Of a stretch of 64,000 bases of DNA, positions 1 to 64,000 are shown piece by piece; position 1 is the first letter of the stretch; every line of letters begins with the position of its first letter. The DNA lies in assembly GCF_003149145.1 (NCBI RefSeq), contig NZ_QGDQ01000009.1:62001-126000 (forward strand). The letters are read 5' to 3'. The position numbers were made by a program, and so were the translations under genes. The notes beneath the pieces were generated by a model. That model was not told where the DNA came from. It searched no databases and saw only the letters and a list, made by a program, of their open reading frames with translations. The stretch comes from Quadrisphaera granulorum. GTDB lineage: Bacteria; Actinomycetota; Actinomycetes; Actinomycetales; Quadrisphaeraceae.

Positions 1-293
1 AGTGGTACTTCATCACCGGCGCTGACGCCCTCGCGCAGATGCTCACCTGGAAGGACGCCGAGCGCCTCGCCGAGCTCGCGAGCCTCGTCGGCGTGACTCG
101 CCCGGGCCACGACCTCGCCGTCCCCGCGGCGGGCTCCTTGCCCGCTGGCGCGGTGCACCTGCTGGAGGTGCCGGCACTGGCCATCTCCTCGACCGACTGC
201 CGCGACCGGGTGCGCCAGGGCCTGCCCGTCTGGTACCTCGTGCCGGACGGCGTCGTGCAGCACATCGCCAAGCACGGCCTCTACCTGTCCTAA
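1..293 (+). CDS. nadD: Nicotinate-nucleotide adenylyltransferase, C-terminal part
   Basis: The reading frame is open from the left edge (first whole codon at 3) and ends at TAA 291-293, so the start lies outside the window. The visible 96 residues begin [10 protein letters not shown], typical of the NadD core, and contain the [23 protein letters not shown] stretch that matches the family's conserved ISSTxIRxR...VxxYI segment before the C-terminal helix. NadD transfers AMP to nicotinate mononucleotide in cytoplasmic NAD synthesis. The next genes are rsfS and a histidine phosphatase, the usual actinobacterial order, which supports the call. The catalytic N-terminal (H/T)xGH motif is not visible because the gene is cut. 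Confidence 0.88.
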
Positions 294-338
294 GCCCGCG
301 GTCGGGTGCAGCGCCGGGTCCGTGCCATCCTTGGGAAG

Positions 339-749
339 GTGACTGCCACCCCCCGAGCCGTGGAGCTGGCCGTGGCGGCCGCTCGCGCGGCCTCCGAGAA
401 GGGCGCCACCGAGGTGCTCGCCCTGGACGTCAGCGAGCAGCTGGTGATCACGGACGTGTTCGTCCTGGCTGCCGCCGCCAACGACCGGCAGGTGCGTGCC
501 GTGGTCGACGCCATCGAGGACGCGCTGCACCAGCTCGGCTCCGACGTCGTCCGCCGCGAAGGCATGTCCGAGGCCCGCTGGGTGCTGCTGGACTTCTCCG
601 ACATCGTCGTGCACGTCCAGCTCGCGGAAGACCGGCAGTACTACGCCCTCGAGCGCCTCTGGAAGGACGGGCCCTCCATCGAGCTCCCGGAGGACGTCAC
701 CGGCCCTCGCAGCGCGTACGACAGCGGAACGGCCGGGATCGCCCGGTGA
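339..749 (+). CDS. rsfS: Ribosomal silencing factor RsfS (Iojap family)
   Basis: A 136-residue protein of the RsfS/Iojap/DUF143 family, which binds ribosomal protein uL14 on the large subunit and blocks subunit joining when nutrients are short. The family core is clear: ALDVSEQLVITDVFVLAAA near the N-terminus, then NDRQVRAVVDAIE and the segment WVLLDFSDIVVHVQ followed by YYALERLWKD. GTG 339 is preferred because homologues begin with a T-A-x-R-A-x-E-L-A helix; an in-frame GTG at 306 would add eleven residues. Neither start has a well-spaced ribosome binding site. The stop overlaps the next start in a GTGA, so translation of the two genes is probably coupled. Confidence 0.93.
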   Translation: MTATPRAVELAVAAARAASEKGATEVLALDVSEQLVITDVFVLAAAANDRQVRAVVDAIEDALHQLGSDVVRREGMSEARWVLLDFSDIVVHVQLAEDRQYYALERLWKDGPSIELPEDVTGPRSAYDSGTAGIAR

Positions 750-1456
750 GCGCGGCCGGCGGTGGCGCTTCGCGACTCGTGCTCTGGCGGCACGGACGGA
801 CGACCTCCAACGCCGAGGGCCGCTTCCAGGGGCAGCTCGACATCCCCCTCGACGAGGTGGGGCATGCCCAGGCCCGCGCCGCCGCCGAGCAGATCGCGGC
901 GATGCGCCCGGACCGGCTCGTCAGCTCCGACCTCTCCCGCGCCCGGGCCACTGCGGCGCACCTCGAGGAGCTGACGGACCTGCGTGCCGTGGAAGACCGG
1001 GCGCTGCGGGAGCTGCACGCCGGCGCCTGGCAGGGCCTGCTGCACCGCCAGATCGAGGACCACTGGCCCGAGGGGCACCGAGCGTGGCGCTCCGGTGAGG
1101 ACGTCAGGATCGGCGGGGGTGAGAAGCGCAGCGAGCTGGGCCGACGGGTCGCGGCGTCGCTGGAGCACCACGCGGCCCTGACCCGGGACGGCGGCCTGCT
1201 GGTGGCGGCCTCGCACAGCGGTGCCCTGCGTGCCGGTGTGCTGACGCTGCTCGGTCTGCCGCCGGAGGCGTGGGCCAACCTCGCCTCCATCGGCAACGGT
1301 CGCTGGGCCGTGGTGGAGCGCCGCTTCGGTCGATGGGTGCTGCGCGGGTACGACCTCGGCCCCCGTGGCGTGGGAGAGGCGCTGGAGGGTCGCACCAACG
1401 CCGACGGCGCCCTCTCCCGCTCCGAGGCGGAGCGGTCGGCGGGCGCCGTCGTCTGA
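746..1456 (+). CDS. Histidine phosphatase family protein (phosphoglycerate mutase-like)
   Basis: A 236-residue member of the histidine phosphatase superfamily. The catalytic signature LWRHGRTTSNAEGRFQG lies at the N-terminus (RHG near residues 15-17), DLSRARATAAHLEEL follows, and a second conserved His is in VAASHSGALRAGVL. Actinobacteria usually carry such a gene directly after rsfS; the substrate is not set by the sequence, and glucosyl-3-phosphoglycerate phosphatase or a broad phosphatase are as likely as a true mutase. GTG 746 overlaps the rsfS stop. The last 40 residues are rich in Arg, Ala and Glu and look disordered. Confidence 0.85.
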   Translation: MSAAGGGASRLVLWRHGRTTSNAEGRFQGQLDIPLDEVGHAQARAAAEQIAAMRPDRLVSSDLSRARATAAHLEELTDLRAVEDRALRELHAGAWQGLLHRQIEDHWPEGHRAWRSGEDVRIGGGEKRSELGRRVAASLEHHAALTRDGGLLVAASHSGALRAGVLTLLGLPPEAWANLASIGNGRWAVVERRFGRWVLRGYDLGPRGVGEALEGRTNADGALSRSEAERSAGAVV

Positions 1457-1471
1457 GCGGTTCCGGGGCAG

Positions 1472-1497
1472 TTCCCCCGAGGCAGTTCCCCGGGGGA
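1472..1497. terminator. Possible bidirectional hairpin between convergent genes
   Basis: The 54-base gap between the convergent phosphatase and dehydroquinate-synthase genes holds TCCCCC (1473-1478) facing GGGGGA (1492-1497) with a 13-base loop, and other G/C runs that allow alternative pairings. There is no T tract, as is common for high-GC actinobacterial terminators, so the call rests on location and stem alone. Confidence 0.3.
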
Positions 1498-1510
1498 GAC
1501 CCCGGGAGCG

Positions 1511-2626
1511 TCAGTTCTCGAGGATCTTCTCGGAGACCTTGATGCCCACGTGGCGGCCGGGCTCCCAGATGCCGCCGAGGAGCTTCTCGCCGGGTTTGAC
1601 CTGCGTGAGGTTGCGGACCTCGCCGCCATCGCCCATGACCCGCACGTGCCAGTCGTCCTGGAGGATGACGTTGACGAGCGAGCCGGAAGCCTCGTCGCGG
1701 GCTTCCAGCAGGCGCAGCGGGCGTAGCTCGATCTTCACGCGGCCCACGGAGGTGTCGCGGAAGCGACCGGCCGCGTTGACGCCCGAGACGGGCGCCCCTG
1801 CCCGCAGGTCGGTGATGTACGACGTCGTGGTGGGGGAGAAGACGTAGGAGTGCACCGCCCCGGCGTTGACCCGGAACGGGCGCAGGTCCATGTACGGCAG
1901 GTAGTGCACCTCGGCGCACACGAGGATGCCGCCCGAGGACGTCGATCCGATGATCATGCCTTCGTCGTCGTCGAAGAGCGTCGTGGTGTCGATGCAGCCG
2001 CGGTAGCCCATCCCGATCGGCCGTGAGCCCGTCACCGTGAGCGGCACCAGCGGCGCGGTCTGCTCGGCCTGGCGGGCCACCACCTGCGCGGCGACGTCGA
2101 GATCGACCAGGGAGGTGGCATCCACGAGCACCCCCGCCGGTCCGGACTCCAGCACCCCGGCCACCGTGGAGGTCTCCGAGCCGCTGGCGAGTGCCTTGAA
2201 CACCGCGGTGCGGGTGCCCTGGGCACGCGCGAGCAGCAGCTCCAGCGGGATGTTGGTCTCGTCGGTGAAGACCGAGAGGAGGACGTCGACGACGCCGCAC
2301 TGGTCGGCGGCCTCGTCCATGCTGGCGCCGTCGTCGATGAGGCAGCGCACGCCGAGCCTGCGGCCCTCGGCCAGGGACCGCGCCGCGGTCAACGACCGCA
2401 CCCCATCGGCGACGACGACGTCGACGGGCACGTCCGCCAGGTCCGCGCCGGACGAGGCCGGTCCGACCAGCACGGCCACGGCCAGCCGCTCGATCGGCTT
2501 CCAGCCGTCCAGCTGCTCGGGGCGCACGAGCACGGCGTCGACGGCGGCCGTGCGGACGTGGGCGAGGGCGGCGGCGAGGTGGTCGCCGGACAGGGCCGTG
2601 ACGTCGGCCCACAGCTCGGAGGTCAT
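1511..2626 (-). CDS. 3-dehydroquinate synthase II family protein (GriH/AroB'-like)
   Basis: A 371-residue protein of the type II dehydroquinate synthase family (archaeal AroB', Streptomyces GriH). Archaeal members convert 2-amino-3,7-dideoxyheptulosonate to 3-dehydroquinate with NAD; GriH converts a similar C7 precursor to 3-amino-4-hydroxybenzoate. Family landmarks are seen in the C-terminal half: GSRPIGMGYRGCIDTTTLF, MIIGSTSSGGILVCAEVHYLPYMDLRPFRVNAGAVHSY and the ending VSEKILEN. The start at 2626 follows AGGAG eight bases upstream; longer in-frame extensions read as arginine-rich noise. It lies 26 bases downstream of the aldolase gene on the same strand, and that pair is the functional unit. 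Which of the two products is made cannot be decided from sequence. Confidence 0.85.
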   Translation of the reverse strand: MTSELWADVTALSGDHLAAALAHVRTAAVDAVLVRPEQLDGWKPIERLAVAVLVGPASSGADLADVPVDVVVADGVRSLTAARSLAEGRRLGVRCLIDDGASMDEAADQCGVVDVLLSVFTDETNIPLELLLARAQGTRTAVFKALASGSETSTVAGVLESGPAGVLVDATSLVDLDVAAQVVARQAEQTAPLVPLTVTGSRPIGMGYRGCIDTTTLFDDDEGMIIGSTSSGGILVCAEVHYLPYMDLRPFRVNAGAVHSYVFSPTTTSYITDLRAGAPVSGVNAAGRFRDTSVGRVKIELRPLRLLEARDEASGSLVNVILQDDWHVRVMGDGGEVRNLTQVKPGEKLLGGIWEPGRHVGIKVSEKILEN

Positions 2627-2652
2627 GCGGGAGTTCTCCTGTTCAGGGAGCT

Positions 2653-3477
2653 TCAGGGGCGCGTGAGGTCGAACGACGAGGGCGTGGCCGTGCCGTGCCC
2701 ATCGGTGCTGGAGCCGGTGCAGTGCACGAGGTCGCGCAACGCGCGGGTGGCGGCGGCGGGGTCGGCGTGAGTGAACACCCAGCGGCCTACGCACAACCCC
2801 GCCACACCAGTCAGCAGCGTCTGCCGTGCGGTCTCGAGGAAGTCCTCGAAGGTGGCGCCCTGGCCGGTCTCACCGCCGGCGACGACGACGGGCACGCCGA
2901 TCATCGTGGCGAGCGCGTGGCTGGTCTCGAGGTCGGGGGAGGTCGCTTTGACGATGTCGGCGCCCATCTCCGCGGCCACGCGCGCGGCGTGCAGTGCCGC
3001 TGCCCCCGCCGACCGCGGTCCGCCCGGGCGGACGTAGGTCATGACGAGCAGGGGCATCCCGAACCGCTCGCAGTCGGAGGAGACGGCGCCGAGGTCTGCC
3101 AGGGCCGCCCTGTCATCGGCGGCACCGCACCCCAGGGTGACGTGCACGGAGATGGCGTCGGCCCCGAGCGCCACTGCCGACTCCACGCTGCACACCGCCG
3201 TCTTGACGTCACCCGCGGGGGAGAGGTTGGTGCTGCCCGACAGGTGCACCAGCAGCGCCGTGCGGCGCTGCACCGGGGCGTGGCGCTTGGCGGTGCCGCG
3301 GTGCACCACCACGCCGTCCGCGCCGCCGTCGGCGACAGCCCGCAGCAGCGGTGCCATGTCTCCGAGCCCGGAGTCGAACCCCGTGGTCACCCCGTGGTCG
3401 GCGGCCACGAGAAACGTGCGTCCGTCGGGGCCGAACAAGCGGCCCAGCCGACGGTCCTTGCCGGAGATGATCGTCAT
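2653..3477 (-). CDS. DhnA-type class I aldolase (GriI / ADH synthase-like)
   Basis: A 274-residue TIM-barrel aldolase related to 2-amino-3,7-dideoxy-D-threo-hept-6-ulosonate synthase and to GriI, which joins aspartate semialdehyde to a dihydroxyacetone-phosphate-derived unit through a lysine Schiff base. Visible landmarks are LVAADHGVTTG near residue 27, MTYVRPGGPRSAG where the family usually has an M-Y-P-R-G motif, and the Schiff-base segment GADIVKATSPD. The late GGETGQGATFEDFLE and GVAGLCVGRWVF stretches match the phosphate-binding loops. The start at 3477 gives a normal length; upstream in-frame ATGs run into the tRNA gene and are rejected. It is the first gene of the operon with the dehydroquinate-synthase-like gene. 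Confidence 0.82.
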   Translation of the reverse strand: MTIISGKDRRLGRLFGPDGRTFLVAADHGVTTGFDSGLGDMAPLLRAVADGGADGVVVHRGTAKRHAPVQRRTALLVHLSGSTNLSPAGDVKTAVCSVESAVALGADAISVHVTLGCGAADDRAALADLGAVSSDCERFGMPLLVMTYVRPGGPRSAGAAALHAARVAAEMGADIVKATSPDLETSHALATMIGVPVVVAGGETGQGATFEDFLETARQTLLTGVAGLCVGRWVFTHADPAAATRALRDLVHCTGSSTDGHGTATPSSFDLTRP

Positions 3478-3685
3478 GGAGCGGTCCCCCCTGGGACGTG
3501 CGCGGACATCGGCCGACGTGCGAGCACCACCGTGCACCCTCACCCCGGTTGCTGGAGCAAACCTGTGGCGATCCGACGCGCCGGGCAAGCCAGCACCCCC
3601 CATCCGGAGGTACCGGTCGGGACGCGCTACAGTTGCTCCCACGTCCTGAGCGGCGGGTTCCTTCGGGAAGCCCGCGTGACGGTAC

Positions 3686-3760
<75 letters not shown>

Positions 3761-3770
3761 CACGAAACAT

Positions 3771-3812
3771 CATGAGCGCCGATCCGCCCGACCGGGCAGG
3801 TCGGCGCTCATG
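3771..3812 (+). terminator. Hairpin terminator after tRNA-Ala
   Basis: CATGAGCGCCGA (3771-3782) and TCGGCGCTCATG (3801-3812) form a perfect 12-bp stem, and inside it GCCCG and CGGGC can pair further. CGTTTC follows. The element starts 12 bases after the tRNA and ends just before the convergent pseudogene, so it could stop transcription from both sides. Confidence 0.6.
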
Positions 3813-3834
3813 CGTTTCCGAAGGTGTGCGGGCG

Positions 3835-4848
3835 TCAGCGGTGGACGCTGGACATGTCCGGAGACCGGTCCCCGGCGGCGATGCCCACCGGCAGCACGGC
3901 GTCGAGGCGAGCGAGATCTTCCGGGGCGAGGCTGATCTCCGTCGAGGCCAGGTTCTGGGCGAGGTACGTGCGCCGCTTGGTGCCGGGGATGGGGACGACG
4001 TCGTCGCCCTGCGCCAGTAGCCAGGCGAGGGCAATCTGTCCCGCGGTCACGCCGCGCTCGGCCGCGAGGGAACGCACCTCGTCAACCAGGCGCAGGTTCC
4101 GCTGCAGGTTCTCGCCCAGGAAGCGGGGGTTGTGGCGGCGGAAGTCGTCGTCGGCAAAGTCGTCGAGGCTGCGGATCGTCCCCGAGAGGAACCCGCGTCC
4201 CAGGCGAGTACGGCACGAAGCCGATTCCGAGCTCGCGGGTGGTCGCGAGGACCCCGTTCTCCTCGAGGTCCCGCGTCCACAGCGACCACTCCGTCTGCAC
4301 CGCGGTGACCGGGTGGGTGGCGTAGGCACGGCGGATCGTGGCGGGTGCTGCTTCGCTGATGCCGAGGTGGGTCACCAGGCCTGCGGTGACGAGCTCGCCC
4401 ATCGCGCCCCACGTCTCTTCCATGGGGACGTCCGGGTCGACGCGGTGCTGGTAGTAGAGGTCGATGTGCTCGACGCCGAGGCGGGTCAGGCTCTCTTCGC
4501 GCTCCGTGCGCACGTACTCGGGGCGACCGTTGATGCGGCGGGTGCCGTCGGGCAGGCGCTCGTTGCCGAACTTGGTAGCCAGCACCACTTCGTCGCGGCG
4601 GGAGGCGATGGCGTGCCCGATGAGGCGCTCGTTGGTGAAGGGGCCGTACATGTCGGCGGTGTCCAGGAGCGTGCCGCCCGCGTCGAGGAAGGCGGCGATC
4701 GTGGCGAGGGACTCCTGTCATCGCCGGATCCATAGAACTCGTTCATGCCCATACAGCCCAGGCCAAGGGCAGAGACGGTGAGCGTGCTCCCGGAGCAGGC
4801 AGAGCCAAGAGTTCGGGTGGGCAACGGAGTGGTGTGCAGGTTCGTCAT
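3835..4848 (-). pseudogene. Aldo/keto reductase pseudogene (two frameshifts)
   Basis: Three overlapping frames on the minus strand together give one aldo/keto reductase of normal length (about 335 residues). The N-terminal part (from ATG 4848) reads [22 protein letters not shown]; the frame is lost near 4715, after which [20 protein letters not shown] should follow but only does so in another frame. The middle part has [29 protein letters not shown] and the [12 protein letters not shown] motif. A second break near 4200 falls in what should be [13 protein letters not shown] and looks like loss of two bases. The last part ends with [31 protein letters not shown]. The catalytic Asp, Tyr and Lys regions survive, which suggests recent decay or two sequencing errors. 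A MerR-type operator lies just upstream. Confidence 0.85.
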
Positions 4849-4863
4849 GCCTCGACCCTCGAC

Positions 4864-4881
4864 CTTCGAGTGCACTCGAAG
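4864..4881 (-). promoter_or_regulatory. MerR-type palindromic operator upstream of the reductase pseudogene
   Basis: CTTCGAGTGCACTCGAAG is a perfect 18-bp palindrome, 16 to 33 bases upstream of the reductase start. Spacing, length and the central AGTGCACT are like the operators of MerR-family activators (AdhR/NmlR group), which sit between -35 and -10 boxes of aldo/keto and aldehyde reductase genes. On the minus strand the adjoining hexamers are CTCGAC and AGGGTC, poor -35 and -10 boxes, in keeping with decay. No MerR gene is in the window. Confidence 0.6.
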
Positions 4882-5024
4882 TCGAGTGCTCCCCCGAGCG
4901 GCATCGCTCGCCTTCCTGGCCGCCGCGATCTCTGCCAGGCTTCGGGGGCGTGAGCTTCGACGGCACCATCAGGTCGAGGGAGAGCACGTCAGCGCGAGCG
5001 TTCGGCGGTGGCCGCGGAGTCACC

Positions 5025-5364
5025 GTGCGAGCCCGGCTTCGCAGGTCGGTGCTCTTCACCTCGGTCGTCGTCGTGGCCAGCCATGTCAACTACATCGCTG
5101 GTACGCCCGCTGCCGGGGCCAGCTGGAGAGACGGCGAGCTGGTCTACGGCGTCGAGACGGTCGAACCCATCGGTCGCCAGCCGGCGAGACTGGCCGATGT
5201 CGCGACCTTCGTCGCGTCGCTCTCCGTGTTGCTCGTCATGTGGGAGGGACGGCTTCCGGGTGTGGTTCCTGGACTCATCCATGAGCGCCTGGACGAGGGG
5301 ACAGCGGGGAGGCTGCGGCTACCCATCGGCCGGCGCTGTTGCCCAACCAGAAGGGAGCGGATGG
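5025..5364 (+). other. Weak open frame in the 4849-5364 gap, possible small membrane protein
   Basis: The 515-base gap between the reductase pseudogene and the kinase gene holds one frame that could code: from GTG 5025 it reads VRARLRRSVLFTSVVVVASH, a plausible membrane segment, and later ARLADVATFVASLSVLLVMW, a second one. The frame runs past the kinase start without a clear end, its codon use is less GC-biased than its neighbours, and no family is recognised. It may be a remnant of a two-helix membrane protein or not a gene at all. Confidence 0.2.
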
Positions 5365-6288
5365 ATGATCGAGGTGCGGCCGACAGTGGCGATCCGGCGC
5401 CTAGAGTGGGTTTTGGAAGGGCTCGACAGCAAGCCTGGTTGGGGTGCCGACGCTGCCGTCGTGATGGCTCCCGCCTTCGCCGATGTCGTGCCGCCGGAGA
5501 TGTTCGTCAACGCCTACCAGCGGCGCGCCGAGCGCTTCGCCCCGGTCACCGTCGTTGCTCTGGAGGCTGACGGCGATTACAGCGCACGGGCCAGCGTGGC
5601 CGACGTGGAGGGTGCGATCTCGGTTGTGCACTGTCACGTCGAGGAAGCCGAACCGCACCGGATCACCCGTACGTGGATGCTCGGATATGTCCCCGACGGC
5701 CTCACGGATCGGCTTCCGGTCGTCTTTGGCGTCGATGATGTCCCGAGTGCGCGTGCCGTCGACGGTGGCTCCCGCCTGGTGGTGATGACCGGGGTGCCCG
5801 GCAGTGGCAAGAGCACCATCGCCGACGAGGTGGGGCGCGTCCTGGGTGACCCGGTCTTCGCGATGGACTGGCTGCTTGGCGCCTTGACGCCGTTCGGCGG
5901 TCACCACCTGAAGCACACCGGCGAGATTGCGGACGAGCTGCTGACCACGCTGGCCTTCCGGCAGCTGGTTGCCGGGCAGTCCTCGATCTTGGACGCCCCC
6001 GCCGAGGACGCCGCCACACGGGAGCGCTGGATCAGCATGGCGAAGGCGGCCGGAGCCCGGCTGCGCGTCGTGCACTGCGTGTGCACCGACCTCGAACTGC
6101 ACCGCTCCAGGGTTGAGGGACGTCGACGAGGCATCCCCGGTTGGTACGACGCCGGGGACTGGGGTGATGTGACGACGCGCATGGCCGCCTTCACCCCATG
6201 GCCCGCCGCCACGCTCACCCTGGACACGAGCCGGCCGCTGGCAGACTGCGTCGCTGACGCCGTCGCGTTCATCACCCGAGGCACGTAG
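5365..6288 (+). CDS. P-loop kinase with an LpqF/ORF12-like N-terminal domain
   Basis: A 307-residue protein in two parts. Residues about 135-307 are an AAA_33-type P-loop kinase: VVMTGVPGSGKSTIADEVG is the Walker A loop, FAMDWLLGAL gives a likely base, SILDAPAEDAATRERW resembles the strand-3 region, and RRRGIPGWYD the lid. Residues about 5-110 (IRRLEWVLEGL, MAPAFADVVPPEMFVNAYQR, then a beta-rich part ending EPHRITRTWMLGY) resemble the cystatin-like domain in front of LpqF/ORF12 serine hydrolases; this is recognition by eye. ATG 5365 follows AAGGGAG at good spacing. Substrate unknown. It stands alone between two decayed promoter copies. Confidence 0.65.
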   Translation: MIEVRPTVAIRRLEWVLEGLDSKPGWGADAAVVMAPAFADVVPPEMFVNAYQRRAERFAPVTVVALEADGDYSARASVADVEGAISVVHCHVEEAEPHRITRTWMLGYVPDGLTDRLPVVFGVDDVPSARAVDGGSRLVVMTGVPGSGKSTIADEVGRVLGDPVFAMDWLLGALTPFGGHHLKHTGEIADELLTTLAFRQLVAGQSSILDAPAEDAATRERWISMAKAAGARLRVVHCVCTDLELHRSRVEGRRRGIPGWYDAGDWGDVTTRMAAFTPWPAATLTLDTSRPLADCVADAVAFITRGT

Positions 6289-6319
6289 ACGTGTAAGCCC
6301 GGCGCGACCGCCGGGTCGC

Positions 6320-6500
6320 CTACAGCCTGACCCCTCGCCAACTGCCTTCGGCCCGGCCGGAGCGTGAGGTCCCCAGCGCCTTCTGCCAGCAGCTAGGAGA
6401 GTCCCTGCTTGCCATAGCGGGCTTGGGCGACCCAGAAGACCAGCTTGCGAGGTCGGTCATGCCCTGACCCTCGACCTTCGATCGCACTCGACGTCAAGCG
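6320..6500 (-). other. Second MerR-type promoter copy with a reductase-like remnant
   Basis: Bases 6455-6497 repeat 4841-4884 with few changes (start codon context, CCCTCGACCTTCGA, and a damaged palindrome CTTCGATCGCACTCGACG). On the minus strand an intact TTGACG -35-like box lies at 6492-6497. The ATG at 6458-6460 opens only a 46-residue frame without known motifs. One base out of phase, the DNA encodes RYGKQGLS, like the N-terminus of aldo/keto reductases (LGKQGLTVSALGLG), followed by a stop. It is best read as the promoter and first codons of a lost second reductase gene. Confidence 0.4.
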
Positions 6501-7178
6501 TCAGCCGGGCAGAGGGGTCATGTCCCAGGTGTCTTCGTTGCGAACGTAGGAGAGCCTCCGGCTCGCGGCGGCGGGGTTGGACACCCAGAAGGTCAGCCGG
6601 TGGGGTGTCACGGCGAAGCCCGCCCACGAGTCGGGGGGCGTGAACGCGGGCGCGTCTGGTCCGCCGTGGGCCTCGAGGAACGCTGCCCACCGGGCTCGCC
6701 GCTCCCCGAGGGGCAGGCTCGCGAAGTCCGGTGTGTTCTGCCAGGCCAGCTGCTGCAGGTACGGCGACCGCAGCCGGTACGCCGCGTCGGCCTCCTCCTG
6801 GTTGCAACGGGCGGCGGTGCCGTGGACGACGAGCTGCCGCGTGAACCCGGGCCAGAGCAGCGTCAGCGCGACCCGGGGGTCCCGCGCCAGCTCGGCCGCC
6901 TTGGCGCTCTGCGCGTCGGTGTGGAAGTGGAATCGCTGACCGTCGAAGTCGCTGAGCATCGTCGTGCGAGCGTCGGGGGCTCCGTCGAGGCCGGTCGTCG
7001 AGACGGTCATGAGCATCCGGTCCTCGCCGGGCCCCGGCAGCCAGGCCGCGGCCAGCGCGAGGGGGTCCAACCACGGGGTGTCGGACTGGACGGGATCGGT
7101 GTCGTGGTCGATGACGGGCACCGGCAGGACGCCGACGACGACGGGTGCCAGCGGAGAGCTGGGCTCGGGAGGCGTCAC
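6501..7178 (-). CDS. Pyridoxamine 5'-phosphate oxidase-like flavoprotein
   Basis: A 225-residue protein with the split-barrel FMN fold of the PdxH family: PDARTTMLSDFDGQRFHFHTDAQSAKAAELARDPRVALTLLW covers the usual R-x-V-L-K...F-Y-T-N...S-x-K...L-x-x-N-P segment, RQLVVHGTAARC follows, and a C-terminal SYVRNEDTWDMTPLPG stands where PdxH has its R-L-H-D-R tail. That tail is altered (no R-L-H), so true pyridoxine oxidase activity is doubtful and an FMN-dependent oxidoreductase role in the local pathway is plausible. GTG 7178 overlaps the stop of the creatininase-like gene (GTGA), making it the last gene of a three-gene operon. Confidence 0.75.
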   Translation of the reverse strand: MTPPEPSSPLAPVVVGVLPVPVIDHDTDPVQSDTPWLDPLALAAAWLPGPGEDRMLMTVSTTGLDGAPDARTTMLSDFDGQRFHFHTDAQSAKAAELARDPRVALTLLWPGFTRQLVVHGTAARCNQEEADAAYRLRSPYLQQLAWQNTPDFASLPLGERRARWAAFLEAHGGPDAPAFTPPDSWAGFAVTPHRLTFWVSNPAAASRRLSYVRNEDTWDMTPLPG

Positions 7179-7990
7179 CCGAACACGAACCCTTCGATCT
7201 CGGCCAGCGCCTCGCACACGAAGTCGACGCCCCGGGCGAACAGCTCCGCCCCGTACTCGGCGTTGGCGCCGGTCGCGTCACCGATGACCCCTTCGGGGCC
7301 GAAGTCGTCGCTGGTCCACCCGAACATCACGGGCTTGCCGTTGAAACCGATGTGCTTGAGCCCCGCGATGTGCTCCGGCACGTTGCGCGCCGGCATCTCC
7401 GGAGCGACGAGGTGCGGCGCCAGGTGCATGACCACCGACGTTTCCGCGAACCCCCCGTGGATGCCCTGACCCCTCTCGTCAGGACGGCCGTCGAGCCCGT
7501 CACCGGGGCCGCCGACGCCGGCGGGCATCGAGAAGGTCCGCAGGCCGAAGCGCCGCCGCAGCTCACGGTTGGCCCACCCGAGGAGCATGACGTTGCCGCC
7601 GTGCCCGTTGATGAAGACCACCGTGCGCGCGGGTGTCGCCGCGATGGAGCGGCCCAGGTCGATCAGGACGTCGAGGACCGTCGTCCCCTCCAGCCACAGC
7701 GTGCCGGGCGCCCAGTGGTGCTCGTCGGACTTCGCACAGGTGATGGTCGGCAGGAGCCAGGCGTCGATGCCCTGCGCGGCCACGCGCTCGACCGCCGCCG
7801 TCGCCACCGCTTCGGCCACCAGGGCGTCGGTGCGCAGGGGCAGGTGCGGCCCGTGGTGCTCGATCGCCCCGATCGGCACCACGGCGATCGACCGCTCGGT
7901 CAGGAGCGAGGTGAGCGCGGGACCGGACAGGTCCGCCCAGAGACGCGACGCGGGGGCGAACGGGCGGGCCGTCACCGGACTGTTCGTCAT
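7175..7990 (-). CDS. Creatininase family amidohydrolase
   Basis: A 271-residue member of the creatininase/creatinine amidohydrolase family, metal-dependent enzymes that open cyclic amides or remove amide-linked groups. The metal-binding signature VVPIGAIEHHGPHLPLRTDAL is near residue 40 (Glu, His, Asp ligands), VFINGHGGNVMLL carries the second His region, and HGGFAETSVVMHLAPHLV the late Glu. Members act on creatinine, in riboflavin/F420 precursor hydrolysis and in mycofactocin maturation; none of the partner genes for the latter two are here. Start ATG 7990 overlaps the stop of the FAD oxidase gene, and the stop overlaps the flavoprotein start, so the three genes are tightly coupled. Confidence 0.85.
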   Translation of the reverse strand: MTNSPVTARPFAPASRLWADLSGPALTSLLTERSIAVVPIGAIEHHGPHLPLRTDALVAEAVATAAVERVAAQGIDAWLLPTITCAKSDEHHWAPGTLWLEGTTVLDVLIDLGRSIAATPARTVVFINGHGGNVMLLGWANRELRRRFGLRTFSMPAGVGGPGDGLDGRPDERGQGIHGGFAETSVVMHLAPHLVAPEMPARNVPEHIAGLKHIGFNGKPVMFGWTSDDFGPEGVIGDATGANAEYGAELFARGVDFVCEALAEIEGFVFG

Positions 7991-9354
7991 CGGATCGCGC
8001 CCTTGGTCGGACCCGCGTAGGAGGCGTTGAGCTTGCCGGGGTTGAGCAGCCCGTGCGGGTCGGTGGTGCGGGCCAGCTCCACCGTTTCCGGGAGCCGGAA
8101 GTCGACGTTCCACTGGTGCGGGCTGTGCACTCCCACCCCCAGCGCGGTCAGCGCCTCGATGCCGTCAGCCACCTGCTCGGGGCTCTCGTAGACCCCCGCG
8201 AGCATGCCGATGGGGTACGTCGAGCTGGCTTCGAGGTGCAGGTGGGCGCCCGGGTAGACGGCGACCACCTCGTCGTAGCGGTCGATGAGCGCATCACCGC
8301 CGACCTCGACGTGGAAGTAGACGCCCGGCTCGGACTTCTGCAGCCACTCGATGGGGTGGTTGTAGCTGAGCACCGAGATGGCAGCGGAGACCTGCGGCCC
8401 TTCGCGGACGTCCTCGACGCGCCCGCCGCCGTCGCTGATGATCCGGCTGGCCTCCTCGACGAGGGCGACGTCGAGGATGGCGCGCAGCGAGCTGCGGCCC
8501 TCGGGGAAGGCGGGGTCGGGCGGGAGCTGCGCCGAGACCTGCGGGTCGTCGGCGGAGACCAGGCGTGGGTGCGGTCGCAGGGCGCCCAGCTGCCGCAGGA
8601 CGGTCCTCGCCCCCGCGAAGTCGGGGAAGGAGGCGTACACACCGCGCCACTCCTGCAGGGGTTCGAGCCGCACGGTGGCCCGGGCGATGATCCCCGCCGT
8701 GCCGTAGTTGTGCACGTAGCCGAGGGCCTCGTCCCCCTCGACGTGGACGAGCGCGCCGCCGGAGGCCGGGGTGACGACGTCCAATGCGACGACGAACCCC
8801 TGGTGGTTGGCCCCGTGCGCGATCGACCCGGTGCCGCCGGAACCGCCGGAGAGGAAGCCCCCGATGCTGGAGTGCACCGTGGAGGGGTACATCCACAGCT
8901 GCTGACCGTGCTGCCGGGCTGCCTGCTCGAGCGTGGCCATCGGCGCGCCGGCCTCGGCGGTGATCCACCCGTCGCCGACCGCCACCACGGCGCGCGCCCG
9001 GGACATGTCGAGCACCAGGCCGCCGGGCATGGGGATCGCCTGGCCGTAGTTACCGGTGCCCTTGCCGCGCGGGGTGATGGGGGCTCCGTGGGCGACAGCC
9101 AGCCGCACGACGTCGGCGATCTGCTCCGCCGTCGTCGGGAACGCCACGAGGTCGGCCACGCCGAGCGGCAGCTGCTCGGCGATGATCGGCGACATCCGGG
9201 CGCCGTCGACGGACGCCTTCTCCCGCTGGCGCAGGTCACTGGAGACACCGCGCGGTCCGAGCAGGGCAGCGAGGTCCGCCTCGAGCGCCGCGTAGTCGGG
9301 AGCTGGTGTGCCCGTGACGTGCTCGAGCACGTCAGGTGAGGTCGCGCGGTTCAT
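7987..9354 (-). CDS. FAD-linked oxidase (GlcD / vanillyl-alcohol oxidase family)
   Basis: A 455-residue flavoprotein. The FAD-binding part is clear: AVAHGAPITPRGKGTGNYGQAIPMPGGLVLDMSR, then GWITAEAGAPMATLEQAARQHGQQLWMYPS and IGGFLSGGSGGTGSIAHGANHQGFVVALDVVT. The end (LARTTDPHGLLNPGKLNASYAG) is the typical C-terminal D-P-x-x-L-x-N-P-G-K motif. These enzymes oxidise alpha-hydroxy acids, alcohols or amines; no Fe-S partner subunit is beside it. The first gene of the leftward operon, with GAAAGG before the ATG, 34 bases from the divergent regulator gene that probably controls it. Confidence 0.85.
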   Translation of the reverse strand: MNRATSPDVLEHVTGTPAPDYAALEADLAALLGPRGVSSDLRQREKASVDGARMSPIIAEQLPLGVADLVAFPTTAEQIADVVRLAVAHGAPITPRGKGTGNYGQAIPMPGGLVLDMSRARAVVAVGDGWITAEAGAPMATLEQAARQHGQQLWMYPSTVHSSIGGFLSGGSGGTGSIAHGANHQGFVVALDVVTPASGGALVHVEGDEALGYVHNYGTAGIIARATVRLEPLQEWRGVYASFPDFAGARTVLRQLGALRPHPRLVSADDPQVSAQLPPDPAFPEGRSSLRAILDVALVEEASRIISDGGGRVEDVREGPQVSAAISVLSYNHPIEWLQKSEPGVYFHVEVGGDALIDRYDEVVAVYPGAHLHLEASSTYPIGMLAGVYESPEQVADGIEALTALGVGVHSPHQWNVDFRLPETVELARTTDPHGLLNPGKLNASYAGPTKGAIR

Positions 9355-9388
9355 GGGCAGTGCCTTTCGGGTGTCGTAGCCTCGCCGA

Positions 9389-10036
9389 ATGACGGACGTC
9401 GTCTCTGCGGGTCAACTCGCCTCCGGATCGGAGTCGATGGAGGAGCCGGGGGCGTCCGCCGCTGAGGACGGACCCACCTCGGCCGCTCGCGCCCTGGGGG
9501 CTCGGATCCGCGCGCTCCGCCAGGACCGCGGAATGACGCTGGCCCAGGTGGCGGCCCAGGCGGAGCTGTCGCACTCGTTCCTCAGCCAGGTCGAGCGTGG
9601 GCTCGAGCGGATGAGCATGACGTCGCTGTTCCGCGTGGCCCAGGCTCTGGGGACGACGCAGCAGGCGCTCCTCACCGACGACGTCGCCGCGGGCCCCCGG
9701 GCGTCCGGCGCGTTCCACGTCTTCCGTGCGAACGAGCCGACACCTCTCGACGCGGGCGGCAACCCCGCGCGGGTGCTCGCGCGTGACCACCCGCGCTTCG
9801 TGCCCATGCTCACGTCGGGCACCTTCACCGAAGACCTGTGGTGGGTGCACGACGAGGACGAGTTTGTCTTCGTGGTCGACGGTCGGCTGATCATGATGCT
9901 GGGAGACGAGGAGTTCGTCATGGAGAAGGGTGACGCCGTCTACTACCAGGGGGGCGTACGGCACCGCTGGCGCACGCAGCCGGGCGAGACGGCGAGCGTG
10001 CTCAGCGTCAAGGAGGGCGGCGTCTTCTGCCGGTGA
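9389..10036 (+). CDS. XRE-family transcriptional regulator with cupin sensor domain
   Basis: A 215-residue regulator. Residues about 32-90 are a lambda-repressor-like helix-turn-helix (LGARIRALRQDRGMTLAQVAAQAELSHSFLSQVERGLERMSMTSLFRVAQAL); residues about 140-215 form a cupin (FTEDLWWVHDEDEFVFVVDGRLIMML, EKGDAVYYQGGVRHRWRTQPGE). Such proteins (PuuR/SutR type) sense small amines or acids in the cupin and repress catabolic genes. It is divergent from the FAD oxidase operon with 34 bases between the two starts and convergent with the MetF-like gene, so it is the likely regulator of the island. The first 25 residues are a disordered Ser/Glu-rich extension. Confidence 0.88.
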   Translation: MTDVVSAGQLASGSESMEEPGASAAEDGPTSAARALGARIRALRQDRGMTLAQVAAQAELSHSFLSQVERGLERMSMTSLFRVAQALGTTQQALLTDDVAAGPRASGAFHVFRANEPTPLDAGGNPARVLARDHPRFVPMLTSGTFTEDLWWVHDEDEFVFVVDGRLIMMLGDEEFVMEKGDAVYYQGGVRHRWRTQPGETASVLSVKEGGVFCR

Positions 10037-10065
10037 CATCGCTGATCGTGACGCCGACGCCGTCG

Positions 10066-11124
10066 TCACGAGCCTCCTCCGAGCTCTCGCGCCACGGTGG
10101 CCAGCGCGGTGGCATAGGCCACCTCGTGCCCCCGGCGTACGCCGCCGGCCACCACCACTCCGCCGACCTCGCCGCTGTCGAGCAGCGCGCTCCCGTGCGC
10201 CACGGCGAGCCGGACGCCCTCCGCGCGGACGTCGCGGGCCGCGAAGAGCCGGTCGAGGAAGCCGGTGGTGAGCTTGGCGGCGTGGAAGGACGCGAGCAGC
10301 TCGGCCCCTTCTCTGTCGACGACGAGGGGAACTCCGGGCAGAACGGGCACGGTGGCGCCGGCGTCTCGGCACCGCGCCACGAAGGCGAGCTCGTCGTCGA
10401 CGTCTCCGGCGTACTGGGTGAAGCACAGCTGGCCTCCCGCGCGCTGCTTCTGCGCGACGCGGGCGCCCCGCGAGGCAACGTCGGGCGCAGCGGGTGACTC
10501 CGCGAAGGAGGCGAACAGCCCGAGAGCTCGGGCGCGCGGCAGCATCGTCGTCGATTCGAGGTCGAACACCGGCCGCGCGTCGGGGCGGTCGCCGGTGCGT
10601 GTGTGGTCACCGGTGACGCAGTGCACGCCCGCCGCGCCGAGGGCGGCCAGGGAGGCGAGTTCGGCGTCGGTCGCCGTCCGGTTGCGATCCCGGGACGTGA
10701 CCCCCATCCACACGCGCAGGCCGGTCGCCGCGATGAGAGCCGCCCGGTAGGACGGCGGGAACTGCACGCGCGCACGTCCCGCGTCACCGGACAGGACCGC
10801 GTCGACACTCCCGGCCAGTTCCGCGGCCGTGGGAGCGACGGTCTGCGAGCTCATGGCCCGCGCCGGGATGCCGGTGAGGACCAGAGGACGACGGCGGGCG
10901 ATCGCCTGCAGCTCGCGGCCGGCTCGGGTCGCCACGTCCTTGCCGCCGCCCGCGGCGCTCGGCGTCCAGGGCACCGGGAGACTGCGGCGCAGGAACACGC
11001 ACGTGGTGGGGGCCACCTCGCACGTGTCGTCGGGGTTCACCCCGCCGCACGGCCCGTAGGTCATGGACTTGGGACAGTCGGGTGCTCGCGCCAGCAGCGG
11101 AGCAGATGTCACGGGAGTGCTCAC
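10066..11124 (-). CDS. MetF-like protein with N-terminal GPCGG cysteine motif (copy 1)
   Basis: A 352-residue protein. Residues 1-45 carry CPKSMTYGPCGGV followed by two more cysteines (CEV, TTC), the pattern of the MetV/methylenetetrahydrofolate reductase C-terminal domain that binds zinc or an Fe-S cluster. The remainder is a MetF-type TIM barrel: LRVWMGVTSRDRNRTATDAELASLAALGAAGVHCVTGD matches the family's T-C-R-D-R-N and V-x-x-V-T-G-D motifs, and KQRAGGQLCFTQY the conserved K-x-x-A-G-A-D-F-x-x-T-Q strand. It probably handles 5,10-methylene- or 5-methyl-tetrahydrofolate. GTG 11124 overlaps the stop of the second copy. Last gene of the six-gene operon. Confidence 0.78.
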   Translation of the reverse strand: MSTPVTSAPLLARAPDCPKSMTYGPCGGVNPDDTCEVAPTTCVFLRRSLPVPWTPSAAGGGKDVATRAGRELQAIARRRPLVLTGIPARAMSSQTVAPTAAELAGSVDAVLSGDAGRARVQFPPSYRAALIAATGLRVWMGVTSRDRNRTATDAELASLAALGAAGVHCVTGDHTRTGDRPDARPVFDLESTTMLPRARALGLFASFAESPAAPDVASRGARVAQKQRAGGQLCFTQYAGDVDDELAFVARCRDAGATVPVLPGVPLVVDREGAELLASFHAAKLTTGFLDRLFAARDVRAEGVRLAVAHGSALLDSGEVGGVVVAGGVRRGHEVAYATALATVARELGGGS

Positions 11125-12221
11125 GCGGCGGGCTCCACCCGTGGCGGGGGCGGTACCCGCTCGAGGTGCTCCCGCAGCTGCGTCGCCATCCTGACGAGGA
11201 CGTCGACCGCGCCCAGACCCTGTGTACCCAGACCCGTCGGGTCGGTGTCGTCGACGAGAGCCGAGAGGTGAACACCGCTCACCCCCGGTGCGGACAGCAC
11301 CAGCTGGGCCCACGCGGTGGCCACGTGGACGGCCGCCGCGTCAGTGGTCACCACCGGCACCGACACGAGCACCGGGAGCGCAGCACCGGTCGCGGCGAGC
11401 GCGTCGGTGAACGTCGCGAGGTCGGCCAGGTCACCGTTGAGGTCCACGATGACGAGCTCCGCCCCGGCGCTGGCCTTGAGCGCGAGGCGGGAGGGACGGC
11501 AGGACGACGGGGGAGCGGCCGGACGCTCGACGACGGCGACGAACAGCCCCGCGCGGCGGGCCAGAGCCGCCAGACGCGGCGAGTCGAGGTCGAAGACGGG
11601 CTCCGTCATCGTCGCCGTCGTCGTCCCGATCCTGGAGGTGCCGGGTAGCCCGGCCGAGGACGAATGGTCACCCGTGACGGCTAGGACCCCCGCGACGCCG
11701 ATGTCGGCGAGTGCGGCGAGCTCGCCCTCCAACGCCACGCGGTTGCGGTCTCGGCAGGTCAGAGCCGACAGGACCGTCGCCCCGGTGCCGGCCAGGAGGA
11801 GGGCGGTGTGCGAGGGGCTGAGGGTGGTCCCCAGCCCCTCGCTCGTCACCACGGCGCTCATGGCGCTCAGCCTCGACCCCGCCTCGGCGATCAGCCCGGG
11901 GTCGCGGGACCGCACAGGGAGGCCGGCGGTGATGACCCCGCCGGTCGTCACCGCCTCGGCGAACGACGTTGCTGCCGCACCACGGGGAATGGTCGCGAGG
12001 GCGTCACCGCTCTCCCGAGCGCTCGCGGGCGCCGACACCAGCTCGGGAGCGAACCCGAGATCGCGCAGGTGGTCCGCCGCGGCGGCGAACGAGCACGTCA
12101 GACCTGGCACTTCACAGCCTCCGTCTGCTCGGACGCCGCCGCACGGGCCGTAGACCATGCGCTTGGGGCAGCCTGCAGCGGCTTGGTGCAGCCCCGGGCG
12201 CAGTCTCGGGTGGGTCGTCAC
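11121..12221 (-). CDS. MetF-like protein with N-terminal GPCGG cysteine motif (copy 2, diverged)
   Basis: A 366-residue paralogue of the next gene. The N-terminus has CPKRMVYGPCGGV and two further cysteines (CEV, LTC). The barrel keeps VLSALTCRDRNRVALEGELAALADIGVAGVLAVTGDH, better conserved than in the other copy, but where the family has K-x-x-A-G-A-D-F-x-x-T-Q it reads KASAGAELVIVDLNGD, so the T-Q pair is lost. One working and one altered copy suggests a heteromeric enzyme or a change of substrate. GTG 12221 overlaps the stop of the ABC substrate-binding protein gene; the two MetF-like genes overlap by four bases. Confidence 0.76.
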   Translation of the reverse strand: MTTHPRLRPGLHQAAAGCPKRMVYGPCGGVRADGGCEVPGLTCSFAAAADHLRDLGFAPELVSAPASARESGDALATIPRGAAATSFAEAVTTGGVITAGLPVRSRDPGLIAEAGSRLSAMSAVVTSEGLGTTLSPSHTALLLAGTGATVLSALTCRDRNRVALEGELAALADIGVAGVLAVTGDHSSSAGLPGTSRIGTTTATMTEPVFDLDSPRLAALARRAGLFVAVVERPAAPPSSCRPSRLALKASAGAELVIVDLNGDLADLATFTDALAATGAALPVLVSVPVVTTDAAAVHVATAWAQLVLSAPGVSGVHLSALVDDTDPTGLGTQGLGAVDVLVRMATQLREHLERVPPPPRVEPAA

Positions 12222-13468
12222 GGCATCTTGATGGAGGGGTCGATGAACTCGTTGGTGTAGAGCGCGGAGGGGTCGATCTTCGAGGCGGCGTCCTGCGTCA
12301 TGCTCCCGGAGGACACGAGGAACGGCGTGAAGTCCTTGACGATCGCGGACATCCGGTCGGGGTCGAACTGGCCGAAGACACCGGACGCCGGGTCGTTGAC
12401 GACGATGCCGAGCTTCTTCTGCTGCTCGACCGAGAAGTTCGCGACGCCCGCGGAGTAGGTCCACCCCGTGTCGTACTTGGTGACCAGGTCAACGATGACG
12501 GCGTTGGCGTGCGCGGGGGAGCTCAGGTAGTCGATCTGCGACTGCTGCATGATCGGCACGAGCTTCTTCAGGCAGTCTGCCTTGTCGGTGACGTCGGCCT
12601 TCCGCACCGCGAGGGGCTCGGGGTAGATGGTGTAGCCGACCTCGGAGAGGAGCTGGTAGCTGACGTCCTTGCCCCACTGCGAGATCTCGTTCTTGTAGAT
12701 GTAGGGCTCGGCGGTGGCGAAGCCCTGCTGGAGGATCTTCGGGTCCGAGACGAACCGTTGCGGAGTGCCCTCGTAGCTGGTGTCGATCTGCGCCTGGGTG
12801 ATGATCCCCTGCGACAGCAGCAGGTTCGGGAGGACGTCTCCGGAGGTGACCACCGGGTCACCGCCGGCTGCGGCTTCCTTGATGGTCTTCGCGCCGGGGT
12901 GGCTGGCCGGGTCCCACATGAGGATCTGGGGGCTGTAGGTCATCTGCGAGGCGACGGCCACGGTCGGCTGGTCGGCGTCGGCGACGATGGCGGCGTCGGT
13001 GTTGACGGCGCCGATCAAGATGTCGGGGTCGAGGTACATGAGCGCCGGCACCGGCTGGAAGTTGGTGTTGGGACCACCGGGGCGGACCTCGATCTTCACG
13101 CCCGTGTCGGTGCCGTTGACGACGAGCGGTCCCGTGACGGACTTCTTGTCCGTGTCGACCGTGTACCCGTCGCCGACGAGGTTGTACATCGCGCCGTGCT
13201 CGGCCTCGGGCTGCCAATCCTGCTGCATGACGATGGTGGACGGGCAGACGCCGGAGAGGTCGAGCGGACCGCCCTTCTCCGCGGGAGTAGCGGTACTCGT
13301 CGTCGACGGTGCGGCCTCGGAACTGCTGTCGGAGCTACCGCATCCCGCCACGGCGAGCATGCCGATGGTGAGGGCGCTGGCGGCCAGCACGCGCGCGGTC
13401 GGCCGGCGGGTCGGCGTGCGGGTCGGCGTGCGGGTCGGCAGGGGAGTGGTGTGGCTGGTCGGTGACAC
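12218..13468 (-). CDS. ABC transporter substrate-binding lipoprotein (NitT/TauT, NMT1-like)
   Basis: A 416-residue exported lipoprotein. The N-terminus has an arginine-rich n-region, a hydrophobic stretch and the lipobox LAVAGC (Cys near residue 43). The mature part begins with STIVMQQDWQPEAEHGAMYN, like NMT1/THI5-type binding proteins for pyrimidine-like or sulfonate/nitrate-like ligands, and later has SGDVLPNLLLSQGI and GFATAEPYIYKNEISQWG. GTG 13468 is preceded by AGGAGG. It lies in the same operon as the permease and ATPase, 146 bases downstream of the permease. The ligand is not known; two amidohydrolases in the island suggest a nitrogen heterocycle. Confidence 0.83.
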   Translation of the reverse strand: MSPTSHTTPLPTRTPTRTPTRRPTARVLAASALTIGMLAVAGCGSSDSSSEAAPSTTSTATPAEKGGPLDLSGVCPSTIVMQQDWQPEAEHGAMYNLVGDGYTVDTDKKSVTGPLVVNGTDTGVKIEVRPGGPNTNFQPVPALMYLDPDILIGAVNTDAAIVADADQPTVAVASQMTYSPQILMWDPASHPGAKTIKEAAAGGDPVVTSGDVLPNLLLSQGIITQAQIDTSYEGTPQRFVSDPKILQQGFATAEPYIYKNEISQWGKDVSYQLLSEVGYTIYPEPLAVRKADVTDKADCLKKLVPIMQQSQIDYLSSPAHANAVIVDLVTKYDTGWTYSAGVANFSVEQQKKLGIVVNDPASGVFGQFDPDRMSAIVKDFTPFLVSSGSMTQDAASKIDPSALYTNEFIDPSIKMP

Positions 13469-13614
13469 GGATGTCCTCCTGGAGGGGTCGCGCGACGTGG
13501 GTCCGACGGCGCGGCGGGCAGGCGTCAGGTGCGGATGCTGGTGCCGGTAGGGAAGGCTGGTACCGGGAGCGGGGGGCTCGCGCGACGGGCGAGCGGGCTC
13601 AGGGACGTGTCGTG

Positions 13615-14520
13615 TCAGCGGGTGGAGACGCCGAACAGGCGGCCGACGACGAACCTGTCGAGCGCGGCGAAGATCGAGAAGACGACGACGCCGAACAGGG
13701 CGGTGAAGATGATCGCCAGGAACAGTGGCTCCATGTTGAGCCGCAGCGTGTAGGTGCGCAGCAACCCGCCGATGCCCTGGCTGCCCTGCTGGAAGAAGAA
13801 GTCTCCGACGATGGCGCCGATCACGGCCAGGCCGGCGGACTGGCGCAGACCCGTGAAGATCGACGGGATGGCCGCGGGCAGCATGAGCTTGGTCATCCGC
13901 TGCCGCTGCGTGGCCTTCTGCAGGGTGAAGAGGTCATGGGCGGCCGCCGTCGCGGACTGCAGACCGAAGAGCGTGTTCGAGATCATCGGGAAGACCGCGA
14001 TGATGACGCAGACCACCACGCGTGCGGGCGGGCCGTAGCCCATCCAGATCCCGATGAGCGGCGTCAGCGCGAGGATGGGGATCGTCTGGAGGATGACGGC
14101 GTAGGGGTAGAGGATCTTCTCCGCGAGCTTCCACTGGGACATCACGAGCGCCCAGGTCATGCCGATCGCCACGGCGATCGTGAGGCCGATGAGTGCGACG
14201 GTGATGGTCTGCACCAGTGCCGCGAGCATGGGAGCGATCACCAGCGTGTTGCCGACCGTCTCGGCCAGCACCTGGTGCGGGGGCGGCAGGAGGAAGCGGC
14301 GGCTCTCGCTGAGGAAGACGTAGGAGACGACGTACCAGATCGCGACGATGCCCAGCAGCGCCGCGACGATCGGGGCGCTGCGGCCCCAGACGGTGCCGGC
14401 GGCTGCCCCTGCTCGACCGCCCGAGGGACGCACAGCCGTGGTGGCGGCGCGTGGGGGCGTGGTGGCCGCGGAGCTGCTGGCTTGCGCCGAGGGGGCGCCG
14501 ACGGCCGTGTCGTGGCTCAT
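13615..14520 (-). CDS. ABC transporter permease (NitT/TauT type)
   Basis: A 301-residue inner-membrane permease with six predicted helices, the first at about residues 50-70 (APIVAALLGIVAIWYVVSYV). The cytoplasmic coupling loop is visible as MTKLMLPAAIPSIFTGLRQSAGLAVIGAIV, the E-A-A-like motif of SsuC/TauC proteins. A Ser/Ala/Pro-rich 45-residue cytoplasmic tail precedes the first helix. ATG 14520 overlaps the ATPase stop (ATGA). It works with the neighbouring ATPase and lipoprotein as one importer. Confidence 0.87.
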   Translation of the reverse strand: MSHDTAVGAPSAQASSSAATTPPRAATTAVRPSGGRAGAAAGTVWGRSAPIVAALLGIVAIWYVVSYVFLSESRRFLLPPPHQVLAETVGNTLVIAPMLAALVQTITVALIGLTIAVAIGMTWALVMSQWKLAEKILYPYAVILQTIPILALTPLIGIWMGYGPPARVVVCVIIAVFPMISNTLFGLQSATAAAHDLFTLQKATQRQRMTKLMLPAAIPSIFTGLRQSAGLAVIGAIVGDFFFQQGSQGIGGLLRTYTLRLNMEPLFLAIIFTALFGVVVFSIFAALDRFVVGRLFGVSTR

Positions 14521-15317
14521 GAGTGGGCCTCCAACGCGTGCGACAGACGACCGACGATGCGACCGAACTCCGGCTCGTACCGCAGCTCGGGGGAGCGCGG
14601 GTACGACCACGGCACCTCGATGTCGTCGACGATCCGCCCGGGACGACCGCTCATGACCAGCACGCGGCTGGACAGGTAGACCGCCTCGGAGATCGAGTGC
14701 GTGATGAACATCGCGGCGAACCCCTTGAGCTGGAACAGCCGCTGCAGCTCCGTCTGCATCTTGAGGCGGGTGATCTCGTCCAGGGCCCCGAACGGCTCGT
14801 CGAAGAGCGCCAGCTGAGGCTCGGCGACGAGCGCACGGGCGATCGACACGCGCATCCGCATGCCGCCGGACAGGGAGCGGGGGTGCTGGTCCTCGAATCC
14901 CGCCAGACCCACCAGTTCGAGCGCCTCGGCGGCCCGTCGACGGCGCTCGGCGGCGGCGACGCCGGCCAGCTCGCCCACCAGCTCGACGTTGCGCCGGGCC
15001 GTGCGCCACTCCAGGAGGGTGGCCTCCTGGAAGACGAAGCTCGTGGTGGAGGCGCGGACGTCGACCTCGCCCTCGGTAGCCCCGTCGAGGCCCGCCGCGA
15101 GCCGCAGCAGTGTCGACTTGCCGCATCCGGAGGGGCCGACCACGGAGACGAACTCGCCGGCGCGGACGTCGATCGAGACGTCCTCCAGGGCTCGCGTTCC
15201 CGTGGGGAAGACCTTGGCGACGCCACGGAAGGCGAGGGTCGGCGTGGCCGGGTCGCTGCTGCTCGTGGTCTCGGGGGGAGGGCCTGTGACCTTCGGCGCC
15301 GCGGTTCCGGTGCTCAC
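14517..15317 (-). CDS. ABC transporter ATP-binding protein (SsuB/TauB type)
   Basis: A 266-residue ATPase. Walker A is VVGPSGCGKSTLLRLAAGL, the Q-loop is FVFQEATLLEW, the signature is SLSGGMRMRVSIARAL, Walker B is LALFDEPFGALDEITR and the switch His is in FITHSISEAVYLSSRV, the last being typical of the nitrate/sulfonate/taurine group. The first 28 residues are a disordered extension. GTG 15317 overlaps the amidohydrolase stop, so enzyme and transporter are translationally coupled. Confidence 0.9.
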   Translation of the reverse strand: MSTGTAAPKVTGPPPETTSSSDPATPTLAFRGVAKVFPTGTRALEDVSIDVRAGEFVSVVGPSGCGKSTLLRLAAGLDGATEGEVDVRASTTSFVFQEATLLEWRTARRNVELVGELAGVAAAERRRRAAEALELVGLAGFEDQHPRSLSGGMRMRVSIARALVAEPQLALFDEPFGALDEITRLKMQTELQRLFQLKGFAAMFITHSISEAVYLSSRVLVMSGRPGRIVDDIEVPWSYPRSPELRYEPEFGRIVGRLSHALEAHS

Positions 15318-16594
15318 TGCATGGCTCCTTCGGCGGTGGGGACGGACGACGGGTCCGACGGGCTGTGGGGATCAAGCACGCTGCTCACGACGCGGCGGCG
15401 AACGGCGACCACCCGGCCCGCGCGGATGACGACGCGGTCAGGAGCGCGCTCGGCCAGGGCCTCGGCGGTGTGGGCGGCGCGCACGAGGACGACGTCGGCG
15501 ACGTCGCCCACCAGGCCACGTGCGGGCGGCAGACCGAAGGTGGCTCGGCCGCCGTGGGAGCTCACGTGCCAGGCCTCGGCGGGCGTGAGGTGGCCGGCCG
15601 TGACGAGCTCGCAGGCCACGTCGACCATGTCGGCGTTGCCGAGGGGGTTGAACGGGTCCTGCACGTTGTCGCCGCCCGCGGCGAGCGTGACACCAGCCTC
15701 CATGATCTCGCGCAGCGGAGGGATGCCGCGCGGGGTGGCGACGGGGTGCTGCCAGCCCTGCAGGTAGAGGTTGGTCAGCGGGTTGGTGATGATCGAGACG
15801 CCGGCTGCGGCCACCGCCGCGAGGGTCCGGGCGCGTGTCGCGTCGTCCTGCGTGGACAGGCTGACGCAGTGCCCCGCTGACCGGATGCGGCCGGCGGGCC
15901 AGTGGCGTGTCCGTTCGGCCAGCTGGAGCAGACCGACCGAGGAGGCGTCGAGCGTCTCGTCGGTGTGGAGGTCGATGCCGAGCCCGAACTCCTCCGCGAA
16001 CGCGGCGCACCTCTCCAGGTCGGCGGCGGGGTCGTCGGCGAGGTGCGGGAACCCGCCGATGAGGTCTGGCCCGAGGGGGATGCCGGCACGGCCCAGGTCG
16101 TCCGGGCCGTCCCAGGGGCCGGGCGCCATGACGACCTGGAGGTCGACGACGCCCGCGAACTCGGTGCGCAGCTCCGCCAGCGCGCGGACTCCGCGGAGCG
16201 GATCATCGCCGAGGTGAAAGTTCGTGTGGGAGCGCACTGCGGTGACGCCGGAGTGGAGAGCAGCCAGGAGGTGGCGGCGAGCGCCGGCCTTGATGGCCCG
16301 GTACGTGTGGTGCTCGCCGTGCTCGGCCCAGCAGGCGATGGCGTCCTCGAGAGGCCCTTCCGGCTCGCCGAAGGCAGTCCAGGTGTAGTCCTTGTCGAGG
16401 TGGGCGTGCAGGTCGGCCAGGGGCGGCAGAGCCACCCAATCTGTCGCATCGACCGTCAGGCCAGACGGATCGGTCTCGGCCTCGGCCGCCACGCTTCCTT
16501 GCGAGAAGCAGAGCGTCTCCCCGACGTCACCGGCCGGCGTCAGCCCCGTGAGGGAGCTGATCCGGTGGCCCGGCGCGAGGAGTTCTGCGTGCAT
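15314..16594 (-). CDS. Amidohydrolase of the cytosine deaminase / isopropylammelide hydrolase group
   Basis: A 426-residue metal-dependent amidohydrolase. LPPLADLHAHLDKDYTW provides the HxH pair, SHTNFHLGD and GLGIDLHTDETLDASS the next His and Glu-like region, IRSAGHCVSL another His, and LAAGGDNVQDPFNPLGNADMVDVA the late Asp with the D-N-x-x-D-P-F-x-P-x-G signature of cytosine deaminases. The usual reaction is hydrolytic removal of an amino or alkylamino group from a pyrimidine- or triazine-like ring. ATG 16594 has GAGGAGG upstream. First gene of the leftward operon with the ABC importer and the two MetF-like genes, which suggests that the imported compound is its substrate. Confidence 0.82.
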   Translation of the reverse strand: MHAELLAPGHRISSLTGLTPAGDVGETLCFSQGSVAAEAETDPSGLTVDATDWVALPPLADLHAHLDKDYTWTAFGEPEGPLEDAIACWAEHGEHHTYRAIKAGARRHLLAALHSGVTAVRSHTNFHLGDDPLRGVRALAELRTEFAGVVDLQVVMAPGPWDGPDDLGRAGIPLGPDLIGGFPHLADDPAADLERCAAFAEEFGLGIDLHTDETLDASSVGLLQLAERTRHWPAGRIRSAGHCVSLSTQDDATRARTLAAVAAAGVSIITNPLTNLYLQGWQHPVATPRGIPPLREIMEAGVTLAAGGDNVQDPFNPLGNADMVDVACELVTAGHLTPAEAWHVSSHGGRATFGLPPARGLVGDVADVVLVRAAHTAEALAERAPDRVVIRAGRVVAVRRRVVSSVLDPHSPSDPSSVPTAEGAMQ

Positions 16595-16649
16595 CCCGTG
16601 GACCTCCTCGCGGTCGCCTCGTGGTCTTGCGAACGGTTCTGAGTGATGG

Positions 16650-16675
16650 AACGTTGTTGGCGTGACCAACATCGC
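16650..16675. promoter_or_regulatory. Candidate operator shared by the two amidohydrolase genes, copy 1
   Basis: ACGTTGTTGGCGTGACCA (16652-16669) lies 58-75 bases before the amidohydrolase start and recurs with one change upstream of the second amidohydrolase gene. Here it is part of a short palindrome, TGTTGG-CGTGA-CCAACA (16655-16671). It also sits in the 215-base divergent space before the VanB-type reductase gene. The binding protein is unknown. Confidence 0.5.
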
Positions 16676-16809
16676 GTGGGTGGAGTACACGTCCGGTGCG
16701 TTTCCCGCCAGACCCGTGCTCGTTGCCGTTGCGTTAAATCGGGCTGGGTGCCGTCGTCGTCCTGACCCCGTGGACACCACGTCCGCCCGCGAATCGTGAG
16801 AGTGGGGCC

Positions 16810-17814
16810 ATGAGCTTCTTCAGCGACGTCGAGCGCGACCTCGTGGTCGCGGCGCGCACCGTGGTCGCCGACGGGGTGGTTGCGCTCGACCTCGTCGCCC
16901 ACAACGGGCGTGACCTGCCCGCGTGGGCACCTGGCGCTCACGTCGACCTCGTCCTCGCCGACGGCCGCGCACCCGGCACCGAGCGGGTGGAACGGCAGTA
17001 CTCGCTGTGTGGCGACCTCGCGGATCGCTCGACGTGGCGCGTGGCGGTGCTCCGGGAGGACGGCGGACGCGGCGGCTCCGTGCGTGTGCACCACGAGGTG
17101 CGCGAAGGCCAGCGCCTGCGCGTGCGAGGCCCCCGCAATCACTTCACCTGCCAGCTGCTCCCCGGAGCTGCGTACCGCTTCCTGGCGGGGGGCATCGGCA
17201 TCACCGCGGTCCTGCCGATGGCGCGCGCCGCCACGGCTGCCGGCGTCGACTGGACGCTCGACTACGCGGGGCGCTCGATCTCGACGATGGCGTTCGCCGA
17301 CGATGCGCTGGCCCTCGATGACGGCACCGGACGCGTGCGGTTGCACCCCGCTGACCAGGGAGCCCGGCTCGACGTTGCCGCGCTGGTCAAGGGTGCCGTG
17401 GACCACGGCGCCGGCGTCTACGCGTGCGGCCCCGCGCGTCTGCTGACCGCGTTGGAGGAGGCTTTCACGGCCGAGGGCCGTCCCGAGTCGCTGCACGTCG
17501 AGCGGTTCGAGGCCGTGGAGTACGGCGAGCCGGTGTGGGCGGAGCCCTTCGAGGTGGAGCTCGCGACGACGGGCGACGTCGTCGTCGTCTCACCCGGGCA
17601 GTCGGTGCTGGAGGCGATCGAGGAGCAGAGCCCCGCGGCCGTGGTGCTGTCGAGCTGTCGGCGCGGCACCTGCGGCATGTGCGAGGTGCCGGTGCTGGAG
17701 GGGGAGATCGAGCACCGTGACTCGGTGCTGACGCCGGTGGAACGGGAGGAGAGCGCCGTGATGATGGCGTGCGTCTCGCGTGCTGCGGGTCCGCGGATCG
17801 TCCTCGATGTCTGA
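16810..17814 (+). CDS. PDR/VanB family ferredoxin-type oxidoreductase
   Basis: A 334-residue reductase built as in vanillate demethylase reductase VanB: an FMN domain (VERQYSLCGD, WAPGAHVDLVL), a pyridine nucleotide domain (YRFLAGGIGITAVLPMARA, GAGVYACGPARLLTAL) and a C-terminal plant-type [2Fe-2S] domain with SSCRRGTCGMCEVPVLEGEIEHRDSVLT and a last Cys in MMACVSRA. Such proteins pass electrons from NAD(P)H to a Rieske oxygenase that demethylates or hydroxylates. No oxygenase gene is in the window, so the partner must be elsewhere or not of the Rieske type. Divergent from the amidohydrolase-ABC operon and convergent with the second amidohydrolase gene (17 bases between stops). Confidence 0.88.
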   Translation: MSFFSDVERDLVVAARTVVADGVVALDLVAHNGRDLPAWAPGAHVDLVLADGRAPGTERVERQYSLCGDLADRSTWRVAVLREDGGRGGSVRVHHEVREGQRLRVRGPRNHFTCQLLPGAAYRFLAGGIGITAVLPMARAATAAGVDWTLDYAGRSISTMAFADDALALDDGTGRVRLHPADQGARLDVAALVKGAVDHGAGVYACGPARLLTALEEAFTAEGRPESLHVERFEAVEYGEPVWAEPFEVELATTGDVVVVSPGQSVLEAIEEQSPAAVVLSSCRRGTCGMCEVPVLEGEIEHRDSVLTPVEREESAVMMACVSRAAGPRIVLDV

Positions 17815-17831
17815 CTCGTGCGCGGGCGGCC

Positions 17832-19223
17832 TCAGTGGCCGGTGCGGGCGCGCAGGGCTGCGGTCAGGGCGGTTTCATCACCGGTGACGAGCCGATAGTC
17901 GCGAACGACGACGCGCCCGCCGACCACCACGTGCCGCGGGCGGCGCCCCGGGTTGGCCCACAGCAGCCCCGCCACCGGGTCGGCGACCCCCGCGTCGGCC
18001 ACGCCTGAGACGTCCCAGACGCACGCGTCGCCCGCTGCACCCGGCGAGAGGACACCCAGTTCGGCTCGTCCCAGCCCGGCTGCGCCGCCGGAGGTGGCCA
18101 TCGCGAGGACGTCGCGCGCAGGCAGTTGCGGACCGACCAGGCCCGAGACCTGCATCGCGAGGCGCGCATCGGCGAGGAGGTGCCCGGCGTCGTTCGACCC
18201 TCCGCCCGAGGTTCCGAGGCCGACGACGACGCCCGCCTCGCGCAGCCGCCGCACGGGGGCGATGCCCCAGCCCATCGGCACGTCACAGCCCGGGGCGTGT
18301 GTCGCCGTGACACCTGCGGCGGCCAGCCGCGTGATCTCCTCCTCGGTGACGTCGCACAGGTGCGCGACGGTGACATCGGGCGCGAGCCAGCCCCAGTCCT
18401 CCAGTAGGTCGAGGGGGCGGCGGCCGTAGCGGGCCAGGGCGATCTCGGTGTCCACCTGCTCGTTCGCCTGGGTCCGCCGTCGCAGTCCGTACCGCCGGGC
18501 GACGTCGCCGAGGGCGCGGAAGGTGGTTTCGGAGTCGGAGTGCACACCGGCCGGGCCGACCGCGAGCTGCAGCATCCCGTCAGTGCTTGTGCCGCCCGGT
18601 GCCGCGGGGCTGGACGTTGATCGGGTTGATCCGGTTGATCGCAGCAGGGATGTGACGATCGCCTCGGCGCTCGCGGCGGCCACCTCAGGGGCGTCCCGCG
18701 CGGAGCCGCGCACGAACACCAGCCGGGCTCCGAGGGACGCCGCCGCATCGGCGATGGCCCGGGCGATCGCGACGGTGTCACCGACCGGGTCACGGCTCGC
18801 CGAGGGGTCAGGCCAGTTGAGCTGGTGGTCGGCCACCGTCGTCACCCCGCACAGCAGCGACTCGGCCAGGCCGACACCGGCGGTCGCGGCGACGAGCGAG
18901 GCGTCGATCCCCGCGGAGGCGTACGCGGCAGCCATGGCGGGCAGCCAGTCGCGCATCGGCACCCCACGGGTGCCCGGCAGGGTCCGGAACCCCGACTGCA
19001 GGAGGTGGTGGTGGGCGTTGATGAGCCCCGGCGTGACGATGCAGCCCGCCGCGTCGAGCACGTCGTGTGACCCGGGCCCAGTTCCGCTCGCGCCCGGTCC
19101 GGGCGCGGGTCCAGCGACCCGGCCGTCTGCGCCTATCACCAGGTCCCCGGTGCGGTCTCGCTCGGGGTCGTCGAACCGTTCCACCACCAGGGATGCCGAC
19201 GTGATGGTGAGCGAGCGCGTCAT
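17832..19223 (-). CDS. Amidohydrolase of the 8-oxoguanine deaminase/AtzB-TrzN group, metal site altered
   Basis: A 463-residue amidohydrolase. PGLINAHHHLLQSGFRTLPG is the strand-1 HxH, GVTTVADHQLNWPD follows, VTVAHLCDVTEEEI holds the strand-6 His and THAPGCDVPMGWGIAPVRRLREAGVVVGLG is close to the 8-oxoguanine deaminase T-H-C-P-x-S-N-x-x-L-G-x-G-I-A-P-V pattern. Two usual ligands are not seen: the strand-5 His (family H-x-H-L-A-E) is replaced in RRRTQANEQ, and the strand-8 Asp (G-x-D-G-S-x-S-N-D) reads GTSGGGSND. It may use a different metal set or substrate. It is transcribed alone with a copy of the shared upstream motif. A Ser/Thr/Gly-rich insert is near residue 200. Confidence 0.77.
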   Translation of the reverse strand: MTRSLTITSASLVVERFDDPERDRTGDLVIGADGRVAGPAPGPGASGTGPGSHDVLDAAGCIVTPGLINAHHHLLQSGFRTLPGTRGVPMRDWLPAMAAAYASAGIDASLVAATAGVGLAESLLCGVTTVADHQLNWPDPSASRDPVGDTVAIARAIADAAASLGARLVFVRGSARDAPEVAAASAEAIVTSLLRSTGSTRSTSSPAAPGGTSTDGMLQLAVGPAGVHSDSETTFRALGDVARRYGLRRRTQANEQVDTEIALARYGRRPLDLLEDWGWLAPDVTVAHLCDVTEEEITRLAAAGVTATHAPGCDVPMGWGIAPVRRLREAGVVVGLGTSGGGSNDAGHLLADARLAMQVSGLVGPQLPARDVLAMATSGGAAGLGRAELGVLSPGAAGDACVWDVSGVADAGVADPVAGLLWANPGRRPRHVVVGGRVVVRDYRLVTGDETALTAALRARTGH

Positions 19224-19628
19224 GCGGCCTGTCGTACCAGCCCGTCGCGGCGGGCGGAGAAATGGCTCACCACGTCGTTGGCGTGACCACGTGCTCGTCG
19301 CCGTCCCGCTCGACCTCGACGGATGGTTGATTCCCAGGCGTCACCAGCTCCCATGGCTGCGTCCCCAACGGCAGCGGACGTCCTGGAGTGAGAGCTCTCG
19401 TGCCGGGAGCTGCACATGTTGGCCCCGTGAAGCGCGACCGCTTGGCCCCTTGACCGTGACGATGTGAACACGGTCAAGGGGCCAATCCTGCTCACCCAAG
19501 GGGCCAACACGTGCAGCTGCGGGGCAACGACCCGTCTCTGGCGAGGGTGCCCAGGTCGGTGTACTCGGACCGGCATCCCGTCGATGGCGGGGCTTGACGT
19601 CAGCCGGGCTGCCTCGAGGTCCCCACGC
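19224..19628. repeat. Intergenic region with a nested palindrome
   Basis: These 405 bases have no supported gene. They hold the operator copy above, one copy of GATGGTTGATTCCC (19322-19335), and a nested palindrome. Its outer arms are 19409-19426 (GCTGCACATGTTGGCCCC) and 19500-19517, one mismatch in 18; its inner arms are 19442-19458 (TTGGCCCCTTGACCGTG) and 19469-19485, perfect over 17 bases with a 10-base loop. Inner and outer arms share TTGGCCCC. It could be a terminator for nothing visible, a REP-type element or a small non-autonomous mobile element. Confidence 0.6.
19272..19289. promoter_or_regulatory. Candidate operator shared by the two amidohydrolase genes, copy 2
   Basis: ACGTCGTTGGCGTGACCA differs from 16652-16669 by one base in 18 and lies 49-66 bases before the second amidohydrolase start, in the same orientation relative to its gene. 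The right palindrome half is less complete here (CCACGTG). Confidence 0.5.
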
Positions 19629-20333
19629 TCACCTGAGTGCTGGGACGTCGAGGCGGCCGTCGCTCATCCGCACCACACGCTCCAGGCCGGGCACGCTGTT
19701 CAGCCGGTCGAGGTCGTGCGTGACGAGCAGCGTCGCCGTTCCGCGCTCACGCGTGAGGCGCACGAGCAGCTCCACCACCTCGGCGGCGCGCTCGGAGTCG
19801 AGGGCGCTGGTCGGCTCGTCCACCAGCAGCACCGACGGTGCGTGCACGAGCGCCCGGGCGATGGCCACCCGCTGCCGCTGCCCGCCGGAGAGCTGATGAG
19901 GACGGCGACGGCCCAGCCCGTCCAGGCCCACCTCGGCGAGCAGGGCGTCGGCGTGCTCGCGCAGCTCCCGACGCCGCTGCCCCCGACCTCCCGCGACCGC
20001 ACCCAGCTCGCCCATGACCAGCAGCTGGTCACGCACGGTCAGTGACGGCAGCAGGTTGGCCTGCTGGAACACCACGCCGACGCGCTCGCGTCGCAGCGCG
20101 GCCGCCGCCGAGGGGGCCAGGCGCGCGACGTCGTCGTCGTCCAGAAGTACCCGGCCGGAGTCGGGGCGGACCAGCCCCGCGGCCACCGCGAGCAGGCTCG
20201 ACTTGCCGGAGCCGCTCGGTCCGGTGAGCACCGTCACGGCGCCGTCCGGCACGACGAGGTGCACGTGGTCGAGTGCGGTGACGCGCCCGGCGCCGTCGGG
20301 GTGGGTCAGGGTGACGTCGTCGAAGGTGATCAC
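19629..20333 (-). CDS. ABC transporter ATP-binding protein (MacB/LolD type)
   Basis: A 234-residue ATPase of the MacB/LolD/FtsE group. Walker A is VLTGPSGSGKSSLLAVAAGL, Q-loop VVFQQANLLPSLTV, signature HQLSGGQRQRVAIARALVH, Walker B VLLVDEPTSALDSERA, and the switch His is in LLVTHDLDRL. These ATPases drive export of peptides, lipoproteins or drugs by a mechanical type VII mechanism rather than import. GTG 20333 overlaps the stop of the FtsX-like permease gene, so the two form an operon. The divergent two-component genes may regulate it. Confidence 0.9.
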   Translation of the reverse strand: MITFDDVTLTHPDGAGRVTALDHVHLVVPDGAVTVLTGPSGSGKSSLLAVAAGLVRPDSGRVLLDDDDVARLAPSAAAALRRERVGVVFQQANLLPSLTVRDQLLVMGELGAVAGGRGQRRRELREHADALLAEVGLDGLGRRRPHQLSGGQRQRVAIARALVHAPSVLLVDEPTSALDSERAAEVVELLVRLTRERGTATLLVTHDLDRLNSVPGLERVVRMSDGRLDVPALR

Positions 20334-21439
20334 CGGATGCTCCCGAGGGCCGTGAGGGGGTTGGCGCTGACGATGGCCCGCAGGGCCACGAGGACGCCGA
20401 CCAGACCGAGGACGACGACGAGTAGCGACGGCGCCAACGCCGTCAGCGGTGACAGCACGAACGGCACCGCCGTCCCCGCGGCCAGGCCGATCGCCACCAC
20501 GCCGGCGGTGCCCGCCGCCACGCCGCCGACGAGCACCGCCGTGCCCTGGCCGAGCGCGTCGACCACGAGCGACCGCGTCGAGGCGCCGAGGGCTTTGAGG
20601 ACGGCGACGTCGGCGGTGCGCTGCAGCGTCCACACCGTGAAGAACGCCCCCACCACCAGGGCGCTCACCACGAGGAGCAGCCCGATGATGAGCCCGAGCG
20701 AGCCGACCTCGGAGCGGAACGCGCCGATCGCGCCGAGAGACCCGAGCAGCGTCGTCGCCGTCGTGCCGGTGCGGGTGTCGAGCGCGGCGCGCTGGTCGCC
20801 GTCGAGGTCACCGCGCACGAGCAGCGCGCTCGCCTCGCCGGACCCTCCGGTGGCGCGCGAGAGCTGCTGCCAGTCCAAGAACGTCGTCCAGACGACGGGC
20901 GTGTGGGAGTACCAGCCGTCACCGCTGACCTGCGCGACGGTGAAGCGCTGACCGCCGAGCTCGACCGTCTCGCCCGTGCGGGCCTTCAGTGCCTCGGCAG
21001 CGGGCGTCGACAGGACCACGGTGGCGGGGGAGGCGGGTGTCGTGGCGGTCAGGCCGGGGTCGGTGCCGAGGACGGCGACGGCGGCCGACTGAGTGCTGGC
21101 CGTCCCGCTGCTGCTCTGGCGTGTCGCGCGGGTCTGGGACACCCCGAGCGGCCACGCGCCGGTGACCCCCGCTGCGCTCGCCCACGCAGACTGCTGCGCG
21201 CTGGAGACGGACGAGTCGGCGAAGGTCAGCGCGCCGCTCGTGCTGCCGCTGCTGCCCGCGGGGCGGGCGAGGACGACGGCGTCGGCGTCCAGACCGAGCA
21301 CAGCGGAGACGTTCTGCGCGGCCAGGCCGGCGGTGAGGCCGGTGAGCGAACCCACCAGCAGGGTGACGAGGGCGACGACGGCGGCGAGCAGGGCGAACCT
21401 GCCGCGGGCGGCGCGCAGGTCGCGCCAGGCGACGAACAC
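20330..21439 (-). CDS. FtsX-like ABC transporter permease
   Basis: A 369-residue membrane protein with the MacB/FtsX layout: a short cytoplasmic start (FVAWRDLRAARGRF), one helix (FALLAAVVALVTLLVGSLTGL), an extracytoplasmic domain of about 190 residues rich in Ser, Thr and Ala, and three C-terminal helices including LGLIIGLLLVVSALVVGAFF. The sequence VLKALGASTRSLVVDALGQG is the coupling motif of the family. GTG 21439 follows GGAGGTCCTCCC. With the ATPase it forms an efflux or signalling system; its target is unknown. Confidence 0.85.
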   Translation of the reverse strand: MFVAWRDLRAARGRFALLAAVVALVTLLVGSLTGLTAGLAAQNVSAVLGLDADAVVLARPAGSSGSTSGALTFADSSVSSAQQSAWASAAGVTGAWPLGVSQTRATRQSSSGTASTQSAAVAVLGTDPGLTATTPASPATVVLSTPAAEALKARTGETVELGGQRFTVAQVSGDGWYSHTPVVWTTFLDWQQLSRATGGSGEASALLVRGDLDGDQRAALDTRTGTTATTLLGSLGAIGAFRSEVGSLGLIIGLLLVVSALVVGAFFTVWTLQRTADVAVLKALGASTRSLVVDALGQGTAVLVGGVAAGTAGVVAIGLAAGTAVPFVLSPLTALAPSLLVVVLGLVGVLVALRAIVSANPLTALGSIR

Positions 21440-21608
21440 GGGAGGACCTCCGGGGTGAGACGAGGGGAAGTGCAGTGAGTCCACGTTCCCTGTGCTCGCC
21501 CCGCCGGGGCATCGCCCGCGATGCGGGAGTTCGCGGTGCGGGGGTTGGAGCCGCGCGTCCATCGTTCGACGGATGTGGTCGGGGTCGGCGCGCCGCTAGC
21601 GTCGCCCG

Positions 21609-22811
21609 GTGCACCGCAACGCCCTCGCCCCCGTCTTCCTCGGGCTGCGCGTGGGCCTGCACCTGCTCGTGGTGGGCGTCGCGGCGCTCGTCGTCGTCCT
21701 GGCAGACCCCGCTGACCGTCCCGCGGTGGCAGCGCTGGCCGCAGCATTGCTGGCCGTCTACGCCGCGGGTGCGGCGATCGCCCGGGCCCGGCGCAGCGGC
21801 TGGACACGCGCGTGGCTCGCCGTGCTCAGCGTGCTGTGGCTGGCGCTGGTCGTCGCATCACCGCAGGCCGCGTACCTCGTCTTTCCCCTGTATTTCCTCT
21901 ACCTGCATCTGCTGCCGCGTCGGTGGGGGCCGGCGGCCGTCGTCGTCGCCACGCTCGCCGCGGTGGTGGCGACAGCCGCCGACGGCGGCCTGACCGTGGG
22001 CGGGGTGGTCGGCCCGGTGATCGCCGCGGGCGTGGCCCTGGCCATCGGGCTGGGCTACCGGGCGCTGGCCCGCGAGGCGGCCGAGCGCGAGCAGCTGCTC
22101 GCCGAGCTGGTGGCCGCCCGCGCCGACCTCGCCGCCAGCGAGCGGACTGCGGGCGCGCTCGCGGAGCGGGCGCGCATCGCCCGAGACCTTCACGACACCG
22201 TGGCGCAGGGGCTGTCGAGCATCCAGATGCTGCTGCACGTCGCCGAGCGTGCGGACCCTGGCAGCGCGGGCGTGCAGCACATCCGCCTGGCACGGGAGAC
22301 GGCCGCGGGAAGCCTCGGCGAGGCCCGCGCCCTCATCGCCGAGCTCACGCCGCCGCCCCTGGCGGAGCAGGGTCTGCTGGCGGCGCTGCGGCGGCTGGCG
22401 GTCACGCAGTGGAGCCGGCCCGGGTTGCAGGTGGAGGTCGACGGAGAGGACGACGACGGCGAGCCGCCCGTGCAGGTGGCCACCGCGCTGCTGCGGATCG
22501 CGCAGGGCGCCGTCGCCAACGCCCTCCAGCACTCCGGGGCTGGTCGCGTGCAGGTGCGCCTGGACCGGTCACCCGGCGTGACGCGGCTCGCGGTGCAGGA
22601 CGACGGCCGCGGCTTCGACCCCGCAGTCGTGGCCGAGCGGACTGCCGGCGGCGCTGGGCACTTCGGCTTGCGCGCGGTCCGCGAGCGCGTGGAGCAGCTG
22701 GGTGGCGCGCTCGCCGTGCGCACGGCACCCGGACGCGGCACCGAGGTGGAGGTCGAGCTGCCGGACGCCCCCGCCGCAGCTGCCGTCCCTGGCGCGGAGG
22801 TCATGGCGTGA
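21609..22811 (+). CDS. Sensor histidine kinase (NarL-type, HisKA_3)
   Basis: A 400-residue kinase. Four to five membrane helices fill residues 10-150 (for example VGLHLLVVGVAALVVVLAD and GGVVGPVIAAGVALAIGLGY). A short coiled stretch leads to the HisKA_3 box RARIARDLHDTVAQGLSSIQ with the phosphorylated His at about residue 195. The ATPase domain has LLRIAQGAVANALQHSGAG (N box), DDGRGFDP and GHFGLRAVRERVEQLGG (G boxes). There is no separate extracytoplasmic sensor domain, so it probably senses the membrane or the neighbouring exporter. GTG 21609 is divergent from the ABC genes, and the end overlaps the response regulator start. Confidence 0.88.
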   Translation: MHRNALAPVFLGLRVGLHLLVVGVAALVVVLADPADRPAVAALAAALLAVYAAGAAIARARRSGWTRAWLAVLSVLWLALVVASPQAAYLVFPLYFLYLHLLPRRWGPAAVVVATLAAVVATAADGGLTVGGVVGPVIAAGVALAIGLGYRALAREAAEREQLLAELVAARADLAASERTAGALAERARIARDLHDTVAQGLSSIQMLLHVAERADPGSAGVQHIRLARETAAGSLGEARALIAELTPPPLAEQGLLAALRRLAVTQWSRPGLQVEVDGEDDDGEPPVQVATALLRIAQGAVANALQHSGAGRVQVRLDRSPGVTRLAVQDDGRGFDPAVVAERTAGGAGHFGLRAVRERVEQLGGALAVRTAPGRGTEVEVELPDAPAAAAVPGAEVMA

Positions 22812-23425
22812 CCCGCGTGGTGCTGGTCGACGATCACCCGGTGGTGCGGCTGGGCTTGCGGGCGCTGCTGGAGCAGGAGGGCTTTGAGGTGGTCGCGGAG
22901 GCGGGCACCTGCGACGACGCGGTCTCTGCCGCGGCTGAGCACGCGCCCGACGTCGTCCTCATGGACCTCCAGCTGGGTGAGGGGCTGGGCGGCGCCGAGG
23001 CCACGCGGCGGATCCGCGCCCTGCCCGACGCACCACCCGTGCTGGTGCTGACCAACTACGACACCGACGGCGACATCCTCGGCGCGGTGGAGGCCGGCGC
23101 TAGCGGCTACCTGCTCAAGGACGCCCCGCCCGCCGAGCTGCTCACGGCCGTGCGCGCCGCGGCCGCGGGGGAGAGCGCGCTGGCGCCCGCCGTCGCCAGT
23201 CGACTGCTCGCGAGGGTGCGAACGCCGGCGGTGTCGCTCACCGCACGTGAAGTGGAGGTGCTGTCGCTGGTGGCTGACGGGCGCTCCAACCTGGAGATCG
23301 CCGAGGGGCTGGGCATCAGCGAGCCGACGGTGAAGTCGCACCTCGTGCACGTCTTCACCAAGCTCGACGTGACGTCGCGGACCGCCGCGGTCGCGCGGGC
23401 GCGTGAACGCGGCGTGCTGCGCTGA
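22808..23425 (+). CDS. LuxR/NarL-family response regulator
   Basis: A 205-residue regulator. The receiver domain begins VTRVVLVDDHPVVRLGLRAL, the phosphorylated Asp is D53 in VVLMDLQLG, the conserved Thr is in VLVLTNYD and Lys in YLLKDAPP. The C-terminal LuxR-type helix-turn-helix is LTAREVEVLSLVADGRSNLEIAEGLGISEPTVKSHLVHVFTKL. GTG 22808 overlaps the kinase stop. It probably regulates the divergent MacB-like exporter genes, an inference from gene order only. Confidence 0.92.
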   Translation: MTRVVLVDDHPVVRLGLRALLEQEGFEVVAEAGTCDDAVSAAAEHAPDVVLMDLQLGEGLGGAEATRRIRALPDAPPVLVLTNYDTDGDILGAVEAGASGYLLKDAPPAELLTAVRAAAAGESALAPAVASRLLARVRTPAVSLTAREVEVLSLVADGRSNLEIAEGLGISEPTVKSHLVHVFTKLDVTSRTAAVARARERGVLR

Positions 23426-23443
23426 GCTCGCCGGCCCGGGCCG

Positions 23444-25120
<1,677 letters not shown>

Positions 25121-25749
25121 GGGTCTTCTCCTCCCGGCGCCATCACCGGCGACGACGCCTGGTGGTCATGGTGTCCGCTCGCCCGCGGTCGGTCCACTCG
25201 TACCCCCGTCTCTCGATGGTTGATTCCCGGCCTCCCGCGAAAGACGACCCCCTGACCACCGTGATCATGGGCAGTCGGCCACCTCGAGCTCTCGCGCTCA
25301 GCGGAGCTGGCCCGATGAGGCCTGATCGTTGCCAGGGGCGCGCTGCACGTGACGCAGCAAGGCTCCCGACCAGGGCTTTCCCTTCGTCCTGCACGCCTTC
25401 GCGGGTGATCACATCGATCGACGAGTCGTTGCAGGGCGTCGCTGAGCAGCCCGCGGGCCTGCCGGTGGGTGGGCTGCCTGCCGGTGGGTGGGCTGCCTAC
25501 CGGTGGGTGGGCTGGCTCCCGGGTGTGAGGGCTCTACCCGGGCGTGAGCCCACCCAGTGGGCATCTGGCCACCCAGGACCACCGAGCCGACCGAGCTCAC
25601 GGCTGGGAATCAACCGACTAGCAGGTCGAGGTCTGCATCCGGACCCCACCCGTACCCCTCCCGGTAGACGCGAGCCCCTGCCATGCTGCTCGCGCACGAT
25701 CACGTCGAGCGGGAGCTGTGCTCCCGCTCACGACCCCCGAGGAGACACC
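25121..25749. repeat. Repeat-rich intergenic region before mscL
   Basis: These 629 bases have no supported gene. They carry GATGGTTGATTCCC (25215-25228) and its inverted 11-base core GGGAATCAACC (25605-25615), CCGTGATCATGGGC (25259-25272), and a tandem repeat of three 19-base units starting GCCTGCCGGTGGGTGGGCT (25457-25475, 25476-25494, and 25495-25513 with one change). After it come GGCTCCCGGG and CCCGGGCGTGAGCC, which can pair. The two inverted motifs enclose the tandem repeat and about 400 bases, as short terminal repeats would. Confidence 0.6.
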
Positions 25750-26157
25750 GTGAAGGGCTTCCGCGAGTTCATCCTGCGTGGCAACGTCGTCGACCTGGCC
25801 ATCGCCGTGCTCATCGGAGCAGCGTTCGGAGCGCTGGTGAAGTCCTTCACCGACGACATGCTGACGCCGCTCCTGGGTGTCTTCGGCGGCGTCCAGGACT
25901 TCTCCTCGCTGCACTTCGCCATCAACGGCAGCGAGTTCCGGATCGGCGCGTTCATCAACGCGGTCATCGCGTTCCTCATCACCTCGGCGATCCTCTACTT
26001 CTTCGTCGTCAAGCCGGTCAACGTGCTCATGTCGCGCTACCGCACCGAGCCCGAGCCCAAGGCGCCCGTGCACGACTGCCCCGAGTGCCTGTCCAAGATC
26101 CCCGTGAAGGCCACGCGCTGCGCCTTCTGCACCGCGGAGGTCGCCCCCGCCGCCTGA
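25750..26157 (+). CDS. mscL: Large-conductance mechanosensitive channel with C-terminal zinc-ribbon-like tail
   Basis: A 135-residue channel protein that opens under membrane tension. The first helix MKGFREFILRGNVVDLAIAVLIGAAFGALV and the second GAFINAVIAFLITSAILYFFVVKPVN are the MscL hallmark. After the second helix the tail PEPKAPVHDCPECLSKIPVKATRCAFCTAEV has two CxxC pairs, a zinc-ribbon pattern in place of the usual plain amphipathic bundle. GTG 25750 follows GAGGAG at normal spacing. Monocistronic. Confidence 0.95.
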   Translation: MKGFREFILRGNVVDLAIAVLIGAAFGALVKSFTDDMLTPLLGVFGGVQDFSSLHFAINGSEFRIGAFINAVIAFLITSAILYFFVVKPVNVLMSRYRTEPEPKAPVHDCPECLSKIPVKATRCAFCTAEVAPAA

Positions 26158-26204
26158 CGGGTGGCGCGCGGCCGGGTCGGCGGTGCTTCGGGCGCCCGTG
26201 ATCT

Positions 26205-26218
26205 CCGTGATCATGGGC
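26205..26218. repeat. Dispersed intergenic motif CCGTGATCATGGGC
   Basis: The same 14 bases occur at 25259-25272, and inverted at 45506-45519, where the match extends to 18 bases (CCGTGATCATGGGCGTCC). All copies are intergenic. Confidence 0.5.
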
Positions 26219-26271
26219 GTCCGACGCAGTTTCAGGGGCGTCGACGCCCGTGCGCGGGGTAGGGGACGGCC

Positions 26272-26715
26272 ATGGCGATGACCACGAAGTCCGAGGCCGT
26301 TCGCGAGGACGAACTACCGAGCACGCTGCAGCGCTCGGACAAGAAGGCGCAGGCGACCTTCGCGAAGGCGCATGACGCCGCAGAGCAGACCTACGCCGAC
26401 GAGCCGAACACCGAGGAGCGGGCACGCCGCACGGCGTTCTCCGCGCTCAAGCACACGCACGAGAAGGTCGGCGACCGCTGGGAGCCGAAGGACGGCGGCC
26501 GGCGTGGCCCCTCGGACGCGCAGGCTGCTGGCGGCGCCGGCACGGATCGTGAAACGGCAGGTGGCGTCGATGCCAACGCCACCAAGGCGCACCTGCTCGA
26601 CCTGGCTCGGCGTCTCGACGTGCCGGGCAGGTCGTCCATGACCAAGGACGAGCTCGTTGCGGCGCTGCAGAGGGCCAACGACAGAGAGACCGCCAGGGCC
26701 CGGTCGGGCTCCTGA
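26272..26715 (+). CDS. ChaB family protein with C-terminal Rho_N-like domain
   Basis: A 147-residue soluble protein. Residues 10-70 match ChaB (LPSTLQRSDKKAQATFAKAHDAAEQTY and ERARRTAFSALKHTHEKVGDRWEPK), a small fold named for a calcium/cation transport locus in E. coli but of unknown mechanism. Residues about 105-140 (ATKAHLLDLARRLDVPGRSSMTKDELVAALQRAND) look like a Rho N-terminal/SAP-type helix-extended-loop-helix that binds nucleic acid. The combination is seen in other Actinobacteria. Start ATG 26272, with a second ATG two codons later. Confidence 0.78.
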   Translation: MAMTTKSEAVREDELPSTLQRSDKKAQATFAKAHDAAEQTYADEPNTEERARRTAFSALKHTHEKVGDRWEPKDGGRRGPSDAQAAGGAGTDRETAGGVDANATKAHLLDLARRLDVPGRSSMTKDELVAALQRANDRETARARSGS

Positions 26716-26784
26716 CGGTCTCTCTGGCATGAAGCTGGGAGCGGCCCGTCCGTGCTGTCGCGGGCCACGCGGCTCAGCGAGCCG

Positions 26785-26910
26785 TCACTGGCACGCCTCG
26801 CACTCGTCGCCGTTCTCGATCGAGCAGGCGGTGGCGCCGGTGAGCCAGTCGTCGTCCTCGGCGGCAGCCTGGGGCTGCGCGGGAGCGGTGGTGGCGGTGG
26901 TCTGCGTCAC
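26785..26910 (-). CDS. 41-residue cysteine-containing peptide
   Basis: A short frame with a strong ribosome binding site (GGAGGACACC directly before GTG 26910). The peptide has a Thr/Ala/Gln-rich half, then EDDDWLTGATACSIENGDE and ends CEACQ, with cysteines at 29, 37 and 40. The CEAC ending is like the redox-active C-terminal tail of some class I ribonucleotide reductase alpha subunits, which may be coincidence. A leader-core peptide (RiPP) is another reading, but no modifying enzyme is near. Not part of any longer gene. Function unknown. Confidence 0.55.
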   Translation of the reverse strand: MTQTTATTAPAQPQAAAEDDDWLTGATACSIENGDECEACQ

Positions 26911-27164
26911 GGTGTCCTCCGGGGTGCTGCGGGTCGGCGCACCCAGGGTAGACGTGCCCGGGCGAGGTCATCCCGGGGCGCGCGAGGGGCTCGGCCGCTC
27001 CGACACGCTCGCGGACGGCTGCGACGGGCCGACCGGGTGCGGGCGGTTTGGGGGGTTCGTGTGGCAGTCTCGTCCCGTGCGGTGCTGCACGGGCGATCAC
27101 CCTCCCGGGTGGACGTCACGCCTGGCCGCTCATCCTCGAGGCGGTGGGCGCCGAGGAGACGGGT

Positions 27165-28097
27165 GTGGAGGTGGCTGAGACGGCGCAGCGGCGCACAGGC
27201 ACGCGGGCAACCGTGGGCACTGTGGTGGGTACGTGGGGCGCTTCGGCGGGTGTCGCCGGGTCGTTTCTCGTGCTCTGCGCTGCCACCGACTCGTCCTGGC
27301 CGGCGGCCGCGTTGCCCGCGCTGATCGCTGCGGTGGCCCTCGTCCCCCTGTCCGGCACGGCGACTGCCCTCGCGGTCGCGCCGCTGGTGGCCGCCACCAT
27401 CGCCGTCGCGCTCTCGAGCATCGGCCGCGGAGAACTCGTGGCCGCCGCGGGCCTCGGCGCTGCCGTGCTGCTCGGCGTGCTGGTCGCCGTCGTCGTCGTG
27501 ATCTTCCGGCACCGGGCGATCGCTGAGCTCGACGCCGCCCGCCAGCTCGCCGACGCCGTCTCCGTGGTCGACGAAGCGACCGGTTGCTACAACGCCAACG
27601 GGCTCGACCTGCTCGCGCGTCACGTGCTCGGCGCGGCGCGCCGCTCCAGCGGCGCGATGCACGCCTCCCTCGTGCAGCTCGGCGACCTCGAGCCTGTGCG
27701 CGAGCTCGGGGGGCCGCAGGCCGTCGCGGAGGTCATCGGCGGCGTGGCCGATGCGCTGCGTGCCAGTACCCGCGGCGCCGACGTCGTCGGCCGCTGGGGT
27801 GAAGACCTCTTCGTTGTGCTCGGACCGGGCACCGGCACCACCCCCGCCGAGCTCGAGCGCCGCCTGCGCGTGCGCCTGCTTGGCAGCCCGGACGCACCGC
27901 TCGTGCGCTGGGCGTGCTCCCTCACCGTGGGCTCGGGGCTGCTCGAACCGTGGGACTCCGGAGGCCTGGCCGAGCTCGTCAGCCGCGCCGAGCAGGACCT
28001 GGCGCTGCGCCGCGCGCTGCGTGCACCCAGCGCCGTGGAGCCCGCGCGCCAACGTCCGTCACGTCGCTCCGAGGACCAGCCCGGCTCGATCGGCTGA
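27165..28097 (+). CDS. Membrane protein with degenerate GGDEF domain
   Basis: A 310-residue protein. Residues about 15-120 contain three or four membrane helices (for example AALPALIAAVALVPLSGTA and LVAAAGLGAAVLLGVLVAVV). Residues 130-290 follow the diguanylate cyclase fold: DEATGCYNANGLDLLARHV, GPQAVAEVIGGVADALRASTRGADVVGRWGEDLFVVLGPG and AELVSRAEQDLALRRAL. The active-site GGDEF reads GEDLF, so cyclic di-GMP synthesis is unlikely; it may bind a nucleotide or act as a structural partner. GTG 27165 has GAGGAG seven bases upstream; other in-frame starts exist further upstream. Confidence 0.7.
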   Translation: MEVAETAQRRTGTRATVGTVVGTWGASAGVAGSFLVLCAATDSSWPAAALPALIAAVALVPLSGTATALAVAPLVAATIAVALSSIGRGELVAAAGLGAAVLLGVLVAVVVVIFRHRAIAELDAARQLADAVSVVDEATGCYNANGLDLLARHVLGAARRSSGAMHASLVQLGDLEPVRELGGPQAVAEVIGGVADALRASTRGADVVGRWGEDLFVVLGPGTGTTPAELERRLRVRLLGSPDAPLVRWACSLTVGSGLLEPWDSGGLAELVSRAEQDLALRRALRAPSAVEPARQRPSRRSEDQPGSIG

Positions 28098-28490
28098 CCG
28101 CCCCGCTCTGAATGGCACGGGGCCACCCTGTGCCATTCCTACTGGCACGGGGTGGCCCTGTGCCATTGAGGGAGTGGCGCAGATCCACCCACGCGCTGAG
28201 GCGTGGACGCTCACGACGACGACGGACGCGGGATCGCCCGCCCGGGCTGCGCCTCAGCGGCGGAGTTCAGGGTCGCGAACCGGCCCGCGATGGCCCTGGA
28301 CTCCGTCAGCGCGGACGGCCGCGTGCCGGCGTCGTCCTGATCGCCTTCCCTTCGGGACCTGGTGAGCGCCGGAAACCGCCTGGCCGGCGCTACTACCCTG
28401 GTCGTGAGAGCGAGACCTCCGGCACAGCGAACCCGGAGGAGCAGCGACTCCGGAAGCGAACCGGAGCACCCAGAAGGAGCGCCCCACCGC
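28098..28490. repeat. Intergenic region with tandem hairpins before leuS
   Basis: The 393 bases between the GGDEF-like gene and leuS hold no supported gene. Just after the stop are two tandem palindromes, 28111-28137 and 28141-28167, each reading TGGCACGGGG...CCCTGTGCCATT; they could terminate transcription. Nothing is seen in 28170-28400. The last 80 bases are the leuS leader. Confidence 0.55.
28416..28466 (+). promoter_or_regulatory. leuS leader with two small tandem hairpins
   Basis: CCTCCGG (28416-28422) pairs with CCGGAGG (28433-28439) and CTCCGG (28448-28453) with CCGGAG (28461-28466). Both loops contain AGCGAA. The second hairpin is 24 bases before the leuS ATG and could affect ribosome loading. 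No T-box sequence (no TGGNACC-like core) is seen. Confidence 0.4.
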
Positions 28491-31436
28491 ATGAGCACCA
28501 CGGACCAGTCCGCCCCCGCGAGCGGCGCAGCCAGCCCCGGCGACGCCCCTGCCCAGCGGTACACCGCCGCGCTCGCGGCGCAGCTGGAGCTCGCGTGGCA
28601 GCAGCGGTGGGCTGACGAGGGCACCTTCGAGGCGCCGAACCCCAGCGGGCCGTGGGGCGACGCGGCGGCGGTGGCCGGGCGCGAGCCGCTGTTCGTCATG
28701 GACATGTTCCCGTACCCGTCGGGCGCCGGGCTGCACGTCGGCCACCCGCTGGGCTACATCGCCACCGACGTGTGGGCCCGCTACCAGCGCATGAACGGCC
28801 GCAACGTGCTGCACACGCTGGGGTACGACGCGTTCGGCCTGCCCGCTGAGCAGTACGCGGTGCAGACCGGGCAGCACCCGCGGGTGACGACCGAGGCGAA
28901 CATTGCGAACATGCGCCGCCAGCTGCGCCGGCTGGGCCTGGCGCACGACGCGCGCCGCTCGATCTCCACCATCGACCCGGACTACTACCGGTGGACGCAG
29001 TGGATCTTCCGCGAGATCTTCGAGAGCTGGTACGACCCGGAGTTTTTGCGGCCCGACGGCGGCCGCGGTGCCGCCCGGCCGATCTCGGAGCTGCGCGAGG
29101 CGTACGCCTCGGGCCGCCGCCAGCCCGAGGACGGTTCGACCTGGGCCGATCTGGACGACGTCGCCCGCCGCCGCCTGGTCGACGCGCAGCGCCTGGCGTA
29201 CGTCTCCGACGCGCCCGTGAACTGGTGCCCCGGCCTGGGCACGGTGCTGGCCAACGAGGAGGTCACCGCCGACGGCCGCAGCGAGCGCGGCAACTTCCCC
29301 GTGGTGAAGCGTCCGCTGCGCCAGTGGATGATGCGGATCACCGCCTACGCCGACCGCCTCGTCGACGACCTGGACCGGCTGGACTGGCCCGAGCCCGTCA
29401 AGGCGATGCAGCGGCACTGGATCGGCCGCTCCACGGGCGCGCAGGTGCGCTTCGCCCTGCTCGACGGCCCGGCCGAGGGCGGTGAGCTAGAGGTCTTCAC
29501 CACCCGCCCGGACACGCTGTTCGGTGTCACCTTCATGGTGGTGGCCCCTGAGCACAGCGCTCTGGATGACCTGCCCGCCACCTGGCCGGCCGGCACCCCG
29601 GAGAACTGGACCGGTGGCGCCGCCACCCCCGCGGAGGCCGTGGCCGCCTACCGCGCGCAGGCCGCCGCCCGCAGCGAGGCCGAGCGCACCGACGAGGGCC
29701 GCACCAAGACCGGCGTCTTCACCGGACTGCACGCGGTCAACCCGATCACCGGCACGGCGGTGCCCGTCTTCACCGCCGACTACGTGCTGGCCGGCTACGG
29801 CACCGGCGCGATCATGGCCGTGCCCGGCCAGGACGAGCGCGACTTCGCCTTCGCGGAGCGGTTCGAGCTGCCCGTCGTCCGCACGGTGCAGCCCCCGGAG
29901 GACTTCGAGGGCGGCGCGTACACGGGCGCCGGTCCGGCCATCAACTCCTCGAACGACGATGTCGACCTCGACGGCCTGGAGGTCGCCGAGGCCAAGGAGC
30001 GCATCACCGCGCACCTGGAGCGCACCGGCGCCGGCCGCGCGGTGACCACGTATCGCCTGCGGGACTGGCTGTTCAGCCGCCAGCGGTACTGGGGTGAGCC
30101 CTTCCCGATCGTCTACGACGAGGACGGCCTGCCGGTCGCCGTCCCGGAATCGCAGCTACCCGTGCTGCTGCCGGACGTGCCCGACTACTCCCCGCGCACC
30201 TTCGCCCCGGACGACGTCACCAGCGAGCCCTCCCCGCCGCTGTCGCGCGTGCCGGAGTGGGTCAACGTCACCCTCGACCTGGGCGACGGACCGAAGCAGT
30301 ACCGCCGCGAGACCAACACCATGCCCAACTGGGCGGGCTCGTGCTGGTACGAGCTGCGCTACCTGGACCCGCAGAACGGCCAGAAGCTGGTCGACCCGGA
30401 GGTCGAGCGGTACTGGATGGGCCCGCGTGCTGAGAGGGCGGTCCGTGCGGCCGACGGCACCGCGGTGAAGGACACGGGAGGGGTCGACCTGTACGTCGGC
30501 GGCGTCGAGCACGCCGTCCTGCACCTGCTGTACTCCCGCTTCTGGCACAAGGTGCTCTTCGACCTGGGCCACGTCTCCTCCCAGGAGCCGTTCCGCCGCC
30601 TGTTCAACCAGGGGTACATCCAGGCCGACGCGTTCACCGACGTCCGCGGCACCTACGTGCCCGCTGCGGAGGTGGAGGAGACCACCTCGCCTACCGGTGC
30701 ACGCGAGTTCACGTGGCAGGGCGAGCCCGTCACCCGCGAGTACGGGAAGATGGGCAAGTCCCTGAAGAACGTCGTCACGCCCGACGACATGTACGAGGCG
30801 TACGGCGCCGACACGTTCCGCGTGTACGAGATGTCGATGGGTCCCCTGGACGACTCCCGCCCCTGGGAGACCCGCGCGGTGGTCGGCTCTCAGCGTTTCC
30901 TGCAGCGGCTGTGGCGCAACGTCGTCGACGAGGCCACCGGTGAGGTCCTCGTGACCGACGCTCCGGCCGACCCGGCCACCCGCGCCCTGGTGCACCGCAC
31001 CGCGGCGGGTGTCGCCGCCGACTACGAGGCCCTGCGCTTCAACACCGCGGTCTCCAAGCTCATCGAGCTCAACAACGAGCTGACCAAGCTCTCGTCGGTG
31101 CCCCGCGAGGCCGCCGAGGCGATGGTCCTCATGGTGGCGCCGCTCGCGCCGCACATCGCCGAGGAGCTGTGGTCGCGGCTGGGGCACTCGGGTTCGCTGA
31201 CCTTCGAGCAGTTCCCCCAGGCCGACCCGGCGCTGCTGGTGCAGCAGACGGTGACGTGCGTGGTGCAGCTGCAGGGCAAGGTCCGCGACCGCCTCGAGGT
31301 GCCCGCCGACATCACCGAGGCCACGCTGCGCGAGCTCGCGCTGGCCTCCCCGGCGCTGCAGCGGGCGCTGGACGGCCGCGGGGTGCGCACGGTCATCGTG
31401 CGCGCACCGAAGCTCGTCAACGTGGTGCCCGCCTGA
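28491..31436 (+). CDS. leuS: Leucyl-tRNA synthetase
   Basis: A 981-residue class Ia synthetase that charges tRNA-Leu with leucine. [17 protein letters not shown] holds the HIGH-type motif (HVGH near residues 82-85), [15 protein letters not shown] and the CP1 editing domain follow ([20 protein letters not shown] with the Thr-rich editing site, [21 protein letters not shown] with the editing Asp). KMSKS is present as [10 protein letters not shown]. The anticodon-binding domain and C-terminal [14 protein letters not shown] domain complete the enzyme. ATG 28491 is 11 bases after AGAAGGAG. Length is slightly above average because of inserts near residues 195-215 and in the C-terminal third. Confidence 0.97.
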
Positions 31437-31465
31437 TCGTCTGATCCGCCTGATCCTCCGCTGAC

Positions 31466-31504
31466 GGGGCCCGTCGTCCGCCCACAGGGCGGCCGGCGGG
31501 CCCT
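31466..31504 (+). terminator. Terminator after leuS
   Basis: GGGCCCGTCGTCCGCCC pairs with GGGCGGCCGGCGGGCCC around the loop ACA, with one unpaired base per side, and is followed by TGTTCG. It lies 30 bases after the leuS stop and before comEA. Confidence 0.6.
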
Positions 31505-31575
31505 GTTCGTGGGCCTGTGTCCACAGGGGCCCGCGCGGGGCCCGCCGCATCGGAGGGGCGGGCCAGCCTGGTCCG

Positions 31576-32451
31576 GTGCTGGACGGGGCGCCCGGCTCGG
31601 GCTGGGAGGAGGACGACGACGACGGCGGCTTCCCCGGTGAGGCCGCTCCGCTGCGCGACCGCGCCGCCCTGCGCGCGGCGCAGCGGCGCGAGGCCCGCGA
31701 CACCCACGAGGTGTGGCGCCCGTCGGCGATCGACAGGCTCCGGGAGGCGCGCTGGTCCCTGGCGCCGCCTGCCGCGGCGGGAGCGGTGCTCCTCGTGGCG
31801 GCGGTCGTGGTGCTGCTCGTGCTGTCCGCGGCGAGTGCGGGGCGGGCGTCGGTGCCTACGCCCACCCCCGGTGTGGCGGTGCCGACGCGCACGCTGCAGC
31901 CGTCGTCGCCGCCGTCGTCCTCGTCCCCGGGGCCGCCCTCGTCGTCATCGTCGGTACCGGGGTCGGCGGTGTCCTCCGGGGGCGCTGCGGGCGGGGAGGT
32001 CGTGGTCGACGTCGTCGGTGAGGTGGAACGGCCCGGCCTGGTGCGACTACCCGCCGGATCACGCGCTGACGACGCGGTCCGCGCCGCCGGCGGTGCCCGA
32101 CCCGGTGCTGACCTGCGGCGGGTCAACCTCGCGCGGCTGCTCGTCGACGGTGAGCAGCTCGTGGTTCCCGCGCCGGGCGAGGAGCTCACGACGTTCGCGC
32201 CCGGGGCGGCGAGCGTGCCCGCGACGTCGGCTGCGGCGGGGGCCTCCCGGACTGCGAGCGGGCCCGTGGACCTCAACCACGCAACCCTGGCCGAGCTCGA
32301 CGGCCTGCCCGGCATCGGTCCCGTCCTCGCCCAGCGCGTACTCGACTGGCGCGCGGCGCACGGACGGTTCACCAGCGTGGAGGAGCTGAGTGAGGTCCCC
32401 GGCTTCGGCCCGGCCACGCTGGCGCGGCTCACGCCCCTGGTAACGGTGTGA
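31576..32451 (+). CDS. comEA: ComEA family DNA-binding competence protein
   Basis: A 291-residue membrane-anchored protein. One helix (AAAGAVLLVAAVVVLLVLS, residues about 75-95) is followed by a Ser/Pro-rich linker, an SLBB-type domain (VVVDVVGEVERPGLVRLPAGSRADDAVRAAGG) and a C-terminal helix-hairpin-helix pair (VDLNHATLAELDGLPGIGPVLAQRVLDWRA and EELSEVPGFGPATLARL) that binds DNA at the cell surface for uptake. The first 60 residues are acidic and cytoplasmic. GTG 31576 is the likely start; comEC overlaps its end. Confidence 0.9.
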   Translation: MLDGAPGSGWEEDDDDGGFPGEAAPLRDRAALRAAQRREARDTHEVWRPSAIDRLREARWSLAPPAAAGAVLLVAAVVVLLVLSAASAGRASVPTPTPGVAVPTRTLQPSSPPSSSSPGPPSSSSSVPGSAVSSGGAAGGEVVVDVVGEVERPGLVRLPAGSRADDAVRAAGGARPGADLRRVNLARLLVDGEQLVVPAPGEELTTFAPGAASVPATSAAAGASRTASGPVDLNHATLAELDGLPGIGPVLAQRVLDWRAAHGRFTSVEELSEVPGFGPATLARLTPLVTV

Positions 32452-34112
32452 ACCGCGGGGGCGTCGTGTCGTCGGCGTTGTCTGCGGCGCCGTCGCTGGA
32501 GGCCTCCGCGGACCGGCGCCTCGACGCCCGGCTGCTCCCCGCGGCCGTGGCGGCGTGGGCGTGGGCGGCGCTGGCGCTCGTCGTCCCGGTGGTGGTGCTG
32601 GCAGCAGTGGCGCTGGGAGCTGTTGGCCTCGCCACGGCGTGGGCGCTGCGCCGCCGGGCCGGGACGGCGTCGCTCGCGCTTGTGCTGATCGCGGCGGTTG
32701 CGGTGTCGGTAGGTGCCGGGCGCCTGGAGCGCTCGGCCGGGCTGCTCCAGCCGTTGGCGGCCGAGCAGGCGACGGCCGTGCTCGACGGCGTCGCCGTCTC
32801 CGACGCCACCCGGGTGCGGGTAGATCCAGCTCGCTCCTGGGGGCGCCCCAGCCCGCGCTGGACGGTGCGCCTGTCGGTGAGGACGGTGACCGGACGCGGG
32901 AGCACGTCCGCGGCGCACGCCGAGGTGCTCGTCATCGGGGGAGCCGGCTGGGAGGCCGTGCGCCGCGGCGACCGCGTGCACGCCGTCGGGCGCCTACAGC
33001 CCACCGACCTGGCCGACCCGTCCGCCGCCGTGCTGCGCGCGATGCGCTCGCCCACCACCGCCCCTGCGAGCGGGTGGGCCGCCCGGGCCGGTCAGCGACT
33101 GCGCGAGGGACTGGTGAGAGTGTGCGCGCCCCTGCCCACCGATGCCCGCGGACTGCTCCCGGGCTTGGTGGTCGGCGACACCACCGCCGTTCCCACGAGC
33201 CTCGACGCCGACCTGCGCACCACGGGCCTGACGCACCTCACGTCGGTCTCCGGCGGCAACACCGCGCTCGTCGCCGGAGCAGTGGTGCTGCTCGGCGGCG
33301 TCGTCGGGCTGTCCCGCCGGGCGCGCCTCGTGCTGGCCGTGGGCGCGCTGCTCGCGTACGCCGCCCTCGCCGGCGGCGAACCCAGCGTGCTGCGAGCCGC
33401 GGCGATGGGCACCGCGGCGCTCCTCGGGACCCTGCTGGCCCGCGGCGGGGGAGGACTGCCCACGCTCTGCCTCGCCGTCGCGGTGCTGCTGGTGGCCGAT
33501 CCATGGCTGGCCCGGCAGGCTGGCTTCACGCTGTCCGTGCTGGCCACCGGGGCGCTGCTGGTCCTCGCGCCGTCTCTGGCCGCGTCGCTCGCACGCCCCC
33601 TGCTACGGGGCCGGGTGCCGGGCCGGCGGGCGGCGCCCGTTCGCGACGCGCTGGTCTCGGGGATGGCGGTGGCCGTCGCCGTGCCTGTGTCGGCGCAGCT
33701 GGTGTGCGCCCCCGTCGTCCTGCTGCTGGCCCCCGGGCTGCCGGCGCTCGCGGTGCCGGCCAACGTGCTGGCCGGTCCTGCGGTGGCCCCGGCCACCCTG
33801 CTGGGACTGCTGGCCGCGCTCCTGGAGCCGTGGGGGCCGGTGGGTGCCGCACTGGCCGGCCTCGCCGCGCGGCTCGGTGGGCTGGCGGCGCAGTGGATCG
33901 CGCTGGTGGCCCGGACGGGCGCCGAAGTGCCGGGAGCGGTGGTCCCGTGGGCGCAGGGGCCGGGGGCCGCCGTCGCGCTCGCAGTGCTCACGGTCGTGGC
34001 GCTGAGCGCGCCGCGGGGTGTCCGCGCGGTGAGCGCCGCGCTGCAGCACCGCCCGGATCGCCGGCTCGAACGGCGGCTGAGTCGGTCGCCCGATCGGCGA
34101 CCGGCGGGCTGA
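32448..34112 (+). CDS. comEC: ComEC/Rec2 family competence protein, lacking the metallo-beta-lactamase domain
   Basis: A 554-residue polytopic membrane protein forming the DNA import channel. Two N-terminal helices, an OB-like soluble part (ATAVLDGVAVSDATRVRV, VHAVGRLQPT) and the competence domain (GLLPGLVVGDTTAVP, LRTTGLTHLTSVSGGNTALVAGAVV, AALAGGEPSVLRAAAMG) are all seen. The usual C-terminal metallo-beta-lactamase domain is absent: the protein ends in an Arg-rich tail after the last helix. The gene starts inside the comEA stop (GTGA). Many ComEC proteins have that domain in a separate protein or lack it; nothing nearby supplies it. Confidence 0.9.
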   Translation: MNRGGVVSSALSAAPSLEASADRRLDARLLPAAVAAWAWAALALVVPVVVLAAVALGAVGLATAWALRRRAGTASLALVLIAAVAVSVGAGRLERSAGLLQPLAAEQATAVLDGVAVSDATRVRVDPARSWGRPSPRWTVRLSVRTVTGRGSTSAAHAEVLVIGGAGWEAVRRGDRVHAVGRLQPTDLADPSAAVLRAMRSPTTAPASGWAARAGQRLREGLVRVCAPLPTDARGLLPGLVVGDTTAVPTSLDADLRTTGLTHLTSVSGGNTALVAGAVVLLGGVVGLSRRARLVLAVGALLAYAALAGGEPSVLRAAAMGTAALLGTLLARGGGGLPTLCLAVAVLLVADPWLARQAGFTLSVLATGALLVLAPSLAASLARPLLRGRVPGRRAAPVRDALVSGMAVAVAVPVSAQLVCAPVVLLLAPGLPALAVPANVLAGPAVAPATLLGLLAALLEPWGPVGAALAGLAARLGGLAAQWIALVARTGAEVPGAVVPWAQGPGAAVALAVLTVVALSAPRGVRAVSAALQHRPDRRLERRLSRSPDRRPAG

Positions 34113-34159
34113 TCCCGGTGAGTCTGATCACCGTCGGACGCTCGTGGCAGGGTGTGGCC

Positions 34160-35227
34160 GTGCCCGCTCCACGGTCCTCGTCCCGCAGCCGCGCCTCCGG
34201 AGCGTCGAGCCGCGACAGCACCGCTGCGCTGCCGTGGCACCAGGCCGTCCCCGGCCCGGTGGTGCTCGTCACGGGGCCGGAGCAGCTGCTGGCCGAGCGC
34301 GCCGTCGAGCGGATCCGCGACGCGTGCCGCGAGCGGTCGCCGGAGCTCGAGGTCGTCGCGGTCGAGGCCGCGGCGTACCGCTCCGGAGAGCTCACGCAGT
34401 GGACGAGTCCCTCGCTGTTCGAGGAGGCGCGGCTCGTCGTCGTCAACGGTCTGGAGGCCGCCCCCGACGTCCTCGTCACCGACGTGAGCGCCGCGCTGGG
34501 GGGCCTCCCCGACGACGTCGTCCTCGTGCTCCGCCACTCCGGCGGGGCCCGCGCCGGTGCGTTGCTCAAGGCGGCGCGGGTGGTGCCGGGGGCGGTGCTG
34601 GTGGAGTGCCCGGCGGTGAAGTCGCCGGCGGAGCAGCGGGCGTTCGCCCAGACCGAGCTGCGCTCCCACGGCCGCACCATCGACGACGACGCCCTCGACG
34701 CGCTGCTCCTGGCCATCGGCTCCGACCTCCGATCGCTGGCGGCCGCGTGCTCGCAGCTGGCCACTGACGTGCCCCGCGGCACTGCTGCCGGCGGACGGGC
34801 CGCGCGGCTGACCGCCGACGACGTCGAGCGGTACTACGGCGGCCGCGCCGAGGTGACGGGCTTCAAGGTGGCCGACGCCGCGGTGGCCGGCCAGCGGGCC
34901 GAAGCGCTGCGTCTGCTCCGTCAGGCCCTCGAGTCCGGACTCGACCCGGTGCCCCTCGTGGCCGCCCTCGCGCTGAAACTGCGGGGCATGGCCAAGGTCG
35001 CCTCGGCCGGGCGCGGGTCGCCCGATGTGCTCGCCAAGAGCCTGGGCATGGCCCCCTGGCAGGTCCGCACCACGCGCGACAGCCTGCGCGGGTGGACGCC
35101 GGACGGCATCGCCGCTGGCATCACGGCGCTTGCCGAGGCCGACGAGGCCGTCAAGGGCGGCGGGCGCGACCCTCGCTACGCGGTGGAGAAGGCCGTTATC
35201 GCCATCACCGCCGCCCGCGCCGGCTGA
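34160..35227 (+). CDS. holA: DNA polymerase III subunit delta
   Basis: A 355-residue clamp-loader subunit that opens the sliding clamp. VVLVTGPEQLLAERAVERIRDACRE is the N-terminal P-loop-like domain without Walker residues, WTSPSLFEEARLVVVNGLEAA and DDVVLVLRHSGG follow, then RTIDDDALDALLLAIGSDLRSLAAACSQLA, DVERYYGGRAEVTGFKVADAAVAGQ and the C-terminal helical collar. GTG 34160 is used; GTG 34154 two codons earlier is equally possible. It follows comEC by 47 bases, the usual actinobacterial arrangement. Confidence 0.92.
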   Translation: MPAPRSSSRSRASGASSRDSTAALPWHQAVPGPVVLVTGPEQLLAERAVERIRDACRERSPELEVVAVEAAAYRSGELTQWTSPSLFEEARLVVVNGLEAAPDVLVTDVSAALGGLPDDVVLVLRHSGGARAGALLKAARVVPGAVLVECPAVKSPAEQRAFAQTELRSHGRTIDDDALDALLLAIGSDLRSLAAACSQLATDVPRGTAAGGRAARLTADDVERYYGGRAEVTGFKVADAAVAGQRAEALRLLRQALESGLDPVPLVAALALKLRGMAKVASAGRGSPDVLAKSLGMAPWQVRTTRDSLRGWTPDGIAAGITALAEADEAVKGGGRDPRYAVEKAVIAITAARAG

Positions 35228-35307
35228 CCTCGAGGGTCGGCCAGTCCGCACCCCAGCCCCAACGCCGCGCGCCGAGCGCGTCCGCGTCGGGAGCCGTGCT
35301 CTTCACC

Positions 35308-35339
35308 CGCTCACGTCCCTGAGATCAAGGACGTGAGCG
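35308..35339 (+). terminator. Terminator after holA
   Basis: CGCTCACGTCC (35308-35318) and GGACGTGAGCG (35329-35339) form a perfect 11-bp stem with a 10-base loop, about 80 bases after the holA stop. The remaining 190 bases to the next gene hold the promoter region described next and nothing else recognised. Confidence 0.55.
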
Positions 35340-35435
35340 CGGGCTCCTCAAGGCGGGCCGTGCGCTCCGCGCAGCACGACGACCTTCCGATGTGGGCCCC
35401 CTGTCCCGGGCCCTACGAACGTCGTCACACAGAAG

Positions 35436-35479
35436 TAACAGGCAAGAGTCTTTACGGATAGTTCCTTGCCAGTTAGCTT
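35436..35479 (+). promoter_or_regulatory. Candidate promoter and ROK operator of the sugar operon
   Basis: TAACAGGCAAG (35436-35446) and CTTGCCAGTTA (35465-35475) are inverted halves with one mismatch in 11 and an 18-base spacer. Between and over them, TTTACG (35451-35456) and TAGCTT (35474-35479) are spaced 17 bases apart, as -35 and -10 boxes. The region is markedly AT-rich for this genome and ends 51 bases before the first gene. The ROK repressor encoded in the operon is the obvious candidate to bind it. Confidence 0.55.
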
Positions 35480-35530
35480 CCTCGTCATCGACGCCCGCAG
35501 GCGTCCCCCGTCCGGCAGCGAGGACTCACG

Positions 35531-37186
35531 ATGAGACGAGCACTGCGCACGACCACCGCCCTGATCACCGCGGGGGCACTGGCCCTCTCCGGAGCGCTGG
35601 CGAGCTGTTCCTCGTCCTCCGCCGACAGGTCGGGGGTGCTGCGGGTGTGGGCCGGTGAATCCACGCCGTTCAACGACAACTTCAACCCGTTCTCGCCCGA
35701 CGCCGTCTTTGCGACGTTCGGTGCGATCTACGAGCCGCTGTTCTTCTACAACCAGCTCTCCAGCGACCCGCCGACCGGCATGATCGGCCAGTCCTTCGAG
35801 ATCAACGGTGACGGCACCGTCATCACCGTCAAGATCAAACCTGACCTGCAGTGGAGCGACGGTCAGCCCCTCACCGCCGACGACGTCGCCTTCACCTTTG
35901 GCTACGGCCCCAACAAGAGCCCGCAGATGGTCAGCGCGACCGCCCCGGACGCCACCACCGTGGTCCTGACGTACAACGCTCCCCAGTTCACCGCGGAGTC
36001 GCTGATCCTCGGCTCGACGACGATCATCCCGAAGCATGTCTGGAGCTCCATCACCGACTACGCCTCCCAGACCAACGAGAAGCCGGTCGGCTCAGGGCCC
36101 TACGTGCTCGACTCCTTCTCCGACGCCGCGTACACGATCAAGGCCAACCCGAAGTTCCGCGACGGCGAGCCGGCGGTCAAGGAGGTCCAGTACCTCGCGC
36201 TGGACGCCAACCAGTCCGGGCAGGACCTGCTGACCACTGACAAGCTCGACTGGTCCGGGCAGTTCATCGCCAACCCCGACAGCGTCACCGCCGGCGGGCG
36301 CATCGGCACCGCGAACTTCCAGCAGGACCCGACGGTCATCATGGCCTGCTCGAACGCCGACCTCGGATGCAAGGGGCCGCAGACCGACCCGGCCGTGCGT
36401 CAGGCGATCAACCTGCTGCTGGATCGCGACGAGATCGCGAAGAAGGCGTTCGCCGGTCTGACCGCGAAGGGCAACCCGGCGTTCCTGCTGCTGCCGCGTG
36501 ACCAGCAGTGGCTGGCCGACCCGGCGACCGGCGAGAGCCCGCAGTCACCGAACATCGCCGCGGCCCAGAAGGTCCTCGAGGACGCCGGCTATGCCAAGGG
36601 CTCCGACGGGATCTACGCCAAGGACGGCGTGCCGCTGGACATGACGATCGTCTCTCCGGACGGCTGGACCGACTACAACGACGCCGACAAGCTCATCAGC
36701 GAGCAGGCCGCCGCCGCGGGCATCCGCATCGAGGCGCGGACCGTCTCCGACGCGGAGTACTACACCCCGGCCAGCACCGGCGACTACCAGCTCATGCTCT
36801 GGGGCCTGACGCAGTCGCTCGTGGCCGACCCGTACTCCAACTACCACGAGTACTTCGCCAGTTCGGGCACCGCCGAGGTCGGCACGGCCCCGCCCTCCGG
36901 CCAGAACTTCGCGCGGTACTCCAACCCCGAGGTCGACGCCGCGGTGACGGCGGCCGCGGCCACCCAGGACGTGGCCGCCAAGCAGGCCGCCTACGCCACG
37001 GTCCAGCAGCACATCGCGGCCGACCTGCCCTACATCCCGGTGGTGGTCAACGCATCGCAGGCGTTCTTCGACACCAAGGACTTCACCGGCTGGCCTTCCG
37101 TGGAGGACCCCTACGCCGACCCGCTGCCCTACCTCTCGACGGCGTCCGGTGTGGTGCTCGCCCACCTCAAGCCCGTCCAGAAGTAG
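35531..37186 (+). CDS. ABC transporter substrate-binding lipoprotein (SBP_bac_5 family)
   Basis: A 551-residue exported lipoprotein with lipobox LASC (Cys near residue 26) after a normal signal peptide. The body is of the oligopeptide/dipeptide-binding type: WAGESTPFNDNFNPFSPDAVFATFGAIYEPLFFYNQL, DLQWSDGQPLTADDVAFTF, VGSGPYVLDSFS and DPAVRQAINLLLDRDEIAKKAF. Family 5 proteins also bind cello- and chito-oligosaccharides; the GH4, kinase and deacetylase genes downstream favour a sugar. ATG 35531 follows GAGGACTCACG. First gene of a nine-gene operon. Confidence 0.9.
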   Translation: MRRALRTTTALITAGALALSGALASCSSSSADRSGVLRVWAGESTPFNDNFNPFSPDAVFATFGAIYEPLFFYNQLSSDPPTGMIGQSFEINGDGTVITVKIKPDLQWSDGQPLTADDVAFTFGYGPNKSPQMVSATAPDATTVVLTYNAPQFTAESLILGSTTIIPKHVWSSITDYASQTNEKPVGSGPYVLDSFSDAAYTIKANPKFRDGEPAVKEVQYLALDANQSGQDLLTTDKLDWSGQFIANPDSVTAGGRIGTANFQQDPTVIMACSNADLGCKGPQTDPAVRQAINLLLDRDEIAKKAFAGLTAKGNPAFLLLPRDQQWLADPATGESPQSPNIAAAQKVLEDAGYAKGSDGIYAKDGVPLDMTIVSPDGWTDYNDADKLISEQAAAAGIRIEARTVSDAEYYTPASTGDYQLMLWGLTQSLVADPYSNYHEYFASSGTAEVGTAPPSGQNFARYSNPEVDAAVTAAAATQDVAAKQAAYATVQQHIAADLPYIPVVVNASQAFFDTKDFTGWPSVEDPYADPLPYLSTASGVVLAHLKPVQK

Positions 37187-37219
37187 CGGGCTCAGGACGA
37201 CGACGAGGACGAGCACCCG

Positions 37220-38224
37220 ATGGCCTTCTACCTGCGCCGCACGGCGTTCTACGCGGTCACCGTCTGGGCGGCGGTGTCGCTGAACTTCCTCCTGCCGCGC
37301 CTGCTGCCCGGAGACCCGGCGGCGATCATGATCGGCAAGCTGCGCCGCGCGAGCGGGGGGCGCCCGCTGTCCCCGGAGGTGATCGCCTCGATCAACGCGG
37401 TGCTGGGCCCGCCGAAGGGCACGTCCCTGTGGGAGCAGTACCTCATCTACTGGGGGCGGCTGCTGCACGGAGACCTCGGCATCTCCTCCACCCGGTACCC
37501 GGCGCGCGTCGTCGACCTCATCGCCGCGGCGCTGCCGTGGACGGTGGTGCTGGTGGGCACCGCCACGGTGCTCTCGTTCGTGCTGGGCATCGTCGCCGGG
37601 GCCTGGGTGGGGTGGCGCCGCGGCACGTGGCTCGACCACCTCGTGCCCGTCACCACGGTGCTGCAGTCGATCCCGTACTTCTGGCTGGCCCTCGTGCTCG
37701 TGGCGGTGCTGGCGGTCCAGCTGGGGATGTTCCCCATCGTCGGCGGTTACGACGTCTTCGACTTCCCCGCGGGTCCCGAGGCCAGCTGGGCCTTCCTCGT
37801 CAGCGCGTTCACCCACGCCATCCTCCCCGCCGTCACCATCGTCATCTCCTCCGTCGGAGGCTGGCTGCTGGGGATGCGCAACATGATGGTCGCCACGATG
37901 TCGGAGGACTACGTGGTCACTGCCCAGGCCAAGGGCCTGCGGCCGAGCCGGGTCCGCTCCCGGTACGCCGCCCGCAACGCGGCGATCCCCAGCCTGGCGG
38001 GCTTCGGCATCGCCCTCGGCTTCGTGGTGGCGGGCTCCATCGTCACCGAGCAGGTCTTCAGCTACCCCGGCGTCGGCAGGCTCATGATCCAGGCGGTGTC
38101 TGGACTGGACTACTCCCTCATGCAGGGCGTCTTCCTGGTCATCACCCTCACGGTGCTGGCGGCCAACTTCGTCATGGACCTCCTCTACGGCCTCATCGAC
38201 CCGAGGGTGAGGACGCATGCGTGA
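37220..38224 (+). CDS. ABC transporter permease (DppB type)
   Basis: A 334-residue permease with six helices. The start YLRRTAFYAVTVWAAVSLNFLLPRLLPGDPA is typical of DppB/OppB; the coupling loop is YVVTAQAKGLRPSRVRSRYAARNAAIPSLAGFGIALG, and VTEQVFSYPGVGRLMIQAV follows. A large periplasmic loop lies between helices one and two. The next gene overlaps its end by eight bases. Confidence 0.93.
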   Translation: MAFYLRRTAFYAVTVWAAVSLNFLLPRLLPGDPAAIMIGKLRRASGGRPLSPEVIASINAVLGPPKGTSLWEQYLIYWGRLLHGDLGISSTRYPARVVDLIAAALPWTVVLVGTATVLSFVLGIVAGAWVGWRRGTWLDHLVPVTTVLQSIPYFWLALVLVAVLAVQLGMFPIVGGYDVFDFPAGPEASWAFLVSAFTHAILPAVTIVISSVGGWLLGMRNMMVATMSEDYVVTAQAKGLRPSRVRSRYAARNAAIPSLAGFGIALGFVVAGSIVTEQVFSYPGVGRLMIQAVSGLDYSLMQGVFLVITLTVLAANFVMDLLYGLIDPRVRTHA

Positions 38225-39134
38225 GCTGATGCCCCGCTGGGACGGCAAGCTCGCCATCGGCGTGGCCACCGTCGCCCTCATCACGGTCTTCGCGCTGGTG
38301 GTGCCCCTGCTGGCGCAAGACCCGCGCAGCAGCGCCAACCCCGCGCTCCTGCCGCCCGGGCCAGGCCACTGGCTGGGCACCACCAAGCTCGGCAACGACG
38401 TGCTGGCCCAGCTGGCCGTCGGCACCCGCGGCTCCCTGTTCGTCGGGGTGCTCGGCGGGCTGGTGTCGCTGGTGCTGGCGCTGTTCTTCGGCATCCTCGC
38501 CGGCTACATCGGGGGTGTGGTGGACGAGGTGCTCATGCTCCTCACCAACATCAACCTCGTCATCCCCGGCCTGCCGCTGGTGATGGTCATCGCCGCGTAC
38601 GTGCAGAACGCCCCCGGGCTGGGGTCGCTGGCGCGCAGCTCGCTCATGGTGGCGCTCGTGCTCGGGGTGACCGGCTGGGCAGGCTCGGCGGTGGTACTGC
38701 GTGCGCAGGCCCGTTCGCTGCGCACCCGCGAGTACGTCGCCGCAGCCCGCGTGGCCGGCGAGGGCACGCTGCGCATCATCTGCGTGGAGATCCTCCCCAA
38801 CCTCGTGCCGCTCATCGCCGCCCAGCTCATCTACGGCGTGATCTTCACGGTGCTCGGCGAGGCCGGCCTCAGCTACCTGGGCCTAGGCCCCACGGGCTCC
38901 ATCACCCTCGGCACCATGCTCAACGACGCGCAGACCGGCCAGGCCGTCGGCACCGGCGCGTGGTGGTGGTTCGTGCCGCCCGGCACCATCATCGCCGCGC
39001 TCGGCGCGGGGCTGTCGTTGGTCAACTTCGCCCTCGACGAGGTGGTCGACCCGCGCCTGCGCCAGGCTCCGCAGGCCGTCCGCCGCCAGCGCCGCTCCCG
39101 CGCCGCCATCACCCGCGAGGAGGCCAGCGCATGA
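38217..39134 (+). CDS. ABC transporter permease (DppC type)
   Basis: A 305-residue permease, partner of the previous one. HWLGTTKLGNDVLAQLAVGTRGSLFVGVLGG is the DppC-type G-T-D-x-x-G-R-D region in altered form, and the coupling loop is REYVAAARVAGEGTLRIICVEILPNLVPLIAAQL. FTVLGEAGLSYLGLG is also a family motif. The ATPase gene starts within its stop (ATGA). Confidence 0.92.
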   Translation: MRELMPRWDGKLAIGVATVALITVFALVVPLLAQDPRSSANPALLPPGPGHWLGTTKLGNDVLAQLAVGTRGSLFVGVLGGLVSLVLALFFGILAGYIGGVVDEVLMLLTNINLVIPGLPLVMVIAAYVQNAPGLGSLARSSLMVALVLGVTGWAGSAVVLRAQARSLRTREYVAAARVAGEGTLRIICVEILPNLVPLIAAQLIYGVIFTVLGEAGLSYLGLGPTGSITLGTMLNDAQTGQAVGTGAWWWFVPPGTIIAALGAGLSLVNFALDEVVDPRLRQAPQAVRRQRRSRAAITREEASA

Positions 39135-40045
39135 TCGTCGAACGTGCGGCCGAGCCCGATCTCACCGTCCAGCCCGTGCTCACCGTCGAGGACGTGTCCA
39201 TCCGCTACGAGGTCGACCCACCCGTCGACGCCGTCCGCGGGGTCTCCTTCACCCTGCACCGCGGCGAGATCCTCGGGCTGGCCGGGGAGTCCGGCTGCGG
39301 CAAGACCACCCTCGCCTACGGCATCACGCGCCTGCTGAAGCCGCCCGCGGTGATGACCGGCGGCCGCGTGGTACTGCACGGCAGGGCCGGTCGAGATGCC
39401 GGTGGAGACCAGGACGACGACGAGGCCACCACCGACGTCGTCGCCCTGACCGGCGAAGAGCTGCGAAGGTTCCGGTGGGACCGCGTCTCCATCGTCTTCC
39501 AGGGGTCGATGAACTCCCTCAACCCCGTGATGACCGTCCGCGACCAGCTCCACGACGTCTTCACCACGCACCGCCCCGGCATGCGCCGCCGCGTCCGCGA
39601 ACAGCGTTGCCGCGAACTGCTCGAGCTGGTCGGGGTCGACCCGGCGCGCCTGGCCAGCTTTCCCCACCAGCTCTCCGGCGGCATGCGTCAGCGCGTCATG
39701 ATCGCGATGGCGCTTGCGCTCGACCCGCAGGTCATGGTCATGGACGAGCCGACCACCGCCCTCGACGTCGTCGTCCAGCGCAGCATCATCCGGGAGATCA
39801 TGGTGCTACGGGAGCGGCTCGGTTTCGCCGTCATCTTCATCACCCACGACCTGCCGCTGCTCATCGAGATCAGCGACCGGATCGCCGTGATGCGCGACGG
39901 TGAGGTGGTCGAGCTGGGCACCGCCGAGCAGATCTACCGCGCCCCGCAGGCCGACTACACCAAGCAGCTCCTCGCAAGCTTCCCCAGCCTGTCAGGCACT
40001 CGCGGCGGCTTCGTCAGGGGTCGCGAGGAGGTGCTCGGCGCATGA
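39131..40045 (+). CDS. ABC transporter ATP-binding protein (DppD type)
   Basis: A 304-residue ATPase. Walker [22 protein letters not shown]-loop [16 protein letters not shown], signature [20 protein letters not shown], Walker [17 protein letters not shown] and switch [11 protein letters not shown]. The insert [16 protein letters not shown] after the first strands is unusual. The C-terminal [18 protein letters not shown] is the short Dpp-type tail. Overlaps the next ATPase gene by four bases. Confidence 0.94.
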
Positions 40046-40908
40046 CGCCTGTCGACGGCGTGCTCAGCGCCAGCCACCTCGTGAAGACGTTCCGCCTGCG
40101 CTCCGGCCTTCGGAGCACCCCCGTGCACGCCGTGAAAAACGTGTCGTTCGAGGTGGTCCGCGGCCGTACGGTCGCGCTCGTGGGTGAGAGCGGGTCGGGC
40201 AAGTCGACCATCGCGCGGATCCTCGCCAAGCTCGAGACACCCACCTCCGGTCAGGTGCTCCTCGACGGCGTGCCCACGCCCACCCGGGGGCGCGCGCTCG
40301 CCGAGTACCGGCGGCGTGTGCAGATGGTGTTCCAAGACCCGTTCGCCTCGCTGAACCCGTTCCACTCGGTGGCGCACCACGTGGAGCGGCCGGTGCGGAT
40401 CCACCACCCGGAGTTGACATCGGCGCAGGTGGCGGCGCGGGTGCGCGACCTGCTCGACCGGGTCCAGCTGTCACCGGCCGACAGGTTCGCCTCCCGCCGA
40501 CCGCACGAGCTGTCCGGCGGGCAGCGCCAGCGCGTGGCGATCGCGCGGGCCCTGGCCCCGGGCGCGCAGTACGTGGTGGCCGACGAGCCGGTGTCGATGC
40601 TCGACGTCTCCATCCGGCTCGGGGTGCTCAACCTCCTGGCCGACCTGCAGCGCGAGCAGCACCTCGGTGTCCTTTACATCACCCATGACCTCGCCACTGC
40701 CCGCCACTTCTCCGACGAGCTGCTCGTCATGTACCGGGGAGACGTCGTGGAGCGCGGCCCCGCTGACGACGTGATCCTGCGCCCGCAGCACCCGTACACC
40801 CAGGCACTGCGGGAGGCCGCTGCAGACCCGGAGCGCCTCGGCGCGCTGCGCGACGAGGTCAGGCGCTCCCTCCGTCCCCTCGGCCAGGAGAGGAGCGCCA
40901 GCGCATGA
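40042..40908 (+). CDS. ABC transporter ATP-binding protein (DppF type)
   Basis: A 288-residue second ATPase of the importer. Walker A LVGESGSGKSTIARILAKLE, Q-loop MVFQDPFASLNPFHSV, signature PHELSGGQRQRVAIARALAP, Walker B YVVADEPVSMLDVSI and switch YITHDLATARHFSD. RPQHPYTQALREAAADPE is the usual oligopeptide-ATPase ending. It forms a heterodimer with the previous protein. Confidence 0.94.
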   Translation: MTPVDGVLSASHLVKTFRLRSGLRSTPVHAVKNVSFEVVRGRTVALVGESGSGKSTIARILAKLETPTSGQVLLDGVPTPTRGRALAEYRRRVQMVFQDPFASLNPFHSVAHHVERPVRIHHPELTSAQVAARVRDLLDRVQLSPADRFASRRPHELSGGQRQRVAIARALAPGAQYVVADEPVSMLDVSIRLGVLNLLADLQREQHLGVLYITHDLATARHFSDELLVMYRGDVVERGPADDVILRPQHPYTQALREAAADPERLGALRDEVRRSLRPLGQERSASA

Positions 40909-42080
40909 CTCCCGTCGACCCGGGCACCCCCACCTGGCTGCGTACCCGCAACGACCGCACCGCCCTGGCGCTGCTCCTGGAGCACGGCCCGCTCAGCCGC
41001 TCCCAGCTGGGCCGGCTGTCCGGCATGTCCAAGCCCACTGCGGGCCAGATGATCTCCCGCCTGGAGCAGGTCGGCCTCGTGGGGCCCGTGGGGGAGATCT
41101 CGGAGTCTCGCGGGCCCAATGCCGTCGTCTACGGGGTGCGCTCCGACGTCGTCGCCGGCGTGGCGGTGTCCGTGCTGGAGGGCTCGCTCGAGGCAGTGCT
41201 CACCGACCCGCTCGGCACGGCGCACCCGGTGGCGCAGGTGCCGTTGGCCGGCCGGGACCGCTCCCCCGAGGCCGACGTCGGCGCCGCCGTGGAGGCGGCG
41301 TGCCGCGCGGCGGGGGCCGACCCGGCGTCGGTGACGGTGGTCGTGGTGGGCGTGCAGGCAGCCGTCGGCGTCGCCCACGACGAGCTCTCGTTCACCGACA
41401 CCCTGCCGGGCTGGCCCCGGCGGGGCGCGCGGTCGCGGCTGGAGGCCGCCACCGGCCACGCGGTGACCCTCGAGAACGACGTGAACCTCGCGACGATCGC
41501 CGAGCGGGCCACCCCCGAGCTGGCGGACGCCGATGACTTCGCCCTGCTGTGGGTCGGCGAGGGCCTCGGTGTCGGCGTGGGGGTCGGCGGGGTGGTGCAG
41601 CGCGGGGCGTTCGGCGGGGCGGGCGAGATCGGCTACCTCGAGGTGCCGCGGTCGGCCGCCGCCATCGACCCCAATGCCACCGACTTCACCGACCTGCTCG
41701 GCGGCGCCGCGGTCGTGCGCCTGCTGGGCGGGCCTCCGGAGGAGCCGCTCCGATCGGCGCTCACCCGCCTCGACGACGACGTGCTCGCGCAGCTCGCCGA
41801 CCGCATCGCGCTGGCCGCGGCGCCCGTCGTGGGCCTGCTCGACCCGGGCGTGCTCGTGCTGGGCGGCCCGACCGGCCTCGCGGGCGGCCCCGAGCTGGCC
41901 GCGGCCGTCAAGGCGCGCCTGGCGTCCGCGCACCTCAAGACGGCGGACCCGCGGGACCGGCTCGGACGGTTGCGGGTGCTCGTCAGCGGCAGCGGGCCGC
42001 AGCCCGTGCTCCAGGGCGCCGGGCAGCTGCTCGTCGACGACCTGCGGGCGCGGCTCGAGTCCCGCATCGGCGTCCCGTGA
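40905..42080 (+). CDS. ROK family transcriptional regulator
   Basis: A 391-residue repressor. An N-terminal winged helix-turn-helix (LLLEHGPLSRSQLGRLSGMSKPTAGQMISRLEQVGLV) precedes a sugar-kinase-like ROK domain (VVGVQAAVGV, GHAVTLENDVNLATIAE, GVGVGVGGVVQRGAFGGAGEIGYLEV). The zinc-binding CxCGxxGC motif of many ROK proteins is absent (AIDPNATDFTDLLGG stands there), and the ATP phosphate loop is not convincing, so it is probably a sugar-binding regulator rather than a kinase. Fourth-codon-type overlap with the ATPase gene shows it is in the operon. The likely target is the inverted repeat at 35436-35475. Confidence 0.87.
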   Translation: MTPVDPGTPTWLRTRNDRTALALLLEHGPLSRSQLGRLSGMSKPTAGQMISRLEQVGLVGPVGEISESRGPNAVVYGVRSDVVAGVAVSVLEGSLEAVLTDPLGTAHPVAQVPLAGRDRSPEADVGAAVEAACRAAGADPASVTVVVVGVQAAVGVAHDELSFTDTLPGWPRRGARSRLEAATGHAVTLENDVNLATIAERATPELADADDFALLWVGEGLGVGVGVGGVVQRGAFGGAGEIGYLEVPRSAAAIDPNATDFTDLLGGAAVVRLLGGPPEEPLRSALTRLDDDVLAQLADRIALAAAPVVGLLDPGVLVLGGPTGLAGGPELAAAVKARLASAHLKTADPRDRLGRLRVLVSGSGPQPVLQGAGQLLVDDLRARLESRIGVP

Positions 42081-42123
42081 CGGGTCGCCGTCCCCCGTCC
42101 TGTTCCTACGTCAAGGAGACCCC

Positions 42124-43407
42124 GTGAAGCTCGCCATCGTCGGCGGCGGCTCGACCTACACCCCCGAGCTCATCGACGGCTTCGCCCGCCACCGCAGCGC
42201 GCTGCCGCTGGAGGAGCTGGTGCTCGTCGACCCCGACCCCCGCCGACTGGAGCTGGTCGGTGGCATGGCCCGGCGCATGCTCGCCCACGCTGGCCACCCC
42301 GTCACCCTCACGACGACGTCGGACGTGCGCGCCGGCGTCGACGGCGCGGACGCCGTGCTCCTGCAGCTGCGGGTGGGCGGGCAGGACGCCCGCAGCGCCG
42401 ACGAGACGTGGCCCCACGAGGCGCACTGCATCGGCCAGGAGACCACCGGCCCGGGCGGCCTGGCCAAGGCGCTGCGCACCGTGCCGGTGGCCCTGTCCAT
42501 CGCCGACGTCGTCAGGGAGCACGCGCGGCCGGGCGCGTGGATCGTCGACTTCACCAACCCCGTCGGCATCGTCACGCGCGCCCTGCTGGAGGCCGGGCAC
42601 CGCGCCGTGGGCCTGTGCAACGTGGCGATCGGCTTCCAGCGCCGCTTCGCCGCGGCGCTCGGCGTGCCCGCCGACGACGTCCTTCTGGGCCACGTCGGGC
42701 TGAACCACCTCACGTGGGAGCGCAGCGCGGTGGTCGGCGGCGTCGACCAGCTGCCGGGCCTGTTGTCCGAGCGGCTGGGCGAGCTGGCCGAGGAGGTGGA
42801 GCTGCCGGCGCCGCTGCTCGCGCAGCTGGCGGCGGTGCCCTCGTACTACCTGCGCTACTACTACGCGCACGACGAGGTGCTCGCCGAGCAGCTCGCCGCC
42901 CCCACGCGCGCCGACGCCGTGCGCGCCATCGAGCGGGAGCTGCTCGACCTCTACGCCGACCCGCGCACCGTCACCAAGCCGGAGGCGTTGGAGCGCCGCG
43001 GGGGCGCCTTCTACTCCGAGGCGGCGGTGGAGCTGCTCGTGCAGATGAGCAGCTCGGCGGGCAGTCCGCTCGACAGTCCGGCGGGGCGACCGCGGGTGGT
43101 GAACCTCCGCAACGACGGCGCCCTGCCGTTCCTCCCCGACGACCACGTGGTGGAGGTGCCGGCGGTGTTCCACGACGGGCGCTTCGTGGCGCGCGACGTC
43201 GAGGAGGTGCCGGTGGAGGCGCAGGGGCTGGTCGCGGCGGTGGCCGCCTACGAGCGGCTGGCCCTGGAGGCCGCCGTGCACGGCGGGCGCGAACGGGTGC
43301 TGTCGGCGATGCGCAGCCACCCGCTCGTGCTGCAGCACGAGCGTGCCGAGAAGCTCACCGACCTGCTGCTCGCCGAGAACGCGAGGTTCCTCCCGTGGGC
43401 GCGGTGA
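42124..43407 (+). CDS. GH4 family 6-phospho-glycosidase
   Basis: A 427-residue NAD- and metal-dependent glycosidase of family 4. KLAIVGGGSTYTPELIDGFARH is the NAD-binding start typical of 6-phospho-beta-glucosidases, GGQDARSADETWPHEAHCIGQETTGPGGLAKALRTVP the substrate-phosphate region, IVDFTNPVGIVTRAL the family N-P-V, and LCNVAIG plus VGLNHLTWE hold the metal-binding Cys and His. The GLNHLTW form separates beta-specific from alpha-specific GH4 enzymes. GTG 42124 follows AAGGAG. Since no PTS is present, its 6-phospho substrate should come from the kinase encoded next. Confidence 0.9.
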   Translation: MKLAIVGGGSTYTPELIDGFARHRSALPLEELVLVDPDPRRLELVGGMARRMLAHAGHPVTLTTTSDVRAGVDGADAVLLQLRVGGQDARSADETWPHEAHCIGQETTGPGGLAKALRTVPVALSIADVVREHARPGAWIVDFTNPVGIVTRALLEAGHRAVGLCNVAIGFQRRFAAALGVPADDVLLGHVGLNHLTWERSAVVGGVDQLPGLLSERLGELAEEVELPAPLLAQLAAVPSYYLRYYYAHDEVLAEQLAAPTRADAVRAIERELLDLYADPRTVTKPEALERRGGAFYSEAAVELLVQMSSSAGSPLDSPAGRPRVVNLRNDGALPFLPDDHVVEVPAVFHDGRFVARDVEEVPVEAQGLVAAVAAYERLALEAAVHGGRERVLSAMRSHPLVLQHERAEKLTDLLLAENARFLPWAR

Positions 43408-44417
43408 CCGGGGACCAGACCGTGGACCAGACCGTGGTGGTCGCCGTCGACGGCGGGGGCAGTAAGACCGACGCCGTCGCCGTGCGTCTGGATGGCTCCG
43501 TGGTGTCCCGCGCGCGTGCCGGAGGGAGCAGCCCCCAGATCGAGGGGCTCACGCGGTCGGTGGAGGTGGTCGACGCGCTGGTGCGCGAGGTCGCCGGCGT
43601 CGCGCCCCTGGCGGGAGTTGACCTGTTCCTCTCGGGCCTCGACTTCCCCGCGGAGGAGGAGGCGTACCGGCAGGCGATCGCCGACCTGCCGTGGGCGCCG
43701 GGTGCGCTGCTGGACAACGACCTGTTCGCGGTGCTGCGCGCCGGCACGTCCGCGGAGGCCGCCGTCGCCGTGATCTGCGGGACGGGCATCAACGCGGTGG
43801 GACTGGGGCACGGCGGAACGCGGGTGCGCTTCCCCGCGGTCGGGGCGATCTCCGGTGACTGGGGCGGCGGGGGCGGGTTGGGCTCGGAGGCGCTGTGGCA
43901 CGCCGCGCGCCACGTCGACGGGCGTGGCCCGGCGACGGCGCTGACCGAGGGCATCTGCCGGGTGCTGGACGTTCCGTCCGTGCCGGAACTCATCGCCGAC
44001 CTGCACTTCGGGCGCCGCTCCCAGGGCGACCTGAGGTTGCTGGCCCCGGAGGTGTTCCGCGCGAGCGACGCCGGTGACGCGGTGGCGGGCGCGCTGGTGG
44101 ACCGGCAGGCCGACGAGGTGGCCGCGCTGGTCACCGCCTGCGTCCGCCGGCTCGACCTGGCAGGCGAGCCCTTCCCGGTGGTGCTCGGCGGGTCGGTACT
44201 GCAGGCGGGGCACCGGCGCCTGGAGGACCGGATCGCCGCGAGGGTGCACGACGTCGCGCCGCACGCGGAGCTCCACCACCTGCGCGTGCCGCCGGTGGTG
44301 GGGGCGGTGCTGCGGGCGCTGGAACGGGCGGGAGCTGACGGCGGTGCGCTGGCCCGCGCCGAGGCCGAGCTGGTAGGGACGGCTCACGCCGCGCTGGTGG
44401 GCGGGGTGGCTCGATGA
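43404..44417 (+). CDS. BadF/BadG/BcrA-type kinase (N-acetylglucosamine kinase-like)
   Basis: A 337-residue ASKHA-fold kinase. VVAVDGGGSKTDAVAVRLDG is the phosphate-1 loop, ALLDNDLFAVLRAG the catalytic Asp region, AVAVICGTGINAVGLG the phosphate-2 loop and SGDWGGGGGLGSEALWHA the substrate loop of eukaryotic-like GlcNAc kinases. The late VVLGGSVLQAGHRRLEDRI is the adenosine loop. GTG 43404 overlaps the GH4 stop; another GTG at 43395 is possible. It probably phosphorylates the imported amino sugar or disaccharide at C6. Confidence 0.85.
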   Translation: MTGDQTVDQTVVVAVDGGGSKTDAVAVRLDGSVVSRARAGGSSPQIEGLTRSVEVVDALVREVAGVAPLAGVDLFLSGLDFPAEEEAYRQAIADLPWAPGALLDNDLFAVLRAGTSAEAAVAVICGTGINAVGLGHGGTRVRFPAVGAISGDWGGGGGLGSEALWHAARHVDGRGPATALTEGICRVLDVPSVPELIADLHFGRRSQGDLRLLAPEVFRASDAGDAVAGALVDRQADEVAALVTACVRRLDLAGEPFPVVLGGSVLQAGHRRLEDRIAARVHDVAPHAELHHLRVPPVVGAVLRALERAGADGGALARAEAELVGTAHAALVGGVAR

Positions 44418-45253
44418 CGCGTGACGGAAGTGGTGGGGGAGTGACGGGCGTCGCGGTGGTCTCGGCGCACCTCGATGACGCCGTGCTGTCGGCGAGCATC
44501 GAGGTGGCCACTGCCGACCGGGTGATCACCGTCTTCGCCGGCGTCCCGCCGGAGGGGACGCCGCCTGGCGGGTGGGACGTCCTCACCGGAGCGCCTGACG
44601 CCGCGGCCCGTGTCCGCGACCGGCACCGGGAGGACGACGCCGCCCTGGCCGCGCTGTCTCCGCAGGTGACGGCGTTGCGGTTGGGGGAGCTGGACCTGCA
44701 GCACCGCCCGTCGGGGGACCACAACGACGACGGCGCGGCGGGTGCTCCGCCGGTTCTCGCCGAGCTGGGCGCGGCGCTGGCCGACGCGGCACAGGGCTGC
44801 GGGCACCTGTACCTGCCCGCCGCCGTCGGGCAGCACCCCGACCACGTGAGCACGCACCGCGCGGGCTTCGTGGCGGCGCAGCGGCTCGGGGTCCCGGTGA
44901 CGCTGTACGCCGACGTCCCGTACAGCGTGCGGTGGGGGTGGCCGGAGTGCGTCACGGGCCAGCCCGACTCGCCGTTCCTGCGCTGCACCGCCGAGTGGGA
45001 CGAGTCGTTCGCCGCCACCGGCCTGGACCGCGAGCACTGGCGACTGCAGGTGCGGCGGCTCAGCGAGGAGCAGGTGGCCGCCAAGTCCGCGGCCCTGGAG
45101 TGCTACGCCTCGCAGATGCCCGCGCTCGACGCGGGGACCGCGCGCATCGTGACCCGCCCCGACGTGATGGCCTTCGAGGTGGTGTGGACGTGGGCCCTGG
45201 ATCGTCCGGTAACGCTGGCTGACGCTGGCGTCCCCATCGACGGGTCCTGCTGA
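44414..45253 (+). CDS. PIG-L family deacetylase
   Basis: A 279-residue zinc-dependent N-deacetylase of the MshB/PIG-L/LmbE family. VVSAHLDDAVLSASIEV is the A-H-x-D-D zinc motif at about residues 17-22, and LPAAVGQHPDHVSTHRAGF the H-P-D-H motif. Members remove acetyl from GlcNAc-containing molecules; archaeal diacetylchitobiose deacetylase is in the same family. ATG 44414 overlaps the kinase stop, so it is the last gene of the sugar operon. C-terminal residues (SAALECYASQMPAL) also fit the family. Confidence 0.88.
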   Translation: MTRDGSGGGVTGVAVVSAHLDDAVLSASIEVATADRVITVFAGVPPEGTPPGGWDVLTGAPDAAARVRDRHREDDAALAALSPQVTALRLGELDLQHRPSGDHNDDGAAGAPPVLAELGAALADAAQGCGHLYLPAAVGQHPDHVSTHRAGFVAAQRLGVPVTLYADVPYSVRWGWPECVTGQPDSPFLRCTAEWDESFAATGLDREHWRLQVRRLSEEQVAAKSAALECYASQMPALDAGTARIVTRPDVMAFEVVWTWALDRPVTLADAGVPIDGSC

Positions 45254-45581
45254 GGTGACGATGGACGTGCCCAAGCCGGCCTGAGCCGAACGCGCGCGGC
45301 TGGCTTCCCCGCGGGGAGGTGGCGCGCAGACGCTTGATCGTCGACGGTGGCGTGTACACCCGTCGAGCTGGGGACGCATCCTCCCGGTGGGGACGCACAG
45401 GCCCGGTCTTACGCGGTCCCAGGCGGGCTCGAACGTCCCCACCGGGCTTTAGCGTCCCCGGAAACGTGCAGAGCTTCCGTGATCGTGACCGAGAGGGTGG
45501 CGGACGCCCATGATCACGGACGAGGTGGCGCTGAGGTCCTCGATCGTGGCCGAGGGGGTGCGACGAAGCGGGTGAGGACGG
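45254..45581. repeat. Intergenic region with nested inverted repeats
   Basis: No gene is supported. GGGGACG (45370-45376) and CCCGGTGGGGACG (45383-45395) face CGTCCCCACCGGG (45434-45446) and CGTCCCC (45453-45459), a nested structure with a perfect 13-bp inner stem. TCCGTGATCGTG (from 45477) and CATGATCACGGA (45509-45520) are a further imperfect pair; the latter is the inverted copy of the dispersed motif. The first could serve as the terminator of the sugar operon. Confidence 0.5.
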
Positions 45582-45620
45582 CGAAGGGCGGGGACGGACC
45601 GCGTCCGTCCCCGCCCTTCG
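45582..45620 (-). terminator. rpsT terminator
   Basis: CGAAGGGCGGGGACGGAC (45582-45599) and its exact complement (45603-45620) form an 18-bp perfect stem with a 3-base loop, 25 bases after the rpsT stop. It is symmetric and may also stop transcription from the left. Confidence 0.75.
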
Positions 45621-45645
45621 TGCGGAGCTGTGAGCCGGAGCCGCC

Positions 45646-45909
45646 TCAGGAGGCGGAGTTCACGGCCTTCGCCAGGGCCGACTTGCGGTTGGCGGCCTGG
45701 TTGGAGTGGATGACACCCTTGGAGACGGCCTTGTCGAGCTTGCGGCCGGCGACGCGCAGGGCGCTGGAGGCCTTCTCGGCGTCACCGGCGGCGACGGCCT
45801 CGCGGACCTGGCGGACGGCCGTGCGCAGCTCCGACTTCACGGACTTGTTGCGCAGACGCGCAAGCTCGTTGGTGCGGATGCGCTTGATCTGGGACTTGAT
45901 GTTGGCCAC
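45646..45909 (-). CDS. rpsT: 30S ribosomal protein S20
   Basis: An 87-residue three-helix protein of the small subunit body: [74 protein letters not shown]. Length and the K-G-x-I-H-x-N-x-A-A-R-x-K-S-R/A motif are typical. GTG 45909 follows GGAGAGACC. Monocistronic, with a strong terminator. Confidence 0.97.
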
Positions 45910-46131
45910 GGGCCGGTCTCTCCGTCGCTTCTGGGGTGTCTGGTCGAAAAACCTGGGCAGTGCTGGTGGCGTCTCCGCCGAAGCTCTCGCGCAGCCCCGC
46001 CGCATGTGGGTGGTGCGCACGCAGCCACCCAGGTTACCAGTGCCTGGAGGGCGTTCGCGCACGGCGAGATCCAGACCAAGACTTGCCTGTCGGTGTGCCC
46101 GCGGGGCTCCCGTCTCGGTACCGTCCGCACC

Positions 46132-47823
46132 ATGGACCTGGGGTCGTCGCTGAGCAGTAGTGGCGGTGCTGGCACGCGGAGCGCGGGGGTGGTTGACGAG
46201 GTGTCCGGCGGGCTCTTCGACGGCTACGGCGCTGCTTCGGCGGCCAGCGGCGCATGGGACGAGATGTTCACCGCCGACGGCGCCGTGCGCGAGTCCAGTG
46301 CGCATGTGCACGCAGCGCTGGCCAGCACGGCGGTGCGCGACCTGCGCGGTCGGGCGGACGCGCTGGCCACCTCCTACACCGACAAGGGCATCACCTTCGC
46401 CGTCGGTGGAGAGGAGCGCCCCTTCCCCCTCGACGTGGTGCCCCGCGTGGTCAGCGCGCAGGAGTGGGCCGTGGTCGAGGTCGGCGTCGCCCAGCGGGTC
46501 CGCGCCCTCGAGGCGTTCCTCGCCGACGCGTACGGCCCGATGCGCGCCGTGGAGGACGGCGTCGTCCCGCGCGGTGTCATCACCTCCTCCTCGCACTTCC
46601 ACCGCGTGGTGGCCGGCATCGAACCGCCCAACGGGGTGCGGGTGCACGTGGCCGGGGTCGACCTCATCCGTGACGCGGAGGGCGTCTTCCGGGTCCTGGA
46701 GGACAACGTCCGCGTGCCGTCGGGCGTTAGCTACGTGCTCACCAACCGCACGGCGATGGCGGGCGCCATGCCCGAGGCGTTCAGCGACCAGCGGATCCGC
46801 CCGGTCTCGGCGTACCCGCGCCGGCTGCTGGCCGCGCTGCGCGCCGCGGCGCCCGTGGGCATCGAAGACCCGACCGTCGTCGTCCTGACCCCCGGGGTCT
46901 ACAACAGCGCCTACTTCGAGCACGCGCTGCTGGCGCGCAGCATGGGCATCGAGCTGGTCGAAGGGCGTGACCTCGTCTGCCGCGGCGGCCGGCTGCACAT
47001 GCGCACCACCGCGGGCCTGCGGCCCGTCCACGTGGTCTACCGACGCGTAGACGACGAGTACATCGACCCGGTGCACTTCCGCGCCGACTCGATGCTCGGG
47101 TGCCCGGGCCTGCTGAACGCGGCCCGCGCGGGCAACGTCACCATCGCCAACGGCATCGGCAACGGCGTCGCCGACGACAAGCTGCTCTACACGTACGTGC
47201 CCGACCTGGTGCGCTACTACCTCAGCGAGGAGCCCGTGCTCCCCAACGTGCCCACGTGGCGCCTGGAGGAGCCCGAGGCCCGCGAGGAGGTCTTCGACAG
47301 GCTCGCGGAGCTGGTGGTCAAGCCCGTCGACGGCTCCGGCGGCAAGGGCATCGTCATCGGCCCGGCCGCCAGCCCCGCCCAGCTGGAGAAGCTGCGCGAG
47401 ACCGTGAGCGCCGACCCCCGCGGGTGGATCGCCCAGCCGGTGGTGCGCCTGTCGACGGTGCCCACCCTCGTCGGTGACCGCGTGGCCCCGCGCCACGTGG
47501 ACCTGCGGCCCTTCGCCGTCAACGACGGCTCCCGCGTGTGGGTACTGCCGGGCGGACTGACCCGCGTGGCGCTGCCCGAGGGAGAGCTGGTGGTCAACTC
47601 CTCCCAGGGCGGTGGCAGCAAGGACACCTGGGTGCTCGCGGACGACCGCCCCGAGGAGCAGGCGCCGACGCGAGCGCGCGCCGCCGCCATCACGACGCTG
47701 CCGAGTGCTCCACCGGACCGGGGGCCGGGAGTCGCCGGCGCCGCTGACGTCAGGGACCAGCAGCAACAGCAACAGCAGCAGCAGGCCCAGCAGGCCCGGA
47801 CAGGGGAGGAGCGGCCGTGCTGA
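46132..47823 (+). CDS. Circularly permuted ATP-grasp protein (CP_ATPgrasp, DUF404/407)
   Basis: A 563-residue enzyme of the permuted ATP-grasp group, predicted to form amide or peptide bonds. Family landmarks are [104 protein letters not shown] and the glycine-rich loop [17 protein letters not shown]. After residue about 490 follow a Pro/Ala tail and an unusual run of nine Gln (near residue 545). First gene of a conserved trio with the alpha-E and transglutaminase genes, overlapping the next by seven bases. ATG 46132 is used; upstream in-frame starts lie in antisense rpsT. Confidence 0.9.
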
Positions 47824-48764
47824 GCCGGATCGCGGAGGCGCTGTTCTGGATCGGGCGCTACGTCGAGCGCGCCGAAGACACCGCCCGCCTGCTCGACGTG
47901 CAGCTGCAGCTGCTCGTCGAAGACCCCTGGCTCGACGAGCAGACCGCCTGCGCGAACCTCCTCGCCGTCATGGGTGCCCCGATGGAGGTCTCCGAGGACG
48001 GTTCCGTGCCCCCGGCTGACCGGCGCACGGTGCTGGAGAGGCTCGGGTACGACCCGTTCTCCAGCGCCTCGATCGTCGCGTCCATCGGCGGCGCCCGCGA
48101 GAACGCCCGCCGGGCCCGCGAGACCGTCTCCACGGAGATGTGGGAGGTGCTCAACACCGCCTACAACGCCGTGCCCTCGGGCCGCTGGCGCGCGGTGAGC
48201 CCGCACACCTTCTTCGCGTGGGTGCGCGACCGCACCTCCACCGTCACCGGCATCGCCGACTCCACCATGAGTCGCGACGACGGCTGGCTGTTCCTCACCC
48301 TCGGCCGCAGCATCGAGCGCGCCGACATGACCGCCCGTCTCATCACGTCCACCGCGAGCCTGGGCGGTCCCGCCAGCCGCTGGCCGTCGCTCCTGCGCGC
48401 CTGCGGTGCCCACGAGACCTTCCTGCGGACCTACCGCGGCCTGGAGGACGAGACGGAGGCCGCGGAGTTCCTCCTGCTCGACAGGCTGTTCCCGCGCTCC
48501 ATCGTCCACGCCCTCGCGCAGGCGGAGAAGTGCCTGGCGGACCTGGAGTCGAGCGGGCAGCGAGCGGGTGTCTTCGACGAGGCGCAGCGGCGCCTGGGCC
48601 GGGCCCGCGCGGAGCTGGAGTACCGCCCGTTCGCCGACGTCCTGGCGCACCTGCCCGACGAGATGGAGCGCGTGCAGCGCACGTGCTCGGCCGCCTCCGA
48701 CGCGGTGACCCGTCGGTACTTCTCCAGCGCCGAGGCGCTGACCTGGGTGGGGGGCATGTCATGA
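47817..48764 (+). CDS. Alpha-E domain protein (DUF403)
   Basis: A 315-residue, almost wholly helical protein: [28 protein letters not shown] at the start, [47 protein letters not shown] and [38 protein letters not shown]. The repeated R-x-x-E-R-A-D/E motif is the family mark. It always travels with the permuted ATP-grasp protein; its chemistry is unproven and it may be a scaffold or amino-donor handler. The GTG start overlaps the ATP-grasp stop, and its own stop overlaps the next start. Confidence 0.9.
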
Positions 48765-49606
48765 GTTCGCGGCTGCGCATCGCGCACCACACCGGCTACC
48801 GGTACGGCGCGCCGGTCACCAGCTCCTACAACGAGGTGCGGGTGGCTCCCATGACCACCCCGGAGCAGACGGCGCTGCGCACCCGCCTCGAGGTGCGCCC
48901 GGCGCCCTGGCAGCACGTCTACCACGACTACTGGGGATCCCAGGTCACGGTCTTCGAGGTGCACGAACCGCACTCCGAGCTCGCCGTCACCGCCACCTCC
49001 ACGGTCGAGGTGGACCGGCCCAGCACCCCGCCCCCGGGCGGCGGCTGGGACGTGCTGCGCGACCCCCGCACCAGCGACGAGCTGATCGAGCTGCTCACGT
49101 GCTCTCCGGCCACGGCTCCGCCGCCGGAACTCGTCGAGCGCGTCACGGCCTTGGTCGACGCGGGCGCCAGCCCCGACGACCTCGCCGCCGAGGTGTGCTC
49201 GCAGCTGCACCGCGAGATCCGCTACGTGCCGGGCGCCACGGGAGTGCACTCGCACGCCGCCGACGCCTGGGGTGAGCGCGCCGGTGTCTGCCAGGACTTC
49301 GCCCACCTCGCCCTGGGGGCGCTGCGGACGGCGGGCATTCCCGCGCGCTACGTCTCCGGGTACCTCCACCCCGACCCGACCGCCCCCATCGGCGCCACCG
49401 TCACCGGAGAGTCGCACGCGTGGGTGGAGTGGTGGACCGGCGAGTGGTTCAGCTGGGACCCCACCAACGACGTCGCCCCGGGAGACCGTCACGTCATCGT
49501 GGCGCGCGGCCGGGAGTACTCCGACGTGCCGCCCCTCAAGGGTGTCTACGCGGGAGGCGCGCCCTCGGAGATGGTCGTCAAGGTGGACATCACGCGTCTG
49601 GCGTGA
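48761..49606 (+). CDS. Transglutaminase-like cysteine protease/amidase family protein
   Basis: A 281-residue protein. LRIAHHTGYRYGAPVTSSYNEVRVAPM is the N-terminal beta domain (Bact_transglu_N), GERAGVCQDFAHLALGALRTAGIPARYVSGY the catalytic Cys region, ESHAWVEWWTGEWFSWDPTND the catalytic His and Asp. Members of this neighbourhood are thought to cleave or form isopeptide bonds in a small peptide product made by the ATP-grasp partner. No signal peptide. Its last 17 bases overlap the convergent synthetase gene. Confidence 0.92.
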   Translation: MSSRLRIAHHTGYRYGAPVTSSYNEVRVAPMTTPEQTALRTRLEVRPAPWQHVYHDYWGSQVTVFEVHEPHSELAVTATSTVEVDRPSTPPPGGGWDVLRDPRTSDELIELLTCSPATAPPPELVERVTALVDAGASPDDLAAEVCSQLHREIRYVPGATGVHSHAADAWGERAGVCQDFAHLALGALRTAGIPARYVSGYLHPDPTAPIGATVTGESHAWVEWWTGEWFSWDPTNDVAPGDRHVIVARGREYSDVPPLKGVYAGGAPSEMVVKVDITRLA

Positions 49607-52460
49607 GCCGGGTCCGCACGCCGCCGTCGTCGTCCTCGTCGCGGAGAGCGACGGGGACGACGACGGCGGCACCCTTCACCGCGGTCTCGGCTTCCGCAGC
49701 CAGCGCCGCCGCGACCCGCGCCACGTGGGGTGGTCGCAACACCGATGCGTGGGTCGCGGGCAGGGTCTGAGTCACCACCTCACCCGTCAGCAGACCGTCC
49801 CAGGCACACGGTCCGTCGGGGTTGAGGTGACTGCGGAACACCAGGGTCCGCCCTGACCAGGGGCGGCGCCGGTGCAGCTGCGAGGTCCGCACCGCCAGTG
49901 CCTCGAGCTGCGGGGCGTCCAACGCGCCACGGCGCACTCCCAGCGTGCTGGCGAGCGCCGTCACGGCGGCGATCCGTCCGCCCCAGCGCTGGCCCACGTC
50001 GACCCTCGGGCCGCCGTCGATCGCGGGGACGGGGATACCGCCGGGCAGCTGACCCCGCAGCACGGCCCGTGGCCCGCGCGGCGCGTACGTGTCGAGCAGC
50101 GTCACGGACACCACCTGCTCGCCGGCCATCGTGAGCAGGCGCGCCACCTCGAGCGCCACGAGGCCGCCCATGGAATGACCGGCGACGACGTACGGCCCTC
50201 GCGGCTGCAGCGACCGCACCGCGGCCAGGTGGCGGCGGGCGGCGCGGCTGACCGACCAGTCGGGCGCCTCGCCGTCCTCCAGCCCGTGCGGCTGGTAGGC
50301 GACGAGCGGCTGCGACGGCCCGAGCGCTTCGGCGAGTCCCAGGAACGACAGGCCACTCGCGCCCGCCCCGGCGAAGCAGTGCAGCAGCGGGCGGCTGGGC
50401 GCCCGCTCCGGAGGGGTCAGGAGGACGACGCTGGCGGGCAGGTCCGGCCGGTCCCTGCGGGCTCCAGGCCTGAAGACCCCAGGGCTGCAGGTTCCTGCGC
50501 CCGCTGCTGCCGCGGCGACCACCTCGGCCAGCTCCCGCACCGTCGGGGCCTCGGCGACGTCGGAGGCCACCAGCGCCGCGCCCTGCTCGACACGCAGCAC
50601 CGTGAGCAGCTCCTGCACGGCAAGGGAGTCACCGCCGAGAGAGGTGAACCTGTCGTCGCGGCCGATCGCCTCGAGGCCCAGCACCCGCCCCCAGGCCGCG
50701 GCCACCGCCTCCTCCCACCGGCCCACGGGCGGCTGCCGTGGCGGGCGCCGGGGGACGGGCAGCGCGGCCCGGTCCACCTTGCCGCGCTCGGTGCGCGGCA
50801 ACTCGGCCAGGAGGACCACCTCGGCGGGCACCATCCACTCGGGGAGCCGCTCGAGCATCCGCCGCCGCAGGGCCGCGGGGGAGGGGCAGCGCACGTCGGG
50901 GGCGACCGCCGCGTAGGCCACCAGCTGCGTGGGGCCCTCGTCGGTGCACCGCACCGCGACGACGACCGCGTCGGTCACGCCCTCCTGCCCGCGGAGCGCC
51001 TGCTCCACCTCCACCGGTTCCACGAGGTAGCCGCGCACCTTCACGGCGTCGTCGGCGCGACCCCGCAGCTGCAGCGCGCCGTCGGCGCCGATGCGCGCCA
51101 GGTCGGACGTGCGGAACACCGCCCACCCGTCGGGGTCGGTCGAGAAGCCCCCTGCGGTCCCGGCGGCGGGTGGGCTCCCGGCAGAACTCCCGAGGTAGCC
51201 GCTCGCGAGCACCGCCGATCGGACCTGCAGCACGCCCGTGGTGCCTGCCGCGACGGGGACGCCGTCGTCGTCGACGACCTCCAGCACCACCCCCGGCAGC
51301 GCCCGACCGGGCGGGACGGCACCGGCGGGCACGTCGTCGTCGGGACCGATCACCTCCGCGGCCGTGTGCCAGGTCTCCGAGGAGCCCAGGCAGTTGGCCA
51401 CCGTGACATGCCGCCCCAGCTGCTCGCGCGCCCGCGTGACGTCCGCCCCCTGCAGCGGCTCCCCACCGCAGACGACGCGGCGCAGGTCGGGCAGGGGTGA
51501 GCGGGTGGCACCGCACAGCCCCCGCAGCAGCGACGGCGTCACCCACGTGCTCTGCACGCCCTGCTCCCGGAGGAACGCCACGAGCGCCTCCGCGCCGCGC
51601 TCACGGGCGTCCATGACGTGCAGTGAGGCGCCCCCGAGCAGACCGGCGAACAGCAGCGTCTGCCCCATGGCGAAGGCCGGCGGAGCGAGCACCCCGAGCC
51701 GGGAGCCCGGCTCGGCGCCGAGCAGGTCGAGGCCGGTGAGCGCCCCGTCGACCACCTTGGCGTGCGACAGCACCACGGCCTTGGGGGTGCCGGTGGATCC
51801 CGAGGTGACGACGACGGACGCGGCGTCGCGACGCGCGGGGCGCGGGCGCTCCGCCTGCCACCGTTGCAGGGCGTGCTGCCCAGCTCTCTGCCCGGCCCGT
51901 TGCCCGGCTTCCCGCTCGGTCCCCTGGTCGCTCGGACCATCGAGGACGACGACCCGATCCGCCCCCACCAGGTCCGCGGCGGTGTTGGCGTGCGCGGCGT
52001 CGGCTACACACGCGATCGCCCCGGTGAGCTCGACCACCGCACGCAGGCGCGCGGTGGGCACCCCAGGGTCGAGGAGGACGAGAGGGCGGCCCGACAGGAC
52101 GACGGCGACCGTCGCGACGGCCACGTCCACACTGCCCGCCGTGAGGGCGGCCACCGGCGCGCAGGGCAGCCCCGCGACCGACAGTTCGGCCGTGTTCTCG
52201 GCTCGTACGGCCTCGACGGAAGCTCCGATCCGCTCCACGAGCGCCGACCACGCGGTGGCGCCCGCCTCGAGCAGCTGCTCCCAGCTGAGGCTGCGGTCGA
52301 CGTCCGCCACTGCCAGCTCGCGCCTGCCCTGCCGGGCGGCGCGCAACAGCGCATCGACGACGGAGTCGTCGCCGCCTCGGGGGAGCGGCGGGGTGCAGGA
52401 GATCACAGCGGCTCCAGGGTGGACCGTCGGCTCGTGGGGTCGTCGTGCGAAGGAGAGCAT
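49590..52460 (-). CDS. Stand-alone adenylation-carrier-thioesterase protein (NRPS-like)
   Basis: A 956-residue three-domain protein. The adenylation domain has VVVTSGSTGTPKAVVLSH (A3, about 217-234), NCLGSSETWHTAAEV (A5), FRTSDLARIGADGALQLRGR (A7) and DDAVKVRGYLVEPVEVEQAL (A8), with the A10 Lys at 561 in LPRTERGKVDRAALP. The carrier domain has FTSLGGDSLAVQELL with pantetheine Ser 612. The thioesterase has GHSMGG (761-766) and a late His in PATHASVL. There is no condensation or reductase domain. Similar A-T-TE proteins dimerise aryl-pyruvates to furanones or quinones, or release a single activated acid. ATG 52460. No phosphopantetheinyl transferase is nearby. Confidence 0.85.
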   Translation of the reverse strand: MLSFARRPHEPTVHPGAAVISCTPPLPRGGDDSVVDALLRAARQGRRELAVADVDRSLSWEQLLEAGATAWSALVERIGASVEAVRAENTAELSVAGLPCAPVAALTAGSVDVAVATVAVVLSGRPLVLLDPGVPTARLRAVVELTGAIACVADAAHANTAADLVGADRVVVLDGPSDQGTEREAGQRAGQRAGQHALQRWQAERPRPARRDAASVVVTSGSTGTPKAVVLSHAKVVDGALTGLDLLGAEPGSRLGVLAPPAFAMGQTLLFAGLLGGASLHVMDARERGAEALVAFLREQGVQSTWVTPSLLRGLCGATRSPLPDLRRVVCGGEPLQGADVTRAREQLGRHVTVANCLGSSETWHTAAEVIGPDDDVPAGAVPPGRALPGVVLEVVDDDGVPVAAGTTGVLQVRSAVLASGYLGSSAGSPPAAGTAGGFSTDPDGWAVFRTSDLARIGADGALQLRGRADDAVKVRGYLVEPVEVEQALRGQEGVTDAVVVAVRCTDEGPTQLVAYAAVAPDVRCPSPAALRRRMLERLPEWMVPAEVVLLAELPRTERGKVDRAALPVPRRPPRQPPVGRWEEAVAAAWGRVLGLEAIGRDDRFTSLGGDSLAVQELLTVLRVEQGAALVASDVAEAPTVRELAEVVAAAAAGAGTCSPGVFRPGARRDRPDLPASVVLLTPPERAPSRPLLHCFAGAGASGLSFLGLAEALGPSQPLVAYQPHGLEDGEAPDWSVSRAARRHLAAVRSLQPRGPYVVAGHSMGGLVALEVARLLTMAGEQVVSVTLLDTYAPRGPRAVLRGQLPGGIPVPAIDGGPRVDVGQRWGGRIAAVTALASTLGVRRGALDAPQLEALAVRTSQLHRRRPWSGRTLVFRSHLNPDGPCAWDGLLTGEVVTQTLPATHASVLRPPHVARVAAALAAEAETAVKGAAVVVPVALRDEDDDGGVRTRLTPDA

Positions 52461-52552
52461 CCCCCCGACGAGCGTCCCAGCGGCGGCCGCACTGCTGGTT
52501 CACCACGTCACCCGATCAGCCGATGGGCAGCCGACCCACCGTCAACCGGCCT

Positions 52553-54370
52553 TCACCCGGCCGTGGGCAGCAGTTTCGGCGGGGTGCGCGCGTCGACGGC
52601 GGCCTCGAATGCCGCGGCGTAGCCGAGCACATCGACGTCGTCCCACTGGGCGCCCGTGAAGGTGATGCCGATGGGCAGCACGTCGGCGGGGCCGGCGAAC
52701 CCGGCCGGCACGGTGACGGCCGGGTAGCCGGCGACGGCGGCCGGTGTCGAGCTGGCGTACACGAAGGCGGGCGGCTCGCCGTCACGGTTCTGATAGCTGA
52801 TGAGGTCCGGTGGTGTGTTCGTCAGCGAGACGATGGCGGCCAGGTCGTCGTCGGCGCCGGGTCCCTGGGCGAGCACGGTGTCGATGGCGGCGCGCGCCAG
52901 CCGCCGGGCGTCCGCGCGGGCCGTGGCGATCTGCGGGGAGTCCGCGCGCGGGCCGGAGGCGGCGGAGGTGAAGGTCTCCTGGCCGAACAGCGACAGTTCG
53001 ACCGGGTCGGCGATGTTGAACGCGATGAGGTCGTCGAGGGTCTTCGGCTGCGCTGCGCCAGTGGCCTCCGGGGCGAGGCCGCCCAGGTAGGCGTCGACGT
53101 CGCGCTCGAACTCGGGCCCCAGCGCGAGGCCCTCACCGGCGCCCACGGCGTCCTGGTCGGGCAGCTGCACCGGCACGAGCGTGGCGCCGGCCTTCTGCAG
53201 CGCCGCCACGGCCGAGGCGTAGACGGCCTCGGTGCGGTCGTCGACGGCGGCGGACTGCTCCGGCGTCAGCGTCCAGTACCCGAACCGCTCCCCGGACAGC
53301 GACGGCCCGTTGCCCTCCACCACGCGCCCGAACGACGTGTCGACGTCGGCGGGTCGCTCGAGGGTCGCCGGGTCGGCAGCGTCCGTGCCGTCGAGCGCCT
53401 CCATGGCCAGCGCCGCATCGACGGCGTGCCGTGCCAGCGGGCCGGCCGTGTCCTGCTCCAGCGACAGCGGCACCACGCCGGTTCGGCTGACCATGCCCAG
53501 CGTGGGCTTGACGCCGACCAGGCCGTTGGTGGCCGCCGGGCACACGATCGACCCGTCGGTCTCGGTGCCGATGGCCAGCTGCGCCAGCGACGCCGCCACG
53601 CCCGCCCCGGAGCCGGAGGAGGAGCCGCACGGGTCCCTGTCGAGCGCGTACGGGTTGCGGGTCTGCCCGCCCACCCCGCTCCAGCCGCTGGTGGACGACG
53701 TCGAGCGGAAGTTGGCCCACTCCGACAGGTTCGCCTTGCCGAGGACGACGGCGCCCGCCGCGCGCAGCTGCGCCACGAGCGAGGCGTCGGGCGCGAGGTT
53801 GCCCAGCAGCGCCCGGGAGCCCGCCGTGGTGGGCAGCCCGGCGGACCCGATGTTGTCCTTGAGGAGCACCGGAACGCCCTCCAGCGGGCTCCGGGCGCCG
53901 TGGGCGGCGCGGTGCGCGTCACTGGCGCGGGCCTGCTCGAGCGCGGTCGGGTCCAGCGCGAGGACGGCGCCGACCTGCGGGTCGACGTCGTGGATGCGCT
54001 GCAGGTACGCGGCGGTCAGGCCCTCGGCCGTCAGCCCCCCGCGTCCGATGCGCTCCTGCAGCTCCGGGACGGTCAGCGGGTCGAGGTCGAGCTGGGGCAC
54101 CTGCAGCCCCGCTGCCCGGGCCGCGGCGAGCAGCTCTGCGGCCTGTGCCGGGGCGGCGGTGCCGGTCTTGGCGGGATCCGCCGCGGTGGGGCCTCCGGCG
54201 GCGCCCGCGGCTCCCACGCCCGCGGGCCCGGCGGCCTCGACGTCTGCGGCCGGCGGAGCGGTCGGGTCGAGGTCGGCGGCGGACGCGGTCAGCGCGCCCG
54301 CGGGCATGATCAGCACGGCGGCCAGCGCCGAAGCTGCGGCGCGGGGTGCTCGGCGGGCGGAACGTGACAC
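52553..54370 (-). CDS. Secreted amidase (amidase signature family)
   Basis: A 605-residue enzyme with a signal peptide ([34 protein letters not shown]) and an Ala/Gly/Pro linker. The catalytic Ser-cisSer-Lys triad is present: K171 in [16 protein letters not shown], the Gly/Ser loop [15 protein letters not shown] (about 248-260) and S274 in [13 protein letters not shown]. It hydrolyses an amide; similar actinobacterial proteins are annotated as peptide or aryl amidases. The end (PVAITVPAG-like [26 protein letters not shown]) is the family's C-terminal part. GTG 54370 follows GGGAGG. Probably monocistronic; 92 bases from the NRPS-like gene, which is downstream on the same strand, so a joint transcript is possible. 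Confidence 0.87.
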
Positions 54371-54671
54371 GGCAGCCTCCCGGGGTGCTGTGCGCCGGCT
54401 CGTCGACGGATGGACCGGCTGGGCGTTCGGGTGGTTCGTCACCGTACGGGCGGTTCGTCCCGGTGTCTCCCGGGGGTGGGGCAGTCCGACCCCTGGAGGG
54501 CGCCGGGCGAGCGGGGAGGGGACGTCGTCGCCAGGAGCTGTGAAGCGTTGGTCCCTTGGGAGTGGTCGGCCGGTCGGCGATGGGGCCAGTGCTTCACAGC
54601 TCTCCACCACGGACCCGGCGCCCGGCGTCGTCCCCGCCGTCGGCAGCTGCGCTGCATGGGAGCATGGGCCG
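54371..54671. other. Divergent promoter space between amidase and lepA
   Basis: These 301 bases separate the divergent amidase and lepA starts. GAGCTGTGAAGC (54535-54546) and GCTTCACAGCTC (54591-54602) are perfect 12-base inverted arms 44 bases apart, perhaps an operator or an attenuating hairpin for lepA. No other feature is recognised. Confidence 0.4.
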
Positions 54672-56576
54672 GTGCCAGCGTCCCCCACGTCGTCGTCCGC
54701 CGGGCTGGCGGGCATCCAGCCCGCGTCCACGGCGCCGGAGCGCCTCCGCAACTTCTGCATCATCGCCCACATCGACCACGGCAAGTCGACCCTGGCCGAC
54801 CGCATGCTGCAGATCACCGGCATCGTCGACGCGCGCGCCATGCGGGCCCAGTACCTCGACCGCATGGACATCGAGCGCGAGCGCGGCATCACCATCAAGA
54901 GCCAGGCCGTGCGCATGCCGTGGACGCCGAGCGGCACCGGCCTGGAGAGCTCCGCCGGCCAGGCGTACGCCCTCAACATGATCGACACCCCGGGCCACGT
55001 CGACTTCACCTACGAGGTCTCGCGCTCGCTGGCGGCCTGCGAGGGCGCCGTGCTGCTGGTCGACGCCGCCCAGGGCATCGAGGCCCAGACGCTGGCCAAC
55101 CTCTACCTGGCGATGGAGAACGACCTCGCCATCGTCCCCGTGCTCAACAAGATCGACCTGCCGGCGGCGCAGCCCGAGCGGTACGCCGAGGAGCTCGCGG
55201 GCCTCGTGGGCGGCGACCCGGCCGACGTGCTGCGGGTCTCCGGCAAGACGGGCGTGGGCGTCGAGGCGCTGCTCGACAGGATCGTCGACGTCGTCCCCGC
55301 CCCCGTGGGAGACCCGGACGCGCCGGCACGAGCCATGATCTTCGACTCCGTCTACGACACCTACCGCGGCGTGGTCACCTACGTGCGCGTGGTCGACGGG
55401 GTGCTCCGCCCCCGCGAGCGGATCGCCATGATGTCGACCCGCGCGCAGCACGACCTGCTGGAGATCGGCGTCTCCAGCCCTGAGCCGACGCCCTCCGAGG
55501 GCCTGAGCGTCGGTGAGGTGGGCTACCTCATCACCGGTGTGAAGGACGTGCGGCAGAGCCGCGTCGGCGACACCGTGACGTCGGCCGCCAAGCCGGCCAG
55601 CGAGCCGGTCGGCGCCTACGAGGACCCCAAGCCCATGGTGTTCTCGGGGCTGTTCCCCATCGACGGGTCCGACTACCCGCTGCTGCGCGACGCCCTCGAC
55701 AAGCTCAAGCTCAACGACGCCGCCCTGGCCTACGAGCCCGAGACGTCGGTGGCGCTCGGGTTCGGGTTCCGCTGCGGCTTCCTCGGGCTGCTGCACCTGG
55801 AGATCACCCGCGACCGGCTGGAGCGGGAGTTCGGGCTCGACCTCATCTCCACCGCGCCGTCGGTGGTCTACGAGGTCACCCTCGACGACGGCCGCGAGGT
55901 GACCGTCACCAACCCCAGCGAGTACCCCTCCGGCAAGGTCGCCGAGGTCCGCGAGCCGGTGGTCAAGGCCACCGTGCTCACCCCGGCCGACTACATCGGC
56001 ACCGTCATGGAGCTGTGCCAGCAGCGCCGCGGCGAGCTGCAGGGCATGGACTACCTCTCCGAAGACCGGGTGGAGATGCGCTACCGCCTGCCGATGGCGG
56101 AGATCGTCTTCGACTTCTTCGACGCGCTGAAGTCGCGCACCCGCGGGTACGCGAGCTTCGACTACGACGTCGACGGAGACCAGGCCGCCGACCTCGTCAA
56201 GGTCGACATCCTCCTGCAGGGCGAACAGGTCGACGCGTTCAGCGCCATCGTCCACAAGGACAAGGCGTACGCCTACGGCGTGATGATGGCGAGCAAGCTG
56301 CGTGAGCTCATCCCGCGCCAGCAGTTCGAGGTGCCGGTGCAGGCCGCCATCGGCGCGCGGGTCATCGCCCGCGAGACCGTCCGCGCGATCCGCAAGGACG
56401 TCCTCGCCAAGTGCTACGGCGGTGACATCACCCGCAAGCGCAAGCTGCTGGAGAAGCAGAAGGAGGGCAAGAAGCGGATGAAGATGGTCGGCCGCGTCGA
56501 GGTCCCTCAGGAGGCGTTCATCGCCGCGCTCTCCACCGACGCGCCCACCGGCAAGGACGCCGCCACCAAGAAGTAG
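54672..56576 (+). CDS. lepA: Elongation factor 4 (back-translocating GTPase LepA)
   Basis: A 634-residue translational GTPase that acts on stalled or mistranslocated ribosomes. G1 AHIDHGKST (32-40), switch [13 protein letters not shown]3 [12 protein letters not shown]4 LNKIDLP and G5 VSGKTGVG are all intact. Domains II, III and V follow, and the LepA-specific C-terminal domain has [44 protein letters not shown] 54672 gives a 25-residue Ser/Ala/Pro leader before the GTPase domain; the exact start is not certain. Convergent with the next gene, three bases apart. Confidence 0.97.
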
Positions 56577-56579
56577 CGC

Positions 56580-57152
56580 TCAGCCGTCGTCGGAGCCGCA
56601 GCGGGCGATCATTGCCCGCTGAGGGCCGGCGCTGCCGCCCAGGTACTGCCCGATGTCGGTGAACCCGGCGCGCGCGTAGGCCCGCAGACCAGCGTGGTTG
56701 CATTCGTTGACGGTCAGGACGACGACGCGCGCCGGTCCCGCCGAGCCTCGTGCGACCTCGGGCGCCAGCGCCACGGCCGCCCGCGCGGCTGCGGTGCCGA
56801 ACCCGCGGCCCTGGTGGTCGGCGCCGATGACGACCGAGCGCAGCAGCACCGCGGTGGCCGGGTCCTCGCCGGCGGCAGCAAGAAGGCGCGCGAGCTCGGC
56901 GTCCTGGTCGGGGTCCGCGGTGCCGGTGTGCAGGACGCCGGCGCCGACCACCTCGCCGTCGTCGTCGTGGTGTCCGTCGTCATCGCTGGCGACGACGACG
57001 AAGGGCGTGCGGGCCGGGTCCGCGAACGCCAGCGGGAACGAGTCCGCCGGCACCGCCGCGAACCGCTGCTGCTCGGCGCTGATGCGCAGCCGGCTCGCGG
57101 CGGCGAGCAGCGCGTCGTCGTCGGGCCCCACCACCACGAGCCGCACTCCCAC
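56580..57152 (-). CDS. GNAT family N-acetyltransferase
   Basis: A 190-residue acetyltransferase. The acetyl-CoA site is AVLLRSVVIGADHQGRGFGTAAARAAVALA (motif Q-G-R-G-x-G-T), followed by VVVLTVNECNHAGLRAYARAGFTDIGQY, the N-x-x-A-x-x-x-Y-x-x-x-G-F pattern. An acidic stretch DDDGHHDDDGE interrupts the N-terminal half. Substrate unknown. GTG 57152 follows GGGAGG; GTG 57146 is an alternative. It resembles the GNAT gene at 57990-58547, which suggests an old duplication around the MOSC gene. Confidence 0.82.
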   Translation of the reverse strand: MGVRLVVVGPDDDALLAAASRLRISAEQQRFAAVPADSFPLAFADPARTPFVVVASDDDGHHDDDGEVVGAGVLHTGTADPDQDAELARLLAAAGEDPATAVLLRSVVIGADHQGRGFGTAAARAAVALAPEVARGSAGPARVVVLTVNECNHAGLRAYARAGFTDIGQYLGGSAGPQRAMIARCGSDDG

Positions 57153-57188
57153 GCCGCCATCCTCCCCCCAGGGCTGTGGCGCTGGAGC

Positions 57189-57253
57189 GCATGATCGTCG
57201 CCAGGGGGCGGGGGGCCAGCGAGGACCCTCGCCCCTCTCCCGCACGATCATGC
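57189..57253. repeat. Inverted repeat between divergent GNAT and MOSC genes
   Basis: GCATGATCGT (57189-57198) and ACGATCATGC (57244-57253) are perfect 10-base arms enclosing further complementary G and C runs. It lies between two divergent starts and contains the ATGATC core seen in the dispersed motif. Confidence 0.4.
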
Positions 57254-57288
57254 ACCTGCGCGCCACATCCCCGGCATGATCGGGCGCC

Positions 57289-57936
57289 GTGGGAACCCTG
57301 ACCGCCGTTTGCCGAGTCCACCAGCTGCTGCCCGACGAGGGATCGGTGGGCGTCACCGCCATCGACAAGCGCCCCGTCGTCGGGCCGGTGCGGGTGAAGG
57401 CGCTCGGGGCCTACGGCGACGTCCAGACCGACCGCGAGCACCACGGCGGACGCGACAAGGCGCTGTACGCCTACGCGCAGGAGGCCGCCGACCGCTGGGC
57501 CGCCGAGCTGGCGCGCGAGGTGCCGCCGGGGCTGTTCGGCGAGAACCTGCGCACGTCAGGGGTCGACGTCGACGGCGCGGAGATCGGCGAGCGGTGGCGC
57601 ATCGGCACCGGCGAGGACGCCCTTGAGGTCGAGGTGACGATGCCCCGGACGCCGTGCGCGACGTTCGCGCGGCGGCTGGGGGAGGAGCGGTGGGTGAAGC
57701 GGTTCACGCGCTCCGGCGTCCCGGGCGCCTACCTGCGGGTGGTGCGACCGGGGACGATCAGCGCCGGTGATGCGGTGGAGGTGCTCCTCCGTCCGGGGCA
57801 CGGCGTGGGGGTGGGTCGTTGGCTGGCCGACGCTGACCCCGCCGACGCGCGGACGCTGCTGGCGTGCGCGGCGGATGGCGGGCTCGACCTCGCGCCCGAC
57901 CTGCGCGAGGCGCTGCTCCCAGCCTCGCGCCGATGA
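57289..57936 (+). CDS. MOSC domain protein (YiiM-like)
   Basis: A 215-residue protein of the molybdenum cofactor sulfurase C-terminal family. GPVRVKALGAYGDVQTDREHHGGRDKALYAYAQEAADRWAAEL is the typical start, GLFGENLRTSGVDVDGAEIGERWRIG the core and MPRTPCATFARRLGEERWVKRF contains the conserved Cys that may carry sulfur or bind molybdopterin. YiiM-type proteins help reduce N-hydroxylated compounds. GTG 57289 is the probable start. It is transcribed alone between two GNAT genes. Confidence 0.9.
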   Translation: MGTLTAVCRVHQLLPDEGSVGVTAIDKRPVVGPVRVKALGAYGDVQTDREHHGGRDKALYAYAQEAADRWAAELAREVPPGLFGENLRTSGVDVDGAEIGERWRIGTGEDALEVEVTMPRTPCATFARRLGEERWVKRFTRSGVPGAYLRVVRPGTISAGDAVEVLLRPGHGVGVGRWLADADPADARTLLACAADGGLDLAPDLREALLPASRR

Positions 57937-57989
57937 GAGACCACCCGCCGGGTGGGGCCCGCCTGGCGCGCAAGCCAGCAGGGTCAGGG

Positions 57990-58547
57990 TCAGCGGGGTT
58001 GTAGCGCCGCCACCATGACCACCTGCGGGTCGGCGGCCTGCGCCATCCACCGCGCCCCGCTGTCGGCGAATCCCGCTCGGGCGTAGGCGGTGCGCGCTGC
58101 GGCGTTCGACTCGTGCACGCACAGCACGAGCAGATCCGCCTCCGGCTCCAGCGCGTGCGCCAGCGCCCGGGCCTGCCGCGCGGCCGCCGTCCCGTAGCCG
58201 CGGCCCTGGTGGGGGCGGCCGATGTAGAAGGCGCGCAGCAGCAGTCCGCGCGCCGGGTCGTCGAGGAGGTGCTCGAGGTGCCCGCGCCGGTCGAGCGTGC
58301 CGAAGCCGACCACGCGCTCACCGCTACCGGGACCGGGCAGCTGTGCCATCACCGCGAACGGCACGCGCAGCGCATCGGCGCTCGCGGGCGGGTACGTCAT
58401 CGACGCGGGCAGGCAGTACCTGTCCTGCCCTGGGCCGGGCTTGAGCGCCAGCACGGAGGCGAGCAGGCGCGGGTCGCTGGCCTCGGACAGCGGCTCCAGC
58501 CGGACCGCCGGCAGCGGCCGGGGTGCCTTGGCAGCTCCTCCTCCCAC
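57990..58547 (-). CDS. GNAT family N-acetyltransferase
   Basis: About 185 residues. GLLLRAFYIGRPHQGRGYGTAAARQARALAHAL is the acetyl-CoA site and LLVLCVHESNAAARTAYARAGFADSGARWM the C-terminal half. It is paralogous in layout to the gene at 56580-57152. GTG 58547 is chosen because the fold begins with VRLEPLSEA soon after; a GTG at 58598 would add 17 residues without family support and lie against the tandem repeats. Substrate unknown. Confidence 0.8.
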   Translation of the reverse strand: MGGGAAKAPRPLPAVRLEPLSEASDPRLLASVLALKPGPGQDRYCLPASMTYPPASADALRVPFAVMAQLPGPGSGERVVGFGTLDRRGHLEHLLDDPARGLLLRAFYIGRPHQGRGYGTAAARQARALAHALEPEADLLVLCVHESNAAARTAYARAGFADSGARWMAQAADPQVVMVAALQPR

Positions 58548-58603
58548 GCCCCCATCCCAGCACCAGCGCTGCAGCAGCCCGCGCACCACCCGCCCCACCC
58601 TTC

Positions 58604-58667
58604 CCGCACTTGCCGCGGAAAGTGCGCCACCGACCCCCTCGATTCCGCACTTGCCGCGGAAAGTGCG
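58604..58667. repeat. Tandem palindromic repeats before hemW
   Basis: Two identical 23-base units (58604-58626 and 58645-58667) begin CCGCACTTGCCGCGG and end AAAGTGCG, with an 18-base spacer. Each folds as CGCACTT/AAGTGCG. They lie between the divergent GNAT and hemW starts. Confidence 0.6.
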
Positions 58668-58725
58668 GGAAGGAGGGGAAGCGAGCGGAAGGGGCGGGGC
58701 GGCGCGGGTGCGACGATGGACGGCG

Positions 58726-60048
58726 ATGAGCCCCGCCCTGCCCGACGGCGATCCCGCCCCCGCCGACGGGCTCCTCCCGCCGACAGCGGCGACCGGCGCC
58801 GGCGCCCGTGACCTCGGCGTCTACCTGCACGTCCCGTTCTGCCGGGTCCGCTGCGGCTACTGCGACTTCAACACCTACACCGCCGCCGAGCTCGGCCCGC
58901 CCGAGCTGCCCGGCGCCTCCCAGGCCGGGTACGCCGGAGCGCTCGTCGAGGAGGTCGCGCTCGCGGCCCGCGTGCTGCGCGCCTCGGGGCTGCCCGACCG
59001 CGAGGTCTCCACCGTCTTCGTCGGCGGAGGCACCCCGACGCTGCTGCCCGCCGCCGACCTCGCCCGCGCCCTCGATGCCGTGCGCGAGCACCTCGGCCTG
59101 GCCGCCGGTGCCGAGGTCACCACCGAGGCCAACCCCGACTCGGTGACCCCCGCTTCCCTCGCGCAGCTCGCGGAGGCCGGCTACACGCGCGTCAGCTTCG
59201 GCATGCAGTCGGCGGTGCCCCACGTGCTCGCCGTCCTCGAGCGCACCCATGACCCGGCCCGCGTGCCGCAGGCCGTCCGCTGGGCGCGCGAGGCGGGCTT
59301 GGCCGTCAGCCTCGACCTCATCTACGGCGCGCCGGGGGAGTCCCTCGCGGACTGGCGCACCAGCCTCGACGCCGCGCTCGCCTGCGAGCCCGACCACCTC
59401 TCCGCCTACGCCCTCGTGGTGGAGGAGGGGACGGCGATGGCCGCGCGCGTGCGTCGCGGCGAGCTGCCAGCGCCCGACCCCGACGACGAGGCCGCCCAGT
59501 ACGAGCTCGCCGACGCCGTCCTGCGTGACGCCGGCTACAGCTGGTACGAGGTGAGCAACTGGGCGCGCACACCCGCCGACGCCTGCCGCCACAACGTCGC
59601 CTACTGGCGCGGCCACGACTGGTGGGGCGCCGGCCCCGGCGCGCACAGCCACGTCGGCGGCGTTCGCTGGTGGAATGCCAAGCATCCCGCCGCGTGGGCC
59701 CGCCGCCTGGCCGCCGGTACCAGCCCGGCGGTGGGTCGGGAGGTTCTCGACGACGACGCGCGCGCGGTCGAGGCCGTGCTGCTCGGCGTCCGCCTGGCCG
59801 AGGGACTGCCGGCCTCGCTGGTCCCGGCGGCCGGCCTGGCGCAGGTGCCCCGCCTGGTCGCCGACGGCCTGCTCGAGCCCCCCGCCGCAGGGGTGCCCGG
59901 ACGCAGCGACGCCCCCGACGGCGACCAGCCGCGACTGCGGCTGACGCTGCGGGGGCGCCTGCTGGCCGACGCCGTCGTCCGGGCCCTCCTTGGCTGGGAG
60001 GGTCAGGACGACGACGTCACCGGCGTCACTTCACGAGCCGCCAGTTGA
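58726..60048 (+). CDS. hemW: Radical SAM heme chaperone HemW
   Basis: A 440-residue radical SAM protein that binds and delivers heme, once annotated as anaerobic coproporphyrinogen oxidase. The cluster motif is FCRVRCGYCDFN (C-x3-C-x2-C), followed by TVFVGGGTPTLL, ISFGMQS-like VSFGMQSAVPHVL and the HemN_C domain. HNVAYWRGHDWWGAGPGAHSH is the family's H-N-x-x-Y-W motif, and the extra Cys before the third cluster Cys that is needed in true HemN is missing, as expected for HemW. ATG 58726 is the first good start. Its last 23 bases overlap the convergent DUF4870-like gene. Confidence 0.92.
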   Translation: MSPALPDGDPAPADGLLPPTAATGAGARDLGVYLHVPFCRVRCGYCDFNTYTAAELGPPELPGASQAGYAGALVEEVALAARVLRASGLPDREVSTVFVGGGTPTLLPAADLARALDAVREHLGLAAGAEVTTEANPDSVTPASLAQLAEAGYTRVSFGMQSAVPHVLAVLERTHDPARVPQAVRWAREAGLAVSLDLIYGAPGESLADWRTSLDAALACEPDHLSAYALVVEEGTAMAARVRRGELPAPDPDDEAAQYELADAVLRDAGYSWYEVSNWARTPADACRHNVAYWRGHDWWGAGPGAHSHVGGVRWWNAKHPAAWARRLAAGTSPAVGREVLDDDARAVEAVLLGVRLAEGLPASLVPAAGLAQVPRLVADGLLEPPAAGVPGRSDAPDGDQPRLRLTLRGRLLADAVVRALLGWEGQDDDVTGVTSRAAS

Positions 60049-60775
60049 CCGGGTACCGGTAGTCGATGCCCTGGTTGGCCTTCACCGCCGCGATGATCAC
60101 GAAGACCAGGGCCACGATCACGAAGGGCAGGTACAGCAGCCCGCCGATGCCGAACGTGATGATGGTGACGACGCCGAGCGCCAGCGCGACGATGTTCACG
60201 AGGATCTGGAAGTTCAGCGCCTCGGCCGACTGGCTGCGGATGAACTGGCCGCGGTCGCGCAGCACCAGGTAGATGACCAGCGGCCCCACGAACGTCAGCC
60301 CGATGAGGGAGCTGACGATCGACGAGACGTGCGCCAGGCAGGCCCACAGGCGCTGGTCCTGTGGGCTCATCTCGACGGCGTGACCCTGCTGATACGGCTG
60401 CTGGTACCCCGGTTGCCCGTACCCCTGCCCGTATCCCTGCTGGTACCCGGGCTGCGGGTAGCCCTGCTGTGGGCCGGGGGCCGAGTACCCCTGCTGGCCG
60501 GGGTGGGCGTACTGCTGCTGGGGCGGCGGCTGCTGGCCGTAACCGGGCGGTGGCTGCTGGGCGTACTGCCCTTGCTGCTGGCCGTACGACGGGGCCTGCT
60601 GGCCGTAGGAGGGGGCTGACGCACTGGAGGGCGGGGACGTCGGTGGCGTCGACGAGGCGCTCGGCTCGGTCGGCTGCTCGCCGTAGCCGGGGCCGTACTG
60701 GCCGTAGGCGGGCGGCGGCATCTCCCCGGGCTGCGCGTCGGGCTGGTCGGCCGGTCGGCCGGGCTGCTCGGACAC
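60026..60775 (-). CDS. DUF4870-like membrane protein with Tyr/Gln/Pro-rich N-terminus
   Basis: A 249-residue protein. Residues 1-140 are low complexity, rich in Gly, Gln, Tyr and Pro (repeats like PGYQQGYGQ), and likely disordered or adhesive. Residues 145-249 are the Tic20/DUF4870 domain: SPQDQRLWACLAHVSSIVSSLIGLTFVGPLVIYLVLRDRGQFIRSQSAEALNFQI, then two more helices (LVNIVALALGVVTIITFGIG, LLYLPFVIVALVFVIIAAVK). Function unknown. GTG 60775 follows GGAGGAG. It overlaps hemW tail to tail. Confidence 0.85.
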   Translation of the reverse strand: MSEQPGRPADQPDAQPGEMPPPAYGQYGPGYGEQPTEPSASSTPPTSPPSSASAPSYGQQAPSYGQQQGQYAQQPPPGYGQQPPPQQQYAHPGQQGYSAPGPQQGYPQPGYQQGYGQGYGQPGYQQPYQQGHAVEMSPQDQRLWACLAHVSSIVSSLIGLTFVGPLVIYLVLRDRGQFIRSQSAEALNFQILVNIVALALGVVTIITFGIGGLLYLPFVIVALVFVIIAAVKANQGIDYRYPVNWRLVK

Positions 60776-60896
60776 TTCTCCTCCTCGGGGCCCGTGGTGG
60801 GACCGCGGACCCGCCCCCCAGCGTCGCGGAAACCCGCGCGCGGCACCAGCGCCCCACGCCCGGACGGCGGCGTCGTCGTCGTCCTGAGGGAGCGGC

Positions 60897-61868
60897 TCAG
60901 CGGTCGAGCTGGTCTCCGGTGACGAAGTCGATGAGTTCCTCCACCCGTCCCGACAGGGTGGGCTCGAGGTCACCGATGGTCCGCACGCTCGCCAGCACCC
61001 GTTGCCAACCGCGGGCGAGGTCGGCGGGGGTCTCGCGTGGCCAGCCGAGAGCTTCCAGCACGCCCTCCTTCCACGGGCGTCCGCGGGGCACCACCGGCCA
61101 GGCGTCCAGGCCGAGACGCGCCGGGCGCACCGCCTGCCACACGTCGACGTAGGGGTGCCCGACGACGAGCACGTGGTCGGCGGCGCCCGGAACCCCGCGC
61201 AGCGCGTCGGCCACCAGGCGCGTCTCCTTGGAACCGGTGACGAGGTGGTCGACCAGCACGCCGACGCGTCGCCCCGGCCCGGGGCGGAACTCGGCGACGG
61301 CGGCGGCCAGGTGGTCGACGCCCTGCAGCCCCTCGACGACGACCCCCTCGACGCGCAGGTCGTCGCCCCAGACCTTCTCGACGAGCTCGGCGTCGTGCTT
61401 GCCCTCCACCCAGATCCGCGAGCCGCGGGCCACGCGGGCGCGGGCACCCTCGACGGAGAACGACCCACTGGCGGTGCGGCCCGGCCGCAGCGGCGCCGCC
61501 CCCGAGGCCGTGCGGGCCGTCGGGGGTGGGCCCACCGGTGGCACGAGCTTCACCGGCTGGCCCTCCTCGAGGAACCCGGCGCCGAGCGGGAAGGATCGGG
61601 TGCGGCCCTTCCAGTCCTCCAGGACGACGACGTGCACGCCCCCGGCCTTCTCCACCCGGACGACCGCGCCGCTCCACCCGGTCTCGACGTCCTCGACCAC
61701 GAGGCCGGGGGTGGCAGGCACCTCGCGGCTGGCGGCACGGGCGCGACGGCGGCCGGTGGTGGGATCGGTGACGGTGTCACCGCGGCGCAGCGGGCCACGG
61801 GCTCCCCACCCGCCGTAGCGGTCTGCGGAGCTGCTCGGCTGCCTCGGGGGTGTCGGGGGAGTCGGCAC
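60897..61868 (-). CDS. DUF3097 family protein with Toprim-like motif
   Basis: A 323-residue protein of an actinobacterial family of unknown function. RYGGWGARGPLRRGDTVTDPTTG and SGAVVRVEKAGGVHVVVLEDWKGRTRSFPLG are the conserved N-terminal part; RIWVEGKHDAELVEKVWGDDLRVEGVVVEGLQGVDHL and VGVLVDHLVTGSKETRLV look like the Glu and Asp motifs of Toprim domains. GTG 61868 is preferred because the longer start (ATG 61908-61910) overlaps the CIRCE element. Divergent from hrcA. Confidence 0.85.
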   Translation of the reverse strand: MPTPPTPPRQPSSSADRYGGWGARGPLRRGDTVTDPTTGRRRARAASREVPATPGLVVEDVETGWSGAVVRVEKAGGVHVVVLEDWKGRTRSFPLGAGFLEEGQPVKLVPPVGPPPTARTASGAAPLRPGRTASGSFSVEGARARVARGSRIWVEGKHDAELVEKVWGDDLRVEGVVVEGLQGVDHLAAAVAEFRPGPGRRVGVLVDHLVTGSKETRLVADALRGVPGAADHVLVVGHPYVDVWQAVRPARLGLDAWPVVPRGRPWKEGVLEALGWPRETPADLARGWQRVLASVRTIGDLEPTLSGRVEELIDFVTGDQLDR

Positions 61869-61909
61869 CCGTTCGACGCTACCTGCGGTGGCACGCCGAC
61901 GGCGTAGCA

Positions 61910-61936
61910 TTGGCACTCCAGACTCTTGAGTGCCAG
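61910..61936 (+). promoter_or_regulatory. CIRCE operator of hrcA-dnaJ
   Basis: TTGGCACTC (61910-61918), nine bases, then GAGTGCCAG (61928-61936). The consensus is TTAGCACTC-N9-GAGTGCTAA, so the match is strong with small changes at the ends. It lies 94 bases before hrcA, whose product binds CIRCE in heat-shock control. Confidence 0.85.
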
Positions 61937-62030
61937 GCGCCGTCGAGTGCCAGCCGCCGGTCGGCGCTCGCGCAGAGTCTCGAGCAGTTCCACGAGCAAG
62001 TGCTGCACCCGACGAGCAGGGAGGACGCAC

Positions 62031-63077
62031 GTGACCGAGCCCCGGCGTCTCGCCGTCCTGCGGGCCATCGTCGAGGACTACGTCGCCACGCAGGAGCCCG
62101 TCGGCTCCAAGGCCCTGGTAGAGCGCCACGCGCTCGGGGTCTCGCCGGCCACGATCCGCAACGACATGGCTGCGCTCGAGGAGGAGGGGCTCATCGCCCA
62201 GCCCCACACGAGCGCCGGCCGGATCCCCACCGACAAGGGCTATCGCGCCTTCGTCGACGGGTTGCCCGCGGTGCGGCCGCTGTCGCCGGCGGAGCGGCGT
62301 GCCATCGACAGGCTTCTGGGCAACGGCGAGCCGGTCGACCTCGACGAGGTGCTCGAGCGCACCGTGCGGGCGCTGGCGCAGCTGACCCACCAGGTAGCCG
62401 TCATCCAGTACCCGTCCCTGGCGCGTGCCCGGGTGCGGCACGTCGAGCTGGTGCAGCTGGCCCCACGGCGCCTGGTGCTCGTGCTCATCACCGACAGCGG
62501 TCGCGTCGAGCAGCGGTCGGTGGAGATACCCCCGGACGCTCCCGAGGTCGTGGCCGACCTGGTCACCGAGCTGCGCGGGCGGCTGAACGCGGCCACGGCC
62601 AGCCGCCGCTCGGACGAGGCGGTCGCCGCGCTGGACGGCGTGGTGGCCACCTGGTCGGCGGCCCGCCCGGAAGACTCCGCCGCTGCGTCCGTGGTGGCGG
62701 CCGCGCTGCGCTCGGCTCTGGACGCCACCCGTGAGGAGCGGATGGTGCTGGCCGGCACCGCCAACCTCGTGCGCGGCGCCGGGGGCTTCTCCGCCTCCGT
62801 CGCGCCGGTGCTGGAGGCCATCGAGGAGCAGGTGGTGGTGCTGCGCCTGCTCGCGGAGATGGCTGACGACCCGGCTAGCGGCGTCTCGGTGCGCATCGGC
62901 CGCGAGATCGTGCACAGCGGCCTGTCCGACGCCGCGGTCGTGGCGTCCGGGTACGGCTCGGGGGGCGAGGTCGTGGCGCGGCTGGGCATCCTGGGGCCGA
63001 CGCGCATGGACTACCCCACCTCTATCGCGGCGGTCCGCGCCGTCGCCCGCTACCTCAGCAAGGTCCTCGCGCCGTGA
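62031..63077 (+). CDS. hrcA: Heat-inducible transcription repressor HrcA
   Basis: A 348-residue repressor. The N-terminal winged helix reads [74 protein letters not shown], highly conserved. The C-terminal GAF-like part has [10 protein letters not shown] and [11 protein letters not shown], then [25 protein letters not shown] at the end. GTG 62031 follows GGGAGGACGCAC. It represses its own promoter through the CIRCE site, and dnaJ follows 89 bases downstream. Confidence 0.97.
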
Positions 63078-63166
63078 CCGGCCCCCATGCCGCGGCTGCA
63101 CCCTCGCCTCGCCCGCCCCGTCGGACCCCTCGACTCCTCTCCCGACCGTTCAGGAGCAGCTGACCC

Positions 63167-64000
63167 GTGCCCACCGACCACTACGCCGCCCTCGGGGTGC
63201 CGCGCGACGCGAGCACCGAGGACGTCAAGAAGGCCTACCGCAAGCTGGCCCGCCAGCTGCACCCCGACGTCAACCCCGACGCGGGTGAGCGTTTCAAGGA
63301 GGTCTCGGCCGCCTACGAGGTGCTGAGCAACCCCGACAAGCGCCGCATGTACGACGCCACCGGCAGCTCCGGGGGGCCGGGCGGTTTCGGCGGCGGGTTC
63401 GGCGCCGGTGGTCAGGCCTTCGACCTCGGCGACCTCTTCGGCTCGTTCTTCGGCGGCGGTGCCGCCCGCGGCCCCGTGCCGCGGGCACAGCCGGGCCAGG
63501 ACGCGCTCCTCCGGCTCGAGGTCGACCTCGCGGAGGCGGTCTTCGGCGCGGAGCGCGAGATCACGGTGGACACCGCCGTCGTCTGCCCCACCTGCAACGG
63601 CAACTGCGCGCAGCCGGGCACGCAGGTCCGCACCTGCGACGTCTGCCACGGCCAGGGGCAGGTGCAGCGCGCCGCGCGCTCGCTGCTCGGGCAGGTGCTC
63701 ACCACGTCTCCGTGCCCCGCCTGCGGCGGCTACGGCACCACCATCCCCGACCCGTGCAACGAGTGCGCCGGAGACGGCCGCGTCCGGCGCCGCCGCACGC
63801 TGACCATCCGCGTGCCCGCCGGTGTCGACACCGGCACCCGGATCCAGCTCTCCGGCCAGGGCGAGGTCGGCCCCGGCGGCGGGCCCGCGGGTGACCTCTA
63901 CGTCGAGGTCGTCCAGCGCCAGCACGACCTGTTCACTCGCCGCGGCGAGGACCTCCACGCCACGCTGGCCGTGCCCATGACCGCCGCCGCGCTCGGCACC
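63167..64000 (+). CDS. dnaJ: Chaperone DnaJ, truncated by the window edge
   Basis: The visible 278 residues begin with a J domain ([60 protein letters not shown]) with HPD at 32-34, a Gly/Phe-rich linker, and the zinc domain with four CxxCxGxG-like repeats: [24 protein letters not shown] and CNECAGDG. The first repeat has Cys where Gly is usual. The client-binding part follows ([20 protein letters not shown]). GTG 63167 follows AGGAG. Being next to hrcA, this is the HrcA-controlled DnaJ2 type. Confidence 0.96.

Follow-up and report, generated by a model that had tools for sequence, protein, structure and literature searches.

A recurrent gene neighbourhood with a candidate operator, possibly for the uptake and breakdown of an amino-substituted nitrogen heterocycle

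The region described here, which lies within a window of 64,000 nucleotides (the whole stretch of DNA analysed), is on balance probably a catabolic regulon, inducible and patchily inherited, that serves an amino-N-heterocycle brought in from outside. The likeliest substrate has a ring of the pyrimidine type, for example HMP (the thiamin pyrimidine) or a compound closely related to it. This reading is based on the gene content that is kept, on an operator motif, on the fold predicted for the binding protein and on the link between MetF2 and the module across genomes (Table 1). The preliminary description of this DNA knew of no described pathway with this set of genes, and no description of such an island was found in the literature searched.

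Table 1. Features of the island, with the number of actinobacterial module loci (of 38) that carry each gene
Feature	Position	Strand	Module loci	Remarks
PNPOx-like flavoprotein	6501..7178	-	29	operon B, last gene; PF01243 3.8e-15
Creatininase-family metallohydrolase	7175..7990	-	37	PF02633 3e-59
FADox (FAD_binding_4, FAD-dependent oxidase/dehydrogenase)	7987..9354	-		operon B, first gene; PF01565; PDB 6v42 5e-44
XRE-cupin regulator	9389..10036	+	32	divergent to FADox; HTH_31 + Cupin_2
MetF2 (cysteine-motif N-terminus + MTHFR-like barrel)	10066..11124	-	11	PF02219 6.6e-11, PF12225
MetF1 (divergent MetF2 paralogue)	11121..12221	-		PF02219 8.5e-8; long tree branch
SBP (lipoprotein-like substrate-binding protein)	12218..13468	-	38	no Pfam family; model nearest ThiY, thiamin-bound SBP, Thi5
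NitT/TauT-type permease	13615..14520	-	38	PF00528; SaoP/ntrB/SsuC models, under cutoff
NitT/TauT-type ATPase	14517..15317	-	38	PF00005
CDA (cytosine-deaminase-like amidohydrolase)	15314..16594	-	38	operon A, first gene; NF005759 190 bits; PDB 1k6w 1.5e-37
Palindromic candidate operator TGTTGGCGTGACCAACA	16655..16671			CDA start codon 60 bases downstream
PDR/VanB-type ferredoxin reductase	16810..17814	+	23	Pfam: Fer2 alone passes
TrzN/8-oxoguanine-deaminase-like amidohydrolase	17832..19223	-	25	PRK08203 253.6 of 532 bits; TrzN 3ls9 2.9e-58

The island genes named in the preliminary description were all found where it had placed them, the gene starts being our own choice, picked by overlap. Three sets of genes (FADox-creatininase-PNPOx, CDA-ATPase-permease and SBP-MetF1-MetF2) are each joined by four-base start/stop overlaps. 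Because 146 bases separate the permease from SBP, and the VanB-type and TrzN-like genes are single and mutually convergent, the region consists of two operons and three single genes instead of the three operons first proposed. No consensus promoters or terminators were found in 6000-19800. Rfam searches of the window and of seven module loci each returned one tRNA, and neither a TPP riboswitch nor any other metabolite-responsive element reached threshold.

A linked catabolic island with an importer, amidohydrolases and, in some cases, a folate-type protein recurs in other genomes, and the search of actinobacterial genomes that the preliminary description had suggested did recover the same neighbourhood. 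FADox, a creatininase-family hydrolase and a NitT/TauT-type importer were found together across several phyla, accompanied by CDA in Actinobacteria, Proteobacteria and Firmicutes. Genome contigs were searched with a profile whose alignment had the FADox of the window as its first row. The actinobacterial loci compared were the 40 with at least 18 kb and a FADox match, seven loci below 18 kb being excluded; 38 were counted, with gene presence called at identity thresholds that we set, and L126 and L194 were left out, both lacking CDA and SBP and only L194 having a creatininase-like gene. CDA, SBP, the permease and the ATPase are present in all 38 loci, the presence of SBP in 21 of them being so by construction because SBP served as bait there; the other genes are less widely kept (Table 1). 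SBP by itself is no marker of the module, and of the 36 loci fetched with it 14 have no true FADox and a fifteenth, L094, ends at a contig edge. The deaminase is not universal to the module either, since CDA has no match in acidobacterial, verrucomicrobial and some other loci with FADox, a creatininase-like gene and the importer, nor in the actinobacterial L194, which keeps the same three. Relatives also carry a RutB-like isochorismatase, an AtzH-type amidase, an acetamidase/formamidase, a flavin reductase and RidA, with an SDR in some.

The palindrome TGTTGRYNNNRYCAACA lies in the gap that separates operon A from the VanB-type gene, and the 4.88 Mb genome holds no second exact copy; in the window it precedes both of these, and the promoter of the FADox operon has none. 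With the pattern derived from 25 of 43 loci, a site within one mismatch was found in 30/43 loci including the window (39 sites against 0.4 expected), and the exact operator in 24/43, simulations giving 0/20. Among the 18 loci outside the definition, 10 have an exact operator and 6 have no site, and in L120, also outside it, sites are present, none of them at a clear module promoter. At two mismatches the window holds two matches, a number reached by at least 8 of 100 shuffles, and in the whole genome within one mismatch the pattern matched as often as its reversed control, so only the exact, placed site is counted. The operator common to the loci supports the linked island of the preliminary description; the lack of one before the FADox operon in the window does not. 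The twelve neighbouring genes are probably co-regulated, and the XRE-cupin protein would sense a pathway compound and bind TGTTGRYNNNRYCAACA. A chance grouping of unrelated neighbours is rejected on the strength of the conservation together with the operator.

For SBP, no Pfam family, and thus no NMT1 match, was found at E ≤ 0.001. Its predicted model has an NMT1/THI5-type binding-protein fold, with the best structural matches to ThiY (3ix1, Z 26.8) and a thiamin-bound protein (4nmy, Z 26.0), then Thi5 entries (Z 21.0-23.9), against 20.7 for CmpA, 19.7 for NrtA, and 20.3 and 18.8 for the sulfonate binders SsuA and TauA, all at an identity of 10-16% and with the lowest Thi5 entry level with CmpA. 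The modelled fold would therefore favour thiamin-pyrimidine binders over sulfonate binders, a shared fold not fixing the ligand. It is extremely improbable that the importer carries a sulfonate or other small anion and that the enzymes are unrelated neighbours, even with a NitT/TauT-type permease and, at the distant locus L194, a luciferase-like monooxygenase, a family which includes sulfonate monooxygenases. The hydrolases and importer remain together in many loci, luciferase-like and TauD-like families are absent from the Pfam matches of the 12 island genes, and the L194 monooxygenase has no SsuD model match at E ≤ 1e-10. The sulfonate ligand, which the preliminary description had named as a finding that would overturn it, is also disfavoured by the better fit of the SBP model to ThiY and the thiamin-bound protein than to SsuA and TauA.

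All 11 proteins of the island that were scanned (the ATPase was not among them) score below the curated NCBIfam cutoffs. Judged by its sequence, CDA groups with the cytosine deaminases (NF005759, 190.3 bits, cutoff 403), and N-isopropylammelide hydrolases are found among its structure matches as well as 1k6w. The PNPOx-like protein scores 98.8 of 180 bits with the pdxH model. The creatininase-family protein belongs to the PF02633 superfamily and is nearest to MftE (TIGR03964, 128.4 bits, cutoff 172), its score with the equivalog TIGR04448 being 73.2 bits (cutoff 235). The nearest solved relative of FADox is PDB 6v42/6v43, neither of which was mentioned in any paper in the literature searched. 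The best NCBIfam model for the VanB-type protein is PaaE (73 of 421 bits), and it matches an annotated PDR/VanB gene of a Klebsiella locus at 35%. A partnership of the island VanB with the VanA of the genome is less likely because a second VanB-like gene adjoins VanA at C7:94652. Other Rieske genes are also present in the genome (nine matches).

Creatinine deaminase belongs to the cytosine-deaminase family, and creatininase-family, cytosine-deaminase-like and MetF-like genes are all in the island. The proposal of the preliminary description, taken with one of its candidate ligands, would have the cell import creatinine or a methylated cyclic ureide, deaminate it and open its ring, the methyl group passing to tetrahydrofolate via MetF1 and MetF2. 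The Nitratireductor locus, which has a hydantoinase/oxoprolinase and a Rieske oxygenase in addition, could be read in the same way. We consider this quite improbable. The 73 bits with the creatininase model, against a cutoff of 235, leave a creatinine or cyclic ureide substrate unsupported, as does the absence of sarcosine oxidase, creatinase and hydantoinase from the Pfam matches of the 12 island genes; methyltransferase and Rieske genes are missing there too, and a methylated substrate as methyl donor is likewise unsupported. MetF2 is in just 11/38 loci, and the transfer of a methyl group to tetrahydrofolate finds no backing in MetF-like proteins that lack the catalytic Glu.

A purine in oxidised or methylated form, resembling 8-oxoguanine or a methylxanthine, is an unlikely but credible substrate, with the module feeding the uric acid pathway. 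The TrzN-like protein is nearest to 8-oxoguanine deaminase (NF006055, 253.6 bits, cutoff 532) and TrzN, with two conserved columns altered in its subfamily (Q252 and S339 in 11/12 aligned); nothing relevant to the ancestry of TrzN was found in the literature searched. XdhC genes are present in 8 module loci (Pfam confirming 8/8) and uricase within 5/38, and in some relatives XdhC, xanthine dehydrogenase and uricase adjoin the module. Uricase was found in 19/27 FADox genomes compared with 117/369 others (p 8e-5, kinship not corrected), yet 8/27 FADox genomes have no uricase match, the uricase and xanthine dehydrogenase of the window genome are on a different contig (C16), and the modelled SBP fold would favour pyrimidine binders.

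The MetF2 model (mean pLDDT 73) has a predicted TIM barrel and aligns with T. thermophilus MTHFR at Z 24.9 (rmsd 3.0, 259 residues). At the position of the catalytic Glu, located by the range of the model and the sequence motif of the E. coli enzyme, and not by a superposed ligand, MetF1 and MetF2 have Gly and the module relatives Asp or Gly. PMC11094777 gives this residue of MTHFR and Mfr as E28 in E. coli and E9 in Mfr. MetF2 was found at E ≤ 1e-25 in 19/396 genomes, 17 of them with FADox (p 5e-21, kinship not corrected). The strict count drops 7 of these 19, with copies in another tree clade (five of genus g271, where FADox is in 5/5, and G630 and G699, where it is absent), and places window-clade MetF2 in 12/396 genomes, with FADox in 12/12 and in 27/396 overall (p 7e-16); by genus, all five genera with this MetF2 are among the 11/109 that have FADox (p 4e-6), again without correction for kinship in either case. 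The link is one-sided, module-type MetF2 being absent in 15/27 FADox genomes. In 4/5 g271 loci and in G699, genes of one family adjoin the MetF2 copy, and the g271 member has a methyltransferase domain. MetF1 has its operon position in the window only, among the loci compared. A distant MetF2 relative at L035 adjoins a GcvT gene.

It is very doubtful that MetF1 and MetF2 serve as housekeeping methylene-THF reductases and lie here by accident. In its favour, PF02219 has just one further match in the genome at its cutoff, a weak one beside a GcvT-domain gene at C7; however, the association of module-type MetF2 with FADox, its absence in 5/5 other same-genus genomes sampled and the missing Glu all argue against that role. 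The MTHFR-fold proteins without the catalytic Glu might instead, rather than act as reductases, accept a one-carbon unit (methyl, hydroxymethyl or formaldehyde) from the ring compound in a THF-dependent manner, as part of a widespread undescribed pathway for pyrimidine-type rings and possibly with the adjoining PNPOx-like flavoprotein; we put this forward as speculation that is rather unlikely to hold.

On the favoured reading, the lipoprotein SBP and the NitT/TauT ABC transporter would bring in the ring compound, CDA would take off one of its ring amino groups, and FADox, with an SDR in some relatives, would oxidise an alcohol or amine on a side chain. Ring opening, or displacement of a substituent, could fall to the creatininase-like and TrzN-like metallohydrolases, while the MetF-like proteins may be folate binders that process a one-carbon unit. 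Nitrogen would exit as ammonia, in some relatives via the AtzH-type amidase, RutB-like isochorismatase, acetamidase/formamidase and RidA.

Since the module occurs in several phyla and its operator recurs in Actinobacteria, it is probably the signature of a nitrogen compound that is common in the environment. Its degradation genes now carry no annotation beyond 'creatininase family', 'cytosine deaminase' and 'FAD-binding oxidoreductase', and a known substrate would re-annotate many genomes. Such knowledge might also shed light on what enzymes like TrzN and AtzC do in nature, and would reveal the job of MTHFR-fold proteins without the catalytic glutamate.

Among known systems, the TrzN and AtzC s-triazine enzymes resemble the island hydrolases, as the TrzN-like protein aligns with TrzN across most of its length and CDA matches N-isopropylammelide hydrolases. 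However, TrzN has His and Thr where the island subfamily has Gln252 and Ser339, and the island has no triazine context. MetF2 shares its predicted barrel with MTHFR and flavin-free Mfr (MSMEG_6649, Z 18.9), whereas here Glu is missing at the E28/E9 position, the motif CPKxMxYGPCGGV is added at the N-terminus and there is an association with a catabolic module. In LigM-MetF THF-dependent demethylation a MetF-like gene also stands beside a catabolic demethylase, and in the window genome GcvT-like and MTHFR-like genes are paired at C7, but a GcvT-type gene is absent from the island itself.

The E. coli Rut system (RutA-G) is echoed by some relatives in which a CDA-like gene stands beside RidA, a flavin reductase and a RutB-like isochorismatase (8bkd 1.7e-29; 127.5 bits with the RutB model, cutoff 378), and by L194, with its luciferase-like monooxygenase and isochorismatase. 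In contrast, no RutA, RutB, RutC or RutF was found by Pfam among the 12 genes of the window island, the L194 monooxygenase matches no RutA model at E ≤ 1e-10, and the module has FADox, creatininase-like and TrzN-like enzymes in addition. The ThiXYZ and NMT1-THI5 importers are close to the modelled SBP in fold; they differ from it in sequence, in the NMT1 family match and in that no riboswitch was found here, and the island importer is tied to degradative, not salvage, enzymes.

All the genes named in the preliminary description were found in the window of this 4.88 Mb genome. Four-base overlaps join the FAD oxidase (FADox), creatininase-like and PNPOx genes (operon B) and, in operon A, the genes of the cytosine-deaminase-like amidohydrolase (CDA), ATPase and permease, and those of the substrate-binding protein (SBP), MetF1 and MetF2, with 146 bases between permease and SBP. 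The overlaps proposed earlier therefore stand but the count of three operons does not: the VanB-type reductase and TrzN-like second amidohydrolase genes are each single and mutually convergent, which leaves two operons and three single genes, the XRE-cupin regulator included. None of the 11 scanned island proteins (all but the ATPase) reached an NCBIfam cutoff. Other features of the window and of relative loci (L numbers) are listed in the table.

Coordinates of features in the window (G000:C9:62001-126000), elsewhere in its genome (G000) and in relative loci
Feature	Sequence	Position	Setting
Island	Window	6501-19223	
tRNA-Ala (GGC) gene	Window	3686-3760	~2.7 kb from PNPOx end of island
AAA_33-type ORF	Window	5008-6288	Between tRNA-Ala gene and PNPOx end of island
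Exact TGTTGRYNNNRYCAACA match	Window	16655-16671	Between operon A and VanB-type gene
SBP_bac_5-type binding protein and BPD permease gene, then ROK-family gene	Window	35531-42080	
GcvT-domain gene overlapping MTHFR-like gene	G000:C7 (L098, L202)	~89.7-96.7 kb	Near VanA-type Rieske oxygenase, VanB-like reductase, aldehyde dehydrogenase and Amidohydro_2 genes
Second, divergent MetF-like gene	L188	12620-13855	Adjoins NMT1/THI5-type binding protein and permease genes
Luciferase-like monooxygenase gene	L194	6852-8138	Between importer ATPase and FADox genes

It had been proposed that the same neighbourhood be sought in other actinobacteria, and there it was found. A FADox-relative profile scan of genome contigs, in which the best 80 of 482 relatives were examined, showed core plus CDA in the Actinobacteria Microbacterium, Agreia, Curtobacterium, Rhodococcus and Nocardioides, in Klenkia (where the creatininase-like gene is missing), and also in Paenibacillus, Cohnella and Rhizobium. 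Among the same 80, Acidobacteria and Verrucomicrobia had FADox, creatininase-like gene and importer with no CDA match, and several, chiefly cyanobacterial, had FADox without an importer. An SBP protein search of plasmids led to Nitratireductor, and FADox, CDA and creatininase-like searches to further loci. A creatininase family gene, an amidohydrolase/cytosine deaminase and a FAD-binding oxidoreductase occur together in annotated regions of Nitratireductor, Klebsiella, Mameliella, Rhizobium, a Comamonadaceae strain and Ruegeria; NitT/TauT-type ABC genes lie within the cluster in the first five, and Ruegeria has an SBP of another type. The Klebsiella locus also carries a PDR/VanB reductase and a second amidohydrolase.

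Within 396 genomes of the window's order, SBP matched in 35 (E<=1e-8), FADox in 27 (E<=1e-40) and both in 26. The five other genomes of the window's genus in this sample lack both, so the island is patchy. Judged by its nearest relatives, the island looks like a mosaic. SBP, permease and ATPase are closest to family f86 of the order, FADox to Klenkia (70%) and next to f86 and f81 (67-68%; among the matches listed, best 80 of 482), and the creatininase-like (67%) and TrzN-like (76%) proteins, among the matches listed, to relatives other than these.

The palindrome TGTTGRYNNNRYCAACA, derived from the CDA upstream regions of 25 loci, has 24 exact copies and 39 at <=1 mismatch across 43 loci (882 kb with the window), whereas 20 runs of simulation with matched dinucleotide composition averaged 0.0 and 0.4. 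Since those same promoters supplied the pattern, a fairer test is offered by the 18 loci that had no part in defining it: 10 have an exact site, 12 a site within one mismatch and six none; several of the 18 share a genus. In seven of the 18 a flavin reductase/acetamidase cluster has the exact site where its flavin reductase gene starts, five of these having a second amidohydrolase gene in the opposite direction; in L063 and L065 this gene is followed by MetF2. In L061 the site lies between VanB and FADox. The window site is the genome's sole exact copy, and a second contig holds one site that differs at a single position; a reversed control pattern matched equally often at one mismatch, so the genome count by itself proves nothing. 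No palindrome was found in the window's 34-base FADox/regulator gap, and the operator therefore makes no case for common control of operon B. The XRE-cupin protein presumably binds the palindrome. L089, without the usual operator, has the palindrome ATGTTCCTCTCAGGAACAT upstream of CDA, possibly a co-evolved variant.

The SBP fell into no Pfam family, and sequence comparison with the PDB gave no match at E<=1. Its predicted model (mean pLDDT 88.3) best matched the N-formyl-aminopyrimidine binder ThiY (Z 26.8, rmsd 3.4, 292 residues), followed by a thiamin-bound SBP (26.0) and Thi5 entries (21.0-23.9), with lower scores against CmpA (20.7), SsuA (20.3), NrtA (19.7) and TauA (18.8). The modelled fold thus favours a pyrimidine ligand without proving it, and we read the island as an amino-N-heterocycle regulon, most likely for a pyrimidine-type substrate. 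HMP would be compatible with the fold of the SBP, with a deaminase of the 4-amino type, with FAD and SDR enzymes of alcohol-oxidising types and with the acetamidase/formamidase found in some relatives. The main rival is a purine substrate. XdhC genes were found in eight loci, xanthine dehydrogenase in L081, OHCU decarboxylase in L078, and uricase in 5 of the 38 actinobacterial loci counted (L126 and L194 also qualify, both without CDA and SBP). An SDR occurs in 9 of the 38.

Besides these, seven loci (six f86, one f81) matched an AtzH-type amidase, acetamidase/formamidase, flavin reductase and metallo-beta-lactamase fold protein, the domains being named from one locus, L065; L102 also had amidase and acetamidase matches. 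Six of the seven have an isochorismatase and four a cyclodeaminase-domain gene. The isochorismatase is nearest RutB (1.7e-29), below the RutB model's cutoff (127.5 of 378 bits) and scoring 114 of 370 with the biuret hydrolase model. In the distant L194, which lacks CDA, an isochorismatase, a creatininase-like gene and importer genes are joined by a luciferase-like monooxygenase; this enzyme had no match among RutA or SsuD models at E<=1e-10 and could be a ring-opening or desulfonating enzyme there. PMC12625717 mentions an archaeal genome with a creatininase-like gene close to biuH, which we do not count as this module. By literal matching, among the matches listed, the openly licensed literature gave no recognised description of the gene set.

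An MTHFR-like barrel domain and, at the N-terminus, a CPKxMxYGPCGGV motif are present in both MetF1 and MetF2 (MetF2 model: mean pLDDT 73, Z 24.9 to MTHFR). In the 396-genome sample, FADox is present in 12/12 genomes with MetF2 of the window's clade, which is absent from 15/27 FADox genomes. In G450 and G573, both from a single genus, MetF2 lies apart from the FADox locus, and in G702 it is ~18 kb away, adjoining a PNPOx gene; the link therefore rests on more than adjacency. The window pair and one weak C7 match, which adjoins a GcvT-domain gene, are the genome's only PF02219 matches at cutoff, with no typical MetF. The tabulated C7 region resembles a locus for the O-demethylation of lignin monomers. 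Another MetF-like clade adjoins a class I methyltransferase-like gene (L033, L034, L182, L184-L186, L192; domain checked at L033 and L182) in G699, in four genomes from a single large-genome genus of the order and in two from a probably Mycobacterium-like family of the same class. The L188 gene is another MetF pairing with a NitT/TauT-like importer. In the variant loci L076 and L077, a MetF-like gene with Glu in its first-strand motif VIAEING has as neighbours genes for a phosphotriesterase-family protein, a TRZ-type amidohydrolase, GntR and a NitT/TauT importer (domains from L077); L076 has a creatininase-like gene too.

FADox is similar to PDB 6v42 (5e-44), an entry for which no paper was found in the openly licensed literature. 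Gln252 and Ser339 of the TrzN-like protein are kept in 11/12 aligned proteins, at what we take to be metal-site columns, whereas TrzN has His and Thr there and the Klebsiella relative His and Asp. According to an excerpt of PMC11094777, a catalytic Glu is common to MTHFR, Mfr and Mer. In the corresponding motif the window's MetF1 and MetF2 have Gly, and their module relatives Asp or Gly. The methyl-to-folate step proposed earlier may hold; any carbon unit that these proteins do accept would have to be taken up without the known glutamate.
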